Assembly: GCA_019637355.1 (NCBI GenBank)
Contig: JAHBVT010000001.1
Coordinates: 2,449,192 to 2,513,191 of the forward strand
Length of the DNA stretch: 64,000 nt
From: Gemmatimonadaceae bacterium
GTDB taxonomy: Bacteria; Gemmatimonadota; Gemmatimonadetes; Gemmatimonadales; Gemmatimonadaceae
Direction: 5' to 3'
The notes beneath the pieces are model-generated. The model searched no databases. It was not told where the DNA came from and saw nothing but the letters and a program-made list of their open reading frames with translations. Position numbers and translations under genes: made by a program. Positions 1 to 64,000 of this stretch are shown in pieces (within the stretch, counting starts at the first letter, position 1; every line of letters starts with the position of its first letter).

Positions 1-3000
1 CGGCCATCTTGCCGCCGAGCACCGAGCCCAGCGAGCCGAGCACCACGCGCGCGGCCGTGCTCGACACGTTGCCGTCGCGCCCGATCTCATAGCTCGGCCC
101 GCCGGTCACGAGGTAGGAGATGAGGTCGGCGTTGGTGACGCGCATCGAGTCCGGCGTCGAGAGCTCGACCGCCGGCTGGCGCAGCGTGCCGCCGAGGTGC
201 ACGCGCACGCGCACATCGGGGCGCACGCCCTGCTCGCTGTACTGCCGCACCGTGTGCAGCGCCGAGACGTTGAGGGAGGGATTGAGGTCCGGGTCGCCGA
301 AGAAGCGGATCTCGCCCTGCTCCACGGTGAAGGTGCGCTGCACCGGCCCGAGGTTGAGTCGGTAGGTGCCACGCACCGTCTGCAGCGGACCGGTCACGGC
401 TAACTGCACCTGCCCGGTGTTCGGGCCGCGGGTGATGCGCCCGCGCGTGACGTTCACCTGCCCGCCGAGGTTGATGTTGGCTTCGGAGGAGCGGATCCAG
501 ACGTCGCGGCCCATCGTGATCGGTACGTTGGCGACGGTGAGGTTCTCGATGAACGCCGGCGGCGCGCGCGTGATGGCGGCCGCGTCCACCGCCACCAGCG
601 TGTCCGACACACCGAAGCGGTCCGGGCCTTCGAGCGAGATGACGTCCTTGGTCGCGAGTTCCGGGATGCCGATGATGGCGCGATCGGCGGTCATCGCGCC
701 GCTGAGCGTAGCGGCGTTCCACGGGCCGCGCAGGCGCAGGTCGCCGGAGAGGTCGATCTCGGCCGTGCCGGGCTGGTTGTAGACGTTGAACTCGCGGCTG
801 TTGAGGCGGAGGTCGAGCCGCGGGTTCTCGCGGTCGGCGAGCGCCAGCCAGCCGGTGAGCGAGGCGCGCCCGCTGCGGCCCAGCGTCGTGGACGTCGCGC
901 TGAGCGAGCGCAACGCGATGGAATCCCCGAGAAAGGCGACATCGGCCTCGACGCCACGCCAGCGCACGCCGCCCAGCGCCGGCGGCGCCAGCACGCCGTT
1001 GCTCACGACGATCGTGCCGTCGGCGCGCGGCCGTCCCCAGGTGCCGCCGAGTTCCAGCGCCACGCGCATCGCACCGCGCGCGCTTCCGACGCCGCGCGTG
1101 TACGCTTCGAAGATGCCGAGGTCCATCGAATCCGCGGTGATGCTGCCCCGCAGCGGACCGTCGGCGAGCATCGTCGTGCGGCCGCCGCTGAGGTCGAGTC
1201 GCAGCGGCAGCTCGGCGTCCACGGTGAGCGCGGGGTTCGTCGCGCGCCCCAAGGCGAGGCGGGCATCGAGCCGGTCACTCACGGCACGCAGCCGCAGACG
1301 CAGCGTGTCGAGCCGGATGCCGCGCACGAGTCCGTCACGCAACACCGCGTCGCCGGTGAACTCCGGCGCGGCGCGCGTGCCGGTGAAACGCGCATCGAGG
1401 TCGGCGCGTCCCGCCGCCAGATCCTGCAGTTGCAGCAACTCGGCCACGTCGGCCATCGGCACGTCGCGGCCGTTGAGCCGCAGGTCCAGCGCACCGCGCT
1501 GGGGTAGGCCACCGCTGAGCACGAGGCGCGAGCTGCCGCCGGCGGCCAGGTGCACGCTGTCGGCGCGGAATCCGTCGCGCACGAAGGTCAGGCTCGCCGG
1601 GCGGATCAGGCGCCAAGGATGCAGTTCGGTGATCAGCGCCAGCGTGTCGGCGCGCACTTCGGTGGTATCGCCACGTCGCGCGAGCGCCCCGCGGAAGTCC
1701 AGCGACGTGCCCGCGCTGCCCAGGGCGCTGAGCGCCAGCGCCGCGGGCGCACTACCGTCGAGCGTGGCGACGCTGCGCGCGCGGCGGATGGAGAGGCCGC
1801 CGATGCCCAGCGTGTCGCCGTCGAGCCGGAACTCACCGCTGGGCAGCGCCGGGAAGCCGCGTAGCGCCGCCGTCGCCCGCAGCTCGGCGGCCGAACTCCC
1901 CGCGTAGAACCACCCGTTCACGGTGGCAGAAGCATCCACCGCGAAGTCGCGCAGCCAACCCTTCAGTTCCGTATCCAGCAGCGCCGCGCCGCCGAGCGAA
2001 TCCCCCGCCGGACGGTCCAGCCAGGGCCGCAAGCCGCCGAGCGAGTCCATCCGGGCGCGCAGCCGCAGGGATTCCGTCTGGCCCTCGGCCAAGCCGAGCG
2101 CGCCCGCCGCCGAGACGTCCACCGCCGAGGTCTCGAGCGCCAGCGTGTCCAGCCGCGCGATGCCGTCGAGGAAGCGCAGCCGCGTCGTGCCGGCGAAGAC
2201 GCGCACGCCATTCAGCGTCGAGCGGCCGAGCTCGACTTCCAGCGAGCCGCTGAGGTTGGCCAGCGAGTCGAAGCTGATGTCCGAGTCCACGCGGCCGTTG
2301 AGCTCGCCGCTGGGGTAGCGAGTGTCGTCCGTGAGGCGGCGCGGATCGAGCCCCGCGGCACGCACCCAGCCGACGGCACGGTAGCCGGGGGCCGCGTTAT
2401 CCACCCGCAGGTTGCTGCTGAACGCACCGGCGGGGCCGTCGAGGTCGGTGACCAGCCAGAAGTCCTCGCTGCTGCCGAAGCTGCGGAAGCGGCCCGCGTA
2501 CTCGCCGCGCAGCGGGAAGCCGGCGAAGGAGCGCGCGAGCGCCGTGAACGAGAGCGGTTCGGCGTCGGTGTCGACGTCCCAACGCACAGGCTGCGCACTC
2601 TCCCAACTGAGGCGCGCCTGGCCACGCAGGCGCGAGGCCGGCGCATCGCCGTCACGGTGCGTGATGTCGGCATCGCTCAGCCGCAGGTCGCCCCAGGCGG
2701 AATCCACGCGCGCGCGGCCGGAGAGCGTGCCGTTCAGCTTGGGCAAGGTCGGTTCGAGTGCCTGCACCGTGCGTAGGTCGAACTCCGCGAGGTCCAGATC
2801 CACGCCGGCGAACACCGGGACGGCGGGATCGGAGATATCCACTGTGCCGCTCGCCCGGGCGCGCGAGACCGCGCCCGGCACGTTGGCGTCGTGGAAGGTC
2901 GCCGTAGCATCCTCGACGACGAAGGCCGAGAGCGGTCCGCCGCGTCCGCGCAGGCGGCCGACGAGACGCCCGCGCAGCGGCACCGCCAGCGGTCCGCGGT

Positions 3001-4081
3001 TGAAGCGCTCGAGCAGGCGCGCATCCAGCGGCGCCATCTCGAGGTCCACGTCGCGCAGCGCGACGTCGCTGTCCTTCACGCCCCAGGTCATCTGGCCGCG
3101 CAGGCGCGATGCGTGCGTGCGCACGTCCATCTGCGTGATCACGTACTCCGCCAGCCGGGAGTCGCTGCGCGCGTTGCGGATCTCGACGCGCACCTTGCCA
3201 CCGCCCTCGGTGGGAATCGCCGGATTGATCCACGCGACGTCAGCCAGTGCCACCGAGTCCGACTCCACGGTGAACGCGTAGTGCGCCGGCGCTCCCCCGC
3301 CCCAGGTGACTTCGCCGTAGGCACGGCCCTCCGAGCCCGGCAGGCTGAAGCGATGCAGCTCGGCGCGGAGCGTGTCGCGCAGGATCAGCACCTCACCGAC
3401 GAGATCGCGGAAGGCGAAAGGCGGATCCATCTCGTCCACGTCGAGTCGCGCGATGTCGAGCAGGATGCCAGTGGAGTCCGGATACGCGAAGCGGCCGCGC
3501 GGCAGGTCGAGGTCGATGTTGGACCAGGTCCAGGCGCGAGTGCGAACGGCCCGCGGCGCAGAATCCGGTGCCCAGGGCAAGAGTAGCTCGAACTCGCCGT
3601 CGCGCACCGTCGTCTGCTCGATGAGAAACACCGCGCCGAATGCCGAGCGGCGGCGCAGCACGCTGCGCGCGCGGTTGCGCGGGAAAAGGCGTTCGTGCGT
3701 CCAGTCGCCGTCTAGCTCGCGGCGGATGGCCACGTACGGGCGCTGCACCTCCGCCGAGCGGAAGATGATGCGGCCGTCGGCAAGGTCGCGCGGATCGAAG
3801 GTGACGCGCACCGGCCCGGTGGCGATGAACACCGAGTCGTTGAGGTCGGTGATGAGCACCGAGTCGGCGTGCAGGTCGGTAAGGAAAGACCCGCTGAGCG
3901 TGCCGATGTGTACCTTGCCGCGCACGAGGCGTTCGAGCTGCGACTGGGCGACGCGGCGGATGAGATCGCGCCCGCCTTCGGACTGCGTGGCGATGATGAA
4001 CGCGGCGATCGACGCTGCGGCGAAGAGCAGCATCAGCGCGGCGCTCACGAGCGCGACGAGGGCGCGGCGGCTCAGTGACAC
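1..4081 (-). CDS. tamB: TamB-like translocation and assembly module protein (partial, C-terminus beyond window)
   Basis: Very long AsmA/TamB-type envelope protein; 1360 codons are visible and the reading frame is still open at the window edge. It starts with GTG at 4081, one base after the stop of the TamA-like gene, which argues for coupled expression. Residues about 5-30 form a hydrophobic N-terminal anchor. The body is repetitive beta-rich sequence with many short degenerate repeats, as in TamB, which spans the periplasm as a hydrophobic groove and takes part in outer-membrane protein insertion and lipid transport. The last visible part matches the TamB C-terminal domain (Pfam DUF490): it has the IRFFGDPDLNPSLNVSA segment, the VRVHLGGTLRQP segment and a YLVTGGPS segment. 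Pairing with an Omp85 protein fits the TamA-TamB complex. I see no frameshift. Family assignment is strong; substrate is unknown. Confidence 0.88.
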   Translation of the reverse strand, partial: MSLSRRALVALVSAALMLLFAAASIAAFIIATQSEGGRDLIRRVAQSQLERLVRGKVHIGTLSGSFLTDLHADSVLITDLNDSVFIATGPVRVTFDPRDLADGRIIFRSAEVQRPYVAIRRELDGDWTHERLFPRNRARSVLRRRSAFGAVFLIEQTTVRDGEFELLLPWAPDSAPRAVRTRAWTWSNIDLDLPRGRFAYPDSTGILLDIARLDVDEMDPPFAFRDLVGEVLILRDTLRAELHRFSLPGSEGRAYGEVTWGGGAPAHYAFTVESDSVALADVAWINPAIPTEGGGKVRVEIRNARSDSRLAEYVITQMDVRTHASRLRGQMTWGVKDSDVALRDVDLEMAPLDARLLERFNRGPLAVPLRGRLVGRLRGRGGPLSAFVVEDATATFHDANVPGAVSRARASGTVDISDPAVPVFAGVDLDLAEFDLRTVQALEPTLPKLNGTLSGRARVDSAWGDLRLSDADITHRDGDAPASRLRGQARLSWESAQPVRWDVDTDAEPLSFTALARSFAGFPLRGEYAGRFRSFGSSEDFWLVTDLDGPAGAFSSNLRVDNAAPGYRAVGWVRAAGLDPRRLTDDTRYPSGELNGRVDSDISFDSLANLSGSLEVELGRSTLNGVRVFAGTTRLRFLDGIARLDTLALETSAVDVSAAGALGLAEGQTESLRLRARMDSLGGLRPWLDRPAGDSLGGAALLDTELKGWLRDFAVDASATVNGWFYAGSSAAELRATAALRGFPALPSGEFRLDGDTLGIGGLSIRRARSVATLDGSAPAALALSALGSAGTSLDFRGALARRGDTTEVRADTLALITELHPWRLIRPASLTFVRDGFRADSVHLAAGGSSRLVLSGGLPQRGALDLRLNGRDVPMADVAELLQLQDLAAGRADLDARFTGTRAAPEFTGDAVLRDGLVRGIRLDTLRLRLRAVSDRLDARLALGRATNPALTVDAELPLRLDLSGGRTTMLADGPLRGSITADSMDLGIFEAYTRGVGSARGAMRVALELGGTWGRPRADGTIVVSNGVLAPPALGGVRWRGVEADVAFLGDSIALRSLSATSTTLGRSGRASLTGWLALADRENPRLDLRLNSREFNVYNQPGTAEIDLSGDLRLRGPWNAATLSGAMTADRAIIGIPELATKDVISLEGPDRFGVSDTLVAVDAAAITRAPPAFIENLTVANVPITMGRDVWIRSSEANINLGGQVNVTRGRITRGPNTGQVQLAVTGPLQTVRGTYRLNLGPVQRTFTVEQGEIRFFGDPDLNPSLNVSALHTVRQYSEQGVRPDVRVRVHLGGTLRQPAVELSTPDSMRVTNADLISYLVTGGPSYEIGRDGNVSSTAARVVLGSLGSVLGGKMA

Positions 4082-4082
4082 G

Positions 4083-6332
4083 TCAGAAGGCCTGCCCGAT
4101 GGCGATGGATGGCGTCCAGCGACCGAAGAACTCGCGCCGCGTCCGCGGGGCGTAGCTGCCGGGGCAACTGCCGCTGGCCTGCACGAGTACGCCGTCCACG
4201 ACCGTCGCCGGCAGCGTGTTGGTGGGGCTCACGCAGTAGAGCGCACCGCCGGCGGCGACGGGCGCATCGAAGTACGCCGCGCCGCGCTGGCGGTCGTACT
4301 GGTTGTACGCGAGGTCGGCGCGGAGAAAGCCGATCGGCGTGCGGATGGAGATGCCGGCGCCCGGCGTCCACTTCAGTTGCCGGAAGCCCAGTCCGCGCAC
4401 TCCGACGCCGCGGTTCCACAGCTCGCCGACGTCGGTGAACAGCGTCCACTTGATCAGCGTCGGCAGGAAAGGACTGACGATGCGCAACTCGACATTGCCG
4501 ACGATGCTGGTGTTACCGCCGGTGGGGACGGCGCGTTCGCGGGCTTCGTCGGGGTTGGCGCGCAGGTACACGGTCTCGCCCGGCGCGATGCTGGTGGCCG
4601 GCGTGCCGTCCACGCGCACGGTGTCGAAGCGCGTCGGGATGTACACCGAGGGCCCGAGCTCGTTCTGCCGGAAGCCGCGCACGGAGTTGGGACCGCCGGC
4701 GTAGAGCCGCTCCTGCGGCGGTACGAAGGTGGCCGCCTGGTTGAGCGCGAGGTTCGGGCCGAAGACGCTGCCCAGGCGCAGGCGCAGCGCGAAGACGATG
4801 TCGTCGCCCAGCGGCACGAAGGTGGCGCCGTCCAGCGTGAGGCGCGTGAACGCGAGGTCGCGCTCGGCGCCGATGATGCGCGAGGCGTGGCGCGCCTCCA
4901 CCCGGCCGATGACGCCGCGGCTGGGGTCGAAGGCGTCGTCGGTGCGCTCGTAGCTGCTGGCGGCGCTGAGCACGGCGAGGCGCAGGTCGCGCTGCAGCGC
5001 CGCGCGGTCGGCCGCTTCGCAGGCGTTGAACACGGCGCAGTACAGGGCCGGCTGCGCCTCGGTGCGTCCGTACTCCACCGTGTAGCCCACGGCGTTGGAG
5101 CGCCGCCCGATGGCCCGCGTGAGGTTGAGGCTGCCACCGGCCGGCGTCGTGCGCAGGAAGGCGTTGAACTCGGAGCGGCGCTCGGAGAACAGCGTCAGTG
5201 TCGGCACGAAGCTCGCGCGCAGCACCGCCGGCTGCGAGATCGTCGCGCCGGTGTAGTAGTTGAGGTTGCGCGAGTAGATGTCGTTCTGCGCCTGCGGGCA
5301 CAGCGCGGCGGCACCGCCCAACGGCTCACCGATGCCAATCTTCGACACGCGGCCGCGCAACTCCACGCGCGTCGCCGAGCGCAGGAGGTTGTACTCGGTG
5401 AGGTCGCCGGTCATCCGGAAGCAGTCCAGCGAACCCCAGCCGCCGCCGAGGCGCGCGGCGCGCAGGTAACCCTCGCGCACCTCGACGTTCACGGCGATCA
5501 GCGAATCCCCGAGCGCGTCGCCGGGCTCGATGGTGACCTGCGAGAAGGCCTCGCTCTGGTAGAGCGTGCGCTTGGCCCGCTCGAGCAGGCGCTCGCGGTA
5601 GAGGTCGCCCTCCTGCAAGCCGACGAGCCGGCGCACGGCCGATGCACGCACCTCGGGCTCGCCGCCGTCGCGGCCGGCGTGGCGCAGCTCCACGCTGCCG
5701 ATGCGTCGCCGCAGCCCCGGCGCGACGGTGAAGATCACCGTGGCCAGCCGCGCGTCGCGGCGCAGGTCGTAGCCGAGGAAGGTCTCGGCGTCGGGGTAGC
5801 CGTTGTCGCGCAGGCGGCGCGTGATGGTGTCGCGCGTGGCGGCGTTGGCGTAGCGGTCAAAAAGCCCGCCGCGCACCGTCGGCAGGCGCTCGATGATCGC
5901 CGCGCGCTCCGGCACGCCGTCGAGGCCTTCGATGCGCAGCGTGTCCACCAGCGTCGGCGGACCCTCGGTCACGAGGAAGCGCACCTCGACGCGGCGCGGC
6001 CCGACGCTGCCGACGACCGTGTCCACCGTGGCCTCGGTGAAGCCGTGGTTGCGGTACCAGAGGCGCAGGCGGGCGACGTCGAGCGGCAACTGGGCCGGAT
6101 CGAGGCAGCGCCGCGCGCCGACGATGCGCAGGAGGCGCCGCGCCCGCGAACTCGCCGTCGTGACGATGCCGGCCGCGAGCTGTGCGTCGGTGAAGGCCGT
6201 GTTGCCCTCGAAGCTCAGCGCCGCGACCTCCACGTCGCCGCGGTCGCATCGGGTGTCCTGCGCCAGCAGCCCCGCCGGCATCGAGAACGCCAGCAGCGCG
6301 ACCAGGACAGTGCACGCGCGCCGCGGCGTCAC
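4083..6332 (-). CDS. tamA: Omp85/BamA superfamily outer membrane protein, TamA-like
   Basis: 749-residue outer-membrane beta-barrel of the Omp85 family. Residues 1-25 are a Sec signal peptide ending LLAQ. After it come POTRA-type repeats (a first repeat with FEGNTAFT near residue 40, further ones up to about 330), then a surface-antigen/D15-type barrel. The barrel carries the conserved L6-loop VRGF motif in GGPNSVRGFRQ and ends in a terminal Phe (AIGQAF), the usual barrel signal. It lies between a flavin reductase gene (4-bp gap) and a TamB-like gene (1-bp gap), and that partner makes TamA more likely than BamA. Known family role: insertion or assembly of outer-membrane proteins with TamB. 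Distinguishing TamA from a BamA paralogue would need a phylogeny. Confidence 0.9.
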   Translation of the reverse strand: MTPRRACTVLVALLAFSMPAGLLAQDTRCDRGDVEVAALSFEGNTAFTDAQLAAGIVTTASSRARRLLRIVGARRCLDPAQLPLDVARLRLWYRNHGFTEATVDTVVGSVGPRRVEVRFLVTEGPPTLVDTLRIEGLDGVPERAAIIERLPTVRGGLFDRYANAATRDTITRRLRDNGYPDAETFLGYDLRRDARLATVIFTVAPGLRRRIGSVELRHAGRDGGEPEVRASAVRRLVGLQEGDLYRERLLERAKRTLYQSEAFSQVTIEPGDALGDSLIAVNVEVREGYLRAARLGGGWGSLDCFRMTGDLTEYNLLRSATRVELRGRVSKIGIGEPLGGAAALCPQAQNDIYSRNLNYYTGATISQPAVLRASFVPTLTLFSERRSEFNAFLRTTPAGGSLNLTRAIGRRSNAVGYTVEYGRTEAQPALYCAVFNACEAADRAALQRDLRLAVLSAASSYERTDDAFDPSRGVIGRVEARHASRIIGAERDLAFTRLTLDGATFVPLGDDIVFALRLRLGSVFGPNLALNQAATFVPPQERLYAGGPNSVRGFRQNELGPSVYIPTRFDTVRVDGTPATSIAPGETVYLRANPDEARERAVPTGGNTSIVGNVELRIVSPFLPTLIKWTLFTDVGELWNRGVGVRGLGFRQLKWTPGAGISIRTPIGFLRADLAYNQYDRQRGAAYFDAPVAAGGALYCVSPTNTLPATVVDGVLVQASGSCPGSYAPRTRREFFGRWTPSIAIGQAF

Positions 6333-6336
6333 GGGA

Positions 6337-7356
6337 TCAGTCGTCCTTCTGTCCGAAGACGGCGAGGTTGGACGAGTGTCCGGGGTTCACCTTCTTCTCG
6401 GGATAGATCCAGTGCACGGCCTGGTTCACCGCAATCGCCGACTCGGCGAAGCCCAGCGCGATGAGCTTCAGCTTGCCTGGATACGTGTTCACGTCGCCCG
6501 CCGCCCAGATACCCGGACGGCCGGTCTCCATCATCGAGTTCACGACGATCTCGTCCTTCTCGATCGTCAGGCCCCAGCTGGTGAGTGCGCCCATATCGGA
6601 GACGTACCCCAGCATCGGCAGGACGGCATCGCAGTCCACGCGGCGCGTGCTCTTGGCCTTGATGTCCTTGAGCTCGATGCCCACGAGCCGGTCGCCGTTG
6701 CCGTGGACCTCAGCCAGTTCGTGGAAGGTGTGGATCGTCGCCTTGCCCAGCGTGGCCGCCTGCATCACGGCGTCCACCGTGGCCTGGTGCGCGCGGAAGC
6801 GGTCCGAGCGGTGCACCAGCGTGATCTCCTTGGCGATGCCGTCGAGCTGGTGCGCCCAGTCGAACGCCGAGTCACCGCCGCCGATGATGACCACGCGCTG
6901 CCCAGCGTACTTCTTGGGATCGAGCACCACGTCGTCGATGCCCCTGCCGTACCAGGGCTCGGCGCAGGCCTGCGGCAGGCGCCGCGGCGAGAAGGCCCCG
7001 ATGCCGGCCGCGATGAGCACGCTGCGCGTCGGGAAGCGGTCGGTCTCGGTGACGAGCACGAAGTGGCCGTCGGCTTCCTCGAGCCCGACCACGTTCTGGC
7101 CGCAGTGCACCGGCTGGCCGAACTGCCCGGCCTGCTGCATCAGGTTGTGGACGAGATCCTTCGCGAGGACCTTCGGATAGCCCGCCACATCGAAGATGTG
7201 CTTCTCGGGGTACAGGGCGGTGAGTTGACCGCCGGGCTGGGGGAGGGCGTCGACGATTTGCGCACTCGCCCCGCGCATACCAGCATAGAACAGCGCAAAA
7301 AGCCCTGTCGGGCCCGCGCCGATAATCGTAATGTCTCGGATGTCGTGAGTTGCCAT
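6337..7356 (-). CDS. Ferredoxin/flavodoxin-NADP(+) reductase, thioredoxin-reductase-like type
   Basis: 339-residue FAD/NAD(P)-binding oxidoreductase. The N-terminal dinucleotide-binding motif is IIGAGPTGLFALFYAG, followed by LPQPGGQLTALYPEK and FDVAGYP. A second Rossmann motif, VVIIGGGDSAFDWA, lies near residue 160, and the C-terminal FAD motif is WAAGDVNTYPGK. The CxxC redox pair of true thioredoxin reductases is absent. That pattern is typical of the YumC-type ferredoxin-NADP reductases of Bacillus and Chlorobium, which pass electrons between NADPH and ferredoxin in the cytoplasm. I chose the ATG at 7356; a TTG 36 bases upstream would add a non-conserved extension. It is first in a minus-strand run with tamA and tamB, and the functional link to them is unclear. 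Confidence 0.87.
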   Translation of the reverse strand: MATHDIRDITIIGAGPTGLFALFYAGMRGASAQIVDALPQPGGQLTALYPEKHIFDVAGYPKVLAKDLVHNLMQQAGQFGQPVHCGQNVVGLEEADGHFVLVTETDRFPTRSVLIAAGIGAFSPRRLPQACAEPWYGRGIDDVVLDPKKYAGQRVVIIGGGDSAFDWAHQLDGIAKEITLVHRSDRFRAHQATVDAVMQAATLGKATIHTFHELAEVHGNGDRLVGIELKDIKAKSTRRVDCDAVLPMLGYVSDMGALTSWGLTIEKDEIVVNSMMETGRPGIWAAGDVNTYPGKLKLIALGFAESAIAVNQAVHWIYPEKKVNPGHSSNLAVFGQKDD

Positions 7357-7412
7357 CCATATAAAATCGCCTTGGGACAGCCCCCTAGACAACGGCCAGA
7401 TTCATAGCACCT

Positions 7413-7461
7413 TCCGTCCTCCGTCCTCCGTCCTCCGTCCTCCGTCATTCGTCCTCCGTCC
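7413..7461 (+). repeat. Tandem heptanucleotide array, TCCGTCC x7
   Basis: Seven consecutive 7-bp units, mostly TCCGTCC with two variant units (TCCGTCA, TTCGTCC), end two bases before the ATG of the kinase gene at 7464. They replace any ribosome-binding site and fill half of the divergent intergenic region. The same heptad, on either strand, recurs at 11315-11365 and 33281-33346. Confidence 0.9.
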
Positions 7462-7463
7462 CA

Positions 7464-8471
7464 ATGAGCCTCGGCCCCGACATCCGCACCGACCTCCGGT
7501 TCCGCCTGCTGCGCGAGATCGCCCGCGGGGGGATGGCCACGGTCTATGAGGCCGAGCAGTTGGGGACGGCCGGCTTCTCCAAGCGGATGGCCGTCAAGAT
7601 CATCCACGAGCGCTTCGCCGAGCACCCGGAGTGGCTGCAGCTCTTCCACGACGAGGCCAAGCTCTCGGCCAACCTCGTGCACGGCAACATCGTCCAGATC
7701 TACCACCTGGGGGTCTCCGACCGCGGGCCGTTCATCGCGATGGAGTACATCAAGGGCATCACGCTGCGGACGCTGATCAACACGCACCGCCGCCGCCGCG
7801 AGGCCCTGCCGCCGGACATCGCCGCCTACTGCGCCAGCCGCATCTGCCGCGCCCTCGACTTCGCCCACCACTTCGTGGACGACGACGGCGACCGGCTGGA
7901 GATCGTCCACCGCGATGTCTCGCCGGGCAACGTGATGCTCACCTGGGACGGCCACGTGAAGCTGGCCGACTTCGGCATCGCCAAGGCGCGCACGATGTTC
8001 GATCCCGCCGCCAGCAAGTCCGTGCTGCTCGGCAAGAAGCACTATATGGCCCCGGAGCAACTGCTGGGGAAGCACGTCGACACGCGGGCCGACGTCTTCT
8101 CGATGGGCGTGGTGCTCTTCGAGCTCTTCGCGCTCAAGACGCTGTTTACCGAGAACGAGACACTGGCGGCGATCGAGGAAGTCGTCATCTCGCCCACGCC
8201 CGACATCCAGTCCCTGCTGCCACTGGTGGACGCCGGCATCCGCGGCATCATCGGGGGCGCAATCGCCAAGGAACCGAGGGATCGGCCCAGCGCCGCCAAG
8301 CTCGGGCAGTCGCTCGACAAGTGGAATATGGCGCAGGGCACGCCGGGCAGTCCCGAGCGCCTGCAGCAGCACCTGGCCGCGCTGTTTCCCGAGAGCTACC
8401 AACCGCCGACGCGACCGACGACCGCCATCGCAGCGGTGGACGTGCCGGATACGCGACCGGGCAAGCGCTAG
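7464..8471 (+). CDS. Cytoplasmic Hanks-type serine/threonine protein kinase
   Basis: 335-residue eukaryotic-like protein kinase consisting almost entirely of the catalytic domain. Visible motifs: Gly-rich loop IARGGMATVYEA (residues 19-30), ATP-binding Lys45 in MAVKII, Glu64 of helix C, catalytic loop HRDVSPGN with Asp151, DFG at 169-171 (ADFGIAKA), and YMAPEQ for the substrate-binding segment. The HRDVSP variant is common in myxobacterial and gemmatimonad kinases. There is no transmembrane segment or sensor domain; the C-terminus is a short Thr/Pro-rich tail. A heptad repeat lies directly before the ATG and no Shine-Dalgarno is visible. The kinase gene is followed after 9 bp by the cobalamin adenosyltransferase gene, but that proximity does not reveal its substrate. 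Confidence 0.92.
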   Translation: MSLGPDIRTDLRFRLLREIARGGMATVYEAEQLGTAGFSKRMAVKIIHERFAEHPEWLQLFHDEAKLSANLVHGNIVQIYHLGVSDRGPFIAMEYIKGITLRTLINTHRRRREALPPDIAAYCASRICRALDFAHHFVDDDGDRLEIVHRDVSPGNVMLTWDGHVKLADFGIAKARTMFDPAASKSVLLGKKHYMAPEQLLGKHVDTRADVFSMGVVLFELFALKTLFTENETLAAIEEVVISPTPDIQSLLPLVDAGIRGIIGGAIAKEPRDRPSAAKLGQSLDKWNMAQGTPGSPERLQQHLAALFPESYQPPTRPTTAIAAVDVPDTRPGKR

Positions 8472-8480
8472 ATTGTCGGG

Positions 8481-9032
8481 ATGACCCTCAAGATCTACAC
8501 CAAGACGGGCGACGACGGCGACACCGGCCTCTTCGGCGGCGGCCGTGTGGCCAAGGACCACCCCCGCGTCAGCGCCTACGGCGACGTGGACGAGCTCAAC
8601 GCCGTCATCGGGATGGCCCGCTCGGTGGAGATGATGCCGCGCATCGACGAAGTCCTGGCGCCGGTGCAGCGCGACCTCTTCGCGCTCGGCGCGCTGCTGG
8701 CCACGCCGGACCTCGAGAAGATGCGCGAGCAGCTCGAGAAGGCGCGCATCTCGGACGCCCGTATCGCGCAGCTCGAACAGGCCATCGACGACGGCGAAGC
8801 CGAGCTCGAGCCGCTGAAGGCCTTCATCCTCCCCGGCGGTACGCCCAAGGCCGCCGCGCTGCACGTCGCCCGCACCGTCTGCCGCCGCGCCGAGCGCGCC
8901 GTCATCACGTTGCAGCGCGACACCGAGGTGCCGCAGCTCGTCATCGTGTACCTCAACCGGCTCAGCGACCTGCTCTTCGTGCTGGCCCGCGTCGCCAACC
9001 GGCGCGCCGGCGCCGGCGAAGTGACCTGGTAG
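8481..9032 (+). CDS. ATP:cob(I)alamin adenosyltransferase, PduO type
   Basis: 183-residue enzyme that transfers the adenosyl group of ATP to cob(I)alamin to make coenzyme B12. The family N-terminal nucleotide-binding motif is complete (KIYTKTGDDGDTGLFGG), as are the central LPGGTPKAAALHVARTVCRR region (residues about 116-135) and RRAERAVI. The length is normal for stand-alone PduO/MMAB-type enzymes. It sits between a kinase gene and aroB on the same strand with gaps of 9 bp and 1 bp, so it is probably co-transcribed with them. No B12 biosynthesis genes are visible, so it probably serves salvage of exogenous corrinoids. Confidence 0.93.
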   Translation: MTLKIYTKTGDDGDTGLFGGGRVAKDHPRVSAYGDVDELNAVIGMARSVEMMPRIDEVLAPVQRDLFALGALLATPDLEKMREQLEKARISDARIAQLEQAIDDGEAELEPLKAFILPGGTPKAAALHVARTVCRRAERAVITLQRDTEVPQLVIVYLNRLSDLLFVLARVANRRAGAGEVTW

Positions 9033-9033
9033 C

Positions 9034-10155
9034 GTGACCACGCTCGATCTCCACGGCTCGCAGATCGAGATCGCGTCGGGCGCGCTGGCCACCCTCGGCG
9101 AACGCCTCACCGCGATGCACCCGGGCCGCCGTATCGCCATCATCGCCGACCAAACCGTCGGCCAGCACTACGCGGCCAAGGCGCTGGCCAGCGTGCTGGC
9201 CTCGGGGATGCAGCTGGGCACGACCGTCGGCGGCACGGTGGCGCCGGGCATATTCACCTTCCCCGCCGGCGAGCAGCACAAGACCCGCGAGACCTGGGCC
9301 AAGCTCAGCGACCAGCTCATCGCCGCCGGCCATCGCCGCGACTCGGTCTTCGTCGCGCTCGGCGGCGGCGTCACCGGCGACCTCGTCGGCTTCGTGGCCG
9401 CCACCTACCTGCGCGGCGTGCCCTTCGTGCAGGTGCCGACCTCGCTGCTCGCGATGATCGACGCCAGCATCGGCGGCAAGACCGGCGTTGATACGCCGGC
9501 CGGCAAGAACCTCATCGGCGCCTTCCATCAGCCTTCGCTGGTGCTGGTGGACCCGCAGTTCCTGCGCACGCTGCCGCCCCAGCACCTGCGCCAAGGCCTC
9601 GCCGAAGCCATCAAGCACGGCGTCATCGCGGACGCGGCGTACTTCGCCTGGATCGCGTCTTCTCTGCGCGAGATCATCGACGTCGCCGAGTCGGACGACG
9701 CCACGGCGCTACGGCTCGTGCAGCGCTCAATTGAGATCAAGGTGGAGGTCGTGGCGCAAGACGAGCGCGAAGGCGGCATCCGGAAGATCCTCAACTTCGG
9801 CCACACCATCGGCCACGCCATCGAGCAGGTGACGGGCTACGGGGTGTCGCACGGCGAGGCGGTGGCGATCGGGATGGTGGCCGAAGCGACGCTGGCCGAG
9901 CGCTTGGGCATCGCGCGGGCCGGCCTCGCCGACACCATCGCCACGGTCTGCGACGCCGCAGGCCTGCCGGTGCGTCTGCCCAGCGGCGCCGACGCGGCCG
10001 AAGTTGTCATCGCAACGCGCAGCGACAAGAAAACGCGCGGTGGTGTGGTGGAATACGCCCTGCCCAGCGCCGTGGGCGAGATGGCGGGGGCGGCCGAGGG
10101 CTACGGGATCGCCGTGCCGGAGGCCGATGTGCTCCAAATGCTCCAACATTTGTGA
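9034..10155 (+). CDS. aroB: 3-dehydroquinate synthase
   Basis: 373-residue AroB, second enzyme of the shikimate pathway, converting DAHP to 3-dehydroquinate with NAD and a divalent metal. Signature segments: FPAGEQHKTRETW, GGGVTGDLVGFVAATYLRG, the P-loop-like VPTSLLAMIDASIGGKTGVD with the substrate-binding Lys, the metal-ligand region GLAEAIKHGVI, and NFGHTIGHAIE plus SHGEAVAIGM carrying the Zn-binding His residues. It starts with GTG at 9034, one base after the preceding stop. It is the last gene of the kinase-PduO-aroB group and is followed by a small inverted repeat at 10164-10186. Confidence 0.95.
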   Translation: MTTLDLHGSQIEIASGALATLGERLTAMHPGRRIAIIADQTVGQHYAAKALASVLASGMQLGTTVGGTVAPGIFTFPAGEQHKTRETWAKLSDQLIAAGHRRDSVFVALGGGVTGDLVGFVAATYLRGVPFVQVPTSLLAMIDASIGGKTGVDTPAGKNLIGAFHQPSLVLVDPQFLRTLPPQHLRQGLAEAIKHGVIADAAYFAWIASSLREIIDVAESDDATALRLVQRSIEIKVEVVAQDEREGGIRKILNFGHTIGHAIEQVTGYGVSHGEAVAIGMVAEATLAERLGIARAGLADTIATVCDAAGLPVRLPSGADAAEVVIATRSDKKTRGGVVEYALPSAVGEMAGAAEGYGIAVPEADVLQMLQHL

Positions 10156-10163
10156 GCTTAGCT

Positions 10164-10186
10164 ATCTCGTTGCTGGTTAACGAGAT
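10164..10186 (+). terminator. Inverted repeat downstream of aroB
   Basis: ATCTCGTT and AACGAGAT form a perfect 8-bp stem around a 7-base loop, 8 bp after the aroB stop. There is no T-tract, so it would be a weak or factor-assisted terminator, or a regulator-binding site for the following sigma-factor gene. Confidence 0.4.
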
Positions 10187-10233
10187 GCCGCGATGATGGC
10201 GGCAAGACGGCGGTTTGGCACGGATTTTGGGTG

Positions 10234-10263
10234 TTGACCGATTCCTGCCCCCAACCCTAGCCT
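10234..10263 (+). promoter_or_regulatory. Possible sigma-70-type promoter for the sigma-factor gene
   Basis: TTGACC (10234-10239), an 18-bp spacer and TAGCCT (10258-10263) resemble -35 and -10 boxes, with the -10 fitting only the relaxed TANNNT pattern. This would give a leader of about 90 bases before the ATG at 10362. The call rests on sequence similarity alone. Confidence 0.3.
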
Positions 10264-10361
10264 TTCGGTCCGTGCCACGGCCTTGCTGGGCACGCCGGGT
10301 GTCCGCGTCATTGGGGGTGCCCCTCGGCACCGCTTCCTTCACACGCAGGTTCGGGGTGGGT

Positions 10362-11252
10362 ATGCAGCACGCGACCGAGACGAGAAAAGGCTACTTCCGT
10401 TCTTCCCCGTCGTCCGCGTTTGACCAGTACCTGCAGGATATCCAGAAGCTCCCGCTCATCACTGACGTCCAAGAGGAGCGTCGCCTCGCGCGGCTCGCGC
10501 AGAAGGGCGACGAGGCCGCCGCCGAGCGGCTGGTCACAGCCAACCTCCGCTTCGTCATCTCCTATGTGAAGAAGTACCAGGGCCACGGCCTCGACCTCTC
10601 CGAGCTCGTCGCCATCGGCAACGAGGGCCTGCTCAAGGCGGTCCGCAAGTTCGATCCCGACCAAGGCGTGAAGTTCATCTCCTACGCCGTGTGGTGGGTG
10701 CGTCAGGCCGTGCTCAAGGCACTGGCCGAGCAGACGCGCTCCGTGCGCATCCCGCTCAACCAGAACTCACAGCTCATTCGCCTCTCCCGCGCCGAGACGG
10801 TGCTGGCGCAGGTGCTCAAGCGCGACCCGACCGACAGCGAGATCGGCCGCCTGTTGGACGAGACGCCGGAGCAGGTGCGCGCGTCCAAGTCGATGTCGTC
10901 CACCGAGGTGTCGTTGGACGCACCGGTCGATCGCTCGGACCGCGAGGCCTCGACGCTGGGCGAGCGCTTCGCCGGGGCCGACGGCATCGAGATCGAGGAG
11001 CGGACGGACTTCCAGTTGATGCGCGAGTGCATCGACAAGGTCTTCCGCGACTACCTCACGCCGCGCGAGCGGAAGATCCTCAACCTGTATTATGGCCTCG
11101 ACGAGGGCGCCGAGGCGATGACGCTGGAGAAGATTGGTGCGTTGATGGGCGTGACGCGCGAGCGCATCCGGCAGATCCGCGAACGGGCCTTCGACAAGCT
11201 CCGCACGTCGCCGGAAGGCCGGGCGCTGGCGGGCTTCTGGGGAGTGGCGTAA
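10362..11252 (+). CDS. RNA polymerase sigma factor, RpoD/SigA family
   Basis: 296-residue group 1/2 sigma-70 factor. It contains region 1.2 (FDQYLQDIQKLPLITDVQEE), region 2 with core-binding LVTANLRFVISYVKKY and the -10 recognition/melting stretch FDPDQGVKFISYAVWWVRQA, region 3 (IPLNQNSQLI), and region 4 with the HTH near ALMGVTRERIRQIRERAF. The acidic region 1.1 and long non-conserved insert of proteobacterial RpoD are missing, so it is either the compact primary sigma factor or an RpoS-like relative. The start at 10362 gives a sensible N-terminus; the upstream in-frame stretch is not conserved. A large hairpin repeat (11315-11365) lies 62 bp after the stop. Confidence 0.92.
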   Translation: MQHATETRKGYFRSSPSSAFDQYLQDIQKLPLITDVQEERRLARLAQKGDEAAAERLVTANLRFVISYVKKYQGHGLDLSELVAIGNEGLLKAVRKFDPDQGVKFISYAVWWVRQAVLKALAEQTRSVRIPLNQNSQLIRLSRAETVLAQVLKRDPTDSEIGRLLDETPEQVRASKSMSSTEVSLDAPVDRSDREASTLGERFAGADGIEIEERTDFQLMRECIDKVFRDYLTPRERKILNLYYGLDEGAEAMTLEKIGALMGVTRERIRQIRERAFDKLRTSPEGRALAGFWGVA

Positions 11253-11314
11253 GGGTTTCACTGAGCACGCTGGCAGCCATCATCGCGCGCCCGGAATCCG
11301 CGGGATGATGACTG

Positions 11315-11365
11315 GACGGATGACGGATGACGGAGGCGAACAGCTTCCGTCATCCGTCATCCGTC
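11315..11365. repeat. Perfect 20-bp inverted repeat built of GACGGAT heptads
   Basis: The left arm 11315-11334 is heptads of GACGGAT; the right arm 11346-11365 is its exact reverse complement; the loop is 11 bases. The structure ends 13 bp before the ATG of glcD and lies 62 bp after the sigma-factor stop. It could end upstream transcription or sequester the start of glcD. It has the same heptad as 7413-7461 and 33281-33346. Confidence 0.9.
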
Positions 11366-11378
11366 TTAGTTTCGGCAT

Positions 11379-12821
11379 ATGGATTCTCGCCCGCTGACCC
11401 AGACGTCGATTGCAGGCGAGCTCGCCACTCTCGTCGGCCCAGCTCACGTCCTCACCCGCCCCACCACGCTGCTGGCCTACGAATCCGACGCGCTGCCGGG
11501 CTACCGGCACCGCCCATCGCTGGCGGTGTTCCCGGGCACGCGCGATGAGCTCGTCGCCGTGATGCACTGCCTCGCGGCGGCCGGCGCGCCCTTCGTGGCC
11601 CGCGGCGCGGGCACGGGCCTCTCCGGCGGTGCGCTGGCCGACGGCACGGTGCTGCTCGGCTTGCAGCGGCTCAAGCGCATCCTCGCGGTGGACGCGATCG
11701 CGCGCACGGCGACGGTCGAGCCCGGTGTGGTAAACGCGGTGCTCACGCGCGAGGTCGCGGCCCACGGACTGCATTACGCGCCCGATCCGTCATCGCAGAC
11801 GGCCTGCACGCTGGGTGGCAACCTCGCCGAGAACGCCGGCGGGCCGCACTGCCTCAAGTACGGCGTCACGCTCAACCACGCCGTGCGGGCGACGGTGCTG
11901 CTGCCGGACGGTGAGCTCGTCACGCTGGACCGCGGCGACGACGGCGGCTACGACCTGCTCGGCGCCTTCGTCGGCAGCGAAGGCTGCTTCGGCGTGGCGG
12001 TGGATCTCACCGTGCGGCTCACGCCCAATCCCGAGCAGGTGATCACGATGCTCGCGGACTTCCTCAGCGTTCGTGCGGCCGCCGCGGCCACCTCGCGCAT
12101 CGTCGCGGCGGGCATCGTGCCGGCGGCGCTGGAACTGATGGACCAGGCCACCATCCGCGCGGTGGAGGAGAGCATCTACGCCGCTGGGTATCCGACTGAC
12201 GCGGCGGCGGTGCTGCTGATCGAAGTGGATGGCGCCGCCGCCGGGCTCGCCGACGACGCCGAGCTCGTGACCGCGCTCTGCGAAGAGGCCGGTGCACGCG
12301 AGGTGCGACGCGCCACGGAGCCCGCCGCGCGCGCGCGACTCTGGCAGGGCCGCAAGAAGGCCTTCGGTGCGATGGGCCGCGTGGCACCGCACCTCGTGGT
12401 GCAGGACGCCGTCGTGCCGCGCACGATGCTGGCGGAGCTGCTGGAGGACATCTCGGCGATCGGTGCGCGGCACGGCGTGCGCGTTTGCAACGTGTTCCAC
12501 GCCGGTGACGGGAACCTGCACCCGAACATTCCCTACGACGCCGACGACCCCGACGAGGCGGCACGCGTACACGCGGCGATGGCCGAGATTATGGCGCGCT
12601 GCATCGCCGCCGGCGGCACGATCACCGGCGAGCACGGCGTCGGACTCGACAAGCTCGAGTATATGGATGCGCTGTTCAGCGCCGATACGCTCGACGCGAT
12701 GTGCAGCCTCCGCGAAGCCTTCGATCCCGATCGCCGCGCGAACCCGGGAAAGGTCGTACCCATCCACAGTTGCCGCGAGTGGCACGCCGCTGCGGGAGCG
12801 CGGTTCGGAGCGCGGCAATGA
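11379..12821 (+). CDS. glcD: Glycolate oxidase subunit GlcD (FAD-linked oxidase)
   Basis: 480-residue FAD-binding PCMH-type oxidase. The FAD-binding domain has GAPFVARGAGTGLSGGAL near residue 70, PDPSSQTACTLGGNLAENAGG near 145 and GSEGCFGVA near 202. The C-terminal FAD-linked oxidase domain carries the family motifs VFHAGDGNLHPNI and GGTITGEHGVGLDK, which contribute metal and substrate ligands. GlcD is the catalytic flavoprotein that oxidises glycolate (or a related 2-hydroxy acid such as D-lactate) to the 2-oxo acid at the cytoplasmic membrane. It is the first gene of a coupled operon; glcE starts inside its stop codon (ATGA). Confidence 0.93.
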   Translation: MDSRPLTQTSIAGELATLVGPAHVLTRPTTLLAYESDALPGYRHRPSLAVFPGTRDELVAVMHCLAAAGAPFVARGAGTGLSGGALADGTVLLGLQRLKRILAVDAIARTATVEPGVVNAVLTREVAAHGLHYAPDPSSQTACTLGGNLAENAGGPHCLKYGVTLNHAVRATVLLPDGELVTLDRGDDGGYDLLGAFVGSEGCFGVAVDLTVRLTPNPEQVITMLADFLSVRAAAAATSRIVAAGIVPAALELMDQATIRAVEESIYAAGYPTDAAAVLLIEVDGAAAGLADDAELVTALCEEAGAREVRRATEPAARARLWQGRKKAFGAMGRVAPHLVVQDAVVPRTMLAELLEDISAIGARHGVRVCNVFHAGDGNLHPNIPYDADDPDEAARVHAAMAEIMARCIAAGGTITGEHGVGLDKLEYMDALFSADTLDAMCSLREAFDPDRRANPGKVVPIHSCREWHAAAGARFGARQ

Positions 12822-13732
12822 GCCTCGCGCGCAGCGCACTGCATCCGCACACGGCGGAGGAACTCGCGACGATGATCCGCGAGTCCACCGACGGCCTGCG
12901 CATCCGCGGAGCCGGCCACTGGATGCACGTCGGGCAGCCCGTGCGTGCCGGCAACGAGCTGCACCTGGGCGCCTTCGCCGGCATCCGCAGCTACACGCCA
13001 GGCGATCTCACCATCACGGTCGGGGCGGCGACGACACTCGCCGAACTCGACGCCGCCGTCGGCGCGCAGGGCCAGTGGTGCCCGCTGCTTCCTTGGGGCG
13101 ACGATAGCGGCACGGTGGGCGCGACGCTCGCCACCGCCAGCGCCGGTCCATTCTCCACCACGCTCGGGCGCCCGCGCGATCTCACGCTCGGCATCGAATG
13201 CGTGGACGGACGCGGCCGCATCATCCGCGCCGGTGGGCGCGTGGTGAAGAACGTCGCGGGCTTCGACCTCACGCGGCTGATGGTCGGCGCTTGGGGCACG
13301 CTGGGCGTCATCACCGAAGTGCACCTTCGCCTGCGCGCGAAGCCCAGCGCCGACGCCACCTTCTATATAGAAGGGCACGAAGCCACGGCGCTGCGCGCCT
13401 TCGCGCAATCGTCGCCCACGGTGTTGGCCGCACTGCCGCTCGGCGATGCCGGTACGCGAGCGCTCGGACTCGAGGGCCACGGCGCGTGGTTGCTGCGCCT
13501 CGGCGGGAACGCCGCCGCGGTGCGCGATGCACAGACGCGCCTGTCAGCACTCGGCGCCTGCAAGGAAGTCGACGCCGCCGCCTGGACCACAGTGCGTCGC
13601 GAGCTGGCGCCGGCTCCACGCACCGCGCATTGGCACTGGACACCGCTGGCGCTGCGCATCAAGTCGCTGTTCGATCCCACGGGGCAGCTCAATCCGGGCC
13701 TGCTCGGCGACGGCGCGGAGCTGGCCGCGTGA
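12818..13732 (+). CDS. glcE: Glycolate oxidase subunit GlcE (FAD-binding)
   Basis: 304-residue second FAD-binding subunit. Visible features: an N-terminal RIRGAGHWMHVG segment, TITVGAATTLAELDAAVG, LPWGDDSGTVGATLATASAG around residue 90-110, GRVVKNVAGFDLTRLMVGAWG, and a C-terminal SLFDPTGQLNPG typical of GlcE. It is shorter than GlcD and has no large C-terminal oxidase domain, as expected. The ATG at 12818 overlaps the glcD stop by 4 bp, and the next gene overlaps its own stop (GTGA). A longer reading frame extends upstream inside glcD but is not conserved. Confidence 0.91.
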   Translation: MSLARSALHPHTAEELATMIRESTDGLRIRGAGHWMHVGQPVRAGNELHLGAFAGIRSYTPGDLTITVGAATTLAELDAAVGAQGQWCPLLPWGDDSGTVGATLATASAGPFSTTLGRPRDLTLGIECVDGRGRIIRAGGRVVKNVAGFDLTRLMVGAWGTLGVITEVHLRLRAKPSADATFYIEGHEATALRAFAQSSPTVLAALPLGDAGTRALGLEGHGAWLLRLGGNAAAVRDAQTRLSALGACKEVDAAAWTTVRRELAPAPRTAHWHWTPLALRIKSLFDPTGQLNPGLLGDGAELAA

Positions 13733-15009
13733 CGCAAGACCTGCGCAGCGGCCTCGACGCCTGTGTGCACTGCGGCTTCTGCCTCAGCGCCTGCCCCACC
13801 TACCTCGCGCTCGACGACGAGAACGATTCGCCGCGCGGACGCCTCGTGCTGATGCGCGCCCTGCTCGACGGTCGGGTGGATGCCGGCGACGCCGACCTCT
13901 CACGGCACCTCGATCAATGCCTCGGATGCCGAGGCTGCGAAACCGCCTGCCCCAGCGGCGTGCCCTACGGACACCTGCTCGAAGCCACTCGCGCGACGAT
14001 GCTCGAACACAAGCCGCTGCCCTGGCTCGCGCGGCTGGTGCTGGCCGTGTTCGCACGCGGCTGGCTGCTGCGCCCGGCACTGTTCGCGGCACGGTTGATC
14101 CGCGTCAGCGGCATCGCGCGACTCGCCGCGCGCGTGCTGCCTCGACGCCTCGCGTTTCCCGCAGCGATGCTGGCCTCGACGGCGCGAGCGCAGGCGGCAA
14201 CTTGGACTCCGCAGCCACAGGGCAGTCGATCCGGAGCGCAAAGCGCGCACAACAGCAACGGCCCGCGCACGGCGCTGCTCACCGGCTGTGCGATGGAAGG
14301 ACTGCTTCCCACGGTGAATCGCGCCACCGAACGCGTCCTCGCGCACAACGGACATCAGATGGTCCCGGCCCGTGGGCAGGTATGCTGCGGCGCCCTGCAC
14401 GCACACGCCGGCGACGCAGGCACGGCGCGCGATCTCGCAAGGCGCAACATCGCCGCCTTCGAGCGCAGCGGCGCCGAGCACATCGCGATGAACTCCGCCG
14501 GCTGCGGCGCGATGTGCCGCGACTACGGCCGCCTGCTGGCCGACGACCCGGCCTGGGCGGCGCGGGCTGAAGCGTTCAGCGCAAAGGTCCGCGACGTCTC
14601 CGAGCTGCTCGCCGCGGCCGGTCCGCGGCCCACCCGCGGCACCGCCAGCCGCACGAACGTCGCCTGGGACGCGCCCTGCCACCTCGAGCACGCGCAGCGC
14701 GTGAAGGCGCCGCCGCTGCAGGTGCTGGCGGCCATCGGCAACATCGCCGCCCAGCCGCTGCCCGACGCAGACCAATGCTGCGGCTCAGCCGGCATCTATA
14801 CCCTGCTCCAGCCCGAGCTCTCGGCGCAGGTGCTGGCGCCCAAGCTGGCCCGCATCCACGAGTCCGGCGCGGCGGTGGTTGCCACGGCCAATCCGGGCTG
14901 CCTGATGCAGATCGGCGCCGGCCTGCTCCAAGGCGGCCGCGGGACGGTCGCCCGCCATCCGGTGGAACTGCTCGACGCGGCGTACGCCGCCGAGGCGCGG
15001 ACCGATTAG
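13729..15009 (+). CDS. glcF: Glycolate oxidase iron-sulfur subunit GlcF
   Basis: 426-residue electron-transfer subunit. Two N-terminal 4Fe-4S motifs are complete: CVHCGFCLSACP (residues about 11-22) and CLGCRGCETACPSGVPYG (about 64-81). The C-terminal half has two CCG cysteine-rich domains, seen as VCCGALHAHAGD, NSAGCGAMCRDYG, DAPCHLEHAQR and DQCCGSAGIY. It starts with GTG at 13729 within the glcE stop; a longer frame upstream is antisense-like and unsupported. GlcF passes electrons from the flavin subunits to the quinone pool. Confidence 0.93.
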   Translation: MTQDLRSGLDACVHCGFCLSACPTYLALDDENDSPRGRLVLMRALLDGRVDAGDADLSRHLDQCLGCRGCETACPSGVPYGHLLEATRATMLEHKPLPWLARLVLAVFARGWLLRPALFAARLIRVSGIARLAARVLPRRLAFPAAMLASTARAQAATWTPQPQGSRSGAQSAHNSNGPRTALLTGCAMEGLLPTVNRATERVLAHNGHQMVPARGQVCCGALHAHAGDAGTARDLARRNIAAFERSGAEHIAMNSAGCGAMCRDYGRLLADDPAWAARAEAFSAKVRDVSELLAAAGPRPTRGTASRTNVAWDAPCHLEHAQRVKAPPLQVLAAIGNIAAQPLPDADQCCGSAGIYTLLQPELSAQVLAPKLARIHESGAAVVATANPGCLMQIGAGLLQGGRGTVARHPVELLDAAYAAEARTD

Positions 15010-15019
15010 CATTCGAGGT

Positions 15020-15709
15020 ATGGAAGTCCCGGTGCTCTTGGTCGAGTTCGAAGGCGTCCTCGCCGACACGGCCGCGCTGCGCGAAGCGGCGTTGGCGGAG
15101 TCGCTGGCGGCCGACGGCATCGAGCTCAGTGCTGCGTTCTTGACCGCGGCCAGCGGGCGCGCCACCGAGGACGCCATCCGTCGCATCAGGGAACTCGCCG
15201 GCGCCCCGGACGACCCCACTGCCGTGGAACTGGGCCGCCTGCGCGCCGAGCGCGCCTTCGCCGCGCGCATCGGGAAGGGCGTGATGCTGCAGCCCGGCGT
15301 GCGCGCCGCGGTGGAGCGACTCTCGAGCTGCGCGCGCCTCGCCTTGGTCACGCGCGCCTCCCGCCGCGAGGTGGAGTTCACGCTGGCGCTCGGCGCGCTC
15401 GACGGCCTGTTCCGGCCGGTCATCGCGCTCGAAGACGCCGCTCCGGGCAAGCCCTCGCGTGCGCCCTACGACGCCGCGCTCGCGCGCGTGGCCGAGTTGT
15501 TCCCCGGACAGGTGCTGCGAGGCGTGGCGGTGGAAGACAGCCTCGTCGGTGTCCGCGCGGCGCATCAGGCCGGGTTGCCGACCGTGCTGGTGGGCGTGCA
15601 TCCGCCGCAGGACGCGATGGAAGCCGAATGCTGGGTGCCGAGCCTCGCCGACCTTACGCCGGAACGCCTGCGGCTGCTCCTGAGCCCGGCGGTGAAGGGG
15701 GCGGGATGA
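15020..15709 (+). CDS. HAD-superfamily hydrolase-like protein with altered motif I
   Basis: 229 residues with the layout of a CbbY/Gph-type HAD phosphatase. Motif II is LALVTRAS (Thr111), motif III Lys144 in APGKPSRAPYDAAL, motif IV VAVEDSLVGVRAA (Glu172-Asp173). Motif I is abnormal: VEFEGVLADT replaces the canonical F-D-x-D-G-T/V. So both the nucleophilic Asp (residue 9) and the acid/base Asp (residue 11) are Glu. Its place after glcDEF would suit a phosphoglycolate phosphatase, but with these substitutions phosphatase activity is doubtful. It is 10 bp after glcF and overlaps the next gene by ATGA, so it is surely part of the operon. Confidence 0.82.
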   Translation: MEVPVLLVEFEGVLADTAALREAALAESLAADGIELSAAFLTAASGRATEDAIRRIRELAGAPDDPTAVELGRLRAERAFAARIGKGVMLQPGVRAAVERLSSCARLALVTRASRREVEFTLALGALDGLFRPVIALEDAAPGKPSRAPYDAALARVAELFPGQVLRGVAVEDSLVGVRAAHQAGLPTVLVGVHPPQDAMEAECWVPSLADLTPERLRLLLSPAVKGAG

Positions 15710-16644
15710 CCGCCTTCCTCGTCGACCGCAGTGCGCGCCTGCGGATGACCTTCGCCGGCGCCAAGGCCAAGGAATCGCTGGGTGGACTGGTGACCAACGA
15801 TGTCACCGCGCTCACGCCGGGTCACGGCCAACGTGCCGTCGCGCTCACGCCCAAGGGCCGCGTCATCGCGTTCATCCGCGTGTTCGATCGCGGCCTCGAC
15901 CTGCTCGTGGACTGCGAGGCCGCGTCCGCCGAGGCCTTCGTCGGAATGATCCGCAAGTTCGTGAATCCACGCGGCGCCAAGTACCAGGTGCTCGGTGACG
16001 AGATGGGCTGCCTCGGCGTGCACGGAGCGCAGGCGGCCAAGCTGCTCGCGCCGCTGCTCCCGCTCGCGCTCGAGACGCTCGACGCCCTGCCGATGCACGG
16101 CGTGTGGAGCGGGGAGAGCGGCGACCTGACCGTCGTGCGCACCGACGAACTCGTCGCGCCGGGCTTCGATATCTTCGCCTCGCCGGCGCGCTTGGCCGAG
16201 CTGCGTGCCGCGCTCGGCGCGCAGGGCGTGCACGAGATCGACGCCGACGCACTCGAGGTCCAGCGCGTCGAGCGCGGTCTCCCGCGCTTCGGCGTGGAGA
16301 TGGACGACGAGACGATCCCGCAGGAAGCCAACCTCGACGCACACGGCGCGATCTCCTTCACCAAGGGCTGCTACACCGGCCAGGAAGTCGTCGCGCGCAT
16401 CCACTTCCGTGGTCACGTCAACCGGCACCTGCGCTGGCTCAGTGCGGCCGCACCAGTTCCCCGCGGCGCGGCGGTGCTCGACGCCGACGGCAAGGAGGTC
16501 GGCGACGTGCGCTCGTCCGTGGTCTCGGGCGAGCGCGGGCCGTTGGCGATCGCGATGATCCGTCGCGAAATCGTGCCGGGCAGCGAGCTGCGGGTGCGTA
16601 CCGCCGGCGGCGAGATCGCCGCGACGATGGCGGTGATCGGATGA
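15706..16644 (+). CDS. ygfZ: YgfZ/GcvT-like folate-binding protein
   Basis: 312-residue tetrahydrofolate-binding protein of the YgfZ/IBA57 family, related to the aminomethyltransferase GcvT. The diagnostic YgfZ motif KGCYTGQEVVARIHFRG with its conserved Cys lies around residues 222-238, and GcvT-like domain segments precede it (TNDVTALTPGHGQRAVALTP). In E. coli, YgfZ supports folate-dependent maintenance of certain Fe-S enzymes. Here it lies between iron-sulfur and molybdopterin Fe-S enzyme genes, which fits that role. The ATG at 15706 overlaps the HAD stop, and the next ATG at 16641 overlaps its own stop. Longer upstream frames are rejected. Confidence 0.88.
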   Translation: MTAFLVDRSARLRMTFAGAKAKESLGGLVTNDVTALTPGHGQRAVALTPKGRVIAFIRVFDRGLDLLVDCEAASAEAFVGMIRKFVNPRGAKYQVLGDEMGCLGVHGAQAAKLLAPLLPLALETLDALPMHGVWSGESGDLTVVRTDELVAPGFDIFASPARLAELRAALGAQGVHEIDADALEVQRVERGLPRFGVEMDDETIPQEANLDAHGAISFTKGCYTGQEVVARIHFRGHVNRHLRWLSAAAPVPRGAAVLDADGKEVGDVRSSVVSGERGPLAIAMIRREIVPGSELRVRTAGGEIAATMAVIG

Positions 16645-18725
16645 CCGCGACCGTCGTGCGCGGGGCCTGCCCGCTCGACTGCCCCGACACCTGCGCGACG
16701 CTGGTGACCGTCGAGGACGGGCGCGCCACCAAGATCCAGGGCGACAAGGCGCATCCGTTCACGCAGGGATTCCTCTGCACCAAGGTCAACCGCTATCTCG
16801 AGCGCTCGTATCATCCCGACCGCGTGCTCACGCCGCTGCGCCGCGTCGGGCCCAAGGGGCCGGGTGCGCAGTTCGTGGAAGCTTCCTGGGACGAAGCCCT
16901 CGGCGCCATCGCCGAGAAGCTCAACGCCATCCGCAATTCGGACGCGGGGCCGCAGGCCATCCTGCCCTACTCCTACGCCGGCACGATGGGCCTGCTGCAG
17001 GGCGAGAGCATCGACCGACGCTTCTTCCACTTGCTCGGCGCCTCCAAGCTCGACCGCACCATCTGCGCCGCCGCTGGCGCCGCCGGAATGAAGATGACCG
17101 TCGGCGGCAGCGTCGGCGCCGACGCCGAGGAGCTGCGCAACAGCGATCTCGTCATCCTCTGGGGCACCAACACGCTGACCAGCAACCCGCACCTCTGGCC
17201 GCACGTGCTCGAGGCGCGGGCCAAGGGCGCGTCGGTGTTGTGCATCGATCCGATCCGCACGCGCACCGCCGAGCAGTGCGACGAATGGATTGCCATCCGG
17301 CCCGGCACGGATGCCGCGCTCGCGCTGGGCCTGATGCACGTGATCTTCGAGGAAGGGCTCGAGGACGCCGACTACCTGCAGCAGTACACGCTGGGCGCCG
17401 ACGAACTGCGCCTGCGCGTGAAGCGGTATCCGCCGGAGCGCGTGGCCGAGCTCACTGGCATCCCCGCCGAGCGCATCGTGACGCTGGCGCGACAGTACGC
17501 GGCCGCCAAGGCGGCCTTCGTGCGCATCAACTATGGATTGCAGCGCCACGGCGGCGGTGCGATGGCCGTGCGCGCCATCGCCTGTCTTCCTGCCGTGGTG
17601 GGCCACTGGCGGCGTCCCGGCGGCGGTGTGCAGCTCTCGGCCTCCGCGAACTTCGCGTTCAACAAGGCCGTGCTGCAGCGCGAGGATCTCTCGCCGCCCG
17701 GCACGCGCATCATCAATATGTCGTTGCTCGGCGAGGCGCTCACCAAGCCAGATGCCGGCGTCGGCGGCCCGCCGGTGCAGGCCATCGTCGTGTACAACTC
17801 CAATCCCGCCGCCATCGCGCCCGACCACGGCAACGTCACCGCCGGCTTCGCCCGCGACGACCTGTTCGTGGTTGTGCTCGAGCACTTCCGCACCGACACC
17901 ACGGACTACGCGGATTGGATTCTGCCGGCGACGACGCAGCTCGAGCACTGGGACGTGCACAGCTCGTACGGGCATTTATACGCCAGCCTGAATCGGCCGG
18001 CCATCGCGCCCTGCGGCCAGGCCTTGCCCAACACCGAGATCTTCCGGCGGCTCGCCGCGCGGATGGGACTCGATCACGAGTCCCTGCGTGACGACGACGT
18101 GACATTGATCAAGCAGGCCCTCGCGTCCGAGGACCCGCGGATGCGCAGCGTGAACTGGGAGGCACTCGAGGCCAATGGCTGGGCGCGCCTGAGTGTGCCG
18201 CGGCCCTTCGTGCCCTTCGCCAAGGGCGGATTTCTGACGCCGAGCGGCAAGTGCGAGTTCTCTTCGCAGCGGATGGCGGATCTGGGGATGGATCCCCTGC
18301 CGGACTTCACGCCGCCGCACGAGTTCCCGGAATCCGTGCCTGACCTCGCGGCCAGATATCCACTCACGCTGATCTCGTCGCCGGCGCACCAGTTTATGAA
18401 TTCGTCGTTCGTGAACGTCGGTCCGTTGCAGCGCGCGGCGCGCGAGCCGGAGGTGGCGCTGCATCCGCAGGACGCCGAGCGGCGGGGGATCGCCGAGGGG
18501 CAGATGGTGGAGGTGCGCAACGACCGCGGGCATTTCGTGGGACGCGCGCGGATTCGCGAGGGGATCCGCGAGGGCGTGGCCTGGGCGCCCGGGGTGTGGT
18601 GGGCGAAGCTGTCGGTGGATGGGAAGAACGTGAATGCGACGACGTCGCAGCGGCTGACGGATATGGGCGGGGGGCCGACGTTCTATGACAATCTGGTTGA
18701 AGTGCGGACAGTGGAGACGTTGTAG
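16641..18725 (+). CDS. Molybdopterin-dependent oxidoreductase (DMSO reductase family)
   Basis: 694-residue single-chain molybdoenzyme. An N-terminal 4Fe-4S site is present (CPLDCPDTC followed by FLCTK), then the molybdopterin domain with ILPYSYAGTMG, DLVILWGTNTLTSNPH, CIDPIRTRTAEQCDEWI and RPGTDAALALGLMHVI. The C-terminal molybdopterin-dinucleotide-binding domain has LISSPAHQFMNSS and VALHPQDAERRGIAEGQ. There is no Tat signal, so it should be cytoplasmic. The exact substrate cannot be told; relatives include formate dehydrogenase-like and BisC-like proteins. It is the last gene of the glc operon, coupled to ygfZ by ATGA. A neighbouring ferredoxin-type subunit is missing. Confidence 0.88.
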   Translation: MTATVVRGACPLDCPDTCATLVTVEDGRATKIQGDKAHPFTQGFLCTKVNRYLERSYHPDRVLTPLRRVGPKGPGAQFVEASWDEALGAIAEKLNAIRNSDAGPQAILPYSYAGTMGLLQGESIDRRFFHLLGASKLDRTICAAAGAAGMKMTVGGSVGADAEELRNSDLVILWGTNTLTSNPHLWPHVLEARAKGASVLCIDPIRTRTAEQCDEWIAIRPGTDAALALGLMHVIFEEGLEDADYLQQYTLGADELRLRVKRYPPERVAELTGIPAERIVTLARQYAAAKAAFVRINYGLQRHGGGAMAVRAIACLPAVVGHWRRPGGGVQLSASANFAFNKAVLQREDLSPPGTRIINMSLLGEALTKPDAGVGGPPVQAIVVYNSNPAAIAPDHGNVTAGFARDDLFVVVLEHFRTDTTDYADWILPATTQLEHWDVHSSYGHLYASLNRPAIAPCGQALPNTEIFRRLAARMGLDHESLRDDDVTLIKQALASEDPRMRSVNWEALEANGWARLSVPRPFVPFAKGGFLTPSGKCEFSSQRMADLGMDPLPDFTPPHEFPESVPDLAARYPLTLISSPAHQFMNSSFVNVGPLQRAAREPEVALHPQDAERRGIAEGQMVEVRNDRGHFVGRARIREGIREGVAWAPGVWWAKLSVDGKNVNATTSQRLTDMGGGPTFYDNLVEVRTVETL

Positions 18726-18746
18726 CGACGCCGCTGATCGCAGGGG

Positions 18747-19976
18747 TCAGTGCGCCGTCAACTCCCCCTCCCGCCTAAACACCCACAGCGCAAACACCAA
18801 CATCGCCCCCGCCGTCCCCCCGATCGCCCACGCCGTCCCGAACGCCCGCGCCAGCACACCCGCCACGAAGCTCCCGATCGGCGCGCCCCCGATGTACACC
18901 ATTATGTACAGCGAGAGCACGCGCCCGCGCAGCGCGTCAGGCACGACTTCCTGCAGCCGCGAGTTCACCAGCGCGTTGTTCACGATCATCGTGATGCCCA
19001 CCACGAAGAGCAGCAATCCGTTTAGCGGCACGTAGCGCACGAGCGCGAAGACCACCAGCAGCGCCGGGAACAGGTGCGACGCGATGTACAGCGTCCGCCC
19101 CTTCCGCACCCCGCCGCCGGTCGCAGCGACGGCCAACGCACCGACCATCGCGCCGATGCCCAGCGACGCCATCAGCGCGCCGTAGCCCTCGGCGCCGAGC
19201 CCGAGCAGGTCGCGCGCGACCACCGGCAGCAAGGTGATGACGGGAACGCCGAGGATGGAGAACACCATCGCCACGAGCATCAAGGCCGGCAGCGGCGCGG
19301 TGCCGCGCACGTAGCGCAGCGCCTCGGCTAGGCCGGCGCGCAGCCCCTGCCCGGCGCCCCCGCCCTCGCGCGCTGACGCGGGCAACGCGAGCATCGCGAG
19401 GCCGATCAGCACGGCCAGGAAGCTCAGCGCATTGAGCCCGAAGGTCCACGCGATGCCGAACTTGGCGATGACCACGGCGGCGATGCTGGGACCAAGCACG
19501 CGCGCGAGGTTGAAGCCCATCGAGTTGAGCCCGATCGCCTTGGGCAGGTCGGCGCGGTCGACGAGGTGCACCCACAGGGCCTGCCGCGCCGGGATCTCGA
19601 AGGCGGCGAGCAAGCCGCCGATGCTGGTGAGCGCGATCAACCAGCCAATCGTGAGATGCCCCGTCCACGCCAACCACCACAGCACGGTCGCTTCCAGCAG
19701 CATCAGCGACTGCGCGACGCGGATCACGCGCAGCTTGTCGGCGCGGTCGGCCAGCATCCCGCCGGGCAGCGAGAACAGGAGAATCGGCAGCGTGCCCGCC
19801 GCCGCGACGAGGCCGACGACGAAGGCGTCGTTCGACAGCTCCAGCGCAAGCCAGCCGACCGCCACCTGCTGCATCCACGACCCGACCAGCGAGATGGTCT
19901 GCCCCGTCCAGAAGATCCGGAAGTTCCGGTAGCGGACCAGCGTCCGGAACGGGTTCAGGGAGTGGGTGTCGGCCAT
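18747..19976 (-). CDS. MFS transporter (MFS_3/EntS-like exporter)
   Basis: 409-residue major facilitator with about 12 hydrophobic helices. The N-terminal part reads RNFRIFWTGQTISLVGSWMQ, common in the EntS/MFS_3 branch, and the loop 2-3 motif A region is LPGGMLADRADKLRVI. Homologues export siderophores or small drugs; no substrate can be inferred here. The ATG at 19976 is preferred over an upstream GTG-type extension of nine residues. The gene ends 21 bp from the molybdoenzyme gene (convergent) and is divergent from the CaCA antiporter gene with 67 bp between them. Confidence 0.88.
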   Translation of the reverse strand: MADTHSLNPFRTLVRYRNFRIFWTGQTISLVGSWMQQVAVGWLALELSNDAFVVGLVAAAGTLPILLFSLPGGMLADRADKLRVIRVAQSLMLLEATVLWWLAWTGHLTIGWLIALTSIGGLLAAFEIPARQALWVHLVDRADLPKAIGLNSMGFNLARVLGPSIAAVVIAKFGIAWTFGLNALSFLAVLIGLAMLALPASAREGGGAGQGLRAGLAEALRYVRGTAPLPALMLVAMVFSILGVPVITLLPVVARDLLGLGAEGYGALMASLGIGAMVGALAVAATGGGVRKGRTLYIASHLFPALLVVFALVRYVPLNGLLLFVVGITMIVNNALVNSRLQEVVPDALRGRVLSLYIMVYIGGAPIGSFVAGVLARAFGTAWAIGGTAGAMLVFALWVFRREGELTAH

Positions 19977-20043
19977 ACGCGGTGAAATCTCGCCGCGGCA
20001 CACCCCCCGTGACAGGGCGGCGCCGCGGCTTCATCTTGCCCCG

Positions 20044-21018
20044 ATGGAGTTCTTGGTCCCCGTCCTGTTCCTCGCCGCCGGCATCGCGCTGCTCGGCTTC
20101 GGCGCGGATGTCCTAGTCCGCGGCGCAGTGGGCCTCGCGACGCTGGCGCGGGTGTCGAGCGCGGTCATCGGGCTCACCATCGTCGCAATGGGCACCTCGC
20201 TGCCGGAGCTCACGGTCGGCGTCGCCGCCTCGCTCAAGGGCGCCAGCGACATCGGCGTCGGCAACGTCGTCGGCGTGAACGTCTTCAACGTCTGCGTGGT
20301 GCTGGGCATCTCGGCGCTGATCCTCCCGATGCGCGTCCACGGCGCGGCGGTGCGCCTGGAATGGCCGTTTATGTTCCTCGCCAGCTTCATCCTCTTCCTG
20401 CTGGCGCGCGACGGCACGCTGGACCGCGTCGAAGGCGCGTTCTTCGTCGTCAGCCTCGGGTTGTTCGTCGCCTATGTGGTGCGCATCGGCCGCAAGGACG
20501 TGCAGGGCGAGGAGAAGGCAGACCTGCAGGAGCTCATCGAGCTAAAGACCTTCGGCGATCGCCTGCGCCGGATGGGTCCGGCGCTGGGCCTAATCGGCGG
20601 CGGCATCGCCGTGCTGATCGTCGGCGGCGAGGTGCTGATGCGCGGCGCGCTCAGCCTTGCGCACAGCGCCGGGATGTCGGAGCGGATGATCGGCCTGACG
20701 GTGGTGGCCTTCGGCACCGGCACGCCTGAGGTCGCCACGGCCATCGTCGCCGCGCGACGCGGCCAGAGCGAGCTCGCACTCGGCAACGTCATCGGTTCCA
20801 ACATCGTCAACATCCTCGGCATCCTCGGCGTCACCGCGCTCATCCGGCCGCTCGCGCTGGACCCGGCGGCGGTGAACCACGACATCCCGTGGATGCTCGG
20901 CTTCTCGTTGGTGCTGCTGCCGATTATGCGCCGCGGGTCGGTGATCGACCGCAGCGAAGGCGCGTTGCTGCTGGTGGCGTACGTCGGATACCTGGTGCTG
21001 CTCGCGCTGGGCTACTGA
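20044..21018 (+). CDS. CaCA-family sodium/calcium antiporter-like protein
   Basis: 324-residue inner-membrane cation exchanger with about 10 helices in two inverted halves. Each half carries the ion-binding alpha repeat: GTSLPELTVGV near residue 52 and GTGTPEVATAI near 230, each followed by GNVVGVNVFN or GNVIGSNIVN. This is the YrbG/K(+)-dependent exchanger branch. It probably extrudes calcium using sodium or protons, based on the family. The ATG at 20044 begins at the first hydrophobic helix; the longer frame overlaps the divergent MFS promoter region. Confidence 0.92.
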   Translation: MEFLVPVLFLAAGIALLGFGADVLVRGAVGLATLARVSSAVIGLTIVAMGTSLPELTVGVAASLKGASDIGVGNVVGVNVFNVCVVLGISALILPMRVHGAAVRLEWPFMFLASFILFLLARDGTLDRVEGAFFVVSLGLFVAYVVRIGRKDVQGEEKADLQELIELKTFGDRLRRMGPALGLIGGGIAVLIVGGEVLMRGALSLAHSAGMSERMIGLTVVAFGTGTPEVATAIVAARRGQSELALGNVIGSNIVNILGILGVTALIRPLALDPAAVNHDIPWMLGFSLVLLPIMRRGSVIDRSEGALLLVAYVGYLVLLALGY

Positions 21019-21037
21019 GCGACGGCCTGCGCGGCGG

Positions 21038-21847
21038 CTACTTCCGCCCGCCGGTCCACACCGCGACGATGCCGCAGGTGCCGCGGCCGGAGGGAACGGC
21101 CGCCTGGAGCTCGTAGGGCGCGTTCGATACGCTCGGGTAGATCTCGATCGCGCTGATCTCGTTGCCGGACACGAACTGGTTGATGTCCGGGTTCCGCGTC
21201 CCCGCACCCATTGACGGCGGGCGGTATGACCCATCGCGCCGGATCGACGTCGGCACCTGCTCCACCACCTCGTCCTGCGAGGTGCCCTGCACCAGTTGCC
21301 CGTCGACCACGAGATTCAGCGGACAGCCGCCACGGCCAAGCAACACGGCCCGCCCGTCCCCGAGCCGCCCGATGCTGGCGTAGCGCGCATCGCGCAGGGC
21401 CTGCGTAAGCGTCATCGGCAGTTGGAGCTCCAACTGCTCCGGCGTGATGAAATCCCCAACCGTCGCCCCACGGCGCACGCGTTCCATCCGGTCGTAGAAG
21501 CCGCGGCGCGCAAGCGGCGTATCGCGGACGCCCACCACCTCCACCGCGCCGAGCGTCTGCACCACGCGCCCCATCACAAACTCGAGTGTGTCCGGCGCTG
21601 GTAGCCGCACCCAGCGATCCAGCGGCGTGTAGCCGATTCGCCGCACCCGGATGTGCACCGAGTCGCGGCCGCGAAACGTGAGCTCGCCGTGTCCCGTCGA
21701 GTCCAGCGTGATTGGCGTGCCCACGGACGGCTGCACGTACGCATAGGCGACCGATGCGCCGCTTCCATCGCGCACCACGACGTTCGACTTCTGCGCGTCC
21801 ACCGCGGTGGCGCAGAGGCAAGCGAGCGGGAAGATGGCAAGACGCAT
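21038..21847 (-). CDS. Secreted Plug-domain/carboxypeptidase-regulatory-like protein
   Basis: 269 residues with an N-terminal signal peptide (MRLAIFPLACLCATAVDAQ). A short carboxypeptidase-regulatory-like (transthyretin-type) beta domain follows at residues about 22-90 (VVRDGSGASVAYAYVQPSVG, RVRRIGYTPLD), then a TonB-receptor Plug-like segment at about 95-240 (LVVDGQLVQGTSQDEVV, ISAIEIYPSVSNAPYEL). No beta-barrel follows, so it is not a receptor. Such free Plug-like proteins are frequent in Gemmatimonadota and related phyla; the function is unknown. Convergent with the CaCA gene (19-bp gap). Confidence 0.72.
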   Translation of the reverse strand: MRLAIFPLACLCATAVDAQKSNVVVRDGSGASVAYAYVQPSVGTPITLDSTGHGELTFRGRDSVHIRVRRIGYTPLDRWVRLPAPDTLEFVMGRVVQTLGAVEVVGVRDTPLARRGFYDRMERVRRGATVGDFITPEQLELQLPMTLTQALRDARYASIGRLGDGRAVLLGRGGCPLNLVVDGQLVQGTSQDEVVEQVPTSIRRDGSYRPPSMGAGTRNPDINQFVSGNEISAIEIYPSVSNAPYELQAAVPSGRGTCGIVAVWTGGRK

Positions 21848-21952
21848 CGGGACCGGACCGGCGAGGGGACTTCCCAGATTTACCCCCGCCCGGATGCCCC
21901 CGCCACCGCCCCCGCGGTTGCCCGCCACGCGGCCGACGCCCAGATTCGCCTG

Positions 21953-23131
21953 ATGAACCGCCGCGACCTCCTCCGCGCCGCCACCGGCGCCAGTCTCGCC
22001 GCCCTCGGCGCCCCCGCCATCCTCCGCCGACGGCACCGGCTCTTCGCCGACTCCCCCACCGACTACTCGGCGCGCACCATCGGTCTCATCCGCGAGAACC
22101 CGGTGGTGGATATGCTCTGCCAGTTCGCGTTCTCGGACTTCCGCGAGGAGGAAAGCCCGCCCCGCGCCGTGCGCTGGCTGCAGAACCCGCGCAGCTTCAC
22201 GGCCGAAGACTTCGCGCGCTTCCGCGCCTCGGGCGTAACGGCGCTGGCGTTGGGACACGGCGCCTCAAGCTACGAAGGTGGCGTGCAGTGGGCGGCCCAG
22301 TGGAACGGCTTCATCGCCTCGCGCAGCGAATGGTTCCGTCGCGTGGACAGCGCCGACGACCTCCGACGCACCGCCGCCGACGGACGCGTCGGCATCATCC
22401 TCACGACGCAGGATGCGGGACACTTCCGCAGCGTGAACGACGTGGACACGTTCTACCGCCTCGGCCAACGCGTGGCGCAGCTCACCTACAACACGCAGAA
22501 CCGGCTCGGCGCCGGCTTCCTCGAGCACCGCGACGGCGGCCTCACCGTGTTCGGCGGCGAGATCCTCAAGCGGATGGAGAGCGTGGGGATGGCGGTGGAC
22601 CTCTCGCACTGCGCCGACCAGACGACGATGGACGCGATCGACGCCGCGACGAAGCCGCCGGTGTTCACGCACGCCACGGCGCGGGGCATCCTGCCGGACT
22701 GCCGACGCTGCAAGACGGACGAATCCATCCGCGCACTCGCGGCGAAGGGCGGCGTGGTAGGCATCGCAATGATCCGCTTTATGGTCCGGCCCGCACCGCC
22801 GGTCACGGTGGAGCACGTGGTGGATCACGTCGAGCACATCATCAAGATCGCCGGCGCCGAGCACGTGGGCATCGGCTCCGACCTCGATATGGCCGGCCTC
22901 GCGAACGCCGTGCCGCGCAGCGGCCCGATCGCGCCCACCTCGCAGCCCAACTTCGATCGCTACAATGCGTACTTCGCCGAGGACGGCGGCGCGCACGTGG
23001 ATGGCCTCAACCACCACCGCCGCACCTTCGACCTCGTCGAGGCGATGGTGCGGCGGCGGCACTCCGATGCGACCATCCGCGGACTGCTCGGCGGCAACTT
23101 CATCCGGGCGATGGCGGCCACCTGGGCCTGA
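21953..23131 (+). CDS. M19 (renal dipeptidase-like) protein with Tat signal
   Basis: 392 residues. The N-terminus MNRRDLLRAATGASLAALGAP is a twin-arginine signal, so export in folded form is likely. The body matches membrane dipeptidase (M19) in FYRLGQRVAQLTYNTQNRLG, GLTVFGGEILKRMESVGM, VDLSHCADQTTMDAI, THATARG and HVGIGSDLDM. Two Zn-ligand His positions (in DLSH and THATAR) are kept, but the family HxD near the N-terminus (DGHND) is VDMLCQ here, and the bridging Glu region reads TTQDAGHF. It may be catalytically altered or bind metal differently. The start at 21953 is chosen because it begins the Tat signal. Confidence 0.83.
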   Translation: MNRRDLLRAATGASLAALGAPAILRRRHRLFADSPTDYSARTIGLIRENPVVDMLCQFAFSDFREEESPPRAVRWLQNPRSFTAEDFARFRASGVTALALGHGASSYEGGVQWAAQWNGFIASRSEWFRRVDSADDLRRTAADGRVGIILTTQDAGHFRSVNDVDTFYRLGQRVAQLTYNTQNRLGAGFLEHRDGGLTVFGGEILKRMESVGMAVDLSHCADQTTMDAIDAATKPPVFTHATARGILPDCRRCKTDESIRALAAKGGVVGIAMIRFMVRPAPPVTVEHVVDHVEHIIKIAGAEHVGIGSDLDMAGLANAVPRSGPIAPTSQPNFDRYNAYFAEDGGAHVDGLNHHRRTFDLVEAMVRRRHSDATIRGLLGGNFIRAMAATWA

Positions 23132-23150
23132 GCGCGCTCGCGCTCAGGCC
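23125..23150. terminator. Bidirectional hairpin containing both stop codons
   Basis: GGCCTGAGCG (23125-23134) and CGCTCAGGCC (23141-23150) form a perfect 10-bp stem with a 6-base loop. The stop codon of the M19 gene (plus) and the stop of the RND gene (minus) both lie inside the stem, so it could terminate or insulate both convergent genes. No T-tract follows. Confidence 0.55.
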
Positions 23151-26100
23151 GTGACCACCGCGAACTCGCCGGTCTGCGTGACTTCCTCCTGCGTCGGTGG
23201 CAGGAGCTTGTAGAGCACCGGCGTCACGAGGCGCGAGAGCAGCGTCGAGCTGATTAATCCGCCGATGATGACGATGGCCAGCGGCGAGTAGAGCGAGCTG
23301 CCTTGGATGGCCAGCGGCATCAACCCGCCGATCGCCGTCAGCGACGTGAGCACGATCGGCACGAAGCGCACCTTCCCTGCCCGCTCGATGGCCTCGTCGA
23401 GCCCCATCCCGCCGGCACGCAGTTGGTTGGTGAAGTCCACCAGCAGGATCGAGCTCTTGATCTCGATGCCGATGAGCGCGACGAAGCCGATCACCGAGCT
23501 GAAGCTCAGCGTGTAGCCGGTGACCCAGAGCCCGACGAGGCCGCCGATGACGCCGAGCGGGATGACTGAGCTTACGATGAGCATCCCGCGGAAGGTCTTG
23601 AACTCCAGGATGAGGATGGCGAGGATGCCGAACACCGCGATGAGGATGGCGGCGCCGAGCCCGCCGAAGCTCTCCTGGCGACTGGCGATCTCGCCGGCGG
23701 CGGTGATGCGGTAGCCGTCCGGCAGCGTCAGTGTGTCGAGCTGTGCCAGGATGTTGCGCGTGACGCGGTCGGTGTTGAAGCCGGTGCGCACCTGTGAGGT
23801 CACCGTGACGGCCCGCTGGCCGTCGTAGTGCTGGATGACCGGCGGCGAGGTCTCGAACTCCAACGACGCGATCTGGCGTACCGGCACCTGCGCTCCGGTG
23901 ACCGCCCCGGCATAGATGCGGTCGAGTACCTCGGGGCCCTTCCGCGGCGGACCGGGCAGGCGGAGCATCACCGCGTACTCCTCGCCGTCGGCATCGCGCA
24001 GGTGACCGGCGGCGAGGCCTTCGAGGCCGAAGCGCACGGCGCGGTCCACCTCGGCCGTCGGCACGCCATAGAGCCCGGCCTTGGCGCGGTCGGTGCGCAG
24101 GCGCAGGTCCGTGCGCGAGACGCGCAGCGGGTTCACGACGTCGCGCGAACCATCCGTGCGCTCGAGGATCCGTTCCACGCGCGCAGCGATGTCGCGCAGC
24201 GCGTCCAGGTCCGGCCCGGTCACGCGCATCGCGATGGGCGCGTCGATCGGCGGGCCGTTCTCGAACTCCGTCACCTGGATGCGTGCGTCGGGATAGGCAT
24301 CGAACTCGGCGCGCAGCGAGTCGAGCAGCAGCGGCGTCGCGCGCGAGTCGTAGCGGTCCACCAGCACGAAGAGCTCGCCGCGGGTGGTGCGTTCGGCCAG
24401 AGACTGAATGTTGTAGTAGATCTTGGGATTGCCGCGCCCGATGTTGGCGTACACGTGCTGCACCGACTCGCGGCGCAGCAGTGCCCGCTCAGCGAATGCC
24501 ACCGCCGAGTCCGTGACGTGAAGGGCGCTGCCTTCCGGTGAGGCGACCGTGACCAGGAACTGCGGCGTGCCGGCCTTGGGGAACAGCGAGAACCCGATGC
24601 TCGGGATCAGTGCCAGCGCACTGAAGAACAGCGCCGTCGCGACCAGCAGGGTGCGTCCCGGTGCCGCTAGCGCGCGGTGCAGCAGCTTGGCGTAGGTGGC
24701 GTCGATGCCGCGGTTAAGCGCCCGCATAAACACGTTGCCGTGCTCGTCGCCTTCCTCCTTGAGGAACATCGCCGCGAGGAAGGGGATGATCGTGATCGAC
24801 ACCAGCAGCGACGCCAGAATGGTGAACACGACGGCTGCCGGCATCGAGCGGATGAACTTGCCCGGCGTTCCCGGGAGCATCAGCACCGGCAGGAAGGCGA
24901 ACACCAGCGTCGCCGTCGTGCCGATGACCGCCACGAGGATCTGATTGGTGGCCTTGATAGCCGCCTCGACGCGACCGTAGCCCTCGCGCAACCAACGGGC
25001 GATGTTCTCGACGACGACGATCGAGTCGTCCACCAGCAAACCCAGCGCAATCACGAAGCCGACGATGGAGAGCTGGTTGATGCTGTATCCGAACAGCTTG
25101 AGCAGCGTGATGCCGATGGCCAGCGACAACGGGATGGACACCATCACGATGCCCGAGGCGCGGAAGCCCAGCGGCAGCAGCGTCAGGATGACCAACGCGA
25201 TGGCGATGAGGAAATCGGTCGTCAGGCGCGAGAGTCGCAGCCGGACATTGTTGGATTGGTCGAAGGCCCGCTCGAGCTGCATCGAGGCCGGCAACGTGGA
25301 CTGGAAGGCGTCGGCGCTGGCCCAGAGCCGGTCACGCACCGCCATAATGTTCTCGTTGTCCTGCATCGCGGCCGTGATCCACACGGCGCGGCGGCCGTTG
25401 AAGCGCGCCGTGCTGCTGGCGATCTCGTAGTCCCACTCGACTTCGGCGACGTCGCCGAGCCGTACGGATGCGCCCGCCGCACCGCCAATGACGGTGCTGC
25501 GCAGCTGGTCCAGCGAGCGATAGCCGCCGCTGGTCTTCACGTTGAAACGGCGGTTGCCTACGTCAGCCGAGCCACCGGGGATGTTGAGGCTCTCGCTGCC
25601 GACGGCCTGCAGCACGCGGCTGAGCGGAATGCCGAACTCGGCCAGACGGCCGGCATCCAGCGAGACGCGCAGCTCGCGGCTGGGATAGCCCCGGGTCTCC
25701 GCCCGCTTCACGCCCGGCTGGCGCGCAAGGTCGTCGCGCAGCGCGCGGGCCGCTTTGTCGAGTTCGTGGTACGGCGCCGTCTCCGAGACCAGCGCGAACT
25801 GCGCGATGTTCACGTCGGAGGCGTTGATGCGCTGCACCTCCAGCACCGCGAGGTCGCTGGGCAGGCTGCCGCGCAGGGCGTTCACCTCGCGCAGGATCTC
25901 GTCGTACTTGCGGTCGGCATCCACCGAGACCTCGAACTCGGGGATGATGAGCGCGAGGCCGTCTTCAATGGATGCCTTCACGTCGCGAAGGTTCTCGAGC
26001 GCACGGATGCGATCCTCGATTGGATCCACGACCAACTGCTCCATATCCGTCGGGCTCGCGCCGGGATACACGGCGACGATCGGATACACCGGGATCGGGA

Positions 26101-26218
26101 AGGTCGGGTCCTCGGCGCGCGGGATGGTCAGCATCGAGAAGCTGCCCATCGCCAGCATCGCGACGAAAGCCACCAGCATAAACTGGCGGTTGCGGACGCT
26201 GAAGCCGACGATGTTCAC
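23144..26218 (-). CDS. RND-family efflux permease (AcrB/HAE1 or CusA-like)
   Basis: 1024-residue inner-membrane proton-driven efflux pump, close to the normal RND length. It has an N-terminal helix (FSVRNRQFMLVAFVAMLAMG), large periplasmic loops after helices 1 and 7, and the conserved motifs GASPTDMEQLVVDPIED, FVIALGLLVDDSIVVVENI (helix 4 with the proton-relay Asp pair) and FSSVIGFVALIGIEIKSSIL near the C-terminus. It starts with GTG at 26218, overlapping the stop of the adaptor gene (GTGA). It is the third gene of the tolC-adaptor-RND operon under the promoter at 28672-28700. The substrate is not predictable; the HAE1-type helix 4 favours organic compounds over metals. Confidence 0.93.
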   Translation of the reverse strand: MNIVGFSVRNRQFMLVAFVAMLAMGSFSMLTIPRAEDPTFPIPVYPIVAVYPGASPTDMEQLVVDPIEDRIRALENLRDVKASIEDGLALIIPEFEVSVDADRKYDEILREVNALRGSLPSDLAVLEVQRINASDVNIAQFALVSETAPYHELDKAARALRDDLARQPGVKRAETRGYPSRELRVSLDAGRLAEFGIPLSRVLQAVGSESLNIPGGSADVGNRRFNVKTSGGYRSLDQLRSTVIGGAAGASVRLGDVAEVEWDYEIASSTARFNGRRAVWITAAMQDNENIMAVRDRLWASADAFQSTLPASMQLERAFDQSNNVRLRLSRLTTDFLIAIALVILTLLPLGFRASGIVMVSIPLSLAIGITLLKLFGYSINQLSIVGFVIALGLLVDDSIVVVENIARWLREGYGRVEAAIKATNQILVAVIGTTATLVFAFLPVLMLPGTPGKFIRSMPAAVVFTILASLLVSITIIPFLAAMFLKEEGDEHGNVFMRALNRGIDATYAKLLHRALAAPGRTLLVATALFFSALALIPSIGFSLFPKAGTPQFLVTVASPEGSALHVTDSAVAFAERALLRRESVQHVYANIGRGNPKIYYNIQSLAERTTRGELFVLVDRYDSRATPLLLDSLRAEFDAYPDARIQVTEFENGPPIDAPIAMRVTGPDLDALRDIAARVERILERTDGSRDVVNPLRVSRTDLRLRTDRAKAGLYGVPTAEVDRAVRFGLEGLAAGHLRDADGEEYAVMLRLPGPPRKGPEVLDRIYAGAVTGAQVPVRQIASLEFETSPPVIQHYDGQRAVTVTSQVRTGFNTDRVTRNILAQLDTLTLPDGYRITAAGEIASRQESFGGLGAAILIAVFGILAILILEFKTFRGMLIVSSVIPLGVIGGLVGLWVTGYTLSFSSVIGFVALIGIEIKSSILLVDFTNQLRAGGMGLDEAIERAGKVRFVPIVLTSLTAIGGLMPLAIQGSSLYSPLAIVIIGGLISSTLLSRLVTPVLYKLLPPTQEEVTQTGEFAVVTA

Positions 26219-27261
26219 GGCGTGCCCTCGGCGACCACGCGCACGCGCGTGCCCTGCACCAGGCGCGTCGCGCCGGCGGTGACGACGCGGGTGCTGGCGT
26301 CGATGTCGCCTTCCACGGCCGCGAGCGCGCCGTCCAGCCAGAGCACGCGCACGCGACGACGTTCGGCGTTTGCCGCGCCTTCCGCGACGACGAACACCGT
26401 CGCGTCGCGGCCGTCGACTTCCAGCAAGGCCTCGGCGGGCAGCGTGAGCACCGCGACACTGCCCTGCGGCGTGAGCCGCGCCCGCCCGATCAGTCCCGAC
26501 GCGAGCCGGCGGTTCCCGGGCGTCACTGCCACTTCGACTTCATACGTGCCGGTCATCGGCGATGCGGCGACACCAACGCGCTCGACGCGGCCAGCAAAGC
26601 TAGTGCCCGGATGCGCGTCGAATGACACCTCGGCGGCCATCCCTTCGCGCAAGCGCACCGCCTCGCGGTCTGCCGCACCCGCGCGCAGCACCAAACCCTG
26701 GCGCTCTACGCGCAGCACGAACACCGGCGTTCCGGCGCCGACGAGCTGGCCGTTTTCCACCTGGCGACGCAGAATCACGCCCGCGGCCGGCGCGCGCACT
26801 TCCGCGTACTGGCGATTGAACTCCGCCGCACGCAGCTGGGCCTCGGCGACTTCCAAGCCCGTGCGCGCATCCTCCAACTGCGACTGCGTGGCCACGGAGT
26901 CCTTGAACAACGCTTCAACGCGCGTGAGCTCGCGTCGCGATTTATCGCGCGACTCGCGGGCGGCGGCGACGCTAGCGTCGATCTCCGTCAGCGAGAGCGC
27001 GGCGAGCAACTGGCCCTCGCTCACGCGGTCGCCGGCATCCGCGCGCACGCTGGCCACCACGCCGCCGACCTTGAAGCCCAGCGGGATCTCTTCCTTGGCA
27101 CCGAGGATGCCGGTGAGCAGGATGTCGGGCTCGGCCGTACGCGAACCGGGCGTGACGACGCGGACGGGAATCGGCGCGGCGTCCTCGGCGGCGGGAGCAT
27201 CGGCGCCACCGCAGGCCATCGCCGCGAGCGTGATCAGGAGCATCGGGAGTCGCAGGGTCAC
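26215..27261 (-). CDS. RND efflux periplasmic adaptor (membrane fusion protein)
   Basis: 348-residue HlyD/AcrA-type adaptor that bridges the RND pump to TolC. The N-terminus VTLRLPMLLITLAAMACGG looks like a lipoprotein signal with a relaxed lipobox ending at Cys. A lipoyl/barrel-sandwich half (PLGFKVGGVVASVRADAGDRVSEGQ) comes next, then an alpha-hairpin at residues about 85-150 and the second lipoyl half (VRAPAAGVILRRQVENGQLV). Beta-barrel and membrane-proximal domains follow. The GTG at 27261 lies in the tolC stop codon (GTGA); a longer upstream frame is rejected because it overlaps tolC. Confidence 0.91.
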   Translation of the reverse strand: MTLRLPMLLITLAAMACGGADAPAAEDAAPIPVRVVTPGSRTAEPDILLTGILGAKEEIPLGFKVGGVVASVRADAGDRVSEGQLLAALSLTEIDASVAAARESRDKSRRELTRVEALFKDSVATQSQLEDARTGLEVAEAQLRAAEFNRQYAEVRAPAAGVILRRQVENGQLVGAGTPVFVLRVERQGLVLRAGAADREAVRLREGMAAEVSFDAHPGTSFAGRVERVGVAASPMTGTYEVEVAVTPGNRRLASGLIGRARLTPQGSVAVLTLPAEALLEVDGRDATVFVVAEGAANAERRRVRVLWLDGALAAVEGDIDASTRVVTAGATRLVQGTRVRVVAEGTP

Positions 27262-28592
27262 GGCGTGGTCCTCGGATAGAGCGCAGCCGCACGGTCCAGC
27301 TCGACGCGGCGCAGGTAGTAGTCGTAGGTGGTGAACAGGGCGTTGAGCTGAGCCGCGGTCAGGGCGGTGCGCGCTTCGCTGAGTTCCAACGGCGAGGCCA
27401 GGCCTTCGGTGGCGCGGCGGTCCACGAGTTGGAAGGTCCGCGTGGCGGCGTCTTCCTGAGCACGGGCCGTCTCGATGGCCTGCCGCGCGACTGCTGCGGC
27501 CTGCCAGGCGAGGCGGACCTGCAGCTCGATCCCGCGCCGTGCGTCCTCGTCCTGCAGCGAGAGTCGCTGCGCCTCGAGCTGCGCCTGCTCGGCCCGCGCG
27601 GCGTCGCGGCCGCCGTTGAACAGGTTCCACGACGCGACCACGCTCACCAAGGTGAAGTCGGCGTCGCGGCTGAAGCGGTACTCGTTGCCTTGCACGCCGT
27701 AGTCCAGCGCGACGGCCAAGTTCGGCAGGAAGCTGCCGCGTGCCACGGCGCGCTGGGCGTTGGCGGCGCGCTTGCCGGCGTCGATCGCGCGGAGCTCCTC
27801 GCGCCCGCCGAGCCCGGCAGCCAGCGCTTCGTCGAGCGTCGGCAGCGCGTCGAGACCCAGCGTCGCGGCGTCCACGATGCTGACCTCGTCGGTGATCGCG
27901 CGACCCACCGTCATATTGAAGCTCTGGCGCGTGGCGCTCACCAGCTGCGCCGCCTCGGCGTCGCGCTGCTGCGCCTCGCTGAACTCGGCGCGCACCCGCG
28001 AGAGCGCGTCCGGCGTCGCGCGGCCGACTTCGACCAAGCGCTGCATCACCCGCAGCTGCTCTTCAAGCAGCGTCCGCGTGGCGAGGCGCAGCTCGGCGAG
28101 GCGCAGGGCCTTGGCGTGCGTGAGGTAGGCACTGCGGATCTCGGCGGCCAACTGGCGCTCGGTGGCGGCGTAGGTCGCGCTCTGCACGTCGCGCGCGGCG
28201 CTGGCGGCGCGGTAGCCGGAGTAGATCTCCGCCTGGAAGATCGGCTGGGCCACCCGCACCGCCGTCTCCTGCTTCAGCGGCAGGCGCAGGTCGATGTTCG
28301 TCGGGAACTGCGGCGCGCCGAGGAGCTGGTTCAGCGCATCGAAGGCGGGGTTGATCAGCTCGCCGAGGTTCACCACCTGGCCGCTGACGTTCGTGTAGCG
28401 CGCGTTCAGCGTGGCGGTGGGCAGGAAGAACCCGCGGGCTTCGCGAACGGCGGCTTCGGAGCGCTCCACCTGGAGTGCCTGCTGCCGGATGCCCAGGTTC
28501 TGGCGCAGGCCTTCGCGCACGTACTCGTCGAGCGGCCCTTGGGCGGCCAGCACGGCCGGCGCCAGCAGCAGCGGAAGGATGGTCCAGCGCAT
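27258..28592 (-). CDS. TolC-family outer membrane efflux protein
   Basis: 444 residues with a signal peptide (MRWTILPLLLAPAVLAAQ) and two OEP repeats of long alpha-helical hairpins around short beta segments. Features include QQALQVERSEAAVREARG near residue 40 and RTALTAAQLNALFTTYDYYLRR at the C-terminus. It forms the outer-membrane channel for the tripartite pump. It is the first gene of the operon, about 73 bases downstream of the predicted transcription start, with the palindrome 28644-28661 in its leader. Confidence 0.92.
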   Translation of the reverse strand: MRWTILPLLLAPAVLAAQGPLDEYVREGLRQNLGIRQQALQVERSEAAVREARGFFLPTATLNARYTNVSGQVVNLGELINPAFDALNQLLGAPQFPTNIDLRLPLKQETAVRVAQPIFQAEIYSGYRAASAARDVQSATYAATERQLAAEIRSAYLTHAKALRLAELRLATRTLLEEQLRVMQRLVEVGRATPDALSRVRAEFSEAQQRDAEAAQLVSATRQSFNMTVGRAITDEVSIVDAATLGLDALPTLDEALAAGLGGREELRAIDAGKRAANAQRAVARGSFLPNLAVALDYGVQGNEYRFSRDADFTLVSVVASWNLFNGGRDAARAEQAQLEAQRLSLQDEDARRGIELQVRLAWQAAAVARQAIETARAQEDAATRTFQLVDRRATEGLASPLELSEARTALTAAQLNALFTTYDYYLRRVELDRAAALYPRTTP

Positions 28593-28643
28593 AGCGTCAT
28601 CGGTTGGGGGACCGGCATCGGAATACCGCGCCCGTATCGTGTT

Positions 28644-28661
28644 CTAGAGGGATGTCTCTAG
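28644..28661. promoter_or_regulatory. Palindrome 1, likely TetR operator in the tolC leader
   Basis: CTAGAG - 6 bp - CTCTAG, a perfect inverted repeat just downstream of the predicted tolC transcription start. CTCTAG recurs at 28666-28671, ten bases (one helical turn) later. Confidence 0.6.
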
Positions 28662-28665
28662 TACG

Positions 28666-28681
28666 CTCTAGATTATTAGAG
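28666..28681. promoter_or_regulatory. Palindrome 2 over the tolC -10 box
   Basis: CTCTA - 6 bp - TAGAG, a perfect 5-bp inverted repeat that covers the AATAAT -10 element of the minus-strand promoter. A repressor bound here would block transcription of the efflux operon. Confidence 0.58.
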
Positions 28682-28700
28682 GGTTTCCACTACTTGTCAA
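28672..28700 (-). promoter_or_regulatory. Sigma-70 promoter of the tolC-RND operon
   Basis: On the minus strand, TTGACA (28700-28695) is a perfect -35, followed by a 17-bp spacer and AATAAT (28677-28672), a 5/6 match to the -10. The region is strikingly AT-rich for this genome. Predicted start near 28665. Confidence 0.75.
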
Positions 28701-28708
28701 TAGTGGAA
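28685..28708. promoter_or_regulatory. Palindrome 3 covering both -35 boxes
   Basis: TTCCACTA - 8 bp - TAGTGGAA, a perfect 8-bp inverted repeat centred on the overlapping -35 elements of the two divergent promoters. It is a good candidate for the main TetR operator. Confidence 0.65.
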
Positions 28709-28723
28709 TGAAATCTCTATTAT
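28694..28723 (+). promoter_or_regulatory. Sigma-70 promoter of the TetR gene
   Basis: TTGTCA (28694-28699), 18-bp spacer, TATTAT (28718-28723). The -35 overlaps the oppositely oriented -35 of the efflux promoter. Transcription would begin near 28730, at or just before the ATG at 28732, suggesting a leaderless mRNA. Confidence 0.6.
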
Positions 28724-28731
28724 GTAGCCAG

Positions 28732-29406
28732 ATGAGTAACGACCGCCCCGAAGTGCCCGCCAATCATATAGATGGTGATCCCCGGGACCGCGCCGCCCGC
28801 GCCCCGCAGCAGGAGCGCGGGCAGCGGCGTGTGGAGCAGATCCTGGATGCCGCAGCTCAGGTATTCGTGGAGCACGGGGTGGACGGCGCCACGATGCAGC
28901 TGATTGCCGAGCGCGCCGAGAGCTCGATGGGTTCGCTGTATCACTTCTTTCCCAACAAGGACGCGATCGTCGAGGCGCTGGGGGCGCGGTACGCCGACGC
29001 CGCCCGCGACACGAACGAGCGCGCGATGCCGCTCGAGCACGCGCACCATCCGATGACGGAACTGTTCGACAGCATCCTGCAGGCGCAGATGGGCTTGATC
29101 GAGCGGACGCCGGCCTTCACGGCGGTGCACGCGGCCGTGCATCGCAACTGCCCGGCCATCTACGACGCGCTCAACCAGGCACTGGTGGGGCACGTGGCCA
29201 AGTTCCTCGCGCTGCGCTATCCGAGCCTGCCAGAGCGTGAGCGTGCCGCGTCGGCGATGGTGTCGGTGGCGGCGGTGCACGCCATCGTGGAGTTGGCGGG
29301 CCGCCTGCCGGTGGAGTTCCGCGAGGCCGCCATCCGCGAGGCGCACACGATGTTCGTGGCGCACTACGGCCGCTACGACACGCTGTACGGGACGCGCGCC
29401 GGTTAG
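28732..29406 (+). CDS. TetR/AcrR-family transcriptional regulator
   Basis: 224-residue repressor-like protein. The N-terminal TetR HTH spans about residues 30-80: RVEQILDAAAQVFVEHGVDG, then MQLIAERAESSMGSLYHFFPNKDAIVEAL. A helical ligand-binding domain with no recognisable specificity follows. It is divergent from the tolC-RND operon and very probably controls that operon and itself through the palindromes at 28644-28708. I chose the ATG at 28732 because the promoter -10 box lies downstream of the earlier in-frame ATG at 28708; using 28708 would add eight residues. Confidence 0.88.
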   Translation: MSNDRPEVPANHIDGDPRDRAARAPQQERGQRRVEQILDAAAQVFVEHGVDGATMQLIAERAESSMGSLYHFFPNKDAIVEALGARYADAARDTNERAMPLEHAHHPMTELFDSILQAQMGLIERTPAFTAVHAAVHRNCPAIYDALNQALVGHVAKFLALRYPSLPERERAASAMVSVAAVHAIVELAGRLPVEFREAAIREAHTMFVAHYGRYDTLYGTRAG

Positions 29407-29415
29407 ATTCTCGGC

Positions 29416-30057
29416 GTGCCCGTCGACTCGCTGACCCCAATCCTGCTCGGTGTGCTCCTCGGCCTGCGTCACGCAACGGACGCGGACCACGTCGTCGCGG
29501 TGACGACAATCGTGGCGCGCGAGCGCTCGCTGCTGCGTGCGGCGCGCGTCGGCGCGATGTGGGGCCTGGGGCACACGCTCACGCTGCTGCTGCTCGGCGG
29601 CGCGATCATCGCGTTCCGACTGGTGATTCCGCCGCGCGTCGGACTGGGGCTCGAGTTCGCCGTGGCGCTGATGCTCATCGGGCTCGGCTACTCCAACATC
29701 CTCCGCCGCGACGATGAGTCCCTGCCGCCGCTCACGCGGCCCCTTGTCGTCGGCGTGGTGCACGGACTGGCCGGCTCGGCGGCGGTGGCGCTCTTGGTGC
29801 TGGCGACGATCCGCGAGCCGCTGGCCGCCGCCGCGTATCTGCTGATGTTCGGACTGGGCACCATCCTCGGGATGATGCTCGTCACCGCGCTGCTGGCGGC
29901 GCCGGCGCTCTATGCCCGCGACCGCGTGGCCCAGATGCGCATCGGCGTACGCGTGGCCGCCGGAGCGCTGAGCATCGCCTTCGGCCTGCTGCTGGCGCGC
30001 GAGCTGATCGTGGACGGCGGCTTGTTCTCGGCGGTGCCGACCTGGGATCCACACTGA
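29416..30057 (+). CDS. NiCoT-like nickel/cobalt transporter family membrane protein
   Basis: 213 residues, about six transmembrane helices. The first helix carries GLRHATDADHVVAV, matching the NiCoT signature HX4DH that binds Ni or Co during uptake. Other segments are GAMWGLGHTLTLLLLGG and GVVHGLAGSAAVALLVLAT. It is shorter than classical NixA/HoxN (about 330 residues) and resembles the compact UreH/high-affinity nickel-transport branch. It starts with GTG at 29416, 9 bp after the TetR gene, and the next gene appears to start within its stop codon. Confidence 0.8.
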   Translation: MPVDSLTPILLGVLLGLRHATDADHVVAVTTIVARERSLLRAARVGAMWGLGHTLTLLLLGGAIIAFRLVIPPRVGLGLEFAVALMLIGLGYSNILRRDDESLPPLTRPLVVGVVHGLAGSAAVALLVLATIREPLAAAAYLLMFGLGTILGMMLVTALLAAPALYARDRVAQMRIGVRVAAGALSIAFGLLLARELIVDGGLFSAVPTWDPH

Positions 30058-30842
30058 CGGCAAGGCGCGGCAAGGCGGCGCGCAGAACGTCCGCAAGTCG
30101 CGCTGGGGCGAAGCAACCTGTTGCGCGCCACCCCGACTCGACCGCGCTGCGGCAGTTCGGCCAGAAGCTCCGCGCCTGGTACCGCCGCAACGCCCGCGAC
30201 CTGCCGTGGCGCCGCACGCGCGACCCGTACGCGATCCTCGTCAGCGAGCTGATGCTGCAGCAGACGCAGGTCAGCCGCGTGCTCGACTACTGGCAGCGCT
30301 TCCTCGAGCGCTTCCCCACGCTCGAATCGCTCGCCGCCGCGCGCGAGCGGCAGGTGCTCGCGCAGTGGAGCGGCCTCGGCTACTACGCACGCGCGCGGAA
30401 CCTGCACAAGCTCTCGAAGGCCGTGGTCCGCGAAGGCGCCGGCGCCTGGGGCGATGCGCCATCAGCCACGCCGCCGCTCGCCGCCGACGGCACGGCCTCG
30501 CTGCTGCCAGCCGAAGCCGCGCAGTTGCGGCGCCTGCCGGGCATCGGGGCATATACAGCGGGTGCGGTCAGCACCTTTGCCTTCGAACGCCGTGCGGCAC
30601 TCGTGGATACGAACGTCGCGCGCGTGCTCACGCGCGTGTTCGCGCCGCGGCTGCAGCCCAAACGCGCGCGTGACCAGAAGGCGATCTGGGCGTTGGCCGA
30701 GGCTACGCTGCCCCGCACCGGCTCGGCGACGTGGACGCACAACCAGGCGTTGATGGAACTTGGCGCGCTGGTGTGCACGGCGCGGGTGAAGCGGTGCGGG
30801 GCCTGCCCGGTGCACAGTGTGTGCCGGTCCTCCGAGCGGTAG
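30054..30842 (+). CDS. mutY: A/G-specific adenine glycosylase, short form (non-standard start)
   Basis: About 262 residues. Base-excision repair enzyme that removes adenine opposite 8-oxoguanine. Conserved parts: WYRRNARDLPWRRTRDPY, SELMLQQTQVSRV (catalytic Glu in SELM), HhH LPGIGAYTAGAVSTFAF, catalytic Asp in LVDTNVARV, and the 4Fe-4S loop C-X6-C-X2-C-X5-C near the C-terminus. The C-terminal NUDIX-like 8-oxoG recognition domain is missing. No in-frame ATG, GTG or TTG exists before ATG 30252, which would delete the catalytic Glu. A CTG at 30054 overlaps the preceding stop (CTGA), mirroring the ATGA/GTGA junctions elsewhere, and I take it as the start. An N-terminal basic Ala/Arg-rich extension would result; CTG 30147 is an alternative. 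Confidence 0.82.
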   Translation: MTARRGKAARRTSASRAGAKQPVARHPDSTALRQFGQKLRAWYRRNARDLPWRRTRDPYAILVSELMLQQTQVSRVLDYWQRFLERFPTLESLAAARERQVLAQWSGLGYYARARNLHKLSKAVVREGAGAWGDAPSATPPLAADGTASLLPAEAAQLRRLPGIGAYTAGAVSTFAFERRAALVDTNVARVLTRVFAPRLQPKRARDQKAIWALAEATLPRTGSATWTHNQALMELGALVCTARVKRCGACPVHSVCRSSER

Positions 30843-30899
30843 CAGGTCGCACCCTAGGGCGACGCTCGCCGGATGCGCAGGGCGAGGGTAGCATCTCCT

Positions 30900-31748
30900 A
30901 TGCCCAAGCGCCCTCGGACTCACCTGAAGCTCATCGCCTGCGCCGCCGCGCTGGTGCTCGCCACCGGATGCGTGACGCGCGTGAACGCCCCGACGGTGCG
31001 GCCGAGCTGGATCGAGGCGCCGGAAGGCGATTGGGACGAAGTCCTCATCCACCAATCGTACACCACCATCCTCACGCGCTACCGAGCTGATTCACTGCGC
31101 GTGGATGGCGTGCGCCGCACGCGCACGCGGCGCGCGGACAAAGCCCGGGACTTCCTGCGCCGCCGCGTCGAGCGACGCGACACGGTGGACGTCGCGTACC
31201 GCATCGCGGAAGCACAGGGGTTCCGCGCGCAGGTGCTCGGCACTTTCGTGCAGTACTCCGACATCTCGCGCTCAGGATTCGTGTTGCGCTTCGGCAACGC
31301 CTCCGACGACGATGACGCGCCGGATGATCGCACGTACCATCGGCTCGCGTATGCGTCCGACCTGCGGCTGCGCATCGGCGATGACTCCACGGCCTGGCGG
31401 CTCAGCACGAGCTGGGAGTGGGACTCCACCGGCATCCAACGCTCGGAGCGGATGCTGACGCGCAATGACCGTACCTTGGCGCTCACGGAACTGGTACCGA
31501 ATGGCAAGGCGCCAGAGCCCAGCCGCCGAACGCCGATGTTGGTGCCTGAAGCGGCGGGCTGGCTGGTGCTCGACGGCAAGACGCCGCTCGCCGCGGTGCA
31601 GACGAGTGGTGGCGGCCTCCTGGGCCAGAGCGATCTCCGCGCTTGGGTTCCGCGGGGGCTCGACGCCGCCGAGCGGAAGTCACGGATCGCAATGTTGCTG
31701 ATGCTCTTGGAGGGCAGCAACCGGAGCGTGTTCACGCGGCAGCACTGA
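30900..31748 (+). CDS. Putative lipoprotein of unknown function
   Basis: 282 residues. The N-terminus MPKRPRTHLKLIACAAALVLATGC is a lipoprotein signal with a good lipobox (LATGC), so the mature protein should be membrane-anchored on the periplasmic side. The rest is a mixed alpha/beta sequence with an Arg-rich stretch near residues 60-95 and a YRIAEAQGFRAQVLGTFVQY segment; I recognise no domain. The ATG at 30900 is chosen because it starts the signal peptide. It is 57 bp after mutY and convergent with the following kinase gene. Confidence 0.7.
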   Translation: MPKRPRTHLKLIACAAALVLATGCVTRVNAPTVRPSWIEAPEGDWDEVLIHQSYTTILTRYRADSLRVDGVRRTRTRRADKARDFLRRRVERRDTVDVAYRIAEAQGFRAQVLGTFVQYSDISRSGFVLRFGNASDDDDAPDDRTYHRLAYASDLRLRIGDDSTAWRLSTSWEWDSTGIQRSERMLTRNDRTLALTELVPNGKAPEPSRRTPMLVPEAAGWLVLDGKTPLAAVQTSGGGLLGQSDLRAWVPRGLDAAERKSRIAMLLMLLEGSNRSVFTRQH

Positions 31749-31764
31749 AGGCCAGTCCGCCGGG

Positions 31765-33228
31765 CTAGCGCCGGCTCCGCGCGAGGTCGGCCGCATAGCG
31801 TCGCTCCGCGCGCGCGAAGAGCGCACGGCCGAGCCCGGTGTGCCAGAACCGTCCTGCCAACCGCTGCGCCAGCGTGATGCGGACAGGACGCATCGTCCAC
31901 AGCGCCAACGACACGCCAGCGAACACCGTCGCCGAGACGAGCAGCAGGAATCCAAGGCCGTCCACGTGCGCGCGGCCGGCGGCATCGCGGGCGATATGCT
32001 GCGGAAAGAATCCGATCGACACGCCGCTCAGGAATCCGCCGATGGCTGCAATCGCCTTGCGGCGGCGCAGGCGAATCGCCTCGACCGGGTCGGCGACGAG
32101 CAGCTCCCCGGCGCGGCTCGTCTCGTCGCGAATCGCATCCGACGCGGCGGCGGCGTCTGCCGCCGTAAACCCCTGCCGCACGACGAAACGGACGCGATCC
32201 AGCATCTGGGTGATGGTGGTGATGAGTACCGTGACGACCAGCAGCATCGCCACGGAGCCGATCAGCGAGCGGCGGTACCCGGCGAGATTCCAGAAGCCCA
32301 CGAGAAACGCCGCGAGGAAGATGCCCATCTGCAGTGACTGCGCCGTCTGCTGCTGGAAGAGGCGCAGCAACGGGGCGACTTCGCGGGTGCGGAGGTGCAG
32401 GTCGTTGATCGCCTCCGCCAGTGCCTCGGCGGTGTCGTAGCGCGCGTTGCGATCCTTCGACAACAGGCGGGCGATGACCTCCGTGAGCCCGACGGGGAAC
32501 TCCGCGCGAACTGAGGTCACGGGTGGCGGTGGCTGCGTCATATGCAACATCAACAGGCGATGTGCGCTGTCTGCCTGGAATACCGTGCGCCCGGTGGCTG
32601 CGAAGAATCCCACGCAGCCCAGCGAATAGAGATCCGACCGTCCGTCGATCGCCTCGGCCGCCGCCTGCTCGGGGCTCATATAATGTGGCGTCCCGATGGA
32701 CTGTCCCACTTCGGTCAGGCTACTCGCCTGTTCCTTCCGGGCGATGCCAAAGTCCATTATCAGCGCGCGCCCCGTGCCGCGTTCGATCATCAGGTTGTCC
32801 GGCTTGACGTCGCGGTGTACGATGCCGCGGGCGTGCGCGTAGCCCAGCGCCCAGGCGGTATCCTGCAGCAGCCGCGCGCAATCGATGGCGTCGTAGGGCC
32901 CGGAGCGCGCGATGCGCTGCGAGAGCGTCTCGCCGTCCACGTACTGCATCACGATCGCCAGCAGGTCACCCTGCTCCTCGACCGCGTGCACGTGGATGAT
33001 GTTGGGGTGCGAGAGCGAGGCCGCGAGCTTGGCCTCGCGCACGAAACGCTCGCGCAGCGTTGCGTTGATGGCGAGGTCCGGCGGCAGGACCTTGATGGCG
33101 ACGTGCCGGTCCAGCGTGCGGTCTTCGGCGAGAAACACCGCCCCCATCCCGCCGCGCCCGAGCTCGCGGAGCACGCGATAGCGACCAGCCGTCGAGCGTT
33201 CCAGCAGCAGTTGGAGAGGATCGGTCAT
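31765..33228 (-). CDS. Membrane-bound serine/threonine protein kinase
   Basis: 487 residues. The N-terminal kinase domain (about 17-280) has Gly loop LGRGGMGAVFLAE, Lys46 in VAIKVL, HRDVKPDN with Asp140, DFG at 159-161 (MDFGIAR) and HYMSPEQAA. The C-terminal half has four likely transmembrane helices: about 305-325, 335-355, 415-430 and 445-465 (for example GFLLLVSATVFAGVSLALW). The domain between helices 2 and 3 (about 360-410) is charged and helical. No known sensor domain is visible. The ATG at 33228 places MTDPLQ at the start; longer frames run into the heptad repeat. It probably senses a membrane or envelope condition, but the substrate is unknown. Confidence 0.9.
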   Translation of the reverse strand: MTDPLQLLLERSTAGRYRVLRELGRGGMGAVFLAEDRTLDRHVAIKVLPPDLAINATLRERFVREAKLAASLSHPNIIHVHAVEEQGDLLAIVMQYVDGETLSQRIARSGPYDAIDCARLLQDTAWALGYAHARGIVHRDVKPDNLMIERGTGRALIMDFGIARKEQASSLTEVGQSIGTPHYMSPEQAAAEAIDGRSDLYSLGCVGFFAATGRTVFQADSAHRLLMLHMTQPPPPVTSVRAEFPVGLTEVIARLLSKDRNARYDTAEALAEAINDLHLRTREVAPLLRLFQQQTAQSLQMGIFLAAFLVGFWNLAGYRRSLIGSVAMLLVVTVLITTITQMLDRVRFVVRQGFTAADAAAASDAIRDETSRAGELLVADPVEAIRLRRRKAIAAIGGFLSGVSIGFFPQHIARDAAGRAHVDGLGFLLLVSATVFAGVSLALWTMRPVRITLAQRLAGRFWHTGLGRALFARAERRYAADLARSRR

Positions 33229-33280
33229 CGCAAGAAACTGCAGGCCGGAGCGCGCGGACGGAAGGGAGCTGCAGGTACAA

Positions 33281-33346
33281 GACGGAAGACGGATGACGGA
33301 CGCTTCTCTCATCCGTCCTCCGTCCTCCGTCCTCCGTCCTCCGTCG
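33281..33346. repeat. Heptad repeat hairpin (GACGGAN x3 / TCCGTCC x5)
   Basis: Three GACGGAN units (33281-33301) face five TCCGTCC-type units (33312-33346), giving a long imperfect hairpin. It lies immediately downstream of the citrate synthase stop (33352 on the minus strand) and about 50 bp before the kinase start. It may serve as terminator for citrate synthase. Same repeat family as 7413-7461 and 11315-11365. Confidence 0.85.
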
Positions 33347-33351
33347 AAAAC

Positions 33352-34692
33352 CTACTTCACAACCTTATGCGACAGGTTGATCCCCTTCTTCGGATACGGC
33401 CGCGTGTCGTAGCCCGTGTAGATCTGCCGCGGGCGCGCGATCTTCTGCTCCTTGTCGAGCAGCAGCTCCTCCCATTGCGACATCCAGCCGGCGGTGCGCG
33501 CGATGGCGAACAGCACCGTGAAGTAGTCGGTCGGGAAGTGCATCGCCCGGTAGATCAGGCCCGTGTAGAAGTCGACGTTCGGGTAGAGCTTGCGCGAGAT
33601 GAAGTACTCGTCGCTGAGCGCGATGCGCTCGAGCTCCAGCGCGATCTCCATATCCTTCGTCATCCCGGCGACCTTGAGCACGTCGTCGCAGAGCTTCTTC
33701 ACGATCTTGGCGCGCGGATCGTAACTCTTGTACACGCGGTGACCGAAGCCCATCAGGCGGTTGCCGGCCTTGCCGCTCTTCACGCCCTCGATGAAGGCCG
33801 GGATGTTCTTCACATCGCCGATCTCCTCGAGCATCCGCAGCACCGCCTCGTTGGCACCGCCGTGCAGCGGGCCGTACAGCGCCGCCACGCCTGCCGCCAC
33901 CGCCGAGTACGGGTCCACGTGCGAGCTGCCCACCGCCCGCACCGCGTTGGTGGAGCAGTTCTGCTCGTGGTCCGCGTGCAGGATGAACAGGATGTCGATC
34001 GCCCGCGCGTACACCGGATGCGCCTCGTACTTGGGCTCCGACATCCGCGCGATCATCGAGAGGAAGTTCTCGGCGTACGACAGCGAGTTGTCGGGATACA
34101 CGTACGGCAGGCCCTTCACGTGGCGGTACGCGAACGCCGCCAGCGTCGGCATCTTGGCCAGCAAGCGGATGAACGCGATGTCGCGCTCGCGCGGGTCGTG
34201 GATGTCCTTGGACGTCGGGTAGAACGACGACAGCGCCGCGACGCCGGCCGTCAGCATCGCCATCGGATGGGCGTCGTAGCGGAAGCCCTCCATAAAGCGC
34301 TTGATGTTCTCGTGCACGTACGTGTGGTACGTGATGTGGTGCTGGAACTCGTCGTACTCCTGCTGCGTCGGCAGCTCGCCCTTGCGCAGCAGCCACGCGA
34401 CTTCGAGGAAGTTCGAGTGCTCGGCCAGCTGCTCGATCGGGTACCCGCGGTAGCGCAGGATGCCCTTGTCGCCGTCGATGAACGTGATGGCCGAGCGACA
34501 GGAGGCCGTGTTCATAAAGGCCGGGTCGTAGCCCATAATCCCGAAATCGTCGGGATTGACCTTGATCTGCTTGAGGTCGGCCGTGCGGATGGTCTCGTCG
34601 GTGATCGGGGCGTAGTAGATCTTGCCCGTGCGCGAGTCCTTGATCTCGAGGTGGTCGCCGGCGGGGGCGGCCGAGGTCGGGGTGCCTGCCAT
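33352..34692 (-). CDS. gltA: Citrate synthase
   Basis: 446-residue type II-like citrate synthase, condensing acetyl-CoA and oxaloacetate at the entry to the TCA cycle. Conserved catalytic segments: HADHEQNCSTN (active-site His), GPLHGGANEAVLRML, GFGHRVYKSYDPRA (second His and Arg), and DFYTGLIYRAMHFPTDYFTVLFA with the catalytic Asp. The N-terminal beta-sheet region (IKDSRTGKIYYAPITDETI) is present, as in hexameric Gram-negative enzymes. I chose ATG 34692; a GTG 30 bases upstream (34722) would add ten residues. It is divergent from the TauE-like gene across 164 bp. The heptad hairpin follows its stop. Confidence 0.96.
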   Translation of the reverse strand: MAGTPTSAAPAGDHLEIKDSRTGKIYYAPITDETIRTADLKQIKVNPDDFGIMGYDPAFMNTASCRSAITFIDGDKGILRYRGYPIEQLAEHSNFLEVAWLLRKGELPTQQEYDEFQHHITYHTYVHENIKRFMEGFRYDAHPMAMLTAGVAALSSFYPTSKDIHDPRERDIAFIRLLAKMPTLAAFAYRHVKGLPYVYPDNSLSYAENFLSMIARMSEPKYEAHPVYARAIDILFILHADHEQNCSTNAVRAVGSSHVDPYSAVAAGVAALYGPLHGGANEAVLRMLEEIGDVKNIPAFIEGVKSGKAGNRLMGFGHRVYKSYDPRAKIVKKLCDDVLKVAGMTKDMEIALELERIALSDEYFISRKLYPNVDFYTGLIYRAMHFPTDYFTVLFAIARTAGWMSQWEELLLDKEQKIARPRQIYTGYDTRPYPKKGINLSHKVVK

Positions 34693-34856
34693 CGTAGGGG
34701 GTTCCGCTTTGGGGGTGAACACCTGCGGAGTCGTCGCAATGCTTCGACTCGAGCGCGGACTGCGTTGTCGCGCCGGGAGTAAATCTAGTCGTTGTACCCG
34801 CCCAAATGGGTGGGGAACCGCACCCCGCTACCGGGTCCGTTATCCTTCGTGGGCCT

Positions 34857-35648
34857 ATGGAGTCCCCCCTCTTCCTGCTCGCGGTCGCTGCGGCCGCCGC
34901 CGTCGGCGCGATGATGAACGCCGTGGCCGGGGGGGGCACCCTGATCACCTTCCCCGCCCTCGTCGCCCTAGGCGTCCCGCCGATCACGGCCAATGCCACC
35001 TCGACCGTGGCCCTCTGGCCCGGGACGATGCTCTCGATGTGGGGCTACCGCCGCGAGCTGGTCGGGGCGCGGCGCTGGGCCAAGGCCTTCGCCATCCCGT
35101 CCTTCGCGGGTGGCATCGTCGGGGCCGTCCTCCTGCTCCAGACGCCGGAGCGGCGCTTCGCCGCAATCGTCCCCTGGCTGATCCTCGGGGCGACGGCCCT
35201 GTTCATCGCCCAACGCCCGCTGATGCACTCGCTGGCCGAACGGGGCGGGCTGCGGCGTGAGGTCGCCGGGGCGGACGGTCACCTGCTGCCGCCCAGCGCC
35301 GCCTTCCTATTGTACCAGTTCGGCGTGAGCGTCTACGGCGGCTATTTCGGGGCTGGTGCCGGCATCCTGATGCTGGCCGCGCTCGGCTTGATGGGCCTGA
35401 CGAACATCCATCAGATGAACGGCCTCAAGAACTGGGGCGGCGGCGTGATGAACCTCGTCGCGGTGCTGATCTTCGCCGTCTCGGGCATCGTGAACTGGCC
35501 GATTGCCATCGCGATGGCACTGGGCGCGGGCGCCGGCGGCATCGGCGGGTCGCTGTTGGCGCAGCGCGTGGGGCAGGACTGGGTGCGGCGGGCGATCGTG
35601 ACCATCGGCTTGGGCTCCGGCGTGGCGATGTTGTTCGGGCTGATCTGA
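34857..35648 (+). CDS. TauE/SafE-family (sulfite exporter-like) permease
   Basis: 263 residues, about eight helices in two homologous halves. The first carries NAVAGGGTLITFPALVALGV and the second YGGYFGAGAGILMLAALGLMG, the two conserved motifs of the family. TauE/SafE proteins move organic or inorganic sulfur anions or other small acids; the substrate cannot be told. The ATG at 34857 begins the first hydrophobic helix. An imperfect inverted repeat at 34797-34814 (CCCGCCCA / TGGGTGGG) lies in the divergent region with citrate synthase. Confidence 0.88.
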   Translation: MESPLFLLAVAAAAAVGAMMNAVAGGGTLITFPALVALGVPPITANATSTVALWPGTMLSMWGYRRELVGARRWAKAFAIPSFAGGIVGAVLLLQTPERRFAAIVPWLILGATALFIAQRPLMHSLAERGGLRREVAGADGHLLPPSAAFLLYQFGVSVYGGYFGAGAGILMLAALGLMGLTNIHQMNGLKNWGGGVMNLVAVLIFAVSGIVNWPIAIAMALGAGAGGIGGSLLAQRVGQDWVRRAIVTIGLGSGVAMLFGLI

Positions 35649-35743
35649 GCGATTGCGTACAGTTGGCCCCGCTGGGCGCACGACTCGGCCCTCGGTTGGT
35701 CCCAAGGTCAAACGGTTTGGGCTGAATTCCCATCCCAGTGGGT

Positions 35744-38700
35744 ATGCCCAACGACTCAGACGCCACAGCTTGGCGCGACTTCGCCCGCGCGCTCGCGGAG
35801 CGCTACGCCGACCTTTCCCCGCTCAGCGGCGGCGGAATGTCTGAGCTCTTCGTCGCGCGCGAGCGGCGCCTCGACCGCCGCGTCGTCATCAAGCGCATCG
35901 CCCGGCAGTTCGCCGGTGCCGACGGACGCGAGCGATTCGACCGCGAGATCGCGGTCCTCGCGACCCTGCAGCACCCGAACATCGTCCCGCTGCTGCACGC
36001 CGACGCCTTCGAGGGCGCGCCGTACTTCGTGATGCCGTTCGTGCGCGGCGAGTCGCTGCGCGACCGGCTCCTGCGCGGGCCGCTCTCGGTGCGCGAGGCC
36101 GTTGCCATCCTCGAGGACGTCGCGCAGGCGCTGGAAGTCGCCCACGCGCTCGGCGTGGTGCACCGCGACATCAAGCCCGGCAACATCCTGCTCACCGGCA
36201 GCAGCGCGATGGTCGCCGACTTCGGCATCGCCAAGGCGCTGGCGCGCGCGCCCGGCGGTGGCGCGCAGGTGCTGCGTACGCCCTCCGACCTCACAATCGA
36301 AGGACTCTCGCTCGGGACGCCTCGCTATATGTCGCCGGAGCAGTTCGCCGCCGATCCCTCGGCCGACCACCGCGTGGACCTCTACGCCCTTGGCGTGGTC
36401 GCGTACGAGATGCTGGCCGGTGCGCCGCCCTTCGAGGCCGCGACCACCGCCGAGCTGGCGCGGGCGCATCTGGCGAAGACACCAGTTCCGCTGACGCAGC
36501 GCCGCCGGGAGGTGCCGCCCGCACTCGCGTCGCTCGTGGCCGCCTGCCTCGAGAAGGATCCGGAGGCGCGCCCGCGCTCGGCCGCGGCCGTGCTCCGCGC
36601 GCTGCGCTCACCCTCGCTGCTTCAGCCCAGCGCGGCCGACGAGGCCACGCCGCGACGTCACCTCACCCCAGCGCCCCTGCGCAGCGTGCTCCAAGACCTG
36701 CGCTACGCGGTCCGCTCGCTGGCCAAGACTCCGGTGCTGCTCGCCGCCACGCTCGGTTGCCTCGCCCTCGGCGTCGGGAGCACCGCAGCGGTGTTCAGCG
36801 TCGTGGATGGCGCCCTGCTGCGCCCACTGCCGTTCGTCGAGCCCGAGCGTTTGGTCTCGGTGTTCCGCACCGTGGGCGGGTACAGCGGCGACCCCATCTC
36901 GGTTCCGAACTTCCTCGACCTGCGAGAGGATCCGGTCCTCGACCGCCTTGAGGCGATCGCAATCACCTCACGCATCGCGCACTTGGGCGACCGCGGTGAA
37001 CCGGCCTCGGCACTGCAACTCAGCGGGTCGGCCTTCACGACCTTGCAGGTACGCCCTGCACTCGGCCGGCTCTTCACGGACGATGACGACCGCGAGTCGG
37101 CACCAGCGGTGGTCGTGCTCAGCGACGGCTTCTGGCGCAGTCACCTCGGAGGCAGCCCAGGCGTGGTCGGAACGACGCTGCGCCTCGACGGCGTGCCGCA
37201 CGACATCATCGGCGTTCTGCCACCCGGCTTCCGCATTCCGCACGCCTGGGCGATGCTCGAAGCCGACGTCTGGCTCCCAAGCCGATTCACCGCCAACCAG
37301 CGCGCGCAGCGCAGCAGCAACTTCCTGCGCGCCTTCGCGCGCCTCGCACCGGGGCAAACGCTGGAGTCCGCCGAACTCGCGTTGCGCACGCGCTACGATG
37401 GCCTCATCGAGCAGTTCCCCGAACTCCGTGGCACCCAGGTGCGGCTCGGCGCCATGCAGGCCGAGTCGCAGGCGTCGGTGCGCACGCCACTCCTGCTGCT
37501 CCTCGCTGCCGCCATCGCAGTGCTCGCCATCGCGACGATCAACGTCTCGAGCCTTCTGCTCGCGCGCGGGATCCGCCGCCAGCAGGAGCTGGCCGTGCGC
37601 ACGGCGCTCGGTGCCACGCGATGGCAGTTGCTGCGGCCCGTGCTGGCCGAGTCGGCAGTGATTGCCGTCGGGGGATGCACAATCGGCCTCGCGCTGGCGG
37701 CGTTGGCCGTGCGCACCATCGGCTTGCTGGCGGCGCAGCAGATTCCGCAGCTCGCCGGCGCCTCACTCGACGCGCGCACGGTGCTTGCCGCGATTGCGCT
37801 TGCGCTGCTCGCTGCCACGATGGGAAGCCTCGCACCGGCACTGCGGGCGCTGCGCCTGCATCCGGGCGACGCGCTGCGCGGTGGGCGCGGCAGCGAGGCA
37901 GCGGGCCAGCATCGCGCACTGGGAGTCTTGGTCATCGCCGAGGGCGCGCTCGCGCTGGCGCTGCTCGTCGCCGCAGGATTGGTGTTCAAGGGCTATCACC
38001 AGCTCCAACGCAACGCATCGGGCTTCGAGGCCGAGGGGATGCTCTCGCTTCTCGCGCGCGTATCGCCAAGCGACTACGCGGCAGGCCGCATCGCCGACGG
38101 ATTCCTCGAGCCCGCGCTGGAGGCCGTGCGCGCCGTGCCAGGCGTCGCGGCGGCAGGTGCCATCTCGCAGCTACCGTACCTCGAGTGGGGATGGAACGCG
38201 TGGGTCCGCTACGACGGAATGCCCGAGATGCCGCTCACCGAGCGTCCGCTCATCGAAACGCGGAACGTCGCGCCGGGATTCTTCGAGACCACCGGCCAGC
38301 GCCTGCTCGAGGGCCGGCTGCTGGAACAACGCGACAACGCCGCCGACGCGCCGCGGGTCATCGTCGTGAATCGGGCGCTCGCCGAGCGTGACTTTCCGGG
38401 GCGCAGTCCGCTCGGGCAGCGCCTGTACTTCGGCGAGACAGCGTCGGAGATCGTCGGGGTCGTGAGCGACATCCGCAACAACGGACCGGAAGATGCGCCA
38501 TTGCCGGAGGCCTACTGGACATTCGGCCAGCGGCATCCTGCAGCGACGGGGTATCGCATCGTCGTGCGGGCCGCGTCCGGAGATGCCACGAGCATTGCCG
38601 CCTCGGTCGAGCGGGCGCTCCGTGGGGTGGATCCCCGCGTTGCCATCTCGCAGGTACTGCCGATGCCCGAGGTGATCGCGAGCAGCCTCGGACGTCCGCG

Positions 38701-39091
38701 CTTCTTGTTCGCGCTGTTCGGCACCTTGGCGGTCGCGGCCCTGCTGCTGGCCTTGGCGGGGCTGTTTGGAATGCTCAGCTACGTCGTCGAGCAGCGCCGG
38801 CGCGAGTACGGCCTGCGCGCCGCGCTCGGGGCGGCGCCGGCGCGCATCGTGCGCGACGTGCTGCGCGGGGGCGGACTGCTGATCGCGGGGAGCGTGGTGC
38901 TCGGCCTCGTCGTCGCCTGGTTCCTCACGCGCGTGATGGAATCAGTGCTGTACGGAGTGAATCCGCGCGACCCGGTGGTCTGGGCCGCCGCCACCGCGGC
39001 GATGGCGCTCGCGGGACTCGTCGCGACCTTCGCACCCGCACGACGGGCCGGCACGGCACATCCGATGGTAGCGATGCGCGGCGAACCGTGA
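35744..39091 (+). CDS. Protein kinase-ADOP permease fusion
   Basis: 1115 residues joining two modules. Residues about 25-290 are a Hanks-type Ser/Thr kinase: GGGMSELFVARE loop, Lys50 in VVIKRI, HRDIKPGN with Asp142, ADFGIAKAL with Asp159, and RYMSPEQFAADPS. Residues about 310-1115 are an ADOP (acidobacterial duplicated orphan permease) with two MacB/FtsX units: a MacB-PCD periplasmic domain after helix 1 (TAAVFSVVDGALLRPLPF), FtsX helices at about 580-720, a second periplasmic domain, and final FtsX helices ending ATFAPARRAGTAHPMVAMRG. No ABC ATPase is encoded nearby, as usual for orphan permeases. GTG at 35738, two codons upstream, is an alternative start. It holds the only CATG seen outside the island and IS (37453). 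Confidence 0.9.
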   Translation: MPNDSDATAWRDFARALAERYADLSPLSGGGMSELFVARERRLDRRVVIKRIARQFAGADGRERFDREIAVLATLQHPNIVPLLHADAFEGAPYFVMPFVRGESLRDRLLRGPLSVREAVAILEDVAQALEVAHALGVVHRDIKPGNILLTGSSAMVADFGIAKALARAPGGGAQVLRTPSDLTIEGLSLGTPRYMSPEQFAADPSADHRVDLYALGVVAYEMLAGAPPFEAATTAELARAHLAKTPVPLTQRRREVPPALASLVAACLEKDPEARPRSAAAVLRALRSPSLLQPSAADEATPRRHLTPAPLRSVLQDLRYAVRSLAKTPVLLAATLGCLALGVGSTAAVFSVVDGALLRPLPFVEPERLVSVFRTVGGYSGDPISVPNFLDLREDPVLDRLEAIAITSRIAHLGDRGEPASALQLSGSAFTTLQVRPALGRLFTDDDDRESAPAVVVLSDGFWRSHLGGSPGVVGTTLRLDGVPHDIIGVLPPGFRIPHAWAMLEADVWLPSRFTANQRAQRSSNFLRAFARLAPGQTLESAELALRTRYDGLIEQFPELRGTQVRLGAMQAESQASVRTPLLLLLAAAIAVLAIATINVSSLLLARGIRRQQELAVRTALGATRWQLLRPVLAESAVIAVGGCTIGLALAALAVRTIGLLAAQQIPQLAGASLDARTVLAAIALALLAATMGSLAPALRALRLHPGDALRGGRGSEAAGQHRALGVLVIAEGALALALLVAAGLVFKGYHQLQRNASGFEAEGMLSLLARVSPSDYAAGRIADGFLEPALEAVRAVPGVAAAGAISQLPYLEWGWNAWVRYDGMPEMPLTERPLIETRNVAPGFFETTGQRLLEGRLLEQRDNAADAPRVIVVNRALAERDFPGRSPLGQRLYFGETASEIVGVVSDIRNNGPEDAPLPEAYWTFGQRHPAATGYRIVVRAASGDATSIAASVERALRGVDPRVAISQVLPMPEVIASSLGRPRFLFALFGTLAVAALLLALAGLFGMLSYVVEQRRREYGLRAALGAAPARIVRDVLRGGGLLIAGSVVLGLVVAWFLTRVMESVLYGVNPRDPVVWAAATAAMALAGLVATFAPARRAGTAHPMVAMRGEP

Positions 39092-39136
39092 TTTCATTCG
39101 GGGGAGCACCGCCGCCTCCCCCGAACCCCACACGCA

Positions 39137-39517
39137 ATGCCGTCGCTCCCCGCCCCCGACGTCTGGCTCGGAATCATCATCTTCCTGCTTCCCTGCGCCG
39201 CCGTCGTCGCGGCCATCGTCACGTGGATCGTCCAGGCGATCGGCAAGCACCCAGTCGGCTATGGCAAGCGGCTGTTCCCCGTGACCTGGGTGGCGGCCTT
39301 CGGCCTCGCGATGACGGGGATGGTATTCGGGCTTTCCGTGCAGGAGCCGGAGGGCCAGGTGAACGTCGTGGTCGTCCTGACGCTACTGCTGCTGACCGCC
39401 GCCGGCACCACCGCCGTGTCGTTGCTGCGCGGGCGTCCGAAGCTAGTCTGGCCTGCGGTGGTCGTGGCACAGGTGGTGACAGGCTACCTGCCGGTGTTGC
39501 TGGCGCGCCTAGGATGA
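39137..39517 (+). CDS. Small integral membrane protein, unknown function
   Basis: 126 residues, three to four predicted helices (about 9-30, 48-65, 78-95 and 103-122), with a loop holding GKHPVGYGKRLFPVTW. I recognise no family. It lies 45 bp after the kinase-ADOP gene in the same direction and ends 32 bp before the insertion sequence. The CATG-free sequence marks it as host DNA. Confidence 0.6.
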   Translation: MPSLPAPDVWLGIIIFLLPCAAVVAAIVTWIVQAIGKHPVGYGKRLFPVTWVAAFGLAMTGMVFGLSVQEPEGQVNVVVVLTLLLLTAAGTTAVSLLRGRPKLVWPAVVVAQVVTGYLPVLLARLG

Positions 39518-39545
39518 TGCGGCCCGCGGAACGCCAGTTGTACGG

Positions 39546-40376
39546 CTAGCTGTCGGTTCTAAGGACGTTGTTCACGCTGCATGAGGAAGTGGAGCAGCGG
39601 GGGGACGCGGCCCAGCGAGCGGTGCCGTTCGTCTGCGGGCGATAGGGCTTAGTGCACAGGTGGCGAATCCAGTGCGCGGCGAGCGCGGCCTGCACGGCGT
39701 GGCTCGTGTACGCCTTCGCGTTGTCGGTCATCACGCCGGTGACCGCGATGCCCAGCTGCGCAAACCAGCGGCGTGCCGCCGCGAGGAAGCGGGTGCACGC
39801 CGCCGCATCCTGCGTCGACAGCAGCGCCGCGTACGCGAGGCGCGTCGCATCGTCGACCGCGACGTGGAGATGGTCCTGCCCGTGTCCCCGCCGCCGCCCA
39901 ACGTTCGAGCGGTTGCCGTGCGCGCGGTGTCCCGCGGCGGCGAAGCGATCGAGCGCCTTCGTGTCGACGTGCACGAGCTCGCCGGGCGTCTCGCGCTGGT
40001 AGCGCGGCCCGCCAGTCGCGCCGGGGCCCTTGAGCCGGCCCTGGCCCGCGCGCGTGAGGATGCGGCCGACCGTGGAAACCGCGAGCCCGAGCTGCTCCGC
40101 GATCTCGGGCCCCGTCAGGCGCTTGGCCCGCAGGCGGAGGACCCGCTCGACGAGGGCGGGCCGCGTGGCCGTCGGCGAGCGATGCGGCCGCGAGGAGCGG
40201 TAAGCTAGGGCCGCCCAGCCGCCGGCAACGAACCGGCGGAGCCACTTGTACGCCGTGCTCGCGCTGATGTGGAGGGCGGCGGCGACGGCGCGTACCGGCT
40301 CGCCGTCGAGGACCACCCGGCGGACGAGCTCGGCTCGCCCCCAAGCGGTCAATCGCGCATTGTTGTGGATGTTCAC
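39546..40376 (-). pseudogene. IS481-family transposase, truncated by internal deletion
   Basis: 276 residues from a GTG start. The N-terminal HTH region is intact (LTAWGRAELVRRVVLDGEP, HISASTAYKWLRRFVAGGW), as is a second HTH (LTGPEIAEQLGLAVSTVGRIL). Of the DDE catalytic triad, Asp in HVDTKALDRF and Asp in VMTDNAKAY are present. The expected Glu in QTNGKAE, 35 residues after the second Asp, is gone: the frame reads QTNGTARW and then runs out of frame. The DNA after the junction, read one base earlier, gives HRSLGRVPPL, the usual C-terminus of IS481 transposases. An internal deletion of roughly 0.1 kb that also shifts the frame explains this. The enzyme should be inactive. Confidence 0.85.
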
Positions 40377-40461
40377 TGAGGCTTCTGGCTGAAGGTTGGG
40401 TGGCTCGCACCTCCAACTTCCTCAGTTATGCCTCAGTGAACAACCTCTTTAGAACCGACAG
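39550..40461 (-). mobile_element. Defective IS481-family insertion sequence with CTAG target duplication
   Basis: Terminal inverted repeats of 26 bp match at 24 positions: 39550-39575 (CTGTCGGTTCTAA...) and the complement of 40436-40461. CTAG flanks both sides (39546-39549 and 40462-40465), as expected for the IS481 target NCTAGN. At 912 bp it is shorter than typical members because of the deletion in the transposase gene. It lies exactly at the end of the 22-kb island operon. Confidence 0.9.
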
Positions 40462-40557
40462 CTAGACGCAGAGTAGTGCTGGAGCGCGTATGTAAGCCAA
40501 GCTCTACTCGAACATTCTGGTGATCGTGAGGATGTTGCCAATCGGATCTCATCGATA

Positions 40558-41880
40558 CTACCGTTTGCCTCGCAGGCGTCGCGACGCCCACTCGCAAAGT
40601 GCGCTTGCGAGGAACAGGAGCACGAACGCTAGTCGAACACCAGGCGACTCGAGGTCTGGGTACGGCGACTCCGCAAGTGGCGCGGCCGAACCGAGATTCC
40701 TCTCGAAGCTGGCCAGTGGCGCGTGGGTCCAAGCCGATCCGGCTCGTGCGAGTGTGATTCGCGGCGCGTAAGCCACCTGGCTGACCAGCGCCCCCCACCA
40801 CTCCCGGTGTTCGACTTCGCTTCCGACTGGCCCCCCCATGCGCCAGCGCCACGTGTCCGAATAACCCAGTTGGATGACCCGTCCACCTCCGACGTGCCCT
40901 GCAACAACGGCCTCCTGACCATCGCGGAGCTCAATCGCATCCGCGCGGCTACCGGCCTTCAGAGTCGAGAACGCGAGTGCCCGGCGTGGCGCGACGGAGT
41001 CGCTGGACATTGGACGCGCGGGGACTGCGGGGCCGGAGACTTGCGCGACGCGCAATCTCGCGAATGAGGCCTGCCGCGCAGCGTCCGGGAGGAGAATCAG
41101 CCCACCCCCAGCGGCCACATACCGTTGGAGCTCTACTGCGAGGTCCGCCGCCGCGTCCGTGACAATCACGGCGGCGTAGCGGGCCGTGTCGAGTCGCAGC
41201 GCGCTTGGGGGCGTCGACTGCACGGCCTGCCGGACGGCCGCGCGCGGCGCGAGCGTGAGGCGCGCGTCGGTCGGCCAACCGAGCTCCTCAAGGGCCGCGA
41301 GGACGAACTTCCCCTCCCAGCTGGCGTTGCCAAGGACCAACACCGGGCGCAGCACCAACGAGTCCTCGACGAGGGCGCGCGGACGGCCGCCGTCGATGAC
41401 CTGCAACTCGGCAAAGCCGGCAATGACGCTGAGTTCCACGCTGCCGCCGCGGGGGCCGAGTATGAGATCCGCGACGGTGCCGCCCGAGTCGACGAGCGCG
41501 GGCGGCGGGGCGTCCACGCCCGCGGCATCCTGCGGTAACCGCGCCACGGACACCCGAAGCGGCCGCCGTGGATCGGCGACCGGCTCCATACTGAGGGCGA
41601 TCCTTGGCCATGGGCGTGTGGACTCCCACGTGAGTGACGTGCCCGCGCGGGCGATTGACGCAAGGCGGTCACGCTGGACGGCGTCGGGGAGCGAGTCCAG
41701 GCGCAAGTGCACGCGGGCGGGTGCCGCACGGCCACTGAGGCGCTCGATGCCTGACGCGAGCGACGTCGAGCTGAGCTGCGTCGGGCCGGGACGCCACACG
41801 CTCCAGAGCGACGCGGCGGCGAGCGTCGCGAGCAGCGTGAGCGCCGTGACGCTGAGGAGCCGTTCACCGCGTAAGCGCAT
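40558..41880 (-). CDS. Membrane protein, last gene of the MoxR/DUF58 cluster
   Basis: 440 residues. One helix at about 9-30 and one at about 412-432 frame a large periplasmic region; the C-terminus is short and basic (CEWASRRLRGKR). Residues about 240-275 (VTDAAADLAVELQRYVAAGG, GLILLPDA) resemble the class I glutamine-amidotransferase-like fold seen in BatA-type and DUF4159-type proteins, without the catalytic Cys. I do not recognise a named family. The first 17 bases overlap the DUF4159 gene, so it is translationally coupled. It probably acts with the BatA-like and DUF4175-like proteins in the envelope. Confidence 0.65.
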   Translation of the reverse strand: MRLRGERLLSVTALTLLATLAAASLWSVWRPGPTQLSSTSLASGIERLSGRAAPARVHLRLDSLPDAVQRDRLASIARAGTSLTWESTRPWPRIALSMEPVADPRRPLRVSVARLPQDAAGVDAPPPALVDSGGTVADLILGPRGGSVELSVIAGFAELQVIDGGRPRALVEDSLVLRPVLVLGNASWEGKFVLAALEELGWPTDARLTLAPRAAVRQAVQSTPPSALRLDTARYAAVIVTDAAADLAVELQRYVAAGGGLILLPDAARQASFARLRVAQVSGPAVPARPMSSDSVAPRRALAFSTLKAGSRADAIELRDGQEAVVAGHVGGGRVIQLGYSDTWRWRMGGPVGSEVEHREWWGALVSQVAYAPRITLARAGSAWTHAPLASFERNLGSAAPLAESPYPDLESPGVRLAFVLLFLASALCEWASRRLRGKR

Positions 41881-42490
41881 ATACCACCAGGTTCACGCCG
41901 AAGCGCGTCGGGTCGACCTGCATGAAGCGCTTGGTGTCGGGGTGAAAGTTCCACTCCGAGCTGTAGTCCTTGTTGCTGTACAGCAATCCGATGCGGTCAC
42001 TGCCAGGTCGCATGATCGCCTGCAGGTGTTCGTGGACCAGTTGGTCGCCCCAACCGTTCAGCTCATGTGAGGTGTTCGGCGCGCCGTCCTTGAACGTGAA
42101 GAAGCAGCGGTAGAGTTCGTGCTCCTTCGGGACCGGTACCATCGCGCCGAAGCTGCGTCGGATCTCTTCGGTGGCCGTCTTGTGGAACACGCCGTCGACG
42201 TTGTGGTCGTGATCGTCAATGACAAGCAAGCCGCCGCGCTGGACGTAGCGGCGTACATGCTCGCGCTCGCGGTCGGTGAAGCGCAACGGCAGGTGACCGG
42301 TGAGCCACACGAGCGGGTACTCAAAGAGCTCAGTGGAACTCAGGGCCACGTTGCGACCGCTCGGCGCGACGTCGAGGGTGGTGTACTTGGCAACGGCGTC
42401 AATCACCGACGACGGCAGCAGCGGGGCGCTTTCCCAGTCTCCCGACTCGTAGATCGCGGTGGCGAAGACGAACGGAGCGTTCAGGGCCAT
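41864..42490 (-). CDS. DUF4159 domain protein
   Basis: 208 residues, nearly all a DUF4159 domain: FVFATAIYESGDWESAP, ELFEYPLVWLTGHLPL, REHVRRYVQRGGLLVIDDHDH, then SHELNGWGDQ and EWNFHPDTKRFMQ. The fold is glutamine-amidotransferase-like; its biochemical function is unknown. DUF4159 genes are regularly found with MoxR, DUF58 and BatA genes, exactly as here. It has no signal peptide, unlike many relatives. ATG 42490 overlaps the previous gene by 10 bp. Confidence 0.85.
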   Translation of the reverse strand: MALNAPFVFATAIYESGDWESAPLLPSSVIDAVAKYTTLDVAPSGRNVALSSTELFEYPLVWLTGHLPLRFTDREREHVRRYVQRGGLLVIDDHDHNVDGVFHKTATEEIRRSFGAMVPVPKEHELYRCFFTFKDGAPNTSHELNGWGDQLVHEHLQAIMRPGSDRIGLLYSNKDYSSEWNFHPDTKRFMQVDPTRFGVNLVVYALTR

Positions 42491-44451
42491 AGCAGGCTCC
42501 ACGGACGAAGGTCGGGGATCTCGGCTCGCACGCTGCCGGCGCGCCGACGGGCGTCGCGGAGCGCCACCGCCGCATCCTCGCCGCGCCGGAGCTGCTCGAT
42601 CACAAGCCCGAGCGCCGAAGCCAGCGCAGGGTCCTCGCGCAGCGCGTCGATGCGCAGTTCGGACAGCGTGGCCACAGCGTCGTCGCGCCAGCCTTCCCGC
42701 AGCGTGAGGGCAACGCCAGCGAGTGCGAGGCGCAGCCGCTGGCGCCGAGCCAGGTGGGCTGCGGGCGCCCCCGGTTGGCGCGGCGTCGCCCGCGAGGAGT
42801 CGCTGCCGGTCATTCGCACGCGCTCGACGTTCACGATCACGGGTGGCAAGCTGCCGCGCAGGTAGTGTCGTCTCGCGTCGCGGAGCTGGCGCAGCGCTTC
42901 GTACGCGAGGCGCAACGGCGGCAGCGCCTCCGCGGTCTCGGCAATCTGCAGGGACCGCGTTCCCTCCCACATCGCATCGAGGACGATGAACCACAGCGAG
43001 TCCGGCTCCACTTGGCCGCCGTCGCTCACTTGGTCGACGATCACCTCGATGCGTCGGCGAATGCGGTCACTCACGTTGGCAAGCGTCTGCGCGGAGTCCA
43101 CGTAGCGCTCGCGCGCCAAGGACGGGCGCGCGGAGTCGAGCCGCTCGACCGCGATGATGAGCATCCGCAGGGAGATCATCGCGGTGTCCGCAGAAGGCGG
43201 CGCCGCGCGCACGCTGATGGTATCGAACTCGCTGCGCCGCGCGATGCGAATCGTGCGGGTCTCCGACAGGCCCTTGCCAGGCCCGCTAAGGGTATTGCCG
43301 TCCAAGGCCACAGCCCGCAGCGACAGCTGCTCGCCCTCCTTGAGGCCGAGCAATCGGTACGGCACGGTCAGCCGGTGCCGTTGCTGCAGCACACCGTCGA
43401 GCGCCCGTGGCCCCAACACGCCGCCTCGCGAGGTGAAGTTACCCTCGCCGTCACCGGACGACACGATGTACTCGAACGCGATGCGCGTGAGGCCGACGTC
43501 ATCGAGTGCCTCGGCGTCGAGGGTCAGCGTCGCGGGGATCTGCCGCAGCGTTGTGTCCTTGGCCGGCAGCCGGATCTGTACCTGCGGCGGCCGGTCCGCG
43601 CGCGGGTCGAGCACGAGGTCGCGCCGATATTCGCGGTCGTACAGCGTGAGCAGGGCTGCGGAGTCCGGCAGCGTCAGGTGTACGCGCCACGTGTCACCGA
43701 CCTCACGCAGCGCGAGCGGTACGCCGCCGAGGGTCGCCGAGATGCCGTGGGTTCCACCGCGTCCGACCACGACCACGGCGCTACCTACAATTCCGGCGAT
43801 CGCATCGGGGTCCTCGAAACGCTCCGACCGCCAGCCGGTGTATGCCGGCGGCGTGAGCTCGGCCCGCAGGCCGACGAGACGGTTGGGTTGCACGGCCACT
43901 GCGGCTGCAGATCGCGACGTGCTTCCCGGCAGTGCGTGCGGGTCGACCTCGGAGACGAGTGCGACGGCGCACGCGATGAGCATAGCCAGCAGCGCCTGCG
44001 GCACCTGATGTCCGGCCTGGGCGCGGAGCATCGGGTTCAGGTGCACGGCAGCGATGCGCGCGTCGAGCGACTCGAGTCGCCGATCAGCGGCGTAGCGCGG
44101 ATCTAGCCTTGTCACGAGGGCATAGGCCAGGCGCTCATCGCGCTCCTCAATCCAGAGCGCCACGCGGGCGATCACCGCGTGATGCCGCCACCGCCACGCG
44201 AGCGCGAGAAGCGTCAGCGCGCCGACCAGCACCACCCCAGGCGTCTCCCGCAGCCAGTGCAGGCATCGGGCGAGCGGAATCAGTCCGGGGATGGCGGGCG
44301 CCTGCAAGAGTCCCCGCAGCGCGAGTTCGCACAGCGCGCGCACTGCGGCGCCAGCGGCGACCGCCCAGGCCGTCGCGGCGAGCGCCGCAAGGCCTACCAG
44401 ATGCGCTCGCGCCCTGCGGACGAGCATCGCGGCCGCCGTCGCGGGAATCAT
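42481..44451 (-). CDS. DUF4175-like large membrane protein
   Basis: 656 residues. Helices at about 18-42, 65-85 and 140-160 anchor the N-terminus; a long region follows with a TPPAYTGW motif near residue 200 that is typical of DUF4175 proteins, and Ig-like beta stretches (IPATLTLDAEALDDVGLTRI). The C-terminal third is helical and Arg-rich (ERYVDSAQTLANVSDRIRRR). It probably reaches into the periplasm. The ATG at 44451 overlaps the upstream BatA-like stop (ATGA); the much longer upstream frame is in the wrong frame for that gene and is rejected. Confidence 0.72.
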   Translation of the reverse strand: MIPATAAAMLVRRARAHLVGLAALAATAWAVAAGAAVRALCELALRGLLQAPAIPGLIPLARCLHWLRETPGVVLVGALTLLALAWRWRHHAVIARVALWIEERDERLAYALVTRLDPRYAADRRLESLDARIAAVHLNPMLRAQAGHQVPQALLAMLIACAVALVSEVDPHALPGSTSRSAAAVAVQPNRLVGLRAELTPPAYTGWRSERFEDPDAIAGIVGSAVVVVGRGGTHGISATLGGVPLALREVGDTWRVHLTLPDSAALLTLYDREYRRDLVLDPRADRPPQVQIRLPAKDTTLRQIPATLTLDAEALDDVGLTRIAFEYIVSSGDGEGNFTSRGGVLGPRALDGVLQQRHRLTVPYRLLGLKEGEQLSLRAVALDGNTLSGPGKGLSETRTIRIARRSEFDTISVRAAPPSADTAMISLRMLIIAVERLDSARPSLARERYVDSAQTLANVSDRIRRRIEVIVDQVSDGGQVEPDSLWFIVLDAMWEGTRSLQIAETAEALPPLRLAYEALRQLRDARRHYLRGSLPPVIVNVERVRMTGSDSSRATPRQPGAPAAHLARRQRLRLALAGVALTLREGWRDDAVATLSELRIDALREDPALASALGLVIEQLRRGEDAAVALRDARRRAGSVRAEIPDLRPWSLLWP

Positions 44452-45689
44452 GGCGACACTCCGCCCTCGGGTGGCCGGGCGCCGTCCCGCAGGCCGCGCG
44501 GGAGTCCGCCGGGTGTCGGCTCGGGGTCGTAGCGGCGCCACCGACGCTCGGCGAACAGCAGCGCCAGGGCGAGCAGCACGAGGAACGCATCCCACTGCGA
44601 GGCGCGCGGCTGCGCGCCGGGAATCAAAGCGGACGCGACGGCGCCGGCGGCCTGCACTCCGTCGCCGGAGCCGAAGCGCTCGGCGATGCTGTCGCGCACC
44701 AGCGTCCAGGGGAGCCCCCGGCAAGGACCGGAGAGTCGATTGCGCAGGTCGGTCATCGCGGGGCGATCGGCGATGTCTCCGCGAGCCGAGGCGGCGAAGC
44801 CCAGCACGCGCACGCAACCGCTGTCCGAGTCGAACTGCACCGCCGCGGGCTCGCCATCCAGCCAGGACACGATGCTCCGCCCCTCCGCGCCGCGGTACTG
44901 CCAGCGCCGCTCGAACGGAGCGACGGCAGCCCGCTGCCTGTCGATGAGCGCTCCCACCGTATCCGGTGGCTCGACGGTCACCCAACCCTCGCGCCACGGA
45001 TCTTGGGCGGCGAGGGAATCGAGCCAGCGCAACTCGGCCATCGGTCCGGGCGCCGTCCCGGCCGACACGGCTGTGCGGACGAGACGGATGCGACCAGGCC
45101 AACCCGCTCGCAGCGCCGCGGTGCCGGCATCGAAGTCCTCGACGAAGAGCGGGGAGACGAGGACCAGCTCGATCGAGTCGGCGCGCGCGCGGAGGCGTGA
45201 GGCCTCGCGTCGCATCGCGACGAGCACGGCGCCGAGCCGCGCCTGCACGACCGGGCGTGCAGACGCGGGGGCGCGGAGCAACGAACCTAACTGTGCGCTC
45301 CGGCCCGGCGTGACGGCGTCGTCGACGAGCAACAACACATCGGCCCGCTGCGCCCACGCGGTGGCGCTATCCGCGAAGCCCGGTGTCAGCCGAGCCGTGG
45401 GCGACATATCGACCGCGACGATGGTCGCGATCGGTTGGCGTGACCACTCGGGACGCACCCGTGAGAGTCCGACGCCGGCCGCGAGTAGCGCGAGGATCCG
45501 CAACAACAGCAGCCAGAGATCGGCTGGACGCACACGGATGGCCGCCGCACGCTGGACTTGCGGCGGAATGAACCGTGACGTGGGCAGCCAGTCGCTGGGC
45601 GGCTTGTCGGTGACGATGAGGTGCAGCAGCACCGTGACGAACGCCGCGGCGCCGGCGGCCGCGAGCACCGCCGGAAACGCGACGGTCAT
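44448..45689 (-). CDS. BatA-like membrane protein with degenerate von Willebrand A-type region
   Basis: 413 residues. The N-terminus FPAVLAAAGAAAFVTVLLHL and the following LPTSRFIPPQVQRAAAIRVRPADLWLLLLRILAL match the BatA N-terminal (Aerotolerance) domain with two helices. The von Willebrand A-like start IATIVAVDMSPTAR has a degenerate MIDAS: D-M-S-P-T instead of D-x-S-x-S, so metal-dependent adhesion is doubtful. A C-terminal helix at about 370-388 (WDAFLVLLALALLFAE) anchors the end. GTGA/ATGA overlaps join it to DUF58 and DUF4175 genes. Known relatives work with MoxR ATPases; the target is unknown. Confidence 0.8.
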   Translation of the reverse strand: MTVAFPAVLAAAGAAAFVTVLLHLIVTDKPPSDWLPTSRFIPPQVQRAAAIRVRPADLWLLLLRILALLAAGVGLSRVRPEWSRQPIATIVAVDMSPTARLTPGFADSATAWAQRADVLLLVDDAVTPGRSAQLGSLLRAPASARPVVQARLGAVLVAMRREASRLRARADSIELVLVSPLFVEDFDAGTAALRAGWPGRIRLVRTAVSAGTAPGPMAELRWLDSLAAQDPWREGWVTVEPPDTVGALIDRQRAAVAPFERRWQYRGAEGRSIVSWLDGEPAAVQFDSDSGCVRVLGFAASARGDIADRPAMTDLRNRLSGPCRGLPWTLVRDSIAERFGSGDGVQAAGAVASALIPGAQPRASQWDAFLVLLALALLFAERRWRRYDPEPTPGGLPRGLRDGARPPEGGVSP

Positions 45690-46663
45690 GGTCGGCTACG
45701 GTTGGTGACCGCCGTGCCCCGAGGCGCAGCGGAAGCCGACGTCCCCCCGACCACCCGCCGGACATGTTCGGCGCTCGGCACGGCAGTCACCGCCTCTACA
45801 TAGTAGGCGCCGAGCCGACGCCACGAACGCGCCAGTCGGTTGCGCCAGTCTGCGAAAACGGAGAGATACCGCTCGCGGGCCACCGGGGGCATTGAGCGCT
45901 CGTCCCCCCCGCCCTCAGGGTCGACCCACAGCGTCGCCCGGCTCGGCGGGTCCAACTCACGCGGATGCACGACGTGCACGGCAGTGAGCTCGCAGCCGGC
46001 CGAGGCGAGTTCACGCGCGACGCCAAGCATCGCGTCGAGGTCGCCCAGCATGTCGCTGACCACAACCAACCGCGTGATGATGGTTGCGCCCACGGAAGTG
46101 CGTCGGCTCGCGGTTCGCATCGCGGGGGCGAGGGGCGCGTCGCCGGTCGGTGTCACGCTCGCGAACAAGCGGGCCGCGTCATCCACGAGGCCGCGCCGCG
46201 TCCGCGGGGCCAGGAGGCGAGGACGTTCCGGACTCCCGGGAACGATGGTCACCCCGACGGGATCGCCGGCCCGCTGGGCGGCGGCCATGAGTGCCAGCGT
46301 CAATTGGCGCGTCGTGCGCCACTTGTCGAGCAGCGGGGCGGGAAAGGCCTGCGAGCCCGTGGCATCCACGATGATGCTCGTGGCCGCCACGGCGTGCTCG
46401 GGCGCCAGGCGGATGAACGGTCGATCGGTGCGGGCGAGAACCTTCCAGTCGAGTCGTCGCAGTTCGTCGCCCTGTCGGTACGCACGCAGCTCGACGACTT
46501 CGGACGCCGACCCGAGCGCCCGCGAGCGATGCGCGCCCGGGAAGCCGGCAGCGACGATCCGGCGAGCGGGCCAACGCAGGGTTCGCGTGGCGTCGAGCAC
46601 TTTGGCGTCTTCCGCAAGGATCGTCGCGCTGCCGCTGCGTTGGGATGTGTCGGATCCGCTCAC
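45686..46663 (-). CDS. DUF58 domain protein
   Basis: 325 residues with a complete DUF58 motif: GAHRSRALGSASEVVELRAY, then GDELRRLDWKVLARTDRPFIR (residues about 43-87), followed by a von Willebrand A-like fold (TSIIVDATGS, VVVSDMLGDLDAML). DUF58 proteins are usual partners of MoxR AAA+ ATPases. It starts with GTG at 46663 within the MoxR stop (GTGA). No transmembrane segment is visible, so it is probably cytoplasmic. The C-terminal tail is Ser/Ala/Arg-rich. Confidence 0.9.
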   Translation of the reverse strand: MSGSDTSQRSGSATILAEDAKVLDATRTLRWPARRIVAAGFPGAHRSRALGSASEVVELRAYRQGDELRRLDWKVLARTDRPFIRLAPEHAVAATSIIVDATGSQAFPAPLLDKWRTTRQLTLALMAAAQRAGDPVGVTIVPGSPERPRLLAPRTRRGLVDDAARLFASVTPTGDAPLAPAMRTASRRTSVGATIITRLVVVSDMLGDLDAMLGVARELASAGCELTAVHVVHPRELDPPSRATLWVDPEGGGDERSMPPVARERYLSVFADWRNRLARSWRRLGAYYVEAVTAVPSAEHVRRVVGGTSASAAPRGTAVTNRSRP

Positions 46664-47661
46664 GCGCCGATCCCACTATGCGGCGGCGGCACGGCCTCCA
46701 GCACAGCATCGATGACGCGGTCCACCGTCACGCCTTCGGCCTCGGCCGCGAAGTTCGTGAGGATGCGGTGGCGCAGCACCGGGTGCACGACGCGTCGGAT
46801 GTCCGATGGCATCACGGCGAGGCCGCCGCGTAGCAGGGCGAAGGCCTTGGCGCCGAGGACGAGCGCTTGGCCAGCGCGAGGGCCGGCGCCCCAGCGCACG
46901 AACTCGCGCACGATCGGCGGGGCGTCGTCTCCGTCCGGGCGCGTGGCGCGCACCAGGTCCGCCGCATAGCCCAGAATCGCATCCGCGGCGGGCAGGTCGC
47001 GCACAAAACCCTGCAGGGCGAGGGTGGTCGGACCGTCCATCACCGGATTCATAGCGTCCGCAATCGCGCTGGTCGTCGCGCGCAGGATGCCGATCTCGTC
47101 CTGACGCCCCGGATAATGCACGCGCACCTGGAACAAGAAGCGGTCGAGCTGCGCCTCGGGCAGCGGGTACGTCCCCTCTTGCTCGATCGGGTTCTGGGTG
47201 GCGAGGACGAAGAACGGCGCCGGGAGCGCCCGCGTCTCGCCGGCGGCGGTGACGGAGCGTTCCTGCATAGCCTCGAGGAGTGCCGCCTGGGTTCGCGGCG
47301 GCGCACGGTTAATCTCGTCGGCAAGCACGATGTTGGCGAACACGGGCCCCGGGACGAACCGGAACGCCCGATGCCGCGTGGCGCTGTCTTCCTCCATGAC
47401 CTCTGTGCCAGTGATGTCGCTAGGCACGAGGTCGGGCGTGAACTGGATGCGACGGAACGCCAGGCGCATACCGTCGGCGACCGACCGCACCATCAACGTC
47501 TTGGCGAGGCCGGGCACGCCGACGAGCAGAGCGTGCCCTCCCGCAAGGATCGCGAGCAACACCTCCTCGACTGCCTCCTCCTGCCCGACGATCCGCTTGG
47601 CGACCTCGCGGCGAAGGGCGGCCACGCGCGCGAGCAGGTCGGCCAGCCAGACGGTGCTCAT
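46660..47661 (-). CDS. MoxR-family AAA+ ATPase
   Basis: 333-residue cytoplasmic AAA+ protein. Walker A is GVPGLAKT (residues about 48-55), Walker B VLADEINRAPPRTQAALLEAMQE, sensor 1 FFVLATQNPIEQEGTYPLPEAQLDRF, and the C-terminal lid has PSDIRRVVHPVLRHRI. MoxR ATPases act as chaperones that mature partner proteins, often with DUF58 and von Willebrand A proteins encoded next to them, as here. ATG 47661 overlaps the M16 peptidase stop by 4 bp, which ties this module to the protease. Confidence 0.93.
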   Translation of the reverse strand: MSTVWLADLLARVAALRREVAKRIVGQEEAVEEVLLAILAGGHALLVGVPGLAKTLMVRSVADGMRLAFRRIQFTPDLVPSDITGTEVMEEDSATRHRAFRFVPGPVFANIVLADEINRAPPRTQAALLEAMQERSVTAAGETRALPAPFFVLATQNPIEQEGTYPLPEAQLDRFLFQVRVHYPGRQDEIGILRATTSAIADAMNPVMDGPTTLALQGFVRDLPAADAILGYAADLVRATRPDGDDAPPIVREFVRWGAGPRAGQALVLGAKAFALLRGGLAVMPSDIRRVVHPVLRHRILTNFAAEAEGVTVDRVIDAVLEAVPPPHSGIGA

Positions 47662-50519
47662 GGCTGGCTCCCGCTGCCGGGCGAAGGCTCGAGGACGAAG
47701 TGTGCGTACTGCGTGGTATCGAGGAAGCGGCGCGCCGACTGCCGGACGCTCTCCACCGTCATCCCCTGCGGCCGCGAGTCGTCGAGGAGCAGGTCGAACG
47801 ACCAGCCGCGATCGCGGAGCTGCCCCAGTTGCGTCCACATCTCGTTCGTCAGCCGCGCCGTCTCGTTCTGGCGCAGGAACTGCGACCGCACCTTGGCGAC
47901 CTCCTGCTCAGTCGGACCGACCGTGCGCAACGAGTCGATGACGGCGAAGGTCGCGGCCGTGAGCTCTTCGCGCCGCGCCGGGTCGGCGATGAACACGATC
48001 GTCGTGCCGTAGCTGTTGCCGCCCGGCAGGTACGACACGTTCGTCTGGACCTGCACGCCGTAGGACCCGGCGAGGTCCTCGCGGATCCGCTGGGTCAGTC
48101 GCAGCTTGAGTACCTCTGTCAGGGCCGTGACGTCAAACCACTCCTCGGATCCGCCGCCGATCGCTCCGTGGAATGCGATTGCGGTGTAGGTCTGCGGCTC
48201 CCGGCCGAGTTGCATAGTGCGACGCACAGTGCCGGGCGGAGGCGGGATCCGGACGTCCGGCGTGGTCTCGCGCGTGCCCGTCGAGGGCAGGCCACCGATG
48301 TACTGGAGCACGAGCGGCTTGATGTCCTCCACGGCGAATGCGCCGACGAACGTGAACGTGAAATCGCCGCCGTTGCTGAAGCGCTCGCGGAAGAAGGTGG
48401 GCACACGCGCGAAGCGCACGCGGTCAAGCAGGGCCGGCGACGGCGTCGGCGCCCGGTGGTGGTACTGGGCCATCACGGCCCGAATCGTGTCCTGGAACGC
48501 GAGGACGGGGCCGGCGGCGTGCTCGATCATCGCGCTGCGCAGCTTCTCGGCCGACGCAACCATCGCCGAGCTGTCCTCGCGCGCCTGCGTGAACATCAGA
48601 TACAGCAGTTCCAGCGTCGTTGGCAGGTCGCGCCGCGACGAGCGGCCCAGCCATTCCTCATTGAGCTGCTGTACCGTCTGGCGCACATCGATGATCTTGC
48701 CGGCGATGCGCCGACCGAGTTGCCGGGCGTTGTAGCTGCCGAATCCCGACGCGCCTTGCAGTTCGTTGACGAGCGCGGCGGTGGCGAAATCGCTGTCGCT
48801 GGCCATCTGGATGCCCCCCGGGCTCGACGCACTGATCAACACCTCGTCGGCGCGATAGTCGGTCGGCTTCAAGAATACCCGCGCGCCGTTGGACAGCAGC
48901 CACTCCGTCACGCCGACGGACGCGTGCACCGTCGTCTCGACGATCGTGCCCGGGGCCGGCGCCGTGGACAGCAGCGGGGCGTTGAGGTCGGGCTCCACGT
49001 ACGCGGCGACCGTGGCGGCACGCGCCTCGGCAAAGGCGGCGAGCAGTTGGGCTTCCGTGGGTCCGCTGCGCCCGGTCCCGCGCTGCGTGGCTGTCGTCAT
49101 CACGACCCGCGGGCGCGCCTCCAGCCACCGCGCGGCCTCGCGTTGCAGGTCCTCGGCCGTGATGCTGGACATCAGCCGACGGGCCGTCACCACCGAAGCT
49201 TCTGTGTCGAGCAGCGGCGCGCCCGTCAGCGCCATACGCGTCAGCTTGTGCGCCGTGGTGCCGGCGAGGATGTTGTCGCGCTCGAGGTAGAGCTGTTCAC
49301 CGCGGCGCATCTGGCTCGCCTTTTCGCGGGCGAGCTCTCCGGGAGTGAAGCCGTGCTGCGCGACCCGGGCCATCTCGCGCACCATCGCCCGCAGCGCCGC
49401 GACGAAGTCATTGTCACGGACCCGTGCCGAGAGGGTCGCCAGCTCGACCGGCTCGACGAGCGGCGAGAGCGAGTAGCCGGCGCCGAGGTACGGTGCACCG
49501 GGCTTGTCTGCGACCTCAGCGAGGCGGCTGTTCAGCATATTCTCGAACATCGCGGCGATGATGCGCGCCCGATATCCGCCGCTCGTGGCCACGCCCTCGG
49601 CGTTCGCGACCTTCACGGCCACGCTGACAATGCTCGCCGTTGCCTCCTCGTCAGCGGTGGTGCTGACCAAGGTGCCGTGCGTCAGCGGCACCGCGACGCG
49701 GGGTCGTGGGCGCGCGGCCGTCGGCCGCGCAAGGCGCGAGAAGTGGCGACGCAAGCGCGCTTCCATCGCGTCCACGTCGAAGTCACCGACCGCGACGACT
49801 GTCATCAGGTCGGCGCGATACCAGTCGCGGTAGAACCGGAGCAGTGCCTCGCGCGGCGCGTGTTCGATGTGCGCCGGCGTGCCGATCGGCAGGCGCTCCG
49901 CGTACTTGGAATCCCGCATGAGCGTGGGGAAGTGCGCGCGGAAGGTGCGGTCATCGGCGCCGAGGCGCCCGCGCCACTCCCCGAGCACGACGCCGCGTTC
50001 AGCTTCGACCTCGTCGGCCTCGAACGTGATGCCGTGCGCCCAGTCCTCAAGAATCTGTACCCCCGTCTCGAGCAGCGGCGCCGAGTCTGTGGGGATGGTC
50101 AGCATATACACCGTTTCGTCGAACGAGGTATACGCGTTGAGATGCGCCCCGAACTTCATGCCTACGAGCTCGAGGTAGTCGCGGAGTTCGTGCCTGCGGA
50201 AGTTGCGGGTGCCGTTGAACGCCATGTGTTCCACGAAGTGGGCGAGGCCCTGCTGATCCGCGTCCTCGTGCACGGAGCCGACGCGCACGACCAAACGCAG
50301 CTCCGCGCGATGCTCCGGCTTGCGCGCGTGCCGAATGAGATACTGCAGTCCGTTCGGGAGCGTCCCGCGCCGCACCGCAGGGTCCAGCGTGAGCGCTGTG
50401 TCGGGCACGGCCGCGCGGGTGGCCGGGACTTGGGCCGGCGCCACCGTCGAGGCGGCGGCGAGCAGGGCAGCGGTGGTTGCCGTCGCGAAGGCCGCGCGGA
50501 AGAGATGGCCAGCTGTCAT
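47658..50519 (-). CDS. M16-family zinc metallopeptidase (PqqL-like), secreted
   Basis: 953 residues with a signal-like N-terminus (AAFATATTAALLAAASTVAPAQ), so it is probably periplasmic. The first M16 repeat has the inverted zinc motif HxxEH in LAHFVEHMAFNGT and the distal Glu in EAERGVVLGEWRGR. The second, inactive half begins near residue 500 (VTEWLLSNGARVFLKPTDYR). The two-repeat layout and length match PqqL/pitrilysin-type oligopeptidases that cut peptides inside a closed chamber. ATG 50519 starts the signal; the longer frame is not conserved. It overlaps the MoxR gene by 4 bp and follows the thioredoxin-fold gene by 38 bp. Confidence 0.9.
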   Translation of the reverse strand: MTAGHLFRAAFATATTAALLAAASTVAPAQVPATRAAVPDTALTLDPAVRRGTLPNGLQYLIRHARKPEHRAELRLVVRVGSVHEDADQQGLAHFVEHMAFNGTRNFRRHELRDYLELVGMKFGAHLNAYTSFDETVYMLTIPTDSAPLLETGVQILEDWAHGITFEADEVEAERGVVLGEWRGRLGADDRTFRAHFPTLMRDSKYAERLPIGTPAHIEHAPREALLRFYRDWYRADLMTVVAVGDFDVDAMEARLRRHFSRLARPTAARPRPRVAVPLTHGTLVSTTADEEATASIVSVAVKVANAEGVATSGGYRARIIAAMFENMLNSRLAEVADKPGAPYLGAGYSLSPLVEPVELATLSARVRDNDFVAALRAMVREMARVAQHGFTPGELAREKASQMRRGEQLYLERDNILAGTTAHKLTRMALTGAPLLDTEASVVTARRLMSSITAEDLQREAARWLEARPRVVMTTATQRGTGRSGPTEAQLLAAFAEARAATVAAYVEPDLNAPLLSTAPAPGTIVETTVHASVGVTEWLLSNGARVFLKPTDYRADEVLISASSPGGIQMASDSDFATAALVNELQGASGFGSYNARQLGRRIAGKIIDVRQTVQQLNEEWLGRSSRRDLPTTLELLYLMFTQAREDSSAMVASAEKLRSAMIEHAAGPVLAFQDTIRAVMAQYHHRAPTPSPALLDRVRFARVPTFFRERFSNGGDFTFTFVGAFAVEDIKPLVLQYIGGLPSTGTRETTPDVRIPPPPGTVRRTMQLGREPQTYTAIAFHGAIGGGSEEWFDVTALTEVLKLRLTQRIREDLAGSYGVQVQTNVSYLPGGNSYGTTIVFIADPARREELTAATFAVIDSLRTVGPTEQEVAKVRSQFLRQNETARLTNEMWTQLGQLRDRGWSFDLLLDDSRPQGMTVESVRQSARRFLDTTQYAHFVLEPSPGSGSQP

Positions 50520-50557
50520 GGAGGCTGTGGTGGCTTGAGGAAGGAGGGACCGGTGCG

Positions 50558-51922
50558 TCAGTTCACGAGGTCGAGCATCGCGCGCCAAAGCGCTTCTGTT
50601 GTGTGGTTCAGGGAGTCGGACAGGCGAATCAACCCATCGCCATCGATCAGCACGGCGGTCGGGTCCAAGCTGGAGAGCACGCCGTAGGCCTGCTCGTTCG
50701 GATTGAGTTCAGGGAACTGCCGACCGTCCGGCATCGGCTTGAAGACCGTCTCCGTGACGACCATCGCTGCCGGCAGCGCGAGTTCCTCGAGGTACTGCAT
50801 CGCCAGCAACGGCGCTTCCGTGGCGTAGTCCATGGGCGCCGGACGACGCCGGAAGTACCGTTGGCTGCGCGTGACGATGACGAGGTCTATCCCGCGAGCG
50901 GCGTAGGTCGCGGCCAGGCGGCGGAACGTGTAGTAGCCGTCGTAGCACGAGAAGAGGCAGGTGTGCTCGACGAACAGCAGCAGCGTGGGGCGTCCGCGGA
51001 GCGGGCGTGTGCTGTCCGTTCCCGCTGGGAACCAGCGGCCGCCCTGCAGCGGCGTCGAGGTCTGCCCCACCACCCGCATACCGGCGAGGCCGCGCTCGAT
51101 CGTCTCGTGGGCCTCCGACGAGTACTTGCCGACGCGGGCGGCCCCGCGCTCCAGCACGCCGAGCGCCTCCGTCACGCCGCCGGCCCCGAAGAGCGCCGCC
51201 CGCGACGCCAAGCGGTATAGCAGGGCTTGTTCCGCCGCGAGGTTATGGTCATCGGCTTCACCCAACTGGGTGGTCAGCGCGAGCCCAGCGCGCGTCGCTC
51301 GAGTGAGCCGGCCCTCGTCGAAATCCGTGAGGGCGTCCTGCGCGAGGGCGAGATAGGCGCGCAGGCGCGCAGGGATCGCCGCATCACCCAGACTGTCGAG
51401 ACGCGCCATAAGCCGCCAGGCGTCCTGGCGCCGCGGCGTCGGCCGCATCGCGAGCAGCGTCGCGATTGCCCGCTCGAGCGCCTCCGGGGCCGCCGCCGTG
51501 CGCTCGAGGTAAATCTGGAGGGCGGAATCCGATCTGGCGGCGGTGCCGGCGAAGGCAGCGAGCAGCGCGAGGTCAGGCAGCGCGTCGGTGTCCGCCACCG
51601 CGAGCGTGTGCGCGCCTCCGCACATCGCCGCCACGCTGCGTAAGGTCGTGCTCACGACATTCCGCGTCCGCAAGTCCAACGAGTCGACCAGCGTCGTGCG
51701 TTCGGCGATCGCCTCGCGTCGCCGCGCCGCTTGCACGCACTCGTTCGGATAACGATAGAGCGCCAGCGCGGAGTCGCCCCGCGCTTGGGCGGGAGCCGTC
51801 ACGGCAGCGCCGGCGAGTCCGGCGACGACCAGGAGGGTGGCCTGCATCGCGGCGAGCAGTGCCGCCAAGGTACGGACGACGTGCCGTCCCCAGCGCTGCG
51901 AGAGTGGAAGGTCAGACAGCAT
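50558..51922 (-). CDS. Exported protein with helical repeats and a thioredoxin-like C-terminal domain
   Basis: 454 residues. An N-terminal signal/anchor lies at about 20-45 (TLAALLAAMQATLLVVAGLAG). Residues about 50-290 are Ala/Leu-rich helices resembling TPR-like repeats. The C-terminal domain (about 310-454) has a TlpA/AhpC-type thioredoxin fold, GRPTLLLFVEHTCLFSCYDGYYT, with a C-X3-C pair in place of CXXC. ATG 51922 overlaps the TldE stop by 11 bp and is preferred over a TTG upstream at 51937. It may handle disulfides or redox for the secreted peptidases; this is inference. Confidence 0.72.
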   Translation of the reverse strand: MLSDLPLSQRWGRHVVRTLAALLAAMQATLLVVAGLAGAAVTAPAQARGDSALALYRYPNECVQAARRREAIAERTTLVDSLDLRTRNVVSTTLRSVAAMCGGAHTLAVADTDALPDLALLAAFAGTAARSDSALQIYLERTAAAPEALERAIATLLAMRPTPRRQDAWRLMARLDSLGDAAIPARLRAYLALAQDALTDFDEGRLTRATRAGLALTTQLGEADDHNLAAEQALLYRLASRAALFGAGGVTEALGVLERGAARVGKYSSEAHETIERGLAGMRVVGQTSTPLQGGRWFPAGTDSTRPLRGRPTLLLFVEHTCLFSCYDGYYTFRRLAATYAARGIDLVIVTRSQRYFRRRPAPMDYATEAPLLAMQYLEELALPAAMVVTETVFKPMPDGRQFPELNPNEQAYGVLSSLDPTAVLIDGDGLIRLSDSLNHTTEALWRAMLDLVN

Positions 51923-53291
51923 CGGCGAGCCCCGCAAAATTGAAGTCGCGCACCTTCAGTGCCGGCACGACGGTGGGGAAGTACCGGCTGAGCACTCGCT
52001 GCGGCGTCCCGATCTGCTCCACGTTGTTGAGCATGAAGATCGGGGACTCCAGGAAGCGGAAGTTGCGCGCGGGATGCGTGATGCGGCCGTTCTCGATCAG
52101 CCACAGCCCGTCGCGCGTGAAGCCCGTGCAGAGCACCGATGCCTGGTCGATCGTCTGGATGTTGCTGAACCGCGTGACGAGGAACCCGCGGCGGGTAGTG
52201 CGGATCATCTGCTCCACGGTCGAGGTTTCGCCAACGCCCTCGAGCCGGAAGCCTCCTTGGGCCAGCAACGGCTCGTTCCGATGCAGGTACTGCATGGCGT
52301 AGTGGCGCTGGTACGCCAGGTCCTTGAGGACCCCCTTGTCGATCCAGGTCGCCGCGTAATACGGATCGTCCGTCACCGCATACGGCAAGTGCGGCGCGAC
52401 GGGGTCCATCGGATCCACGCGCAGCGTGAGGCGACGGTCCATCACCAGTTCGCCGAAGCGGGCGAAGCCGCGACGGTCGGCAGAGAAGGGCAACCCCCCG
52501 GACTCGGTGAACTGTCGGTCCATTGCCACCGAGCTGTAGAGCACGCGGACGAGATCCGCCACCGCCTGCGGCTCGAGGATCACCGTGTAGCGTCCCGGTT
52601 CCACGGCCCGCGGGTCGCGCGAACGTACGCACTTGTCCACGGCGCGGGCGCTGATCGCGTGCGGGTCGATGCGCTCGATGAACTGATTGTCGATTCCCGC
52701 CCACCCGGACGCCATGCCCTTCTGGTCGCGTGCGGTCATCGAGCAGATCGCTTCGGTGGTCGGGTAGTAGAGGTCGATGCCGCGGTTGTCGAAGCGCACG
52801 ATGCCGTGCGCGCCCGTGATCAACTCACCCGCACATTGCAGCCCGGCGTCCTCCGCCGGGGCGATCATCGCGCGCGCAATATCTCCCCGGGCCTCCGCCG
52901 TCATTGCGAAGGTCGACGGGCTCCATAGTTCTGGCCGCAGGTGCGGTAGCAGCGTCGACGGCTCCGACGGCGGGTCTACCGGGCTCCGGCGGGACAGCGC
53001 CATCTGCGATTCCGCCTCCGCGACCGTCGCGCGGAGACCCGCCTCGTCGAATCGATTGCTCCACACCACGGCGCCCGCACCGTCGCGCGCGCGCGTGATC
53101 CAGTAGGAATCGCGACTCGCTTCTTCCGATGAATACGCGAAGTTGCGCGCCCAGCGCACCCGCCCCTCCCACTGCAGGCGGATGCCAAACGAGGTGAAGC
53201 CGCCGCCCTGCGCGGCGTTGAACACGAACTCGGCCAATTGACGACAACGCACGTGATCGAGGAAGTCGGGCGCCGCACCTTGTGGGCTCAT
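51912..53291 (-). CDS. TldE/PmbA-family protein
   Basis: 459 residues of the TldD/PmbA family, in the place of the TldE subunit. Family segments: SEEASRDSYWITRARDGAGAV, TTEAICSMTARDQKGMASG near residue 185, and the C-terminal GVGETSTVEQMIRTTRRGFLVTRF plus IENGRITHPARNFRFLESPI. It has no HExxxH metal motif, as is normal for TldE. No signal peptide is seen, although its partner has a Tat signal. ATG 53291 overlaps the TldD stop (ATGA). TldD/TldE heterodimers cleave peptides such as modified microcin precursors and unfolded segments. Confidence 0.85.
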   Translation of the reverse strand: MSPQGAAPDFLDHVRCRQLAEFVFNAAQGGGFTSFGIRLQWEGRVRWARNFAYSSEEASRDSYWITRARDGAGAVVWSNRFDEAGLRATVAEAESQMALSRRSPVDPPSEPSTLLPHLRPELWSPSTFAMTAEARGDIARAMIAPAEDAGLQCAGELITGAHGIVRFDNRGIDLYYPTTEAICSMTARDQKGMASGWAGIDNQFIERIDPHAISARAVDKCVRSRDPRAVEPGRYTVILEPQAVADLVRVLYSSVAMDRQFTESGGLPFSADRRGFARFGELVMDRRLTLRVDPMDPVAPHLPYAVTDDPYYAATWIDKGVLKDLAYQRHYAMQYLHRNEPLLAQGGFRLEGVGETSTVEQMIRTTRRGFLVTRFSNIQTIDQASVLCTGFTRDGLWLIENGRITHPARNFRFLESPIFMLNNVEQIGTPQRVLSRYFPTVVPALKVRDFNFAGLADAV

Positions 53292-54910
53292 TGGACCTTC
53301 CGGCGCATATCGACTACCGACAGGTTGTTGACGCGGATCGCCGGCGTCACCACCGACCGCGGATGCAACTGCTGCCAGTTCTTGCCATACTCGAAGGACG
53401 CCGTACGGACGGTGGAGGCGCCACCGAGGGCTGCGGTATTCTTCCAAAGCTCGGGCGTACGGTATACGTAACCGAACCCCGTGACGGCGTTGCCAAGGCG
53501 TCCGTTCCGGATCTCGAACACGCGCGTGCCTTGGCCCCAGCCACTCGCGCACTGGTGATCGTGCTCGCTGCGGCCTCCGCGCACGAGGTAGCCGCGCGTG
53601 ACCCCGCGCACGAGCTCGTCGAGTGTCGTGTCCGTGGGCGACGGCGCGAGGGCGAAGTTGACGGGCTGCGGTCCGGTCACGTACAGCGCGTGCTGCGCGC
53701 CCGCGCAGCCGCTAGAGACCGGCGGACGCCGCGACAGCCACGACCCGCTCTCGCGCGTCGTAAGGAAGTTTCGCAGGACGCCCTCACGCACGACAGGGAC
53801 GTCCACCGGCTCGACACCTTCGTCGTCCCATCGGACCGTGGCGGCGCCAAGTGGCTGCCGTCGCGATCCCGTGAGATTCACCAGTGCGCTGCCGACCTGG
53901 TATGTGTCCAGCATCGCGTCCGGGTCGTCGAGGAAGCTCGTCCCGTCGTTGTTGGCATCGTACCCCATCGCGCGAGCGAGATCGCAGGCGGCGCCAATGC
54001 CACCGTCGATGATGCCCGCGACGGCCGGCGCGTCAAGCACGACGTCGTAACGGCCGATATCGACGGGTTGCGTGAAGCGCGCGCGTTCGAGGTCTTCGAA
54101 CATCGCGCGGAGCCGCTCCCGCGCGGGTGCGTCGCGCAAGTGTTCCCAGCCCGCACGGGCCAGTGCGCCAATGTCGAGCTCACCCGACGCCATCTGCTGT
54201 GTCCGCCAGTGGGGACCAAGCACAAGAGCGACTTGCGCACCGGTGCGAAACAGCGTCTGGGCACAACGCGCCCCGTCGGTGCTGACGAGGTAGCGCTCCT
54301 CTCGCTCGAGGACGAGCTTGGACTTCATTTCCGCCAGCGCCCGATTCTCGCGAAAGGCGAAGTCGTGGAGCGCAGCCACCCAATCGAGCGCGACGCCCGG
54401 ATCCATCGCGATTGGATCGATGCGCACCGGCTGTCGCCACTCTCCGACGGCTGGCTGCGCGATTGGGGCGAGCGCCACTTGGCGCGGCTTCCCGCGTGCG
54501 CCCGCCCGCGCGGAGCCTGCCGCGGCGGCGGCAAGCCGCGCGGCGTTGTCGGGCGTCAAACGCGGGTGGGAAGCGAATCCCCAGTACCCGTCGATAAGCA
54601 CGCGCACGCCGATGCCCACCGTCTCCGAGTCAAACCACGTGGTCGCCAGTGCGCGCTGCTGGAGCTCCAACGTACGGACCAAGCTGCGGGTCACGCGGGC
54701 GTCGGCGTAGGTCGCGCCGGCGCGCCGCGCCGCCTCGATGGCGACCGCGGCGAGGGCCAGCGGATCCTCGTCACGTCGGCCGCGGCGAGACGCCGGCCGC
54801 GCCGACTCCGGCAACGAAACGAGCGCTGATGGGTGCGCGGACGCGAGACCGGGCATCGTGGCCAGCAGTGCGGCCGTACCCGCCTTCACGAATAGGCGTC
54901 GAGTGGTCAT
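53288..54910 (-). CDS. TldD-family protein with Tat signal and without the HExxxH motif
   Basis: 540 residues. The N-terminus TTRRLFVKAGTAALLATMP is a textbook Tat signal (T-R-R-x-F-x-K). TldD domain segments: SDTGARC-like VSTDGARCAQTLF near residue 213 and WDDEGVEPVDVPVVREGVL near 370. Aligning the conserved GTS (residues 323-325) with E. coli TldD puts ACDLAR at 308-313 where HEXXXH should be, so His, Glu and His are Ala, Cys and Arg. The metallopeptidase centre is lost. It still pairs with the TldE-like gene (ATGA overlap). ATG 54910 is chosen because it begins the Tat signal. Confidence 0.84.
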   Translation of the reverse strand: MTTRRLFVKAGTAALLATMPGLASAHPSALVSLPESARPASRRGRRDEDPLALAAVAIEAARRAGATYADARVTRSLVRTLELQQRALATTWFDSETVGIGVRVLIDGYWGFASHPRLTPDNAARLAAAAAGSARAGARGKPRQVALAPIAQPAVGEWRQPVRIDPIAMDPGVALDWVAALHDFAFRENRALAEMKSKLVLEREERYLVSTDGARCAQTLFRTGAQVALVLGPHWRTQQMASGELDIGALARAGWEHLRDAPARERLRAMFEDLERARFTQPVDIGRYDVVLDAPAVAGIIDGGIGAACDLARAMGYDANNDGTSFLDDPDAMLDTYQVGSALVNLTGSRRQPLGAATVRWDDEGVEPVDVPVVREGVLRNFLTTRESGSWLSRRPPVSSGCAGAQHALYVTGPQPVNFALAPSPTDTTLDELVRGVTRGYLVRGGRSEHDHQCASGWGQGTRVFEIRNGRLGNAVTGFGYVYRTPELWKNTAALGGASTVRTASFEYGKNWQQLHPRSVVTPAIRVNNLSVVDMRRKVQ

Positions 54911-55013
54911 AGAAGTGCTCTCCCGGGGCACCGCCGTCTCGGAGGCGCCCGCCAGGTAATCGATGGGGTGGTGGCGGCGAAGGCCGCCGCGTACTCCGTG
55001 GGCGGCGGCGATC

Positions 55014-56018
55014 CTAGCGCACCACGAACTCGCCGCTCTGGGCTGGCATAGTCACGGTCGTCCAGCGATACGTGCCGGGAGTCGAGAAGCGCCGCCGCTC
55101 CGCGCCGTACGGCGCGATCGCCAGGTTCCCCGCCAGTTCCCACTCGGAGGCCGCCTCGGCGGCGGTTGAGTCGCTCCACCGCACCTGGAGCGTGGAACTG
55201 GTGTAGTTGCTGATGCTCACGATCCCGCCCGCTCCGAGGTAGAACGGCGCCTCCGGCGACGCCAGGATCGTGTTGCTGATCGGGTCGGTGTAGAGGAAGA
55301 CTGACATCTCCGTCGGATCCGTGAACTCGAACTCCACGGAGTCGACGAAAGTCTGGCCGTAGGCCGTCGTCGAACCGATGATCCAGGTCGTCCCGCGGCG
55401 TTGCGGGACGAATGCGGTCAGCGTCGGGAGCAGGAAGACGCCGCTCGCGCGATCGCGCACCTCGAGCCGCACGAACACGTCGAAAAGCTGGTTGCCCGCC
55501 GTGTCGAGCACCGTGGGCGAAAGGAACTTGAGCGAGCCGATGCCAAGGTGCGGGCTCTCCCACGGCGGCAGGGCCAGCGACAGGGACCCGACGGCGGCAC
55601 GTGATGGCGTCACGGTCACCAACACCGAGTCGTACTTCGAAACGCCACCTGCGGTCGCGACGACTTCGACGACGACCGGCGACGCGGCCACACTCAGGGC
55701 CAGCAGCGTGCCGTCAGCCGCCACGGTGACCTTGCCGGAGTCCGCACTCGTGAACCGCAGTTCCGGGACACCGGCAAACACGGATCGGTCGATTGCCTCG
55801 GCGATCATCGTCACCGGCAGGGCATCCCCCACCGCCATTGTGGCGGCGCGCGGCGTCACGCGAATGCGTGCCAGTACCTGATCCGGACGGCTCGGCCCGA
55901 CGCTTCCGATGGCATCGTCGGTGCACGCGGTCGAGAGCGCCAACAGGCTCGCCACCGCGACCGCCCGCGTCGCGCGAATCGCCCATCCGGGCAGGGCAGA
56001 AAGGAACGATAGGGTCAT
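55014..56018 (-). CDS. Lipoprotein with Big2-like and cupredoxin-like domains
   Basis: 334 residues. The signal ends in the lipobox LSTAC (Cys32). Residues about 48-145 form a bacterial Ig-like Big2 domain (IRVTPRAATMAVGDALPVT, FTSADSGKVTVAADGTLLALS). The C-terminal 70 residues look like a cupredoxin fold (VSISNYTSSTLQVRWSD, FSTPGTYRWTTVTMPAQSG), but the Cys and His copper ligands are missing. It lies 1 bp after the SusD gene, a position often used for surface-exposed lipoproteins that help SusC/D bind the substrate. Role inferred only. Confidence 0.72.
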   Translation of the reverse strand: MTLSFLSALPGWAIRATRAVAVASLLALSTACTDDAIGSVGPSRPDQVLARIRVTPRAATMAVGDALPVTMIAEAIDRSVFAGVPELRFTSADSGKVTVAADGTLLALSVAASPVVVEVVATAGGVSKYDSVLVTVTPSRAAVGSLSLALPPWESPHLGIGSLKFLSPTVLDTAGNQLFDVFVRLEVRDRASGVFLLPTLTAFVPQRRGTTWIIGSTTAYGQTFVDSVEFEFTDPTEMSVFLYTDPISNTILASPEAPFYLGAGGIVSISNYTSSTLQVRWSDSTAAEAASEWELAGNLAIAPYGAERRRFSTPGTYRWTTVTMPAQSGEFVVR

Positions 56019-56019
56019 C

Positions 56020-57387
56020 TCAGGCTCCCAGGTTGAGGCAGGCCTTCACGGTCGGATGTCGCTGGGTCTCGCTCGTGGGCAGTTGCAGCACCACCTGGTC
56101 GCCGTAGTTCGCGTCGACGAGGATTGGCGAATAGCTCGTGTACAGGCCGGTCGGATACACCGTCGCCTGGTCCCGACCGTAGACGCGGAGCAACCGCCGC
56201 AGGTCGCCTTGGCGATGGCCGGTCGCGAAGAGCCAGAACGCGCGCTCGCTGTAGACCAGGTTAAGGCGGCCCGCCGCCGACCCAGGGTCAGCGAGCGGCG
56301 GCAGACCCGCCGTGCCGCCGCTGCCGGCCGGCGCCGGAGCCGGACACGTCATCGCGTCGGTGCAACTCGTACGGAGCGCATTCAGCGTCGTCAGCCAGGA
56401 CGCGTCGCCGGCGCGCAACTGTGCCTCTGCCTCGGCGAGGCGCGCCTCGATGCCGGAAGCCAGGACCGTCGCGCTCGCGGCGCTGGTGTAGAGCGCCTGC
56501 GTCGGCACGAACCCTGCGGCCAGCGGCACGCGAGGATCGCCGATGCCGGAGAAGGGCTGTCCGTTCCCGCCTTCCCCGCTCGAGACGCTCACGGCGCCCG
56601 GAACGGAGCCCAAGACGTTCATCATCGACGGGATTGTCGCCGAGTGCTCGGTGGCGAACTGGAATGTCGTCGGGACGGCGGCCAACGTCGTCGCGATGTC
56701 ATCGAAGCGACCGAGGTTCAGTAGTGCGCGGGCCTTGCCGACCCGGGCGGCAAGGGCGAAGCGCAACGAGTCGCCCGCAAGCGCGAGCGCGGAGTCGAAC
56801 AGCACCAGCGCTCGCTCGTTGAGCTGCGCCGTCGTCAGGCCCGCGGAGAAGACCGGGTCGTCGTCGAGCGGTACCTCCGTGAGCGGTACTCCGGAGCAGA
56901 AGAGCTCGGCGAGGTGCAGCACGGTGTATGCCTCGAGCACCATAACGTGGGCTCGAAGCGGCGTCAGCGGCTCCCGACCGTAGCGGACGAGCGCCTGGCG
57001 TGCCAACATCGCGGCGACCCGCGCCGACTGGAGGTTCTCGTACACGGTCTTGCCCGGTTGCACCGCGTACGGTGAGGCCGGCACGTAGCGCCGCGCGTCG
57101 AGGTCGAGCCCCGAGAAGGTCCCGTACGGCTGGAACTCGTCGGCAAAGATGCCGCTCGCGACCACGTAGTTGTCCACCGGCAAGTAGCGATTGCCCGCGT
57201 GGAACGCCTGGGTGAAGTACGAGATGGCGCCGTCGTACATCGCAACGGCCCCCGCCTCGCTCTCCACACGGTCGCGCTCAAGGACCTCGTACGGCGGCTT
57301 GGCCCCCACAAGGTCATTTGGCGAGCACGCGGAGACGCCGAACAGGGCAAACAGCGGCACCCACCCCGCACAGATCCGGAATCGCAT
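56020..57387 (-). CDS. SusD/RagB-family outer-membrane lipoprotein
   Basis: 455 residues with a lipoprotein signal (LFALFGVSAC). TPR-like helices pack through the protein (ALVRYGREPLTPLRAHVMVLE, LALAARVGKARALLNLGRF near residue 230), with SusD-type segments ARLAEAEAQLRAGD and ERAFWLFATGHRQGDLRRL near the C-terminus. SusD proteins cap the SusC channel and bind the substrate at the cell surface. It starts 1 bp after the SusC stop, so the pair is surely co-expressed. The ligand is not predictable from sequence. Confidence 0.86.
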   Translation of the reverse strand: MRFRICAGWVPLFALFGVSACSPNDLVGAKPPYEVLERDRVESEAGAVAMYDGAISYFTQAFHAGNRYLPVDNYVVASGIFADEFQPYGTFSGLDLDARRYVPASPYAVQPGKTVYENLQSARVAAMLARQALVRYGREPLTPLRAHVMVLEAYTVLHLAELFCSGVPLTEVPLDDDPVFSAGLTTAQLNERALVLFDSALALAGDSLRFALAARVGKARALLNLGRFDDIATTLAAVPTTFQFATEHSATIPSMMNVLGSVPGAVSVSSGEGGNGQPFSGIGDPRVPLAAGFVPTQALYTSAASATVLASGIEARLAEAEAQLRAGDASWLTTLNALRTSCTDAMTCPAPAPAGSGGTAGLPPLADPGSAAGRLNLVYSERAFWLFATGHRQGDLRRLLRVYGRDQATVYPTGLYTSYSPILVDANYGDQVVLQLPTSETQRHPTVKACLNLGA

Positions 57388-57388
57388 T

Positions 57389-60300
57389 TCAGTACTCCAG
57401 CGTGACGCGGAAGAGGAACTCCCGCGGTTGAGGGATTGCCGTGGTGTAGTCCGAGATGGCGTCGCCGCCGAGCGCCAGCGCGCCGTTGACCTCCGGGTCA
57501 AAACCGCCGTAGCGGGTCCAGAGCGCGAGGTTCCGGCCCATAACAGCCACCGTCGCGCCCCGCGCGCGCGCCAGCTGCGCGAGCCGTGGCGACAGCGTGT
57601 AGGCGAGGGAGACCTCACTGAGCCGGAGCCAGGCCGTCGACTCGACGATTGACCCGGCCGTGAGCCCGGCCAGCTCCAACGCCTGCAACGGCAGAGGCGC
57701 GCGCGGGTCGTTCAACCCGAATGCCGCCGGCGACACCGACCGGCTGTTCGCCATACCGTTCGTCTGCTCGAGACGCACCGTGAACGTCATCCGGCCGTCG
57801 AGAAGCCGCAACGCGCTCAGGTAGGAGATCTCGCTACGCGGGAACGGTGCCCCCATATACACCGAGGAGTCCCCGAGCACGAGTTCGTCCGGCACGAGGA
57901 TGCCGTCGCCGTTCAGGTCGTTGTAGCCCAGTAGGGGCCGACGCCAGATGCCAAACAGCGGGTACCCCTCCACGACCCGGGCATCCTCGCGACCGTACGA
58001 CGTGATCGACTCACCGATGGCGAGAACGCGATTGCGCACCATACCGCCCAGCACCGTCACCTCCCAGCCGATCGACCGCCGGTCCAGCAGCTTCGCCGAT
58101 ACGCTCAGTTCGGCGCCGCGATTCTCCACCAACCCGATGTTCTCGAAGCGCTGGAGATCCAGCACGGTCGTCGTGCCACTGTATGAGCCGCCGGCGGAGG
58201 CGGGGACCGCGAACGCGTGCAGGGCGTCACGCGTGCGCTTCACGTAGAGCGTACCGTCGAGGGTCACGCGGTCGCCGAGGAAGCCTAGGTCGATGCCGCC
58301 TTCCACCTGCGTGGAGCGCTCCGGACGAAGATCGTAGTTGCCGGCGTACCGCATCCGCAGGCCGCTGGTCGCGCGACCGTCGCGCACGCTCACGAACGGC
58401 GCGAACAGCCGATCTACGTGCGTCAGGTTTGGCTGCTGCCCCGAATGCCCCCACGCGAGGCGCAATCGCGCGGTGCTGATGCCAAGCGTGCGAGGAAACG
58501 TCTCGTGGTCGGACACCAGCCACGAGGCCTCGACCTTCGGGTACAACGGCGCCTGAGCGTCGCGGCCGAAGGCGCTGCCGGCGTCCTGCCGCAGCGCTGC
58601 CGTGAGGAACAACTTCTCGTCCACGTTCAACCGCTGCTCCAGGAACCACCCCGCCGTGGCAGACTCCTCGCGCACTTCCTCCGTCGCCTGCGCGGCGGCC
58701 CCGTTCACGGAGCCGCTCCCGAAGGCCAGCCCGTCACCCACCGCGCGCAGTCCGCCCGTCCGGCTGTCCACATACTGCCCGCCAACTGTCGTGATGCCTG
58801 TGAGCCACTTCGCCCACGGGCGCGTCACGCTCGCCGACACGTCGCCGGTCCGCACGTTCGTGTTGCCGCGGTAGGTGGAGAAGAAGCCCTGTGTCGGACA
58901 GCCATATGTCGAACACTCGTTCGGCAACCGATGCCGTGCATCCTCGCGTTGCTCGAGGTCCATACCGACGTTCGCCCGCAGGCTGAGCCAGCCCAGCGCC
59001 TGCCAGCTCAGGTTGGCCGTGAGCAACGACCGTTGGCGACTGGTCGTGGTTCGCTCGGCGAACGCGTCGCCAGGCCTGAAGGTCAGTGTGTCAAGCGGGC
59101 GAGTGCCGTCTCCAGCCTGAAGGCCGCTGCCGGCGTCGCGCTGGGAGTTGCCCACCAGGTTCGCCGACAGGCCGAGGGCCATCGTGGGCATCGGCACGAG
59201 CGTCAGACGCCCCATCGCCGTCCAGCCTCCCATCACGTTCGGCCGCTCCTGCCACGACGGGATCTCTCCCTTGAGCTGCAGCAACCGCCGCCGTTCCACG
59301 GTGCTGAGCCGCGTGGTGCCGGTCTGGTCGTTCCACCCGCCCATCACGTAGTAACGCGCCGTCTCGCGACCGCCGCTCGCCGAGAGCGTGGTCCGTGTCG
59401 AGTAGCCGGTCTGGCTCGTCGACGTCAGCGGATCGTTGCCCGGGCTGAACTGCGTCACGCTGTCCTGCATGCAGATGCCGTTCGCGAAATCCCGGAGCGC
59501 GCAGCCCACGGAGGCTGGACCGAGGTCATTGTGGCCCCACCCGTAGCTGTACACGGGAAACTGCCGCGGGACCGTCGAAATGCCGTAGTCCGTCAGCGAG
59601 GTGATGCGCATAGCGCCCGGCGCGCCCCGCTTCGTCCGGATGACGATCACGCCGTTCGCGGCATCAGTGCCGTACAGGCTCGCCGCCGACGGCCCGCGGA
59701 GGACTTGGACCGACTCAATGGTCTGCGGGTCGAGGTAGTCCAGCGGGGACGGTACGGGGAGATAACTCGGCGTCATCGGCACCTGCTCGCCCGGCGCGGC
59801 GCCCGGCGCCGCACTCATCGTGCGCGCCTGGTTCTGTGCGCCGAGGCCCGACGTCGTCGCCGCATTCATCCGCACGCCGTCGACGATCACGATCGGATCG
59901 TTGTTCAGCGTCGCGCTGTTCAGGCCCCGGATGCGGATGCGCGACGGCGCGCCGACCGCGCCGCCTGAGCGAATGACCTGCACGCCCGCCGCGCGGCCAT
60001 CCAAGAGGTCGCTGACACCGAAGACCGGCATAGACCGCACCACGGAGTCGGCGCGAATCGTGGCCACTGAGTTCCCCAACTCGTACTGGCGCCGTTCGCC
60101 GGTCGCGGTGGTCACCATACCGTCGAGCCGACGCACCATCTGGCGCATAGCGATGTCGAGAACGACGCCCAGGCGCTGATCGGGGACCGTGACCCGCTGA
60201 GAGTGCAGGGCATAGCCGAGGCGCCGGACGCGCACTTCCTGTTCCCCGCTCGGCACATTGACGATCACGAACTGCCCGCTGTCGTCGGTCACGGCCGTCA

Positions 60301-60811
60301 ACGAGGTCCCGACCACGAGCACGTGGGCGTCGCGCACAGGCAACTGCGTCTCCTCGTCCTTGACGCGTCCGCCGAGCCAGCCGATGCGCTGCGTCTGGTC
60401 GCGTGCGACCAGCGCCAACTGGTTGCGCGTCCCGACAAGCACGTCCAACTGCGTGTCGTGCAGCAACTGCGTGAGAAGATCGCCGAGCGGCTCGTCGTAC
60501 ACGCGCAAGTCGACGCGCCGGCCTGCCGGAAGCGCCTCAGCGCTGTAGAAGAACCTCACGCCGGCGGCGCGGCCGACAGCCTCCAATGCCTCGCGCAGCG
60601 GCACCTCGCCGAGCGACAGCGAAAGGCGCTGCCGCAACGCCGCAACCGCCGTCGCGGCAACTTCAGTGCGCACGCCCGTGCTCTCCATGAGGAAGCGCGG
60701 TCCGCCACCATCCGCACTGTTGACTGCGGCGACCTGCGCCCTCAGCGGCGCCGCCGCAGTGGCGGCGACGAGAAGGACTGCGAGCAATGTCACGGCCGAC
60801 CGAACGAGCAT
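57389..60811 (-). CDS. SusC/RagA-family TonB-dependent transducer with STN domain
   Basis: 1140-residue outer-membrane receptor. Signal peptide (AVTLLAVLLVAATAAAPLRAQ), then an STN domain (about 60-135: LSLGEVPLREALEAVGRAAG, LLHDTQLDVLV) that usually contacts FecR, a carboxypeptidase-regulatory-like domain (about 150-230: GGRVKDEETQLPVRDAHVLV), a Plug with RIRIRGLNSATLNNDPIVIV and IESVQVLRGPSAASLYGTDA, and a 22-strand barrel ending FLFRVTLEY with a terminal aromatic. The STN, FecR and ECF sigma genes in a row indicate substrate-induced transcription. Imported ligand unknown; the linked peptidase genes suggest peptides. Confidence 0.94.
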   Translation of the reverse strand: MLVRSAVTLLAVLLVAATAAAPLRAQVAAVNSADGGGPRFLMESTGVRTEVAATAVAALRQRLSLSLGEVPLREALEAVGRAAGVRFFYSAEALPAGRRVDLRVYDEPLGDLLTQLLHDTQLDVLVGTRNQLALVARDQTQRIGWLGGRVKDEETQLPVRDAHVLVVGTSLTAVTDDSGQFVIVNVPSGEQEVRVRRLGYALHSQRVTVPDQRLGVVLDIAMRQMVRRLDGMVTTATGERRQYELGNSVATIRADSVVRSMPVFGVSDLLDGRAAGVQVIRSGGAVGAPSRIRIRGLNSATLNNDPIVIVDGVRMNAATTSGLGAQNQARTMSAAPGAAPGEQVPMTPSYLPVPSPLDYLDPQTIESVQVLRGPSAASLYGTDAANGVIVIRTKRGAPGAMRITSLTDYGISTVPRQFPVYSYGWGHNDLGPASVGCALRDFANGICMQDSVTQFSPGNDPLTSTSQTGYSTRTTLSASGGRETARYYVMGGWNDQTGTTRLSTVERRRLLQLKGEIPSWQERPNVMGGWTAMGRLTLVPMPTMALGLSANLVGNSQRDAGSGLQAGDGTRPLDTLTFRPGDAFAERTTTSRQRSLLTANLSWQALGWLSLRANVGMDLEQREDARHRLPNECSTYGCPTQGFFSTYRGNTNVRTGDVSASVTRPWAKWLTGITTVGGQYVDSRTGGLRAVGDGLAFGSGSVNGAAAQATEEVREESATAGWFLEQRLNVDEKLFLTAALRQDAGSAFGRDAQAPLYPKVEASWLVSDHETFPRTLGISTARLRLAWGHSGQQPNLTHVDRLFAPFVSVRDGRATSGLRMRYAGNYDLRPERSTQVEGGIDLGFLGDRVTLDGTLYVKRTRDALHAFAVPASAGGSYSGTTTVLDLQRFENIGLVENRGAELSVSAKLLDRRSIGWEVTVLGGMVRNRVLAIGESITSYGREDARVVEGYPLFGIWRRPLLGYNDLNGDGILVPDELVLGDSSVYMGAPFPRSEISYLSALRLLDGRMTFTVRLEQTNGMANSRSVSPAAFGLNDPRAPLPLQALELAGLTAGSIVESTAWLRLSEVSLAYTLSPRLAQLARARGATVAVMGRNLALWTRYGGFDPEVNGALALGGDAISDYTTAIPQPREFLFRVTLEY

Positions 60812-60897
60812 GGGCGAATCCTGGACAGGGGGGACTGGACTGCGGTGGTGACGAAGGACGAAGCGCTTCCGCGCGGGGTGGAAGGGCCGCGAGTGAC

Positions 60898-61962
60898 CTA
60901 GCGTTGCAGGAGCGTGACGTGACGTCCGTCCCGTTCGTATGTCAGCCCCACAGGGGCGGTGAGGAACTGCAGGACGTCAGACAGCGGCTCCGACGTGAAC
61001 TCGCCGGTCAGCCGCAGGGCGCCCAGGCGCGGGTCCGCCAACTGCAGCTCGATGTCATACCAGCGCGCAATCGTCTCAATGGCCTCGCGCAACGGGACGT
61101 CACGCAGCAGGAGGCGCCCCTCCGCGAACGCGAGATAGTCCGAGACCACCACCGGCTGCCGCCCGAGCGCACCCGTCGCGTTGACGCGCCCGAGCTCTCC
61201 CGGCCGCAAAGTCACGCTGTCGACCGCATCCAGTGCGGCACGGAGCGACACCAACCCTTCCGCGACCACCACCACGGTCGTGGAGTCGCCAGGGAACGCC
61301 CGCACGGTGAATCGCGTGCCAAGGTCGCGCGCCAGTCCCGTTGCGGTATGTACCGTGAACGGACGCGCCTCGTCGTGCCGCACGTCAAAGAGTGCTTCGC
61401 CGTCAAGCCGAACGGTGCGAGCGCCGTCGGTGAAGTCGCTGTCGAGCTGCAGGACACTGCCCGGTGCCAGTGTCACGCGCGAGCCGTCCGCGAGCGTGAT
61501 GTGCGCGCGCTTGCCGCGCGGCGCCGTATAGGTCACCTGAGCGGCGACATCTGTCGGTGCGCCGGACGAAGGTTCGCCGGCTTCGCGCCACGGACCATCC
61601 ACCATCACAGCGACCGCCGCCGCAGCGGCAAGTCCCACCCAGCGCCAGGCCGTCGGCCGACCCTTGCCTGCCTCCGCGCGGTTGCGCCAAGCGAGGCGCC
61701 GGACGCGGTGGGCAGAGCCGTCGCGCGGCACGGGCAGGCCAGCTCGCGCGGCGACGACCTGCCATCGGTCGTCGCCGCTCGCCCTTGCCTCCGACTCGGT
61801 CGCCGGAGCGCCGGACGCCCGCCACGCCCTGATCATGGTCTCGGCCCAGCGTGCCCGCTCCGGAGACGCCGCGAGCGAACGCTTGAAGGCCTCAGCCTCG
61901 TCGGGCGTCAACTCGCCCCCGAGGTATCGTGTCAACAGTTGCCAGTCTTGGTCGGAAATCAC
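60898..61962 (-). CDS. FecR-family anti-sigma/sigma regulator
   Basis: 354 residues. The cytoplasmic N-terminal part (LLTRYLGGELTPDEAEAFKR) is the usual FecR/DUF4880 region, followed by one helix at about 91-107 (WVGLAAAAAVAVMVDG). The periplasmic FecR domain covers about 135-230 (HITLADGSRVTLAPGSVLQL, TATGLARDLGTRFTVRAFPG). An STN-like C-terminal part (RDVPLREAIETIARWYDI, DVLQFLTAPVGLTYERDG) receives the signal from the SusC STN domain. GTG 61962 is chosen as start; ATG 62010 upstream is an alternative adding 16 residues. Confidence 0.9.
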   Translation of the reverse strand: MISDQDWQLLTRYLGGELTPDEAEAFKRSLAASPERARWAETMIRAWRASGAPATESEARASGDDRWQVVAARAGLPVPRDGSAHRVRRLAWRNRAEAGKGRPTAWRWVGLAAAAAVAVMVDGPWREAGEPSSGAPTDVAAQVTYTAPRGKRAHITLADGSRVTLAPGSVLQLDSDFTDGARTVRLDGEALFDVRHDEARPFTVHTATGLARDLGTRFTVRAFPGDSTTVVVVAEGLVSLRAALDAVDSVTLRPGELGRVNATGALGRQPVVVSDYLAFAEGRLLLRDVPLREAIETIARWYDIELQLADPRLGALRLTGEFTSEPLSDVLQFLTAPVGLTYERDGRHVTLLQR

Positions 61963-62033
61963 GGTTTGCCCAGGTGGGGTGTACCTGTGTGACGGCGCAC
62001 CACGGCACATCCCCTACGCGGGTCCTGCGACGG

Positions 62034-62648
62034 CTAGCCGACGGCCCAGCCCGCCGTCACCAAGGCCTCGCGGATTGCGCGCAAAGCGTGCGTCATCTGC
62101 GCCTCGATCGTCTTGGTCGAGATATCGAGCGCCGCCGCAATCTCGGCATAGCTCATGTGCCGATCTCGGCTCATCTCATAGATGGCGCGCCGCCGCGACG
62201 GGAGCGCCTCGACCGTGCGCCGCACCACCCGGGTGAACTCCTCCACCTCGAACGACTCGCTTGGCTGCTGCACGGCGTCCCTTTCGGTCTCCGCCAATCG
62301 ACGGGCCTCGTCCGCCGCCCAGTCGTCGCGTACCTTCTGGTGTGCCGCCAGCGAGAGTGCGCGGTTCCGGGTGGCGGCATAGAGATAGGCCTGCAGCGTC
62401 GAGTGCAGCGCGAGCGCCTCCCGCTTCGTCCACAGCGCGACGAACACGTCCTGTACCAGCTCCTCCGCCAATGCCGCCGATCCGGCGAGCGACGTCGCGA
62501 AGCGCTGGAGCGGTAGCGAGTATGTACGGAACACAGCCTCGAAGGCGGAAGCGTCCCCGTCACGAAGCGCCGCGACCCACCGCGCGTCGCGTGTGCGTCG
62601 CGCCTCGCGGGCGCGTTCCTGCTCCGACAGCCAGTCTGGTGAGCTCAA
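62034..62648 (-). CDS. ECF-subfamily RNA polymerase sigma factor
   Basis: 204 residues with sigma region 2 (DASAFEAVFRTYSLPLQRFA, ELVQDVFVALWTKRE) and region 4 (VVRRTVEALPSRRRAIYEMS, MSYAEIAAALDISTKTIEAQM), and no regions 1 or 3, as in extracytoplasmic-function sigma factors of the FecI-like type. It is followed by fecR and susC and should direct transcription of the operon when the outer receptor binds its ligand. The only plausible start is a TTG at 62648, since no ATG or GTG lies before region 2 in frame. It is the first gene of the 22-kb operon. No promoter could be recognised in front of it. Confidence 0.9.
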   Translation of the reverse strand: MSSPDWLSEQERAREARRTRDARWVAALRDGDASAFEAVFRTYSLPLQRFATSLAGSAALAEELVQDVFVALWTKREALALHSTLQAYLYAATRNRALSLAAHQKVRDDWAADEARRLAETERDAVQQPSESFEVEEFTRVVRRTVEALPSRRRAIYEMSRDRHMSYAEIAAALDISTKTIEAQMTHALRAIREALVTAGWAVG

Positions 62649-63048
62649 CCGTATCGTCTGTACGCGATCGTGGGGGCTTGACGGGACTTTGGAATGGTAT
62701 GGAAATCTTCAAGGCGGAGTGCATTGTGCGGGCTCCACCCTCAAATACGACGGCTGACGGGTTCGAACCCCCTACGCTTGCCGAGAGCGCACGAACCAAG
62801 GAGGTCGAATCACGTCAGACGGCGCGGCTGCGAGGCGGCAAGATGTTCACCCGATTTAATGGACACCGCAACGGCCTAGACGGAAGTTCCGAGCAGGAGG
62901 TGGTCCAGGAAGAAGACAGGACCCCGGGCGTACAGCCAGGAGTTCCGCGCCGAGCCGGCGGCAGCGATGTGGGCGGGGTAGCCGTCTCGGATTCGGCGAC
63001 CGCAGGAATCGTGTCGCCATTCGGGCCGCCGTTTCGCAATCATTCAGT
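62649..63048. other. Gene-free stretch at the right edge of the island
   Basis: No convincing coding sequence, promoter or RNA gene. It holds a perfect 12-bp palindrome GGGTTCGAACCC (62759-62770), which resembles a tRNA T-arm, next to a hairpin-like stretch; a complete tRNA cannot be folded. CATG is absent. The change from island-like to host-like composition must fall here or just before it. Confidence 0.5.
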
Positions 63049-64000
63049 ATGCCCCTCTCGCCGCAGAACCCCGCCCCGCTGGATCCCGCCGACTGGGACG
63101 AGTACCGCCGCCTCGCGCACCGGATGCTCGATGAGTCGCTGGACTACCTCCGCGACGTGCGCGAGCGCCCGACCTGGACGCCCACGCCGGCCGCAGTGAA
63201 GTCCGCGATCCACGACGAGCCGCTGCCGCGGCAGGGGCGCGGTGACGCGGCGGCCTACGACGACTTCCTGCGCCTCGTGCGCCCCTACCCCAACGGCAAC
63301 ATCCACCCGCGCTTCTGGGGTTGGGTGATGGGCACCGGCACGCCGCAGTCGGCGATGGCCGACTTCCTCTCGTCGGTGGTGAACCCGCAGATGGGCGGGC
63401 TCGACCACGCGCCGGTGTACGTGGAGCAGAAGGTGGTGAAGTGGTTCGCCGAGCTGATGGGCTTCCCCAAGACGTCGGGCGGCATCCTCATCAGCGGCGG
63501 CACGATGGCCAACGTGCTCGGCCTCGCGGTGGCGCGGCGTGCGCGCGCCGGCTGGGACATCCGCAAGCTCGGCGTCGCCGGCGGCCCGCCGCTGCGCGTG
63601 TACGCCAGCGGCGAGGTGCACAGTTGGCTGGCCAAGGCCTGCGAGTTCCTCGGGATGGGCAACGAGGCCTTCCGCCGCGTGCCGGCGCGTGGGGATTTCA
63701 CCGTGGACGTAGAAGCGATGGCGCGGCTGATCGCCGAGGACCGTGCCGCGGGCCACGCGCCCGTGTGCATTATCGCGACCGTGGGCACGGTGCAGACCGG
63801 CGCCAGCGACGACCTCGTGGCGCTCGCCGACCTCGCGCAGCGCGAGAAGCTCTGGCTGCACGTGGACGGCGCCTTCGGCGCGATGGCCGCGCTGGCCGAT
63901 GCACCCGAGGCCAAGGCCGCGGTGCGCGGACTCGAGCGCGTCGACTCGGTGGCCTTCGACCTGCATAAGTGGGGCTATATGCCCTTCGACGTGGCGATGC
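63049..64000 (+). CDS. Group II PLP-dependent decarboxylase (aromatic-amino-acid type), partial
   Basis: 317 codons visible, C-terminus beyond the window. PLP-enzyme of the DDC/TDC family, which decarboxylates aromatic or other amino acids. Features: NIHPRFWGWVMGTGTPQSAMA near residue 85, GGILISGGTMANVLGLAVAR, SGEVHSWLAKACEFLGMG, CIIATVGTVQTGASDDL, the PLP-phosphate segment LHVDGAFGAMAAL with the Asp, and DLHKWGYMPFD with the Schiff-base Lys. The ATG at 63049 is preceded by no clear ribosome-binding site, as for other host genes. Substrate unknown. No CATG, so host DNA. Confidence 0.9.
   Translation, partial: MPLSPQNPAPLDPADWDEYRRLAHRMLDESLDYLRDVRERPTWTPTPAAVKSAIHDEPLPRQGRGDAAAYDDFLRLVRPYPNGNIHPRFWGWVMGTGTPQSAMADFLSSVVNPQMGGLDHAPVYVEQKVVKWFAELMGFPKTSGGILISGGTMANVLGLAVARRARAGWDIRKLGVAGGPPLRVYASGEVHSWLAKACEFLGMGNEAFRRVPARGDFTVDVEAMARLIAEDRAAGHAPVCIIATVGTVQTGASDDLVALADLAQREKLWLHVDGAFGAMAALADAPEAKAAVRGLERVDSVAFDLHKWGYMPFDVAM

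Follow-up and report, generated by a model that had tools for sequence, protein, structure and literature searches.

A motif-less TldD clade and its SusC/SusD-type operons in Gemmatimonadota

We found that a TldD homologue encoded in a 64,000-nucleotide stretch of a Gemmatimonadaceae genome (hereafter the window) has lost the HExxxH motif and further metal-site positions, and that it is paired with a TldE-like protein that also lacks the motif. Alignments, trees and gene order show that this protein belongs to a clade of degenerate TldDs with an operon of its own, in which the window copy stands beside a SusC/SusD-type outer-membrane system, its regulators and an intact M16 peptidase. Known Tld proteins are zinc proteases whose shell closes around the peptide. 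We propose, at a probability of roughly one half, that the degenerate pair is a pseudo-peptidase heterodimer that has lost zinc and catalysis and is kept as a peptide-binding shell for uptake, with cleavage done by the M16 peptidase; peptide binding, hand-over and export are the parts that we infer.

A motif-less TldD gene within a SusC/SusD-type operon

The operon of the window reads as follows, in order of transcription, with the evidence for each feature in brackets.

62034..62648, minus strand: ECF sigma factor (PF04542, PF08281)
60898..62010, minus strand: FecR-type anti-sigma regulator (PF04773, PF16344)
57389..60811, minus strand: SusC-like TonB-dependent receptor with a CarboxypepD_reg domain (PF00593, PF07715, PF13620)
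56020..57387, minus strand: SusD/RagB-like outer-membrane lipoprotein (Pfam match of the homologue at locus L106; position after SusC)
55014..56018, minus strand: predicted second lipoprotein, lipobox STAC (a homologue has a bacterial Ig-like domain)
53288..54910, minus strand: degenerate TldD homologue, 540 aa, ATG start (PF19289 and PF01523, alignments, profile match, model)
53990..54007, minus strand: degenerate counterpart of HExxxH within this gene, codons 302-307, DGGIGA (alignments with paralogues and with 5nj5)
51912..53291, minus strand: TldE-like partner, 459 aa, no signal peptide, no HExxxH (PF19289)
50558..51937, minus strand: exported helical-repeat protein (homologues at the equivalent place in other cassettes)
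47658..50588, minus strand: M16 zinc peptidase, inverted motif HxxEH intact as HFVEH (PF00675, PF05193, motif check)
46660..47661, minus strand: MoxR AAA+ ATPase, overlapping the M16 gene by 4 bases (PF07726)
45686..46663, minus strand: DUF58 protein (PF01882)
44448..45689, minus strand: BatA-like protein (weak match below the family's cut-off)

From the degenerate TldD to BatA, gene boundaries overlap by 4 to 31 bases, and the start of the TldE-like gene overlaps the TldD stop by 4 bases. The SusC-like receptor has both plug and barrel (PF00593, PF07715) and a weak, sub-cut-off match to the STN (signalling) domain. Its SusD-like neighbour taken alone has no Pfam SusD match, and the L106 homologue matches SusD_RagB (PF07980) barely over the cut-off. 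The degenerate TldD begins with MTTRRLFVKAG, a twin-arginine signal of the Tat type by its sequence, and the genome encodes TatC; gene content thus fits a Tat substrate, and export of the protein is predicted.

The helical-repeat protein gave very weak profile matches, and its window copy falls into no Pfam family. Variably spaced cysteines lie near its C-terminal part. A thioredoxin-like C-terminus stays a suspicion, because the structure model (pLDDT 48) is too poor to use. Immediately downstream of the operon, at 39546-40376 of the window, lies an IS481-type transposase-like frame.

Loss of the metal site and retention of the scaffold

The original prediction had placed the pair at the right positions, although both genes run on the minus strand (54910-53288 and 53291-51912), and had claimed that both histidines and the glutamate of HEXXXH were gone from the TldD. 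They are indeed gone, but from another register: residues 308-313, numbered from MTTRRLF, do read ACDLAR, as it had stated, yet this places the motif six residues too far downstream. A gap-free alignment to the HExxxH paralogues of this genome (IHESIGHPTELDRAMGYEANYAGTSF against IDGGIGAACDLARAMGYDANNDGTSF) sets the H-E-xxx-H columns at D302-G303-GIG-A307, and in a family-profile alignment (E=4e-24) the LLHEAVGH of E. coli TldD (PDB 5nj5) falls on the same columns as DGGIGA. In the AlphaFold model of the window protein, residues 294-308 form one helix that contains this stretch, and the HExxxH of E. coli TldD sits in the central helix (PMC5810440). The paralogue alignment, the profile match and the modelled helix rule out the ACDLAR register; the alignment with the TldD and TldE families proposed earlier as a check finds the motif absent with its columns shifted to D302-A307.

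The loss extends beyond the motif. Tyr508 aligns with Cys454 of E. coli, the third metal ligand, where 57 of 57 active relatives have Asp, and Val520 replaces a His that is invariant in the active relatives (His521 in the paralogue). H, E and H are all kept in 57/57 active Gemmatimonadota relatives and occur together in 0/29 proteins of the degenerate clade, which excludes chance as the cause of the motif loss. Residues invariant in the active set of 57 but lost from the degenerate clade are the H, E and H of the motif, the Asp aligned with Cys454 and the downstream His. The former H/E/H positions now hold 23 different combinations in the 29 proteins, none of them H-E-H, a pattern that looks like free drift at a disused site. 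Judged by these alignments, the annotation "TldD metallopeptidase" is wrong for the genes of this clade.

The active branch deserves a remark of its own. Its Gemmatimonadota members (L016, L017; 57 aligned) always have Asp at the Cys454 position and an invariant downstream His (in SHG). Since this Asp and the SHG His were lost along with HExxxH in the degenerate clade, the ligands of the metal in the active branch may be His/His/Asp (plus His).

The partner lacks HExxxH, as expected for a TldE, and family alignment together with the lost third-ligand position upholds the view that no metal site can be recognised in this Tld pair. Two ways out had been offered, a non-catalytic binding complex or a different centre. 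An enzyme with another centre might use, for example, the conserved SHGC segment or act as a metal-free hydrolase: His400 and Cys402 are kept in most of the main degenerate subclade (16/21 and 19/21), and the DDEG and TTRE segments remain. However, the His400/Cys402 columns are common to the active family too, the window copy has Ser400, the second degenerate subclade has Arg and Thr/Ala at these columns, and variation at the former motif positions is free. In the alignments of the degenerate TldDs and their partners no newly conserved group of His, Cys or Glu residues was found, which leads us to reject a relocated metal site; the replacement His/Glu cluster that the original prediction had named as counter-evidence is likewise absent from these alignments. 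We regard different chemistry as quite improbable, and the alignments favour the non-catalytic complex.

While the metal site is gone, the scaffold is kept. Pfam assigns PmbA_TldD_3rd (PF19289) and PmbA_TldD_1st (PF01523) to the window protein, and its AlphaFold model (alignment of 15 sequences, mean pLDDT 82.7) matches E. coli TldD with a Z of 34 over 454 residues. Pfam, profile match and predicted fold together place it by descent in TldD of the PmbA/TldD superfamily. Foldseek/VIA also matched its N-terminal part weakly (Z under 5) to platforms of MHC class I, which we dismiss as noise. Glu270 and Asp272 of E. coli TldD are the residues to which Lys456 tethers the clamp, and Ala at 270 and 272 severely lowered soluble expression (PMC5810440). 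Across the degenerate clade the equivalents of these residues are kept (K456 in 26/26 proteins where the segment is present, E270 in 24/29, D272 in 28/29), and it is on this retention, set against the lost H/E/H, that we base the view of a preserved scaffold. The window copy keeps the Lys, but has Asp310 for E270 and Ala312 for D272.

We also considered whether the pair could be two TldE genes. This was ruled out, since the degenerate TldD aligns full-length with TldDs and has PmbA_TldD_1st and the Tat signal, while the partner groups with TldEs. The window partner shares 41-44% identity with the partners in most other cassettes, and no invariant His was found in the alignment of the TldE-like partners. 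The degenerate TldDs and their partners co-diverge closely (Mantel r=0.97, p=2e-4, n=13). Adjacency and joint evolution argue for a heterodimer, whose two subunits may form a closed shell.

The motif-less proteins form one clade under selection

The 29 motif-less proteins form one clade with support of 100/100, and degenerate versus HExxxH needs a single change on the tree; an earlier quick tree agrees with this single split. The tree is unrooted; that the motif was lost, and not gained, is read from the presence of HExxxH in E. coli TldD. On its own long branch stands a divergent group of HExxxH TldDs (HEIVAH, HEIIAH or HEIIGH; L092, L093, L095, L154).

Sequence comparison of close pairs shows purifying selection on the degenerate TldD in relatives of the window copy, with dN/dS of 0.10-0.37 between close degenerate copies against 0.03-0.22 between active ones; these values come from the relatives, the window copy having no close relative. 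The window protein is the most divergent member of the clade (end branch 1.31). This long branch, its additional losses at residues that the clade keeps, and the lack of any dead-class match in the other searched genomes of its genus could mean that the window gene is on its way to becoming a pseudogene, its motif loss without functional meaning. However, both frames are open with coding-type GC by codon position, the TldD signal is intact, the 4-base overlap is preserved, and the motif loss is common to 28 relatives, among which the close pairs show constraint (dN/dS 0.10-0.37). Decay is therefore extremely improbable, and the clade trees and dN/dS of the relatives likewise make an isolated pseudogene unlikely.

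To survey the distribution, a profile of the main subclade was run on 395 genomes across the phylum, with three candidates scored per genome, so that the counts are lower bounds. Matches of at least 635 bits came from six genomes (the window's own, G000, and G007, G047, G056, G061 and G083), whereas the HExxxH proteins read reach at most 547 bits. One of them, the Gemmatimonadaceae MAG G047, has at least 12 divergent degenerate TldD copies. On its contigs (L097-L106, L083) most copies adjoin SusC/SusD genes; the family has expanded inside this single genome. A scan of genome contigs across phyla with one pattern gave matches in Gemmatimonadota only, and a plasmid search returned three distant Tld proteins only.

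A second degenerate subclade (family f5) comes from another family, where it was read in three genomes of a single genus (G092, G113, G120). There, two tandem degenerate TldD genes and a TldE lie directly upstream of MoxR-DUF58 (L158, L159, L160); at L158, BatA and DUF4159 follow MoxR-DUF58 and a TonB-dependent receptor gene lies upstream. A TonB receptor is thus near one of the three loci, and no SusD match was found around them.

The cassette accompanies degenerate pairs

Two cassettes of G056 show the gene order of the window, as do G061 and several contigs of G047; G083, of another family, has the parts arranged differently. In the main subclade, a SusC or SusD homologue adjoins the pair in 18 of the 20 degenerate loci read, against 0 of 25 where the pair is active. 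For 17/19 versus 0/25, a marginally smaller tally, the Fisher test gives p=2.5e-10, but the loci are not independent, many coming from one genome; by genome, the association is 6/6. As for the two exceptions, L102 is cut by a contig end and has the helical-repeat protein and M16 downstream, and at L112 the pair is near an ECF sigma gene with no SusC/D nearby. M16 keeps its HxxEH motif in the window and in each of the five relatives that were read. MoxR adjoins some other degenerate pairs; MoxR-DUF58 is not diagnostic, because it also occurs near some active pairs.

The degenerate TldD and SusD co-diverge as well (Mantel r=0.81, p=8e-4), which indicates that moves and duplications have for the most part involved whole cassettes. 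This co-divergence would also suit a dead Tld shell that acts with FecR and the ECF sigma factor to report a ligand or to help assemble SusC/SusD. Such a sensor or assembly factor would account for the two regulators upstream in the window, for FecR in the loci of several relatives and for the L112 pair close to a sigma gene. On the other hand, ECF/FecR/SusC/SusD operons normally function without Tld proteins, and a pure sensor leaves unexplained the M16 gene that follows the pair in several longer cassettes. We hold this explanation to be unlikely.

Proposed function

In the peptide-binding shell that we favour, the degenerate TldD, with its Tat signal, and the TldE-like partner, with none, would fold in the cytoplasm and be exported together by hitch-hiking, a route suggested by the signal being on one partner only. 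Once in the periplasm, the shell would bind a peptide in extended form that had entered via SusC/SusD and hold it by backbone beta-strand contacts, for which zinc would not be needed. The peptide would then be protected, presented or passed on to M16, the intact peptidase of the cassette, while FecR and the ECF sigma factor would turn the operon on upon import of its ligand. The many divergent copies per genome (12 in one MAG) may correspond to one cassette per peptide class.

Precedent comes from E. coli TldD (PMC5810440): there the bound peptide adds a beta strand, held solely by backbone hydrogen bonds, and the inactivated mutants E263A and H262A crystallised with adventitious peptides in place. 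Backbone-only binding and the peptide-bearing dead mutants make it plausible that a naturally dead TldD/E is a peptide holder. These structures do not prove metal-free binding, because metal content is normal in H262A and the hexapeptide of E263A chelates zinc (PMC5810440).

That the shell serves imported peptides is suggested by the conjunction of TonB-dependent uptake, sigma/FecR inducibility and a separate intact zinc peptidase. SusC/SusD systems import glycans and other ligands too, and the choice of "peptide" as ligand thus rests on the Tld fold and M16. Against the shell, the window copy, most divergent of the clade, has lost residues that the clade keeps (Asp310, Ala312, Ser400), and the second subclade has a different cassette.

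Peptides entering by the TonB receptor might alternatively be toxic or antimicrobial, with the pair acting as a sponge that sequesters them for self-protection and M16 disposing of them. The many divergent cassettes in one genome are in keeping with this, as is the action of E. coli TldD/E on the modified peptide antibiotic microcin B17 (PMC5810440). Nevertheless, we noticed neither toxin nor biosynthetic genes in the cassette, and the arrangement of SusC/SusD with sigma/FecR resembles nutrient acquisition; we judge a sponge very improbable. Within the peptide-binding shell reading, a more specific and more tentative version is that the clade has turned into a set of periplasmic peptide carriers, one per paralogous SusC/SusD cassette, each with ligand-specific capture and hand-over to M16.

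If the peptide-binding shell is correct, a natural clade without the zinc site, its pair kept under selection in outer-membrane uptake operons, would mean that the shell is useful by itself, and a periplasmic step would be added to SusC/SusD-type import. The clade offers a ready test of peptide binding by dead TldD/E.

Comparison with known systems

The window's own genome (3.15 Mb) encodes eight Tld proteins in four pairs, and the three other pairs have intact motifs (HESIGH, HEAIAH and HESIGH). These HExxxH pairs (L016, L017) resemble the degenerate one in being adjacent genes with a Tat-type signal on TldD and none on TldE; they differ from it in the intact motif, at about 30-33% identity between the TldDs. 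In the 17-18 kb around them no SusC/SusD or FecR was found, and one partial M16-like match lies at the edge of L115. The E. coli TldD/TldE (PmbA) system (PDB 5nj5-5njf) shares with the window the predicted TldD fold, the gene pair, PF01523/PF19289 and Lys456. In contrast to E. coli TldD, the window protein, at 16% identity, has neither HExxxH nor Cys454, and has a Tat signal and a SusC/SusD operon.

SusC/SusD (RagA/RagB) systems with ECF sigma/FecR have the same outer-membrane pair and regulators, to which the window locus adds a dead TldD/TldE pair and an M16 peptidase. We know of no described SusC/D system with this addition. In the open-licence literature we found no account of a dead Tld pair in a SusC/D system, and no paper joining TldD with SusD and TonB-dependent transport or with "pseudopeptidase".

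A further parallel is PQQ supply in Gluconobacter, where TldD/E are proposed to stand in for the PqqF/PqqG protease (PMC8602642). In both cases M16-type and Tld-type proteins would be tied to the processing of one peptide, and with this parallel it is conceivable that Tld and M16 proteins divide the work. In PQQ supply, however, the two types are proposed alternatives, whereas the window encodes an intact M16 peptidase and a dead Tld pair together.
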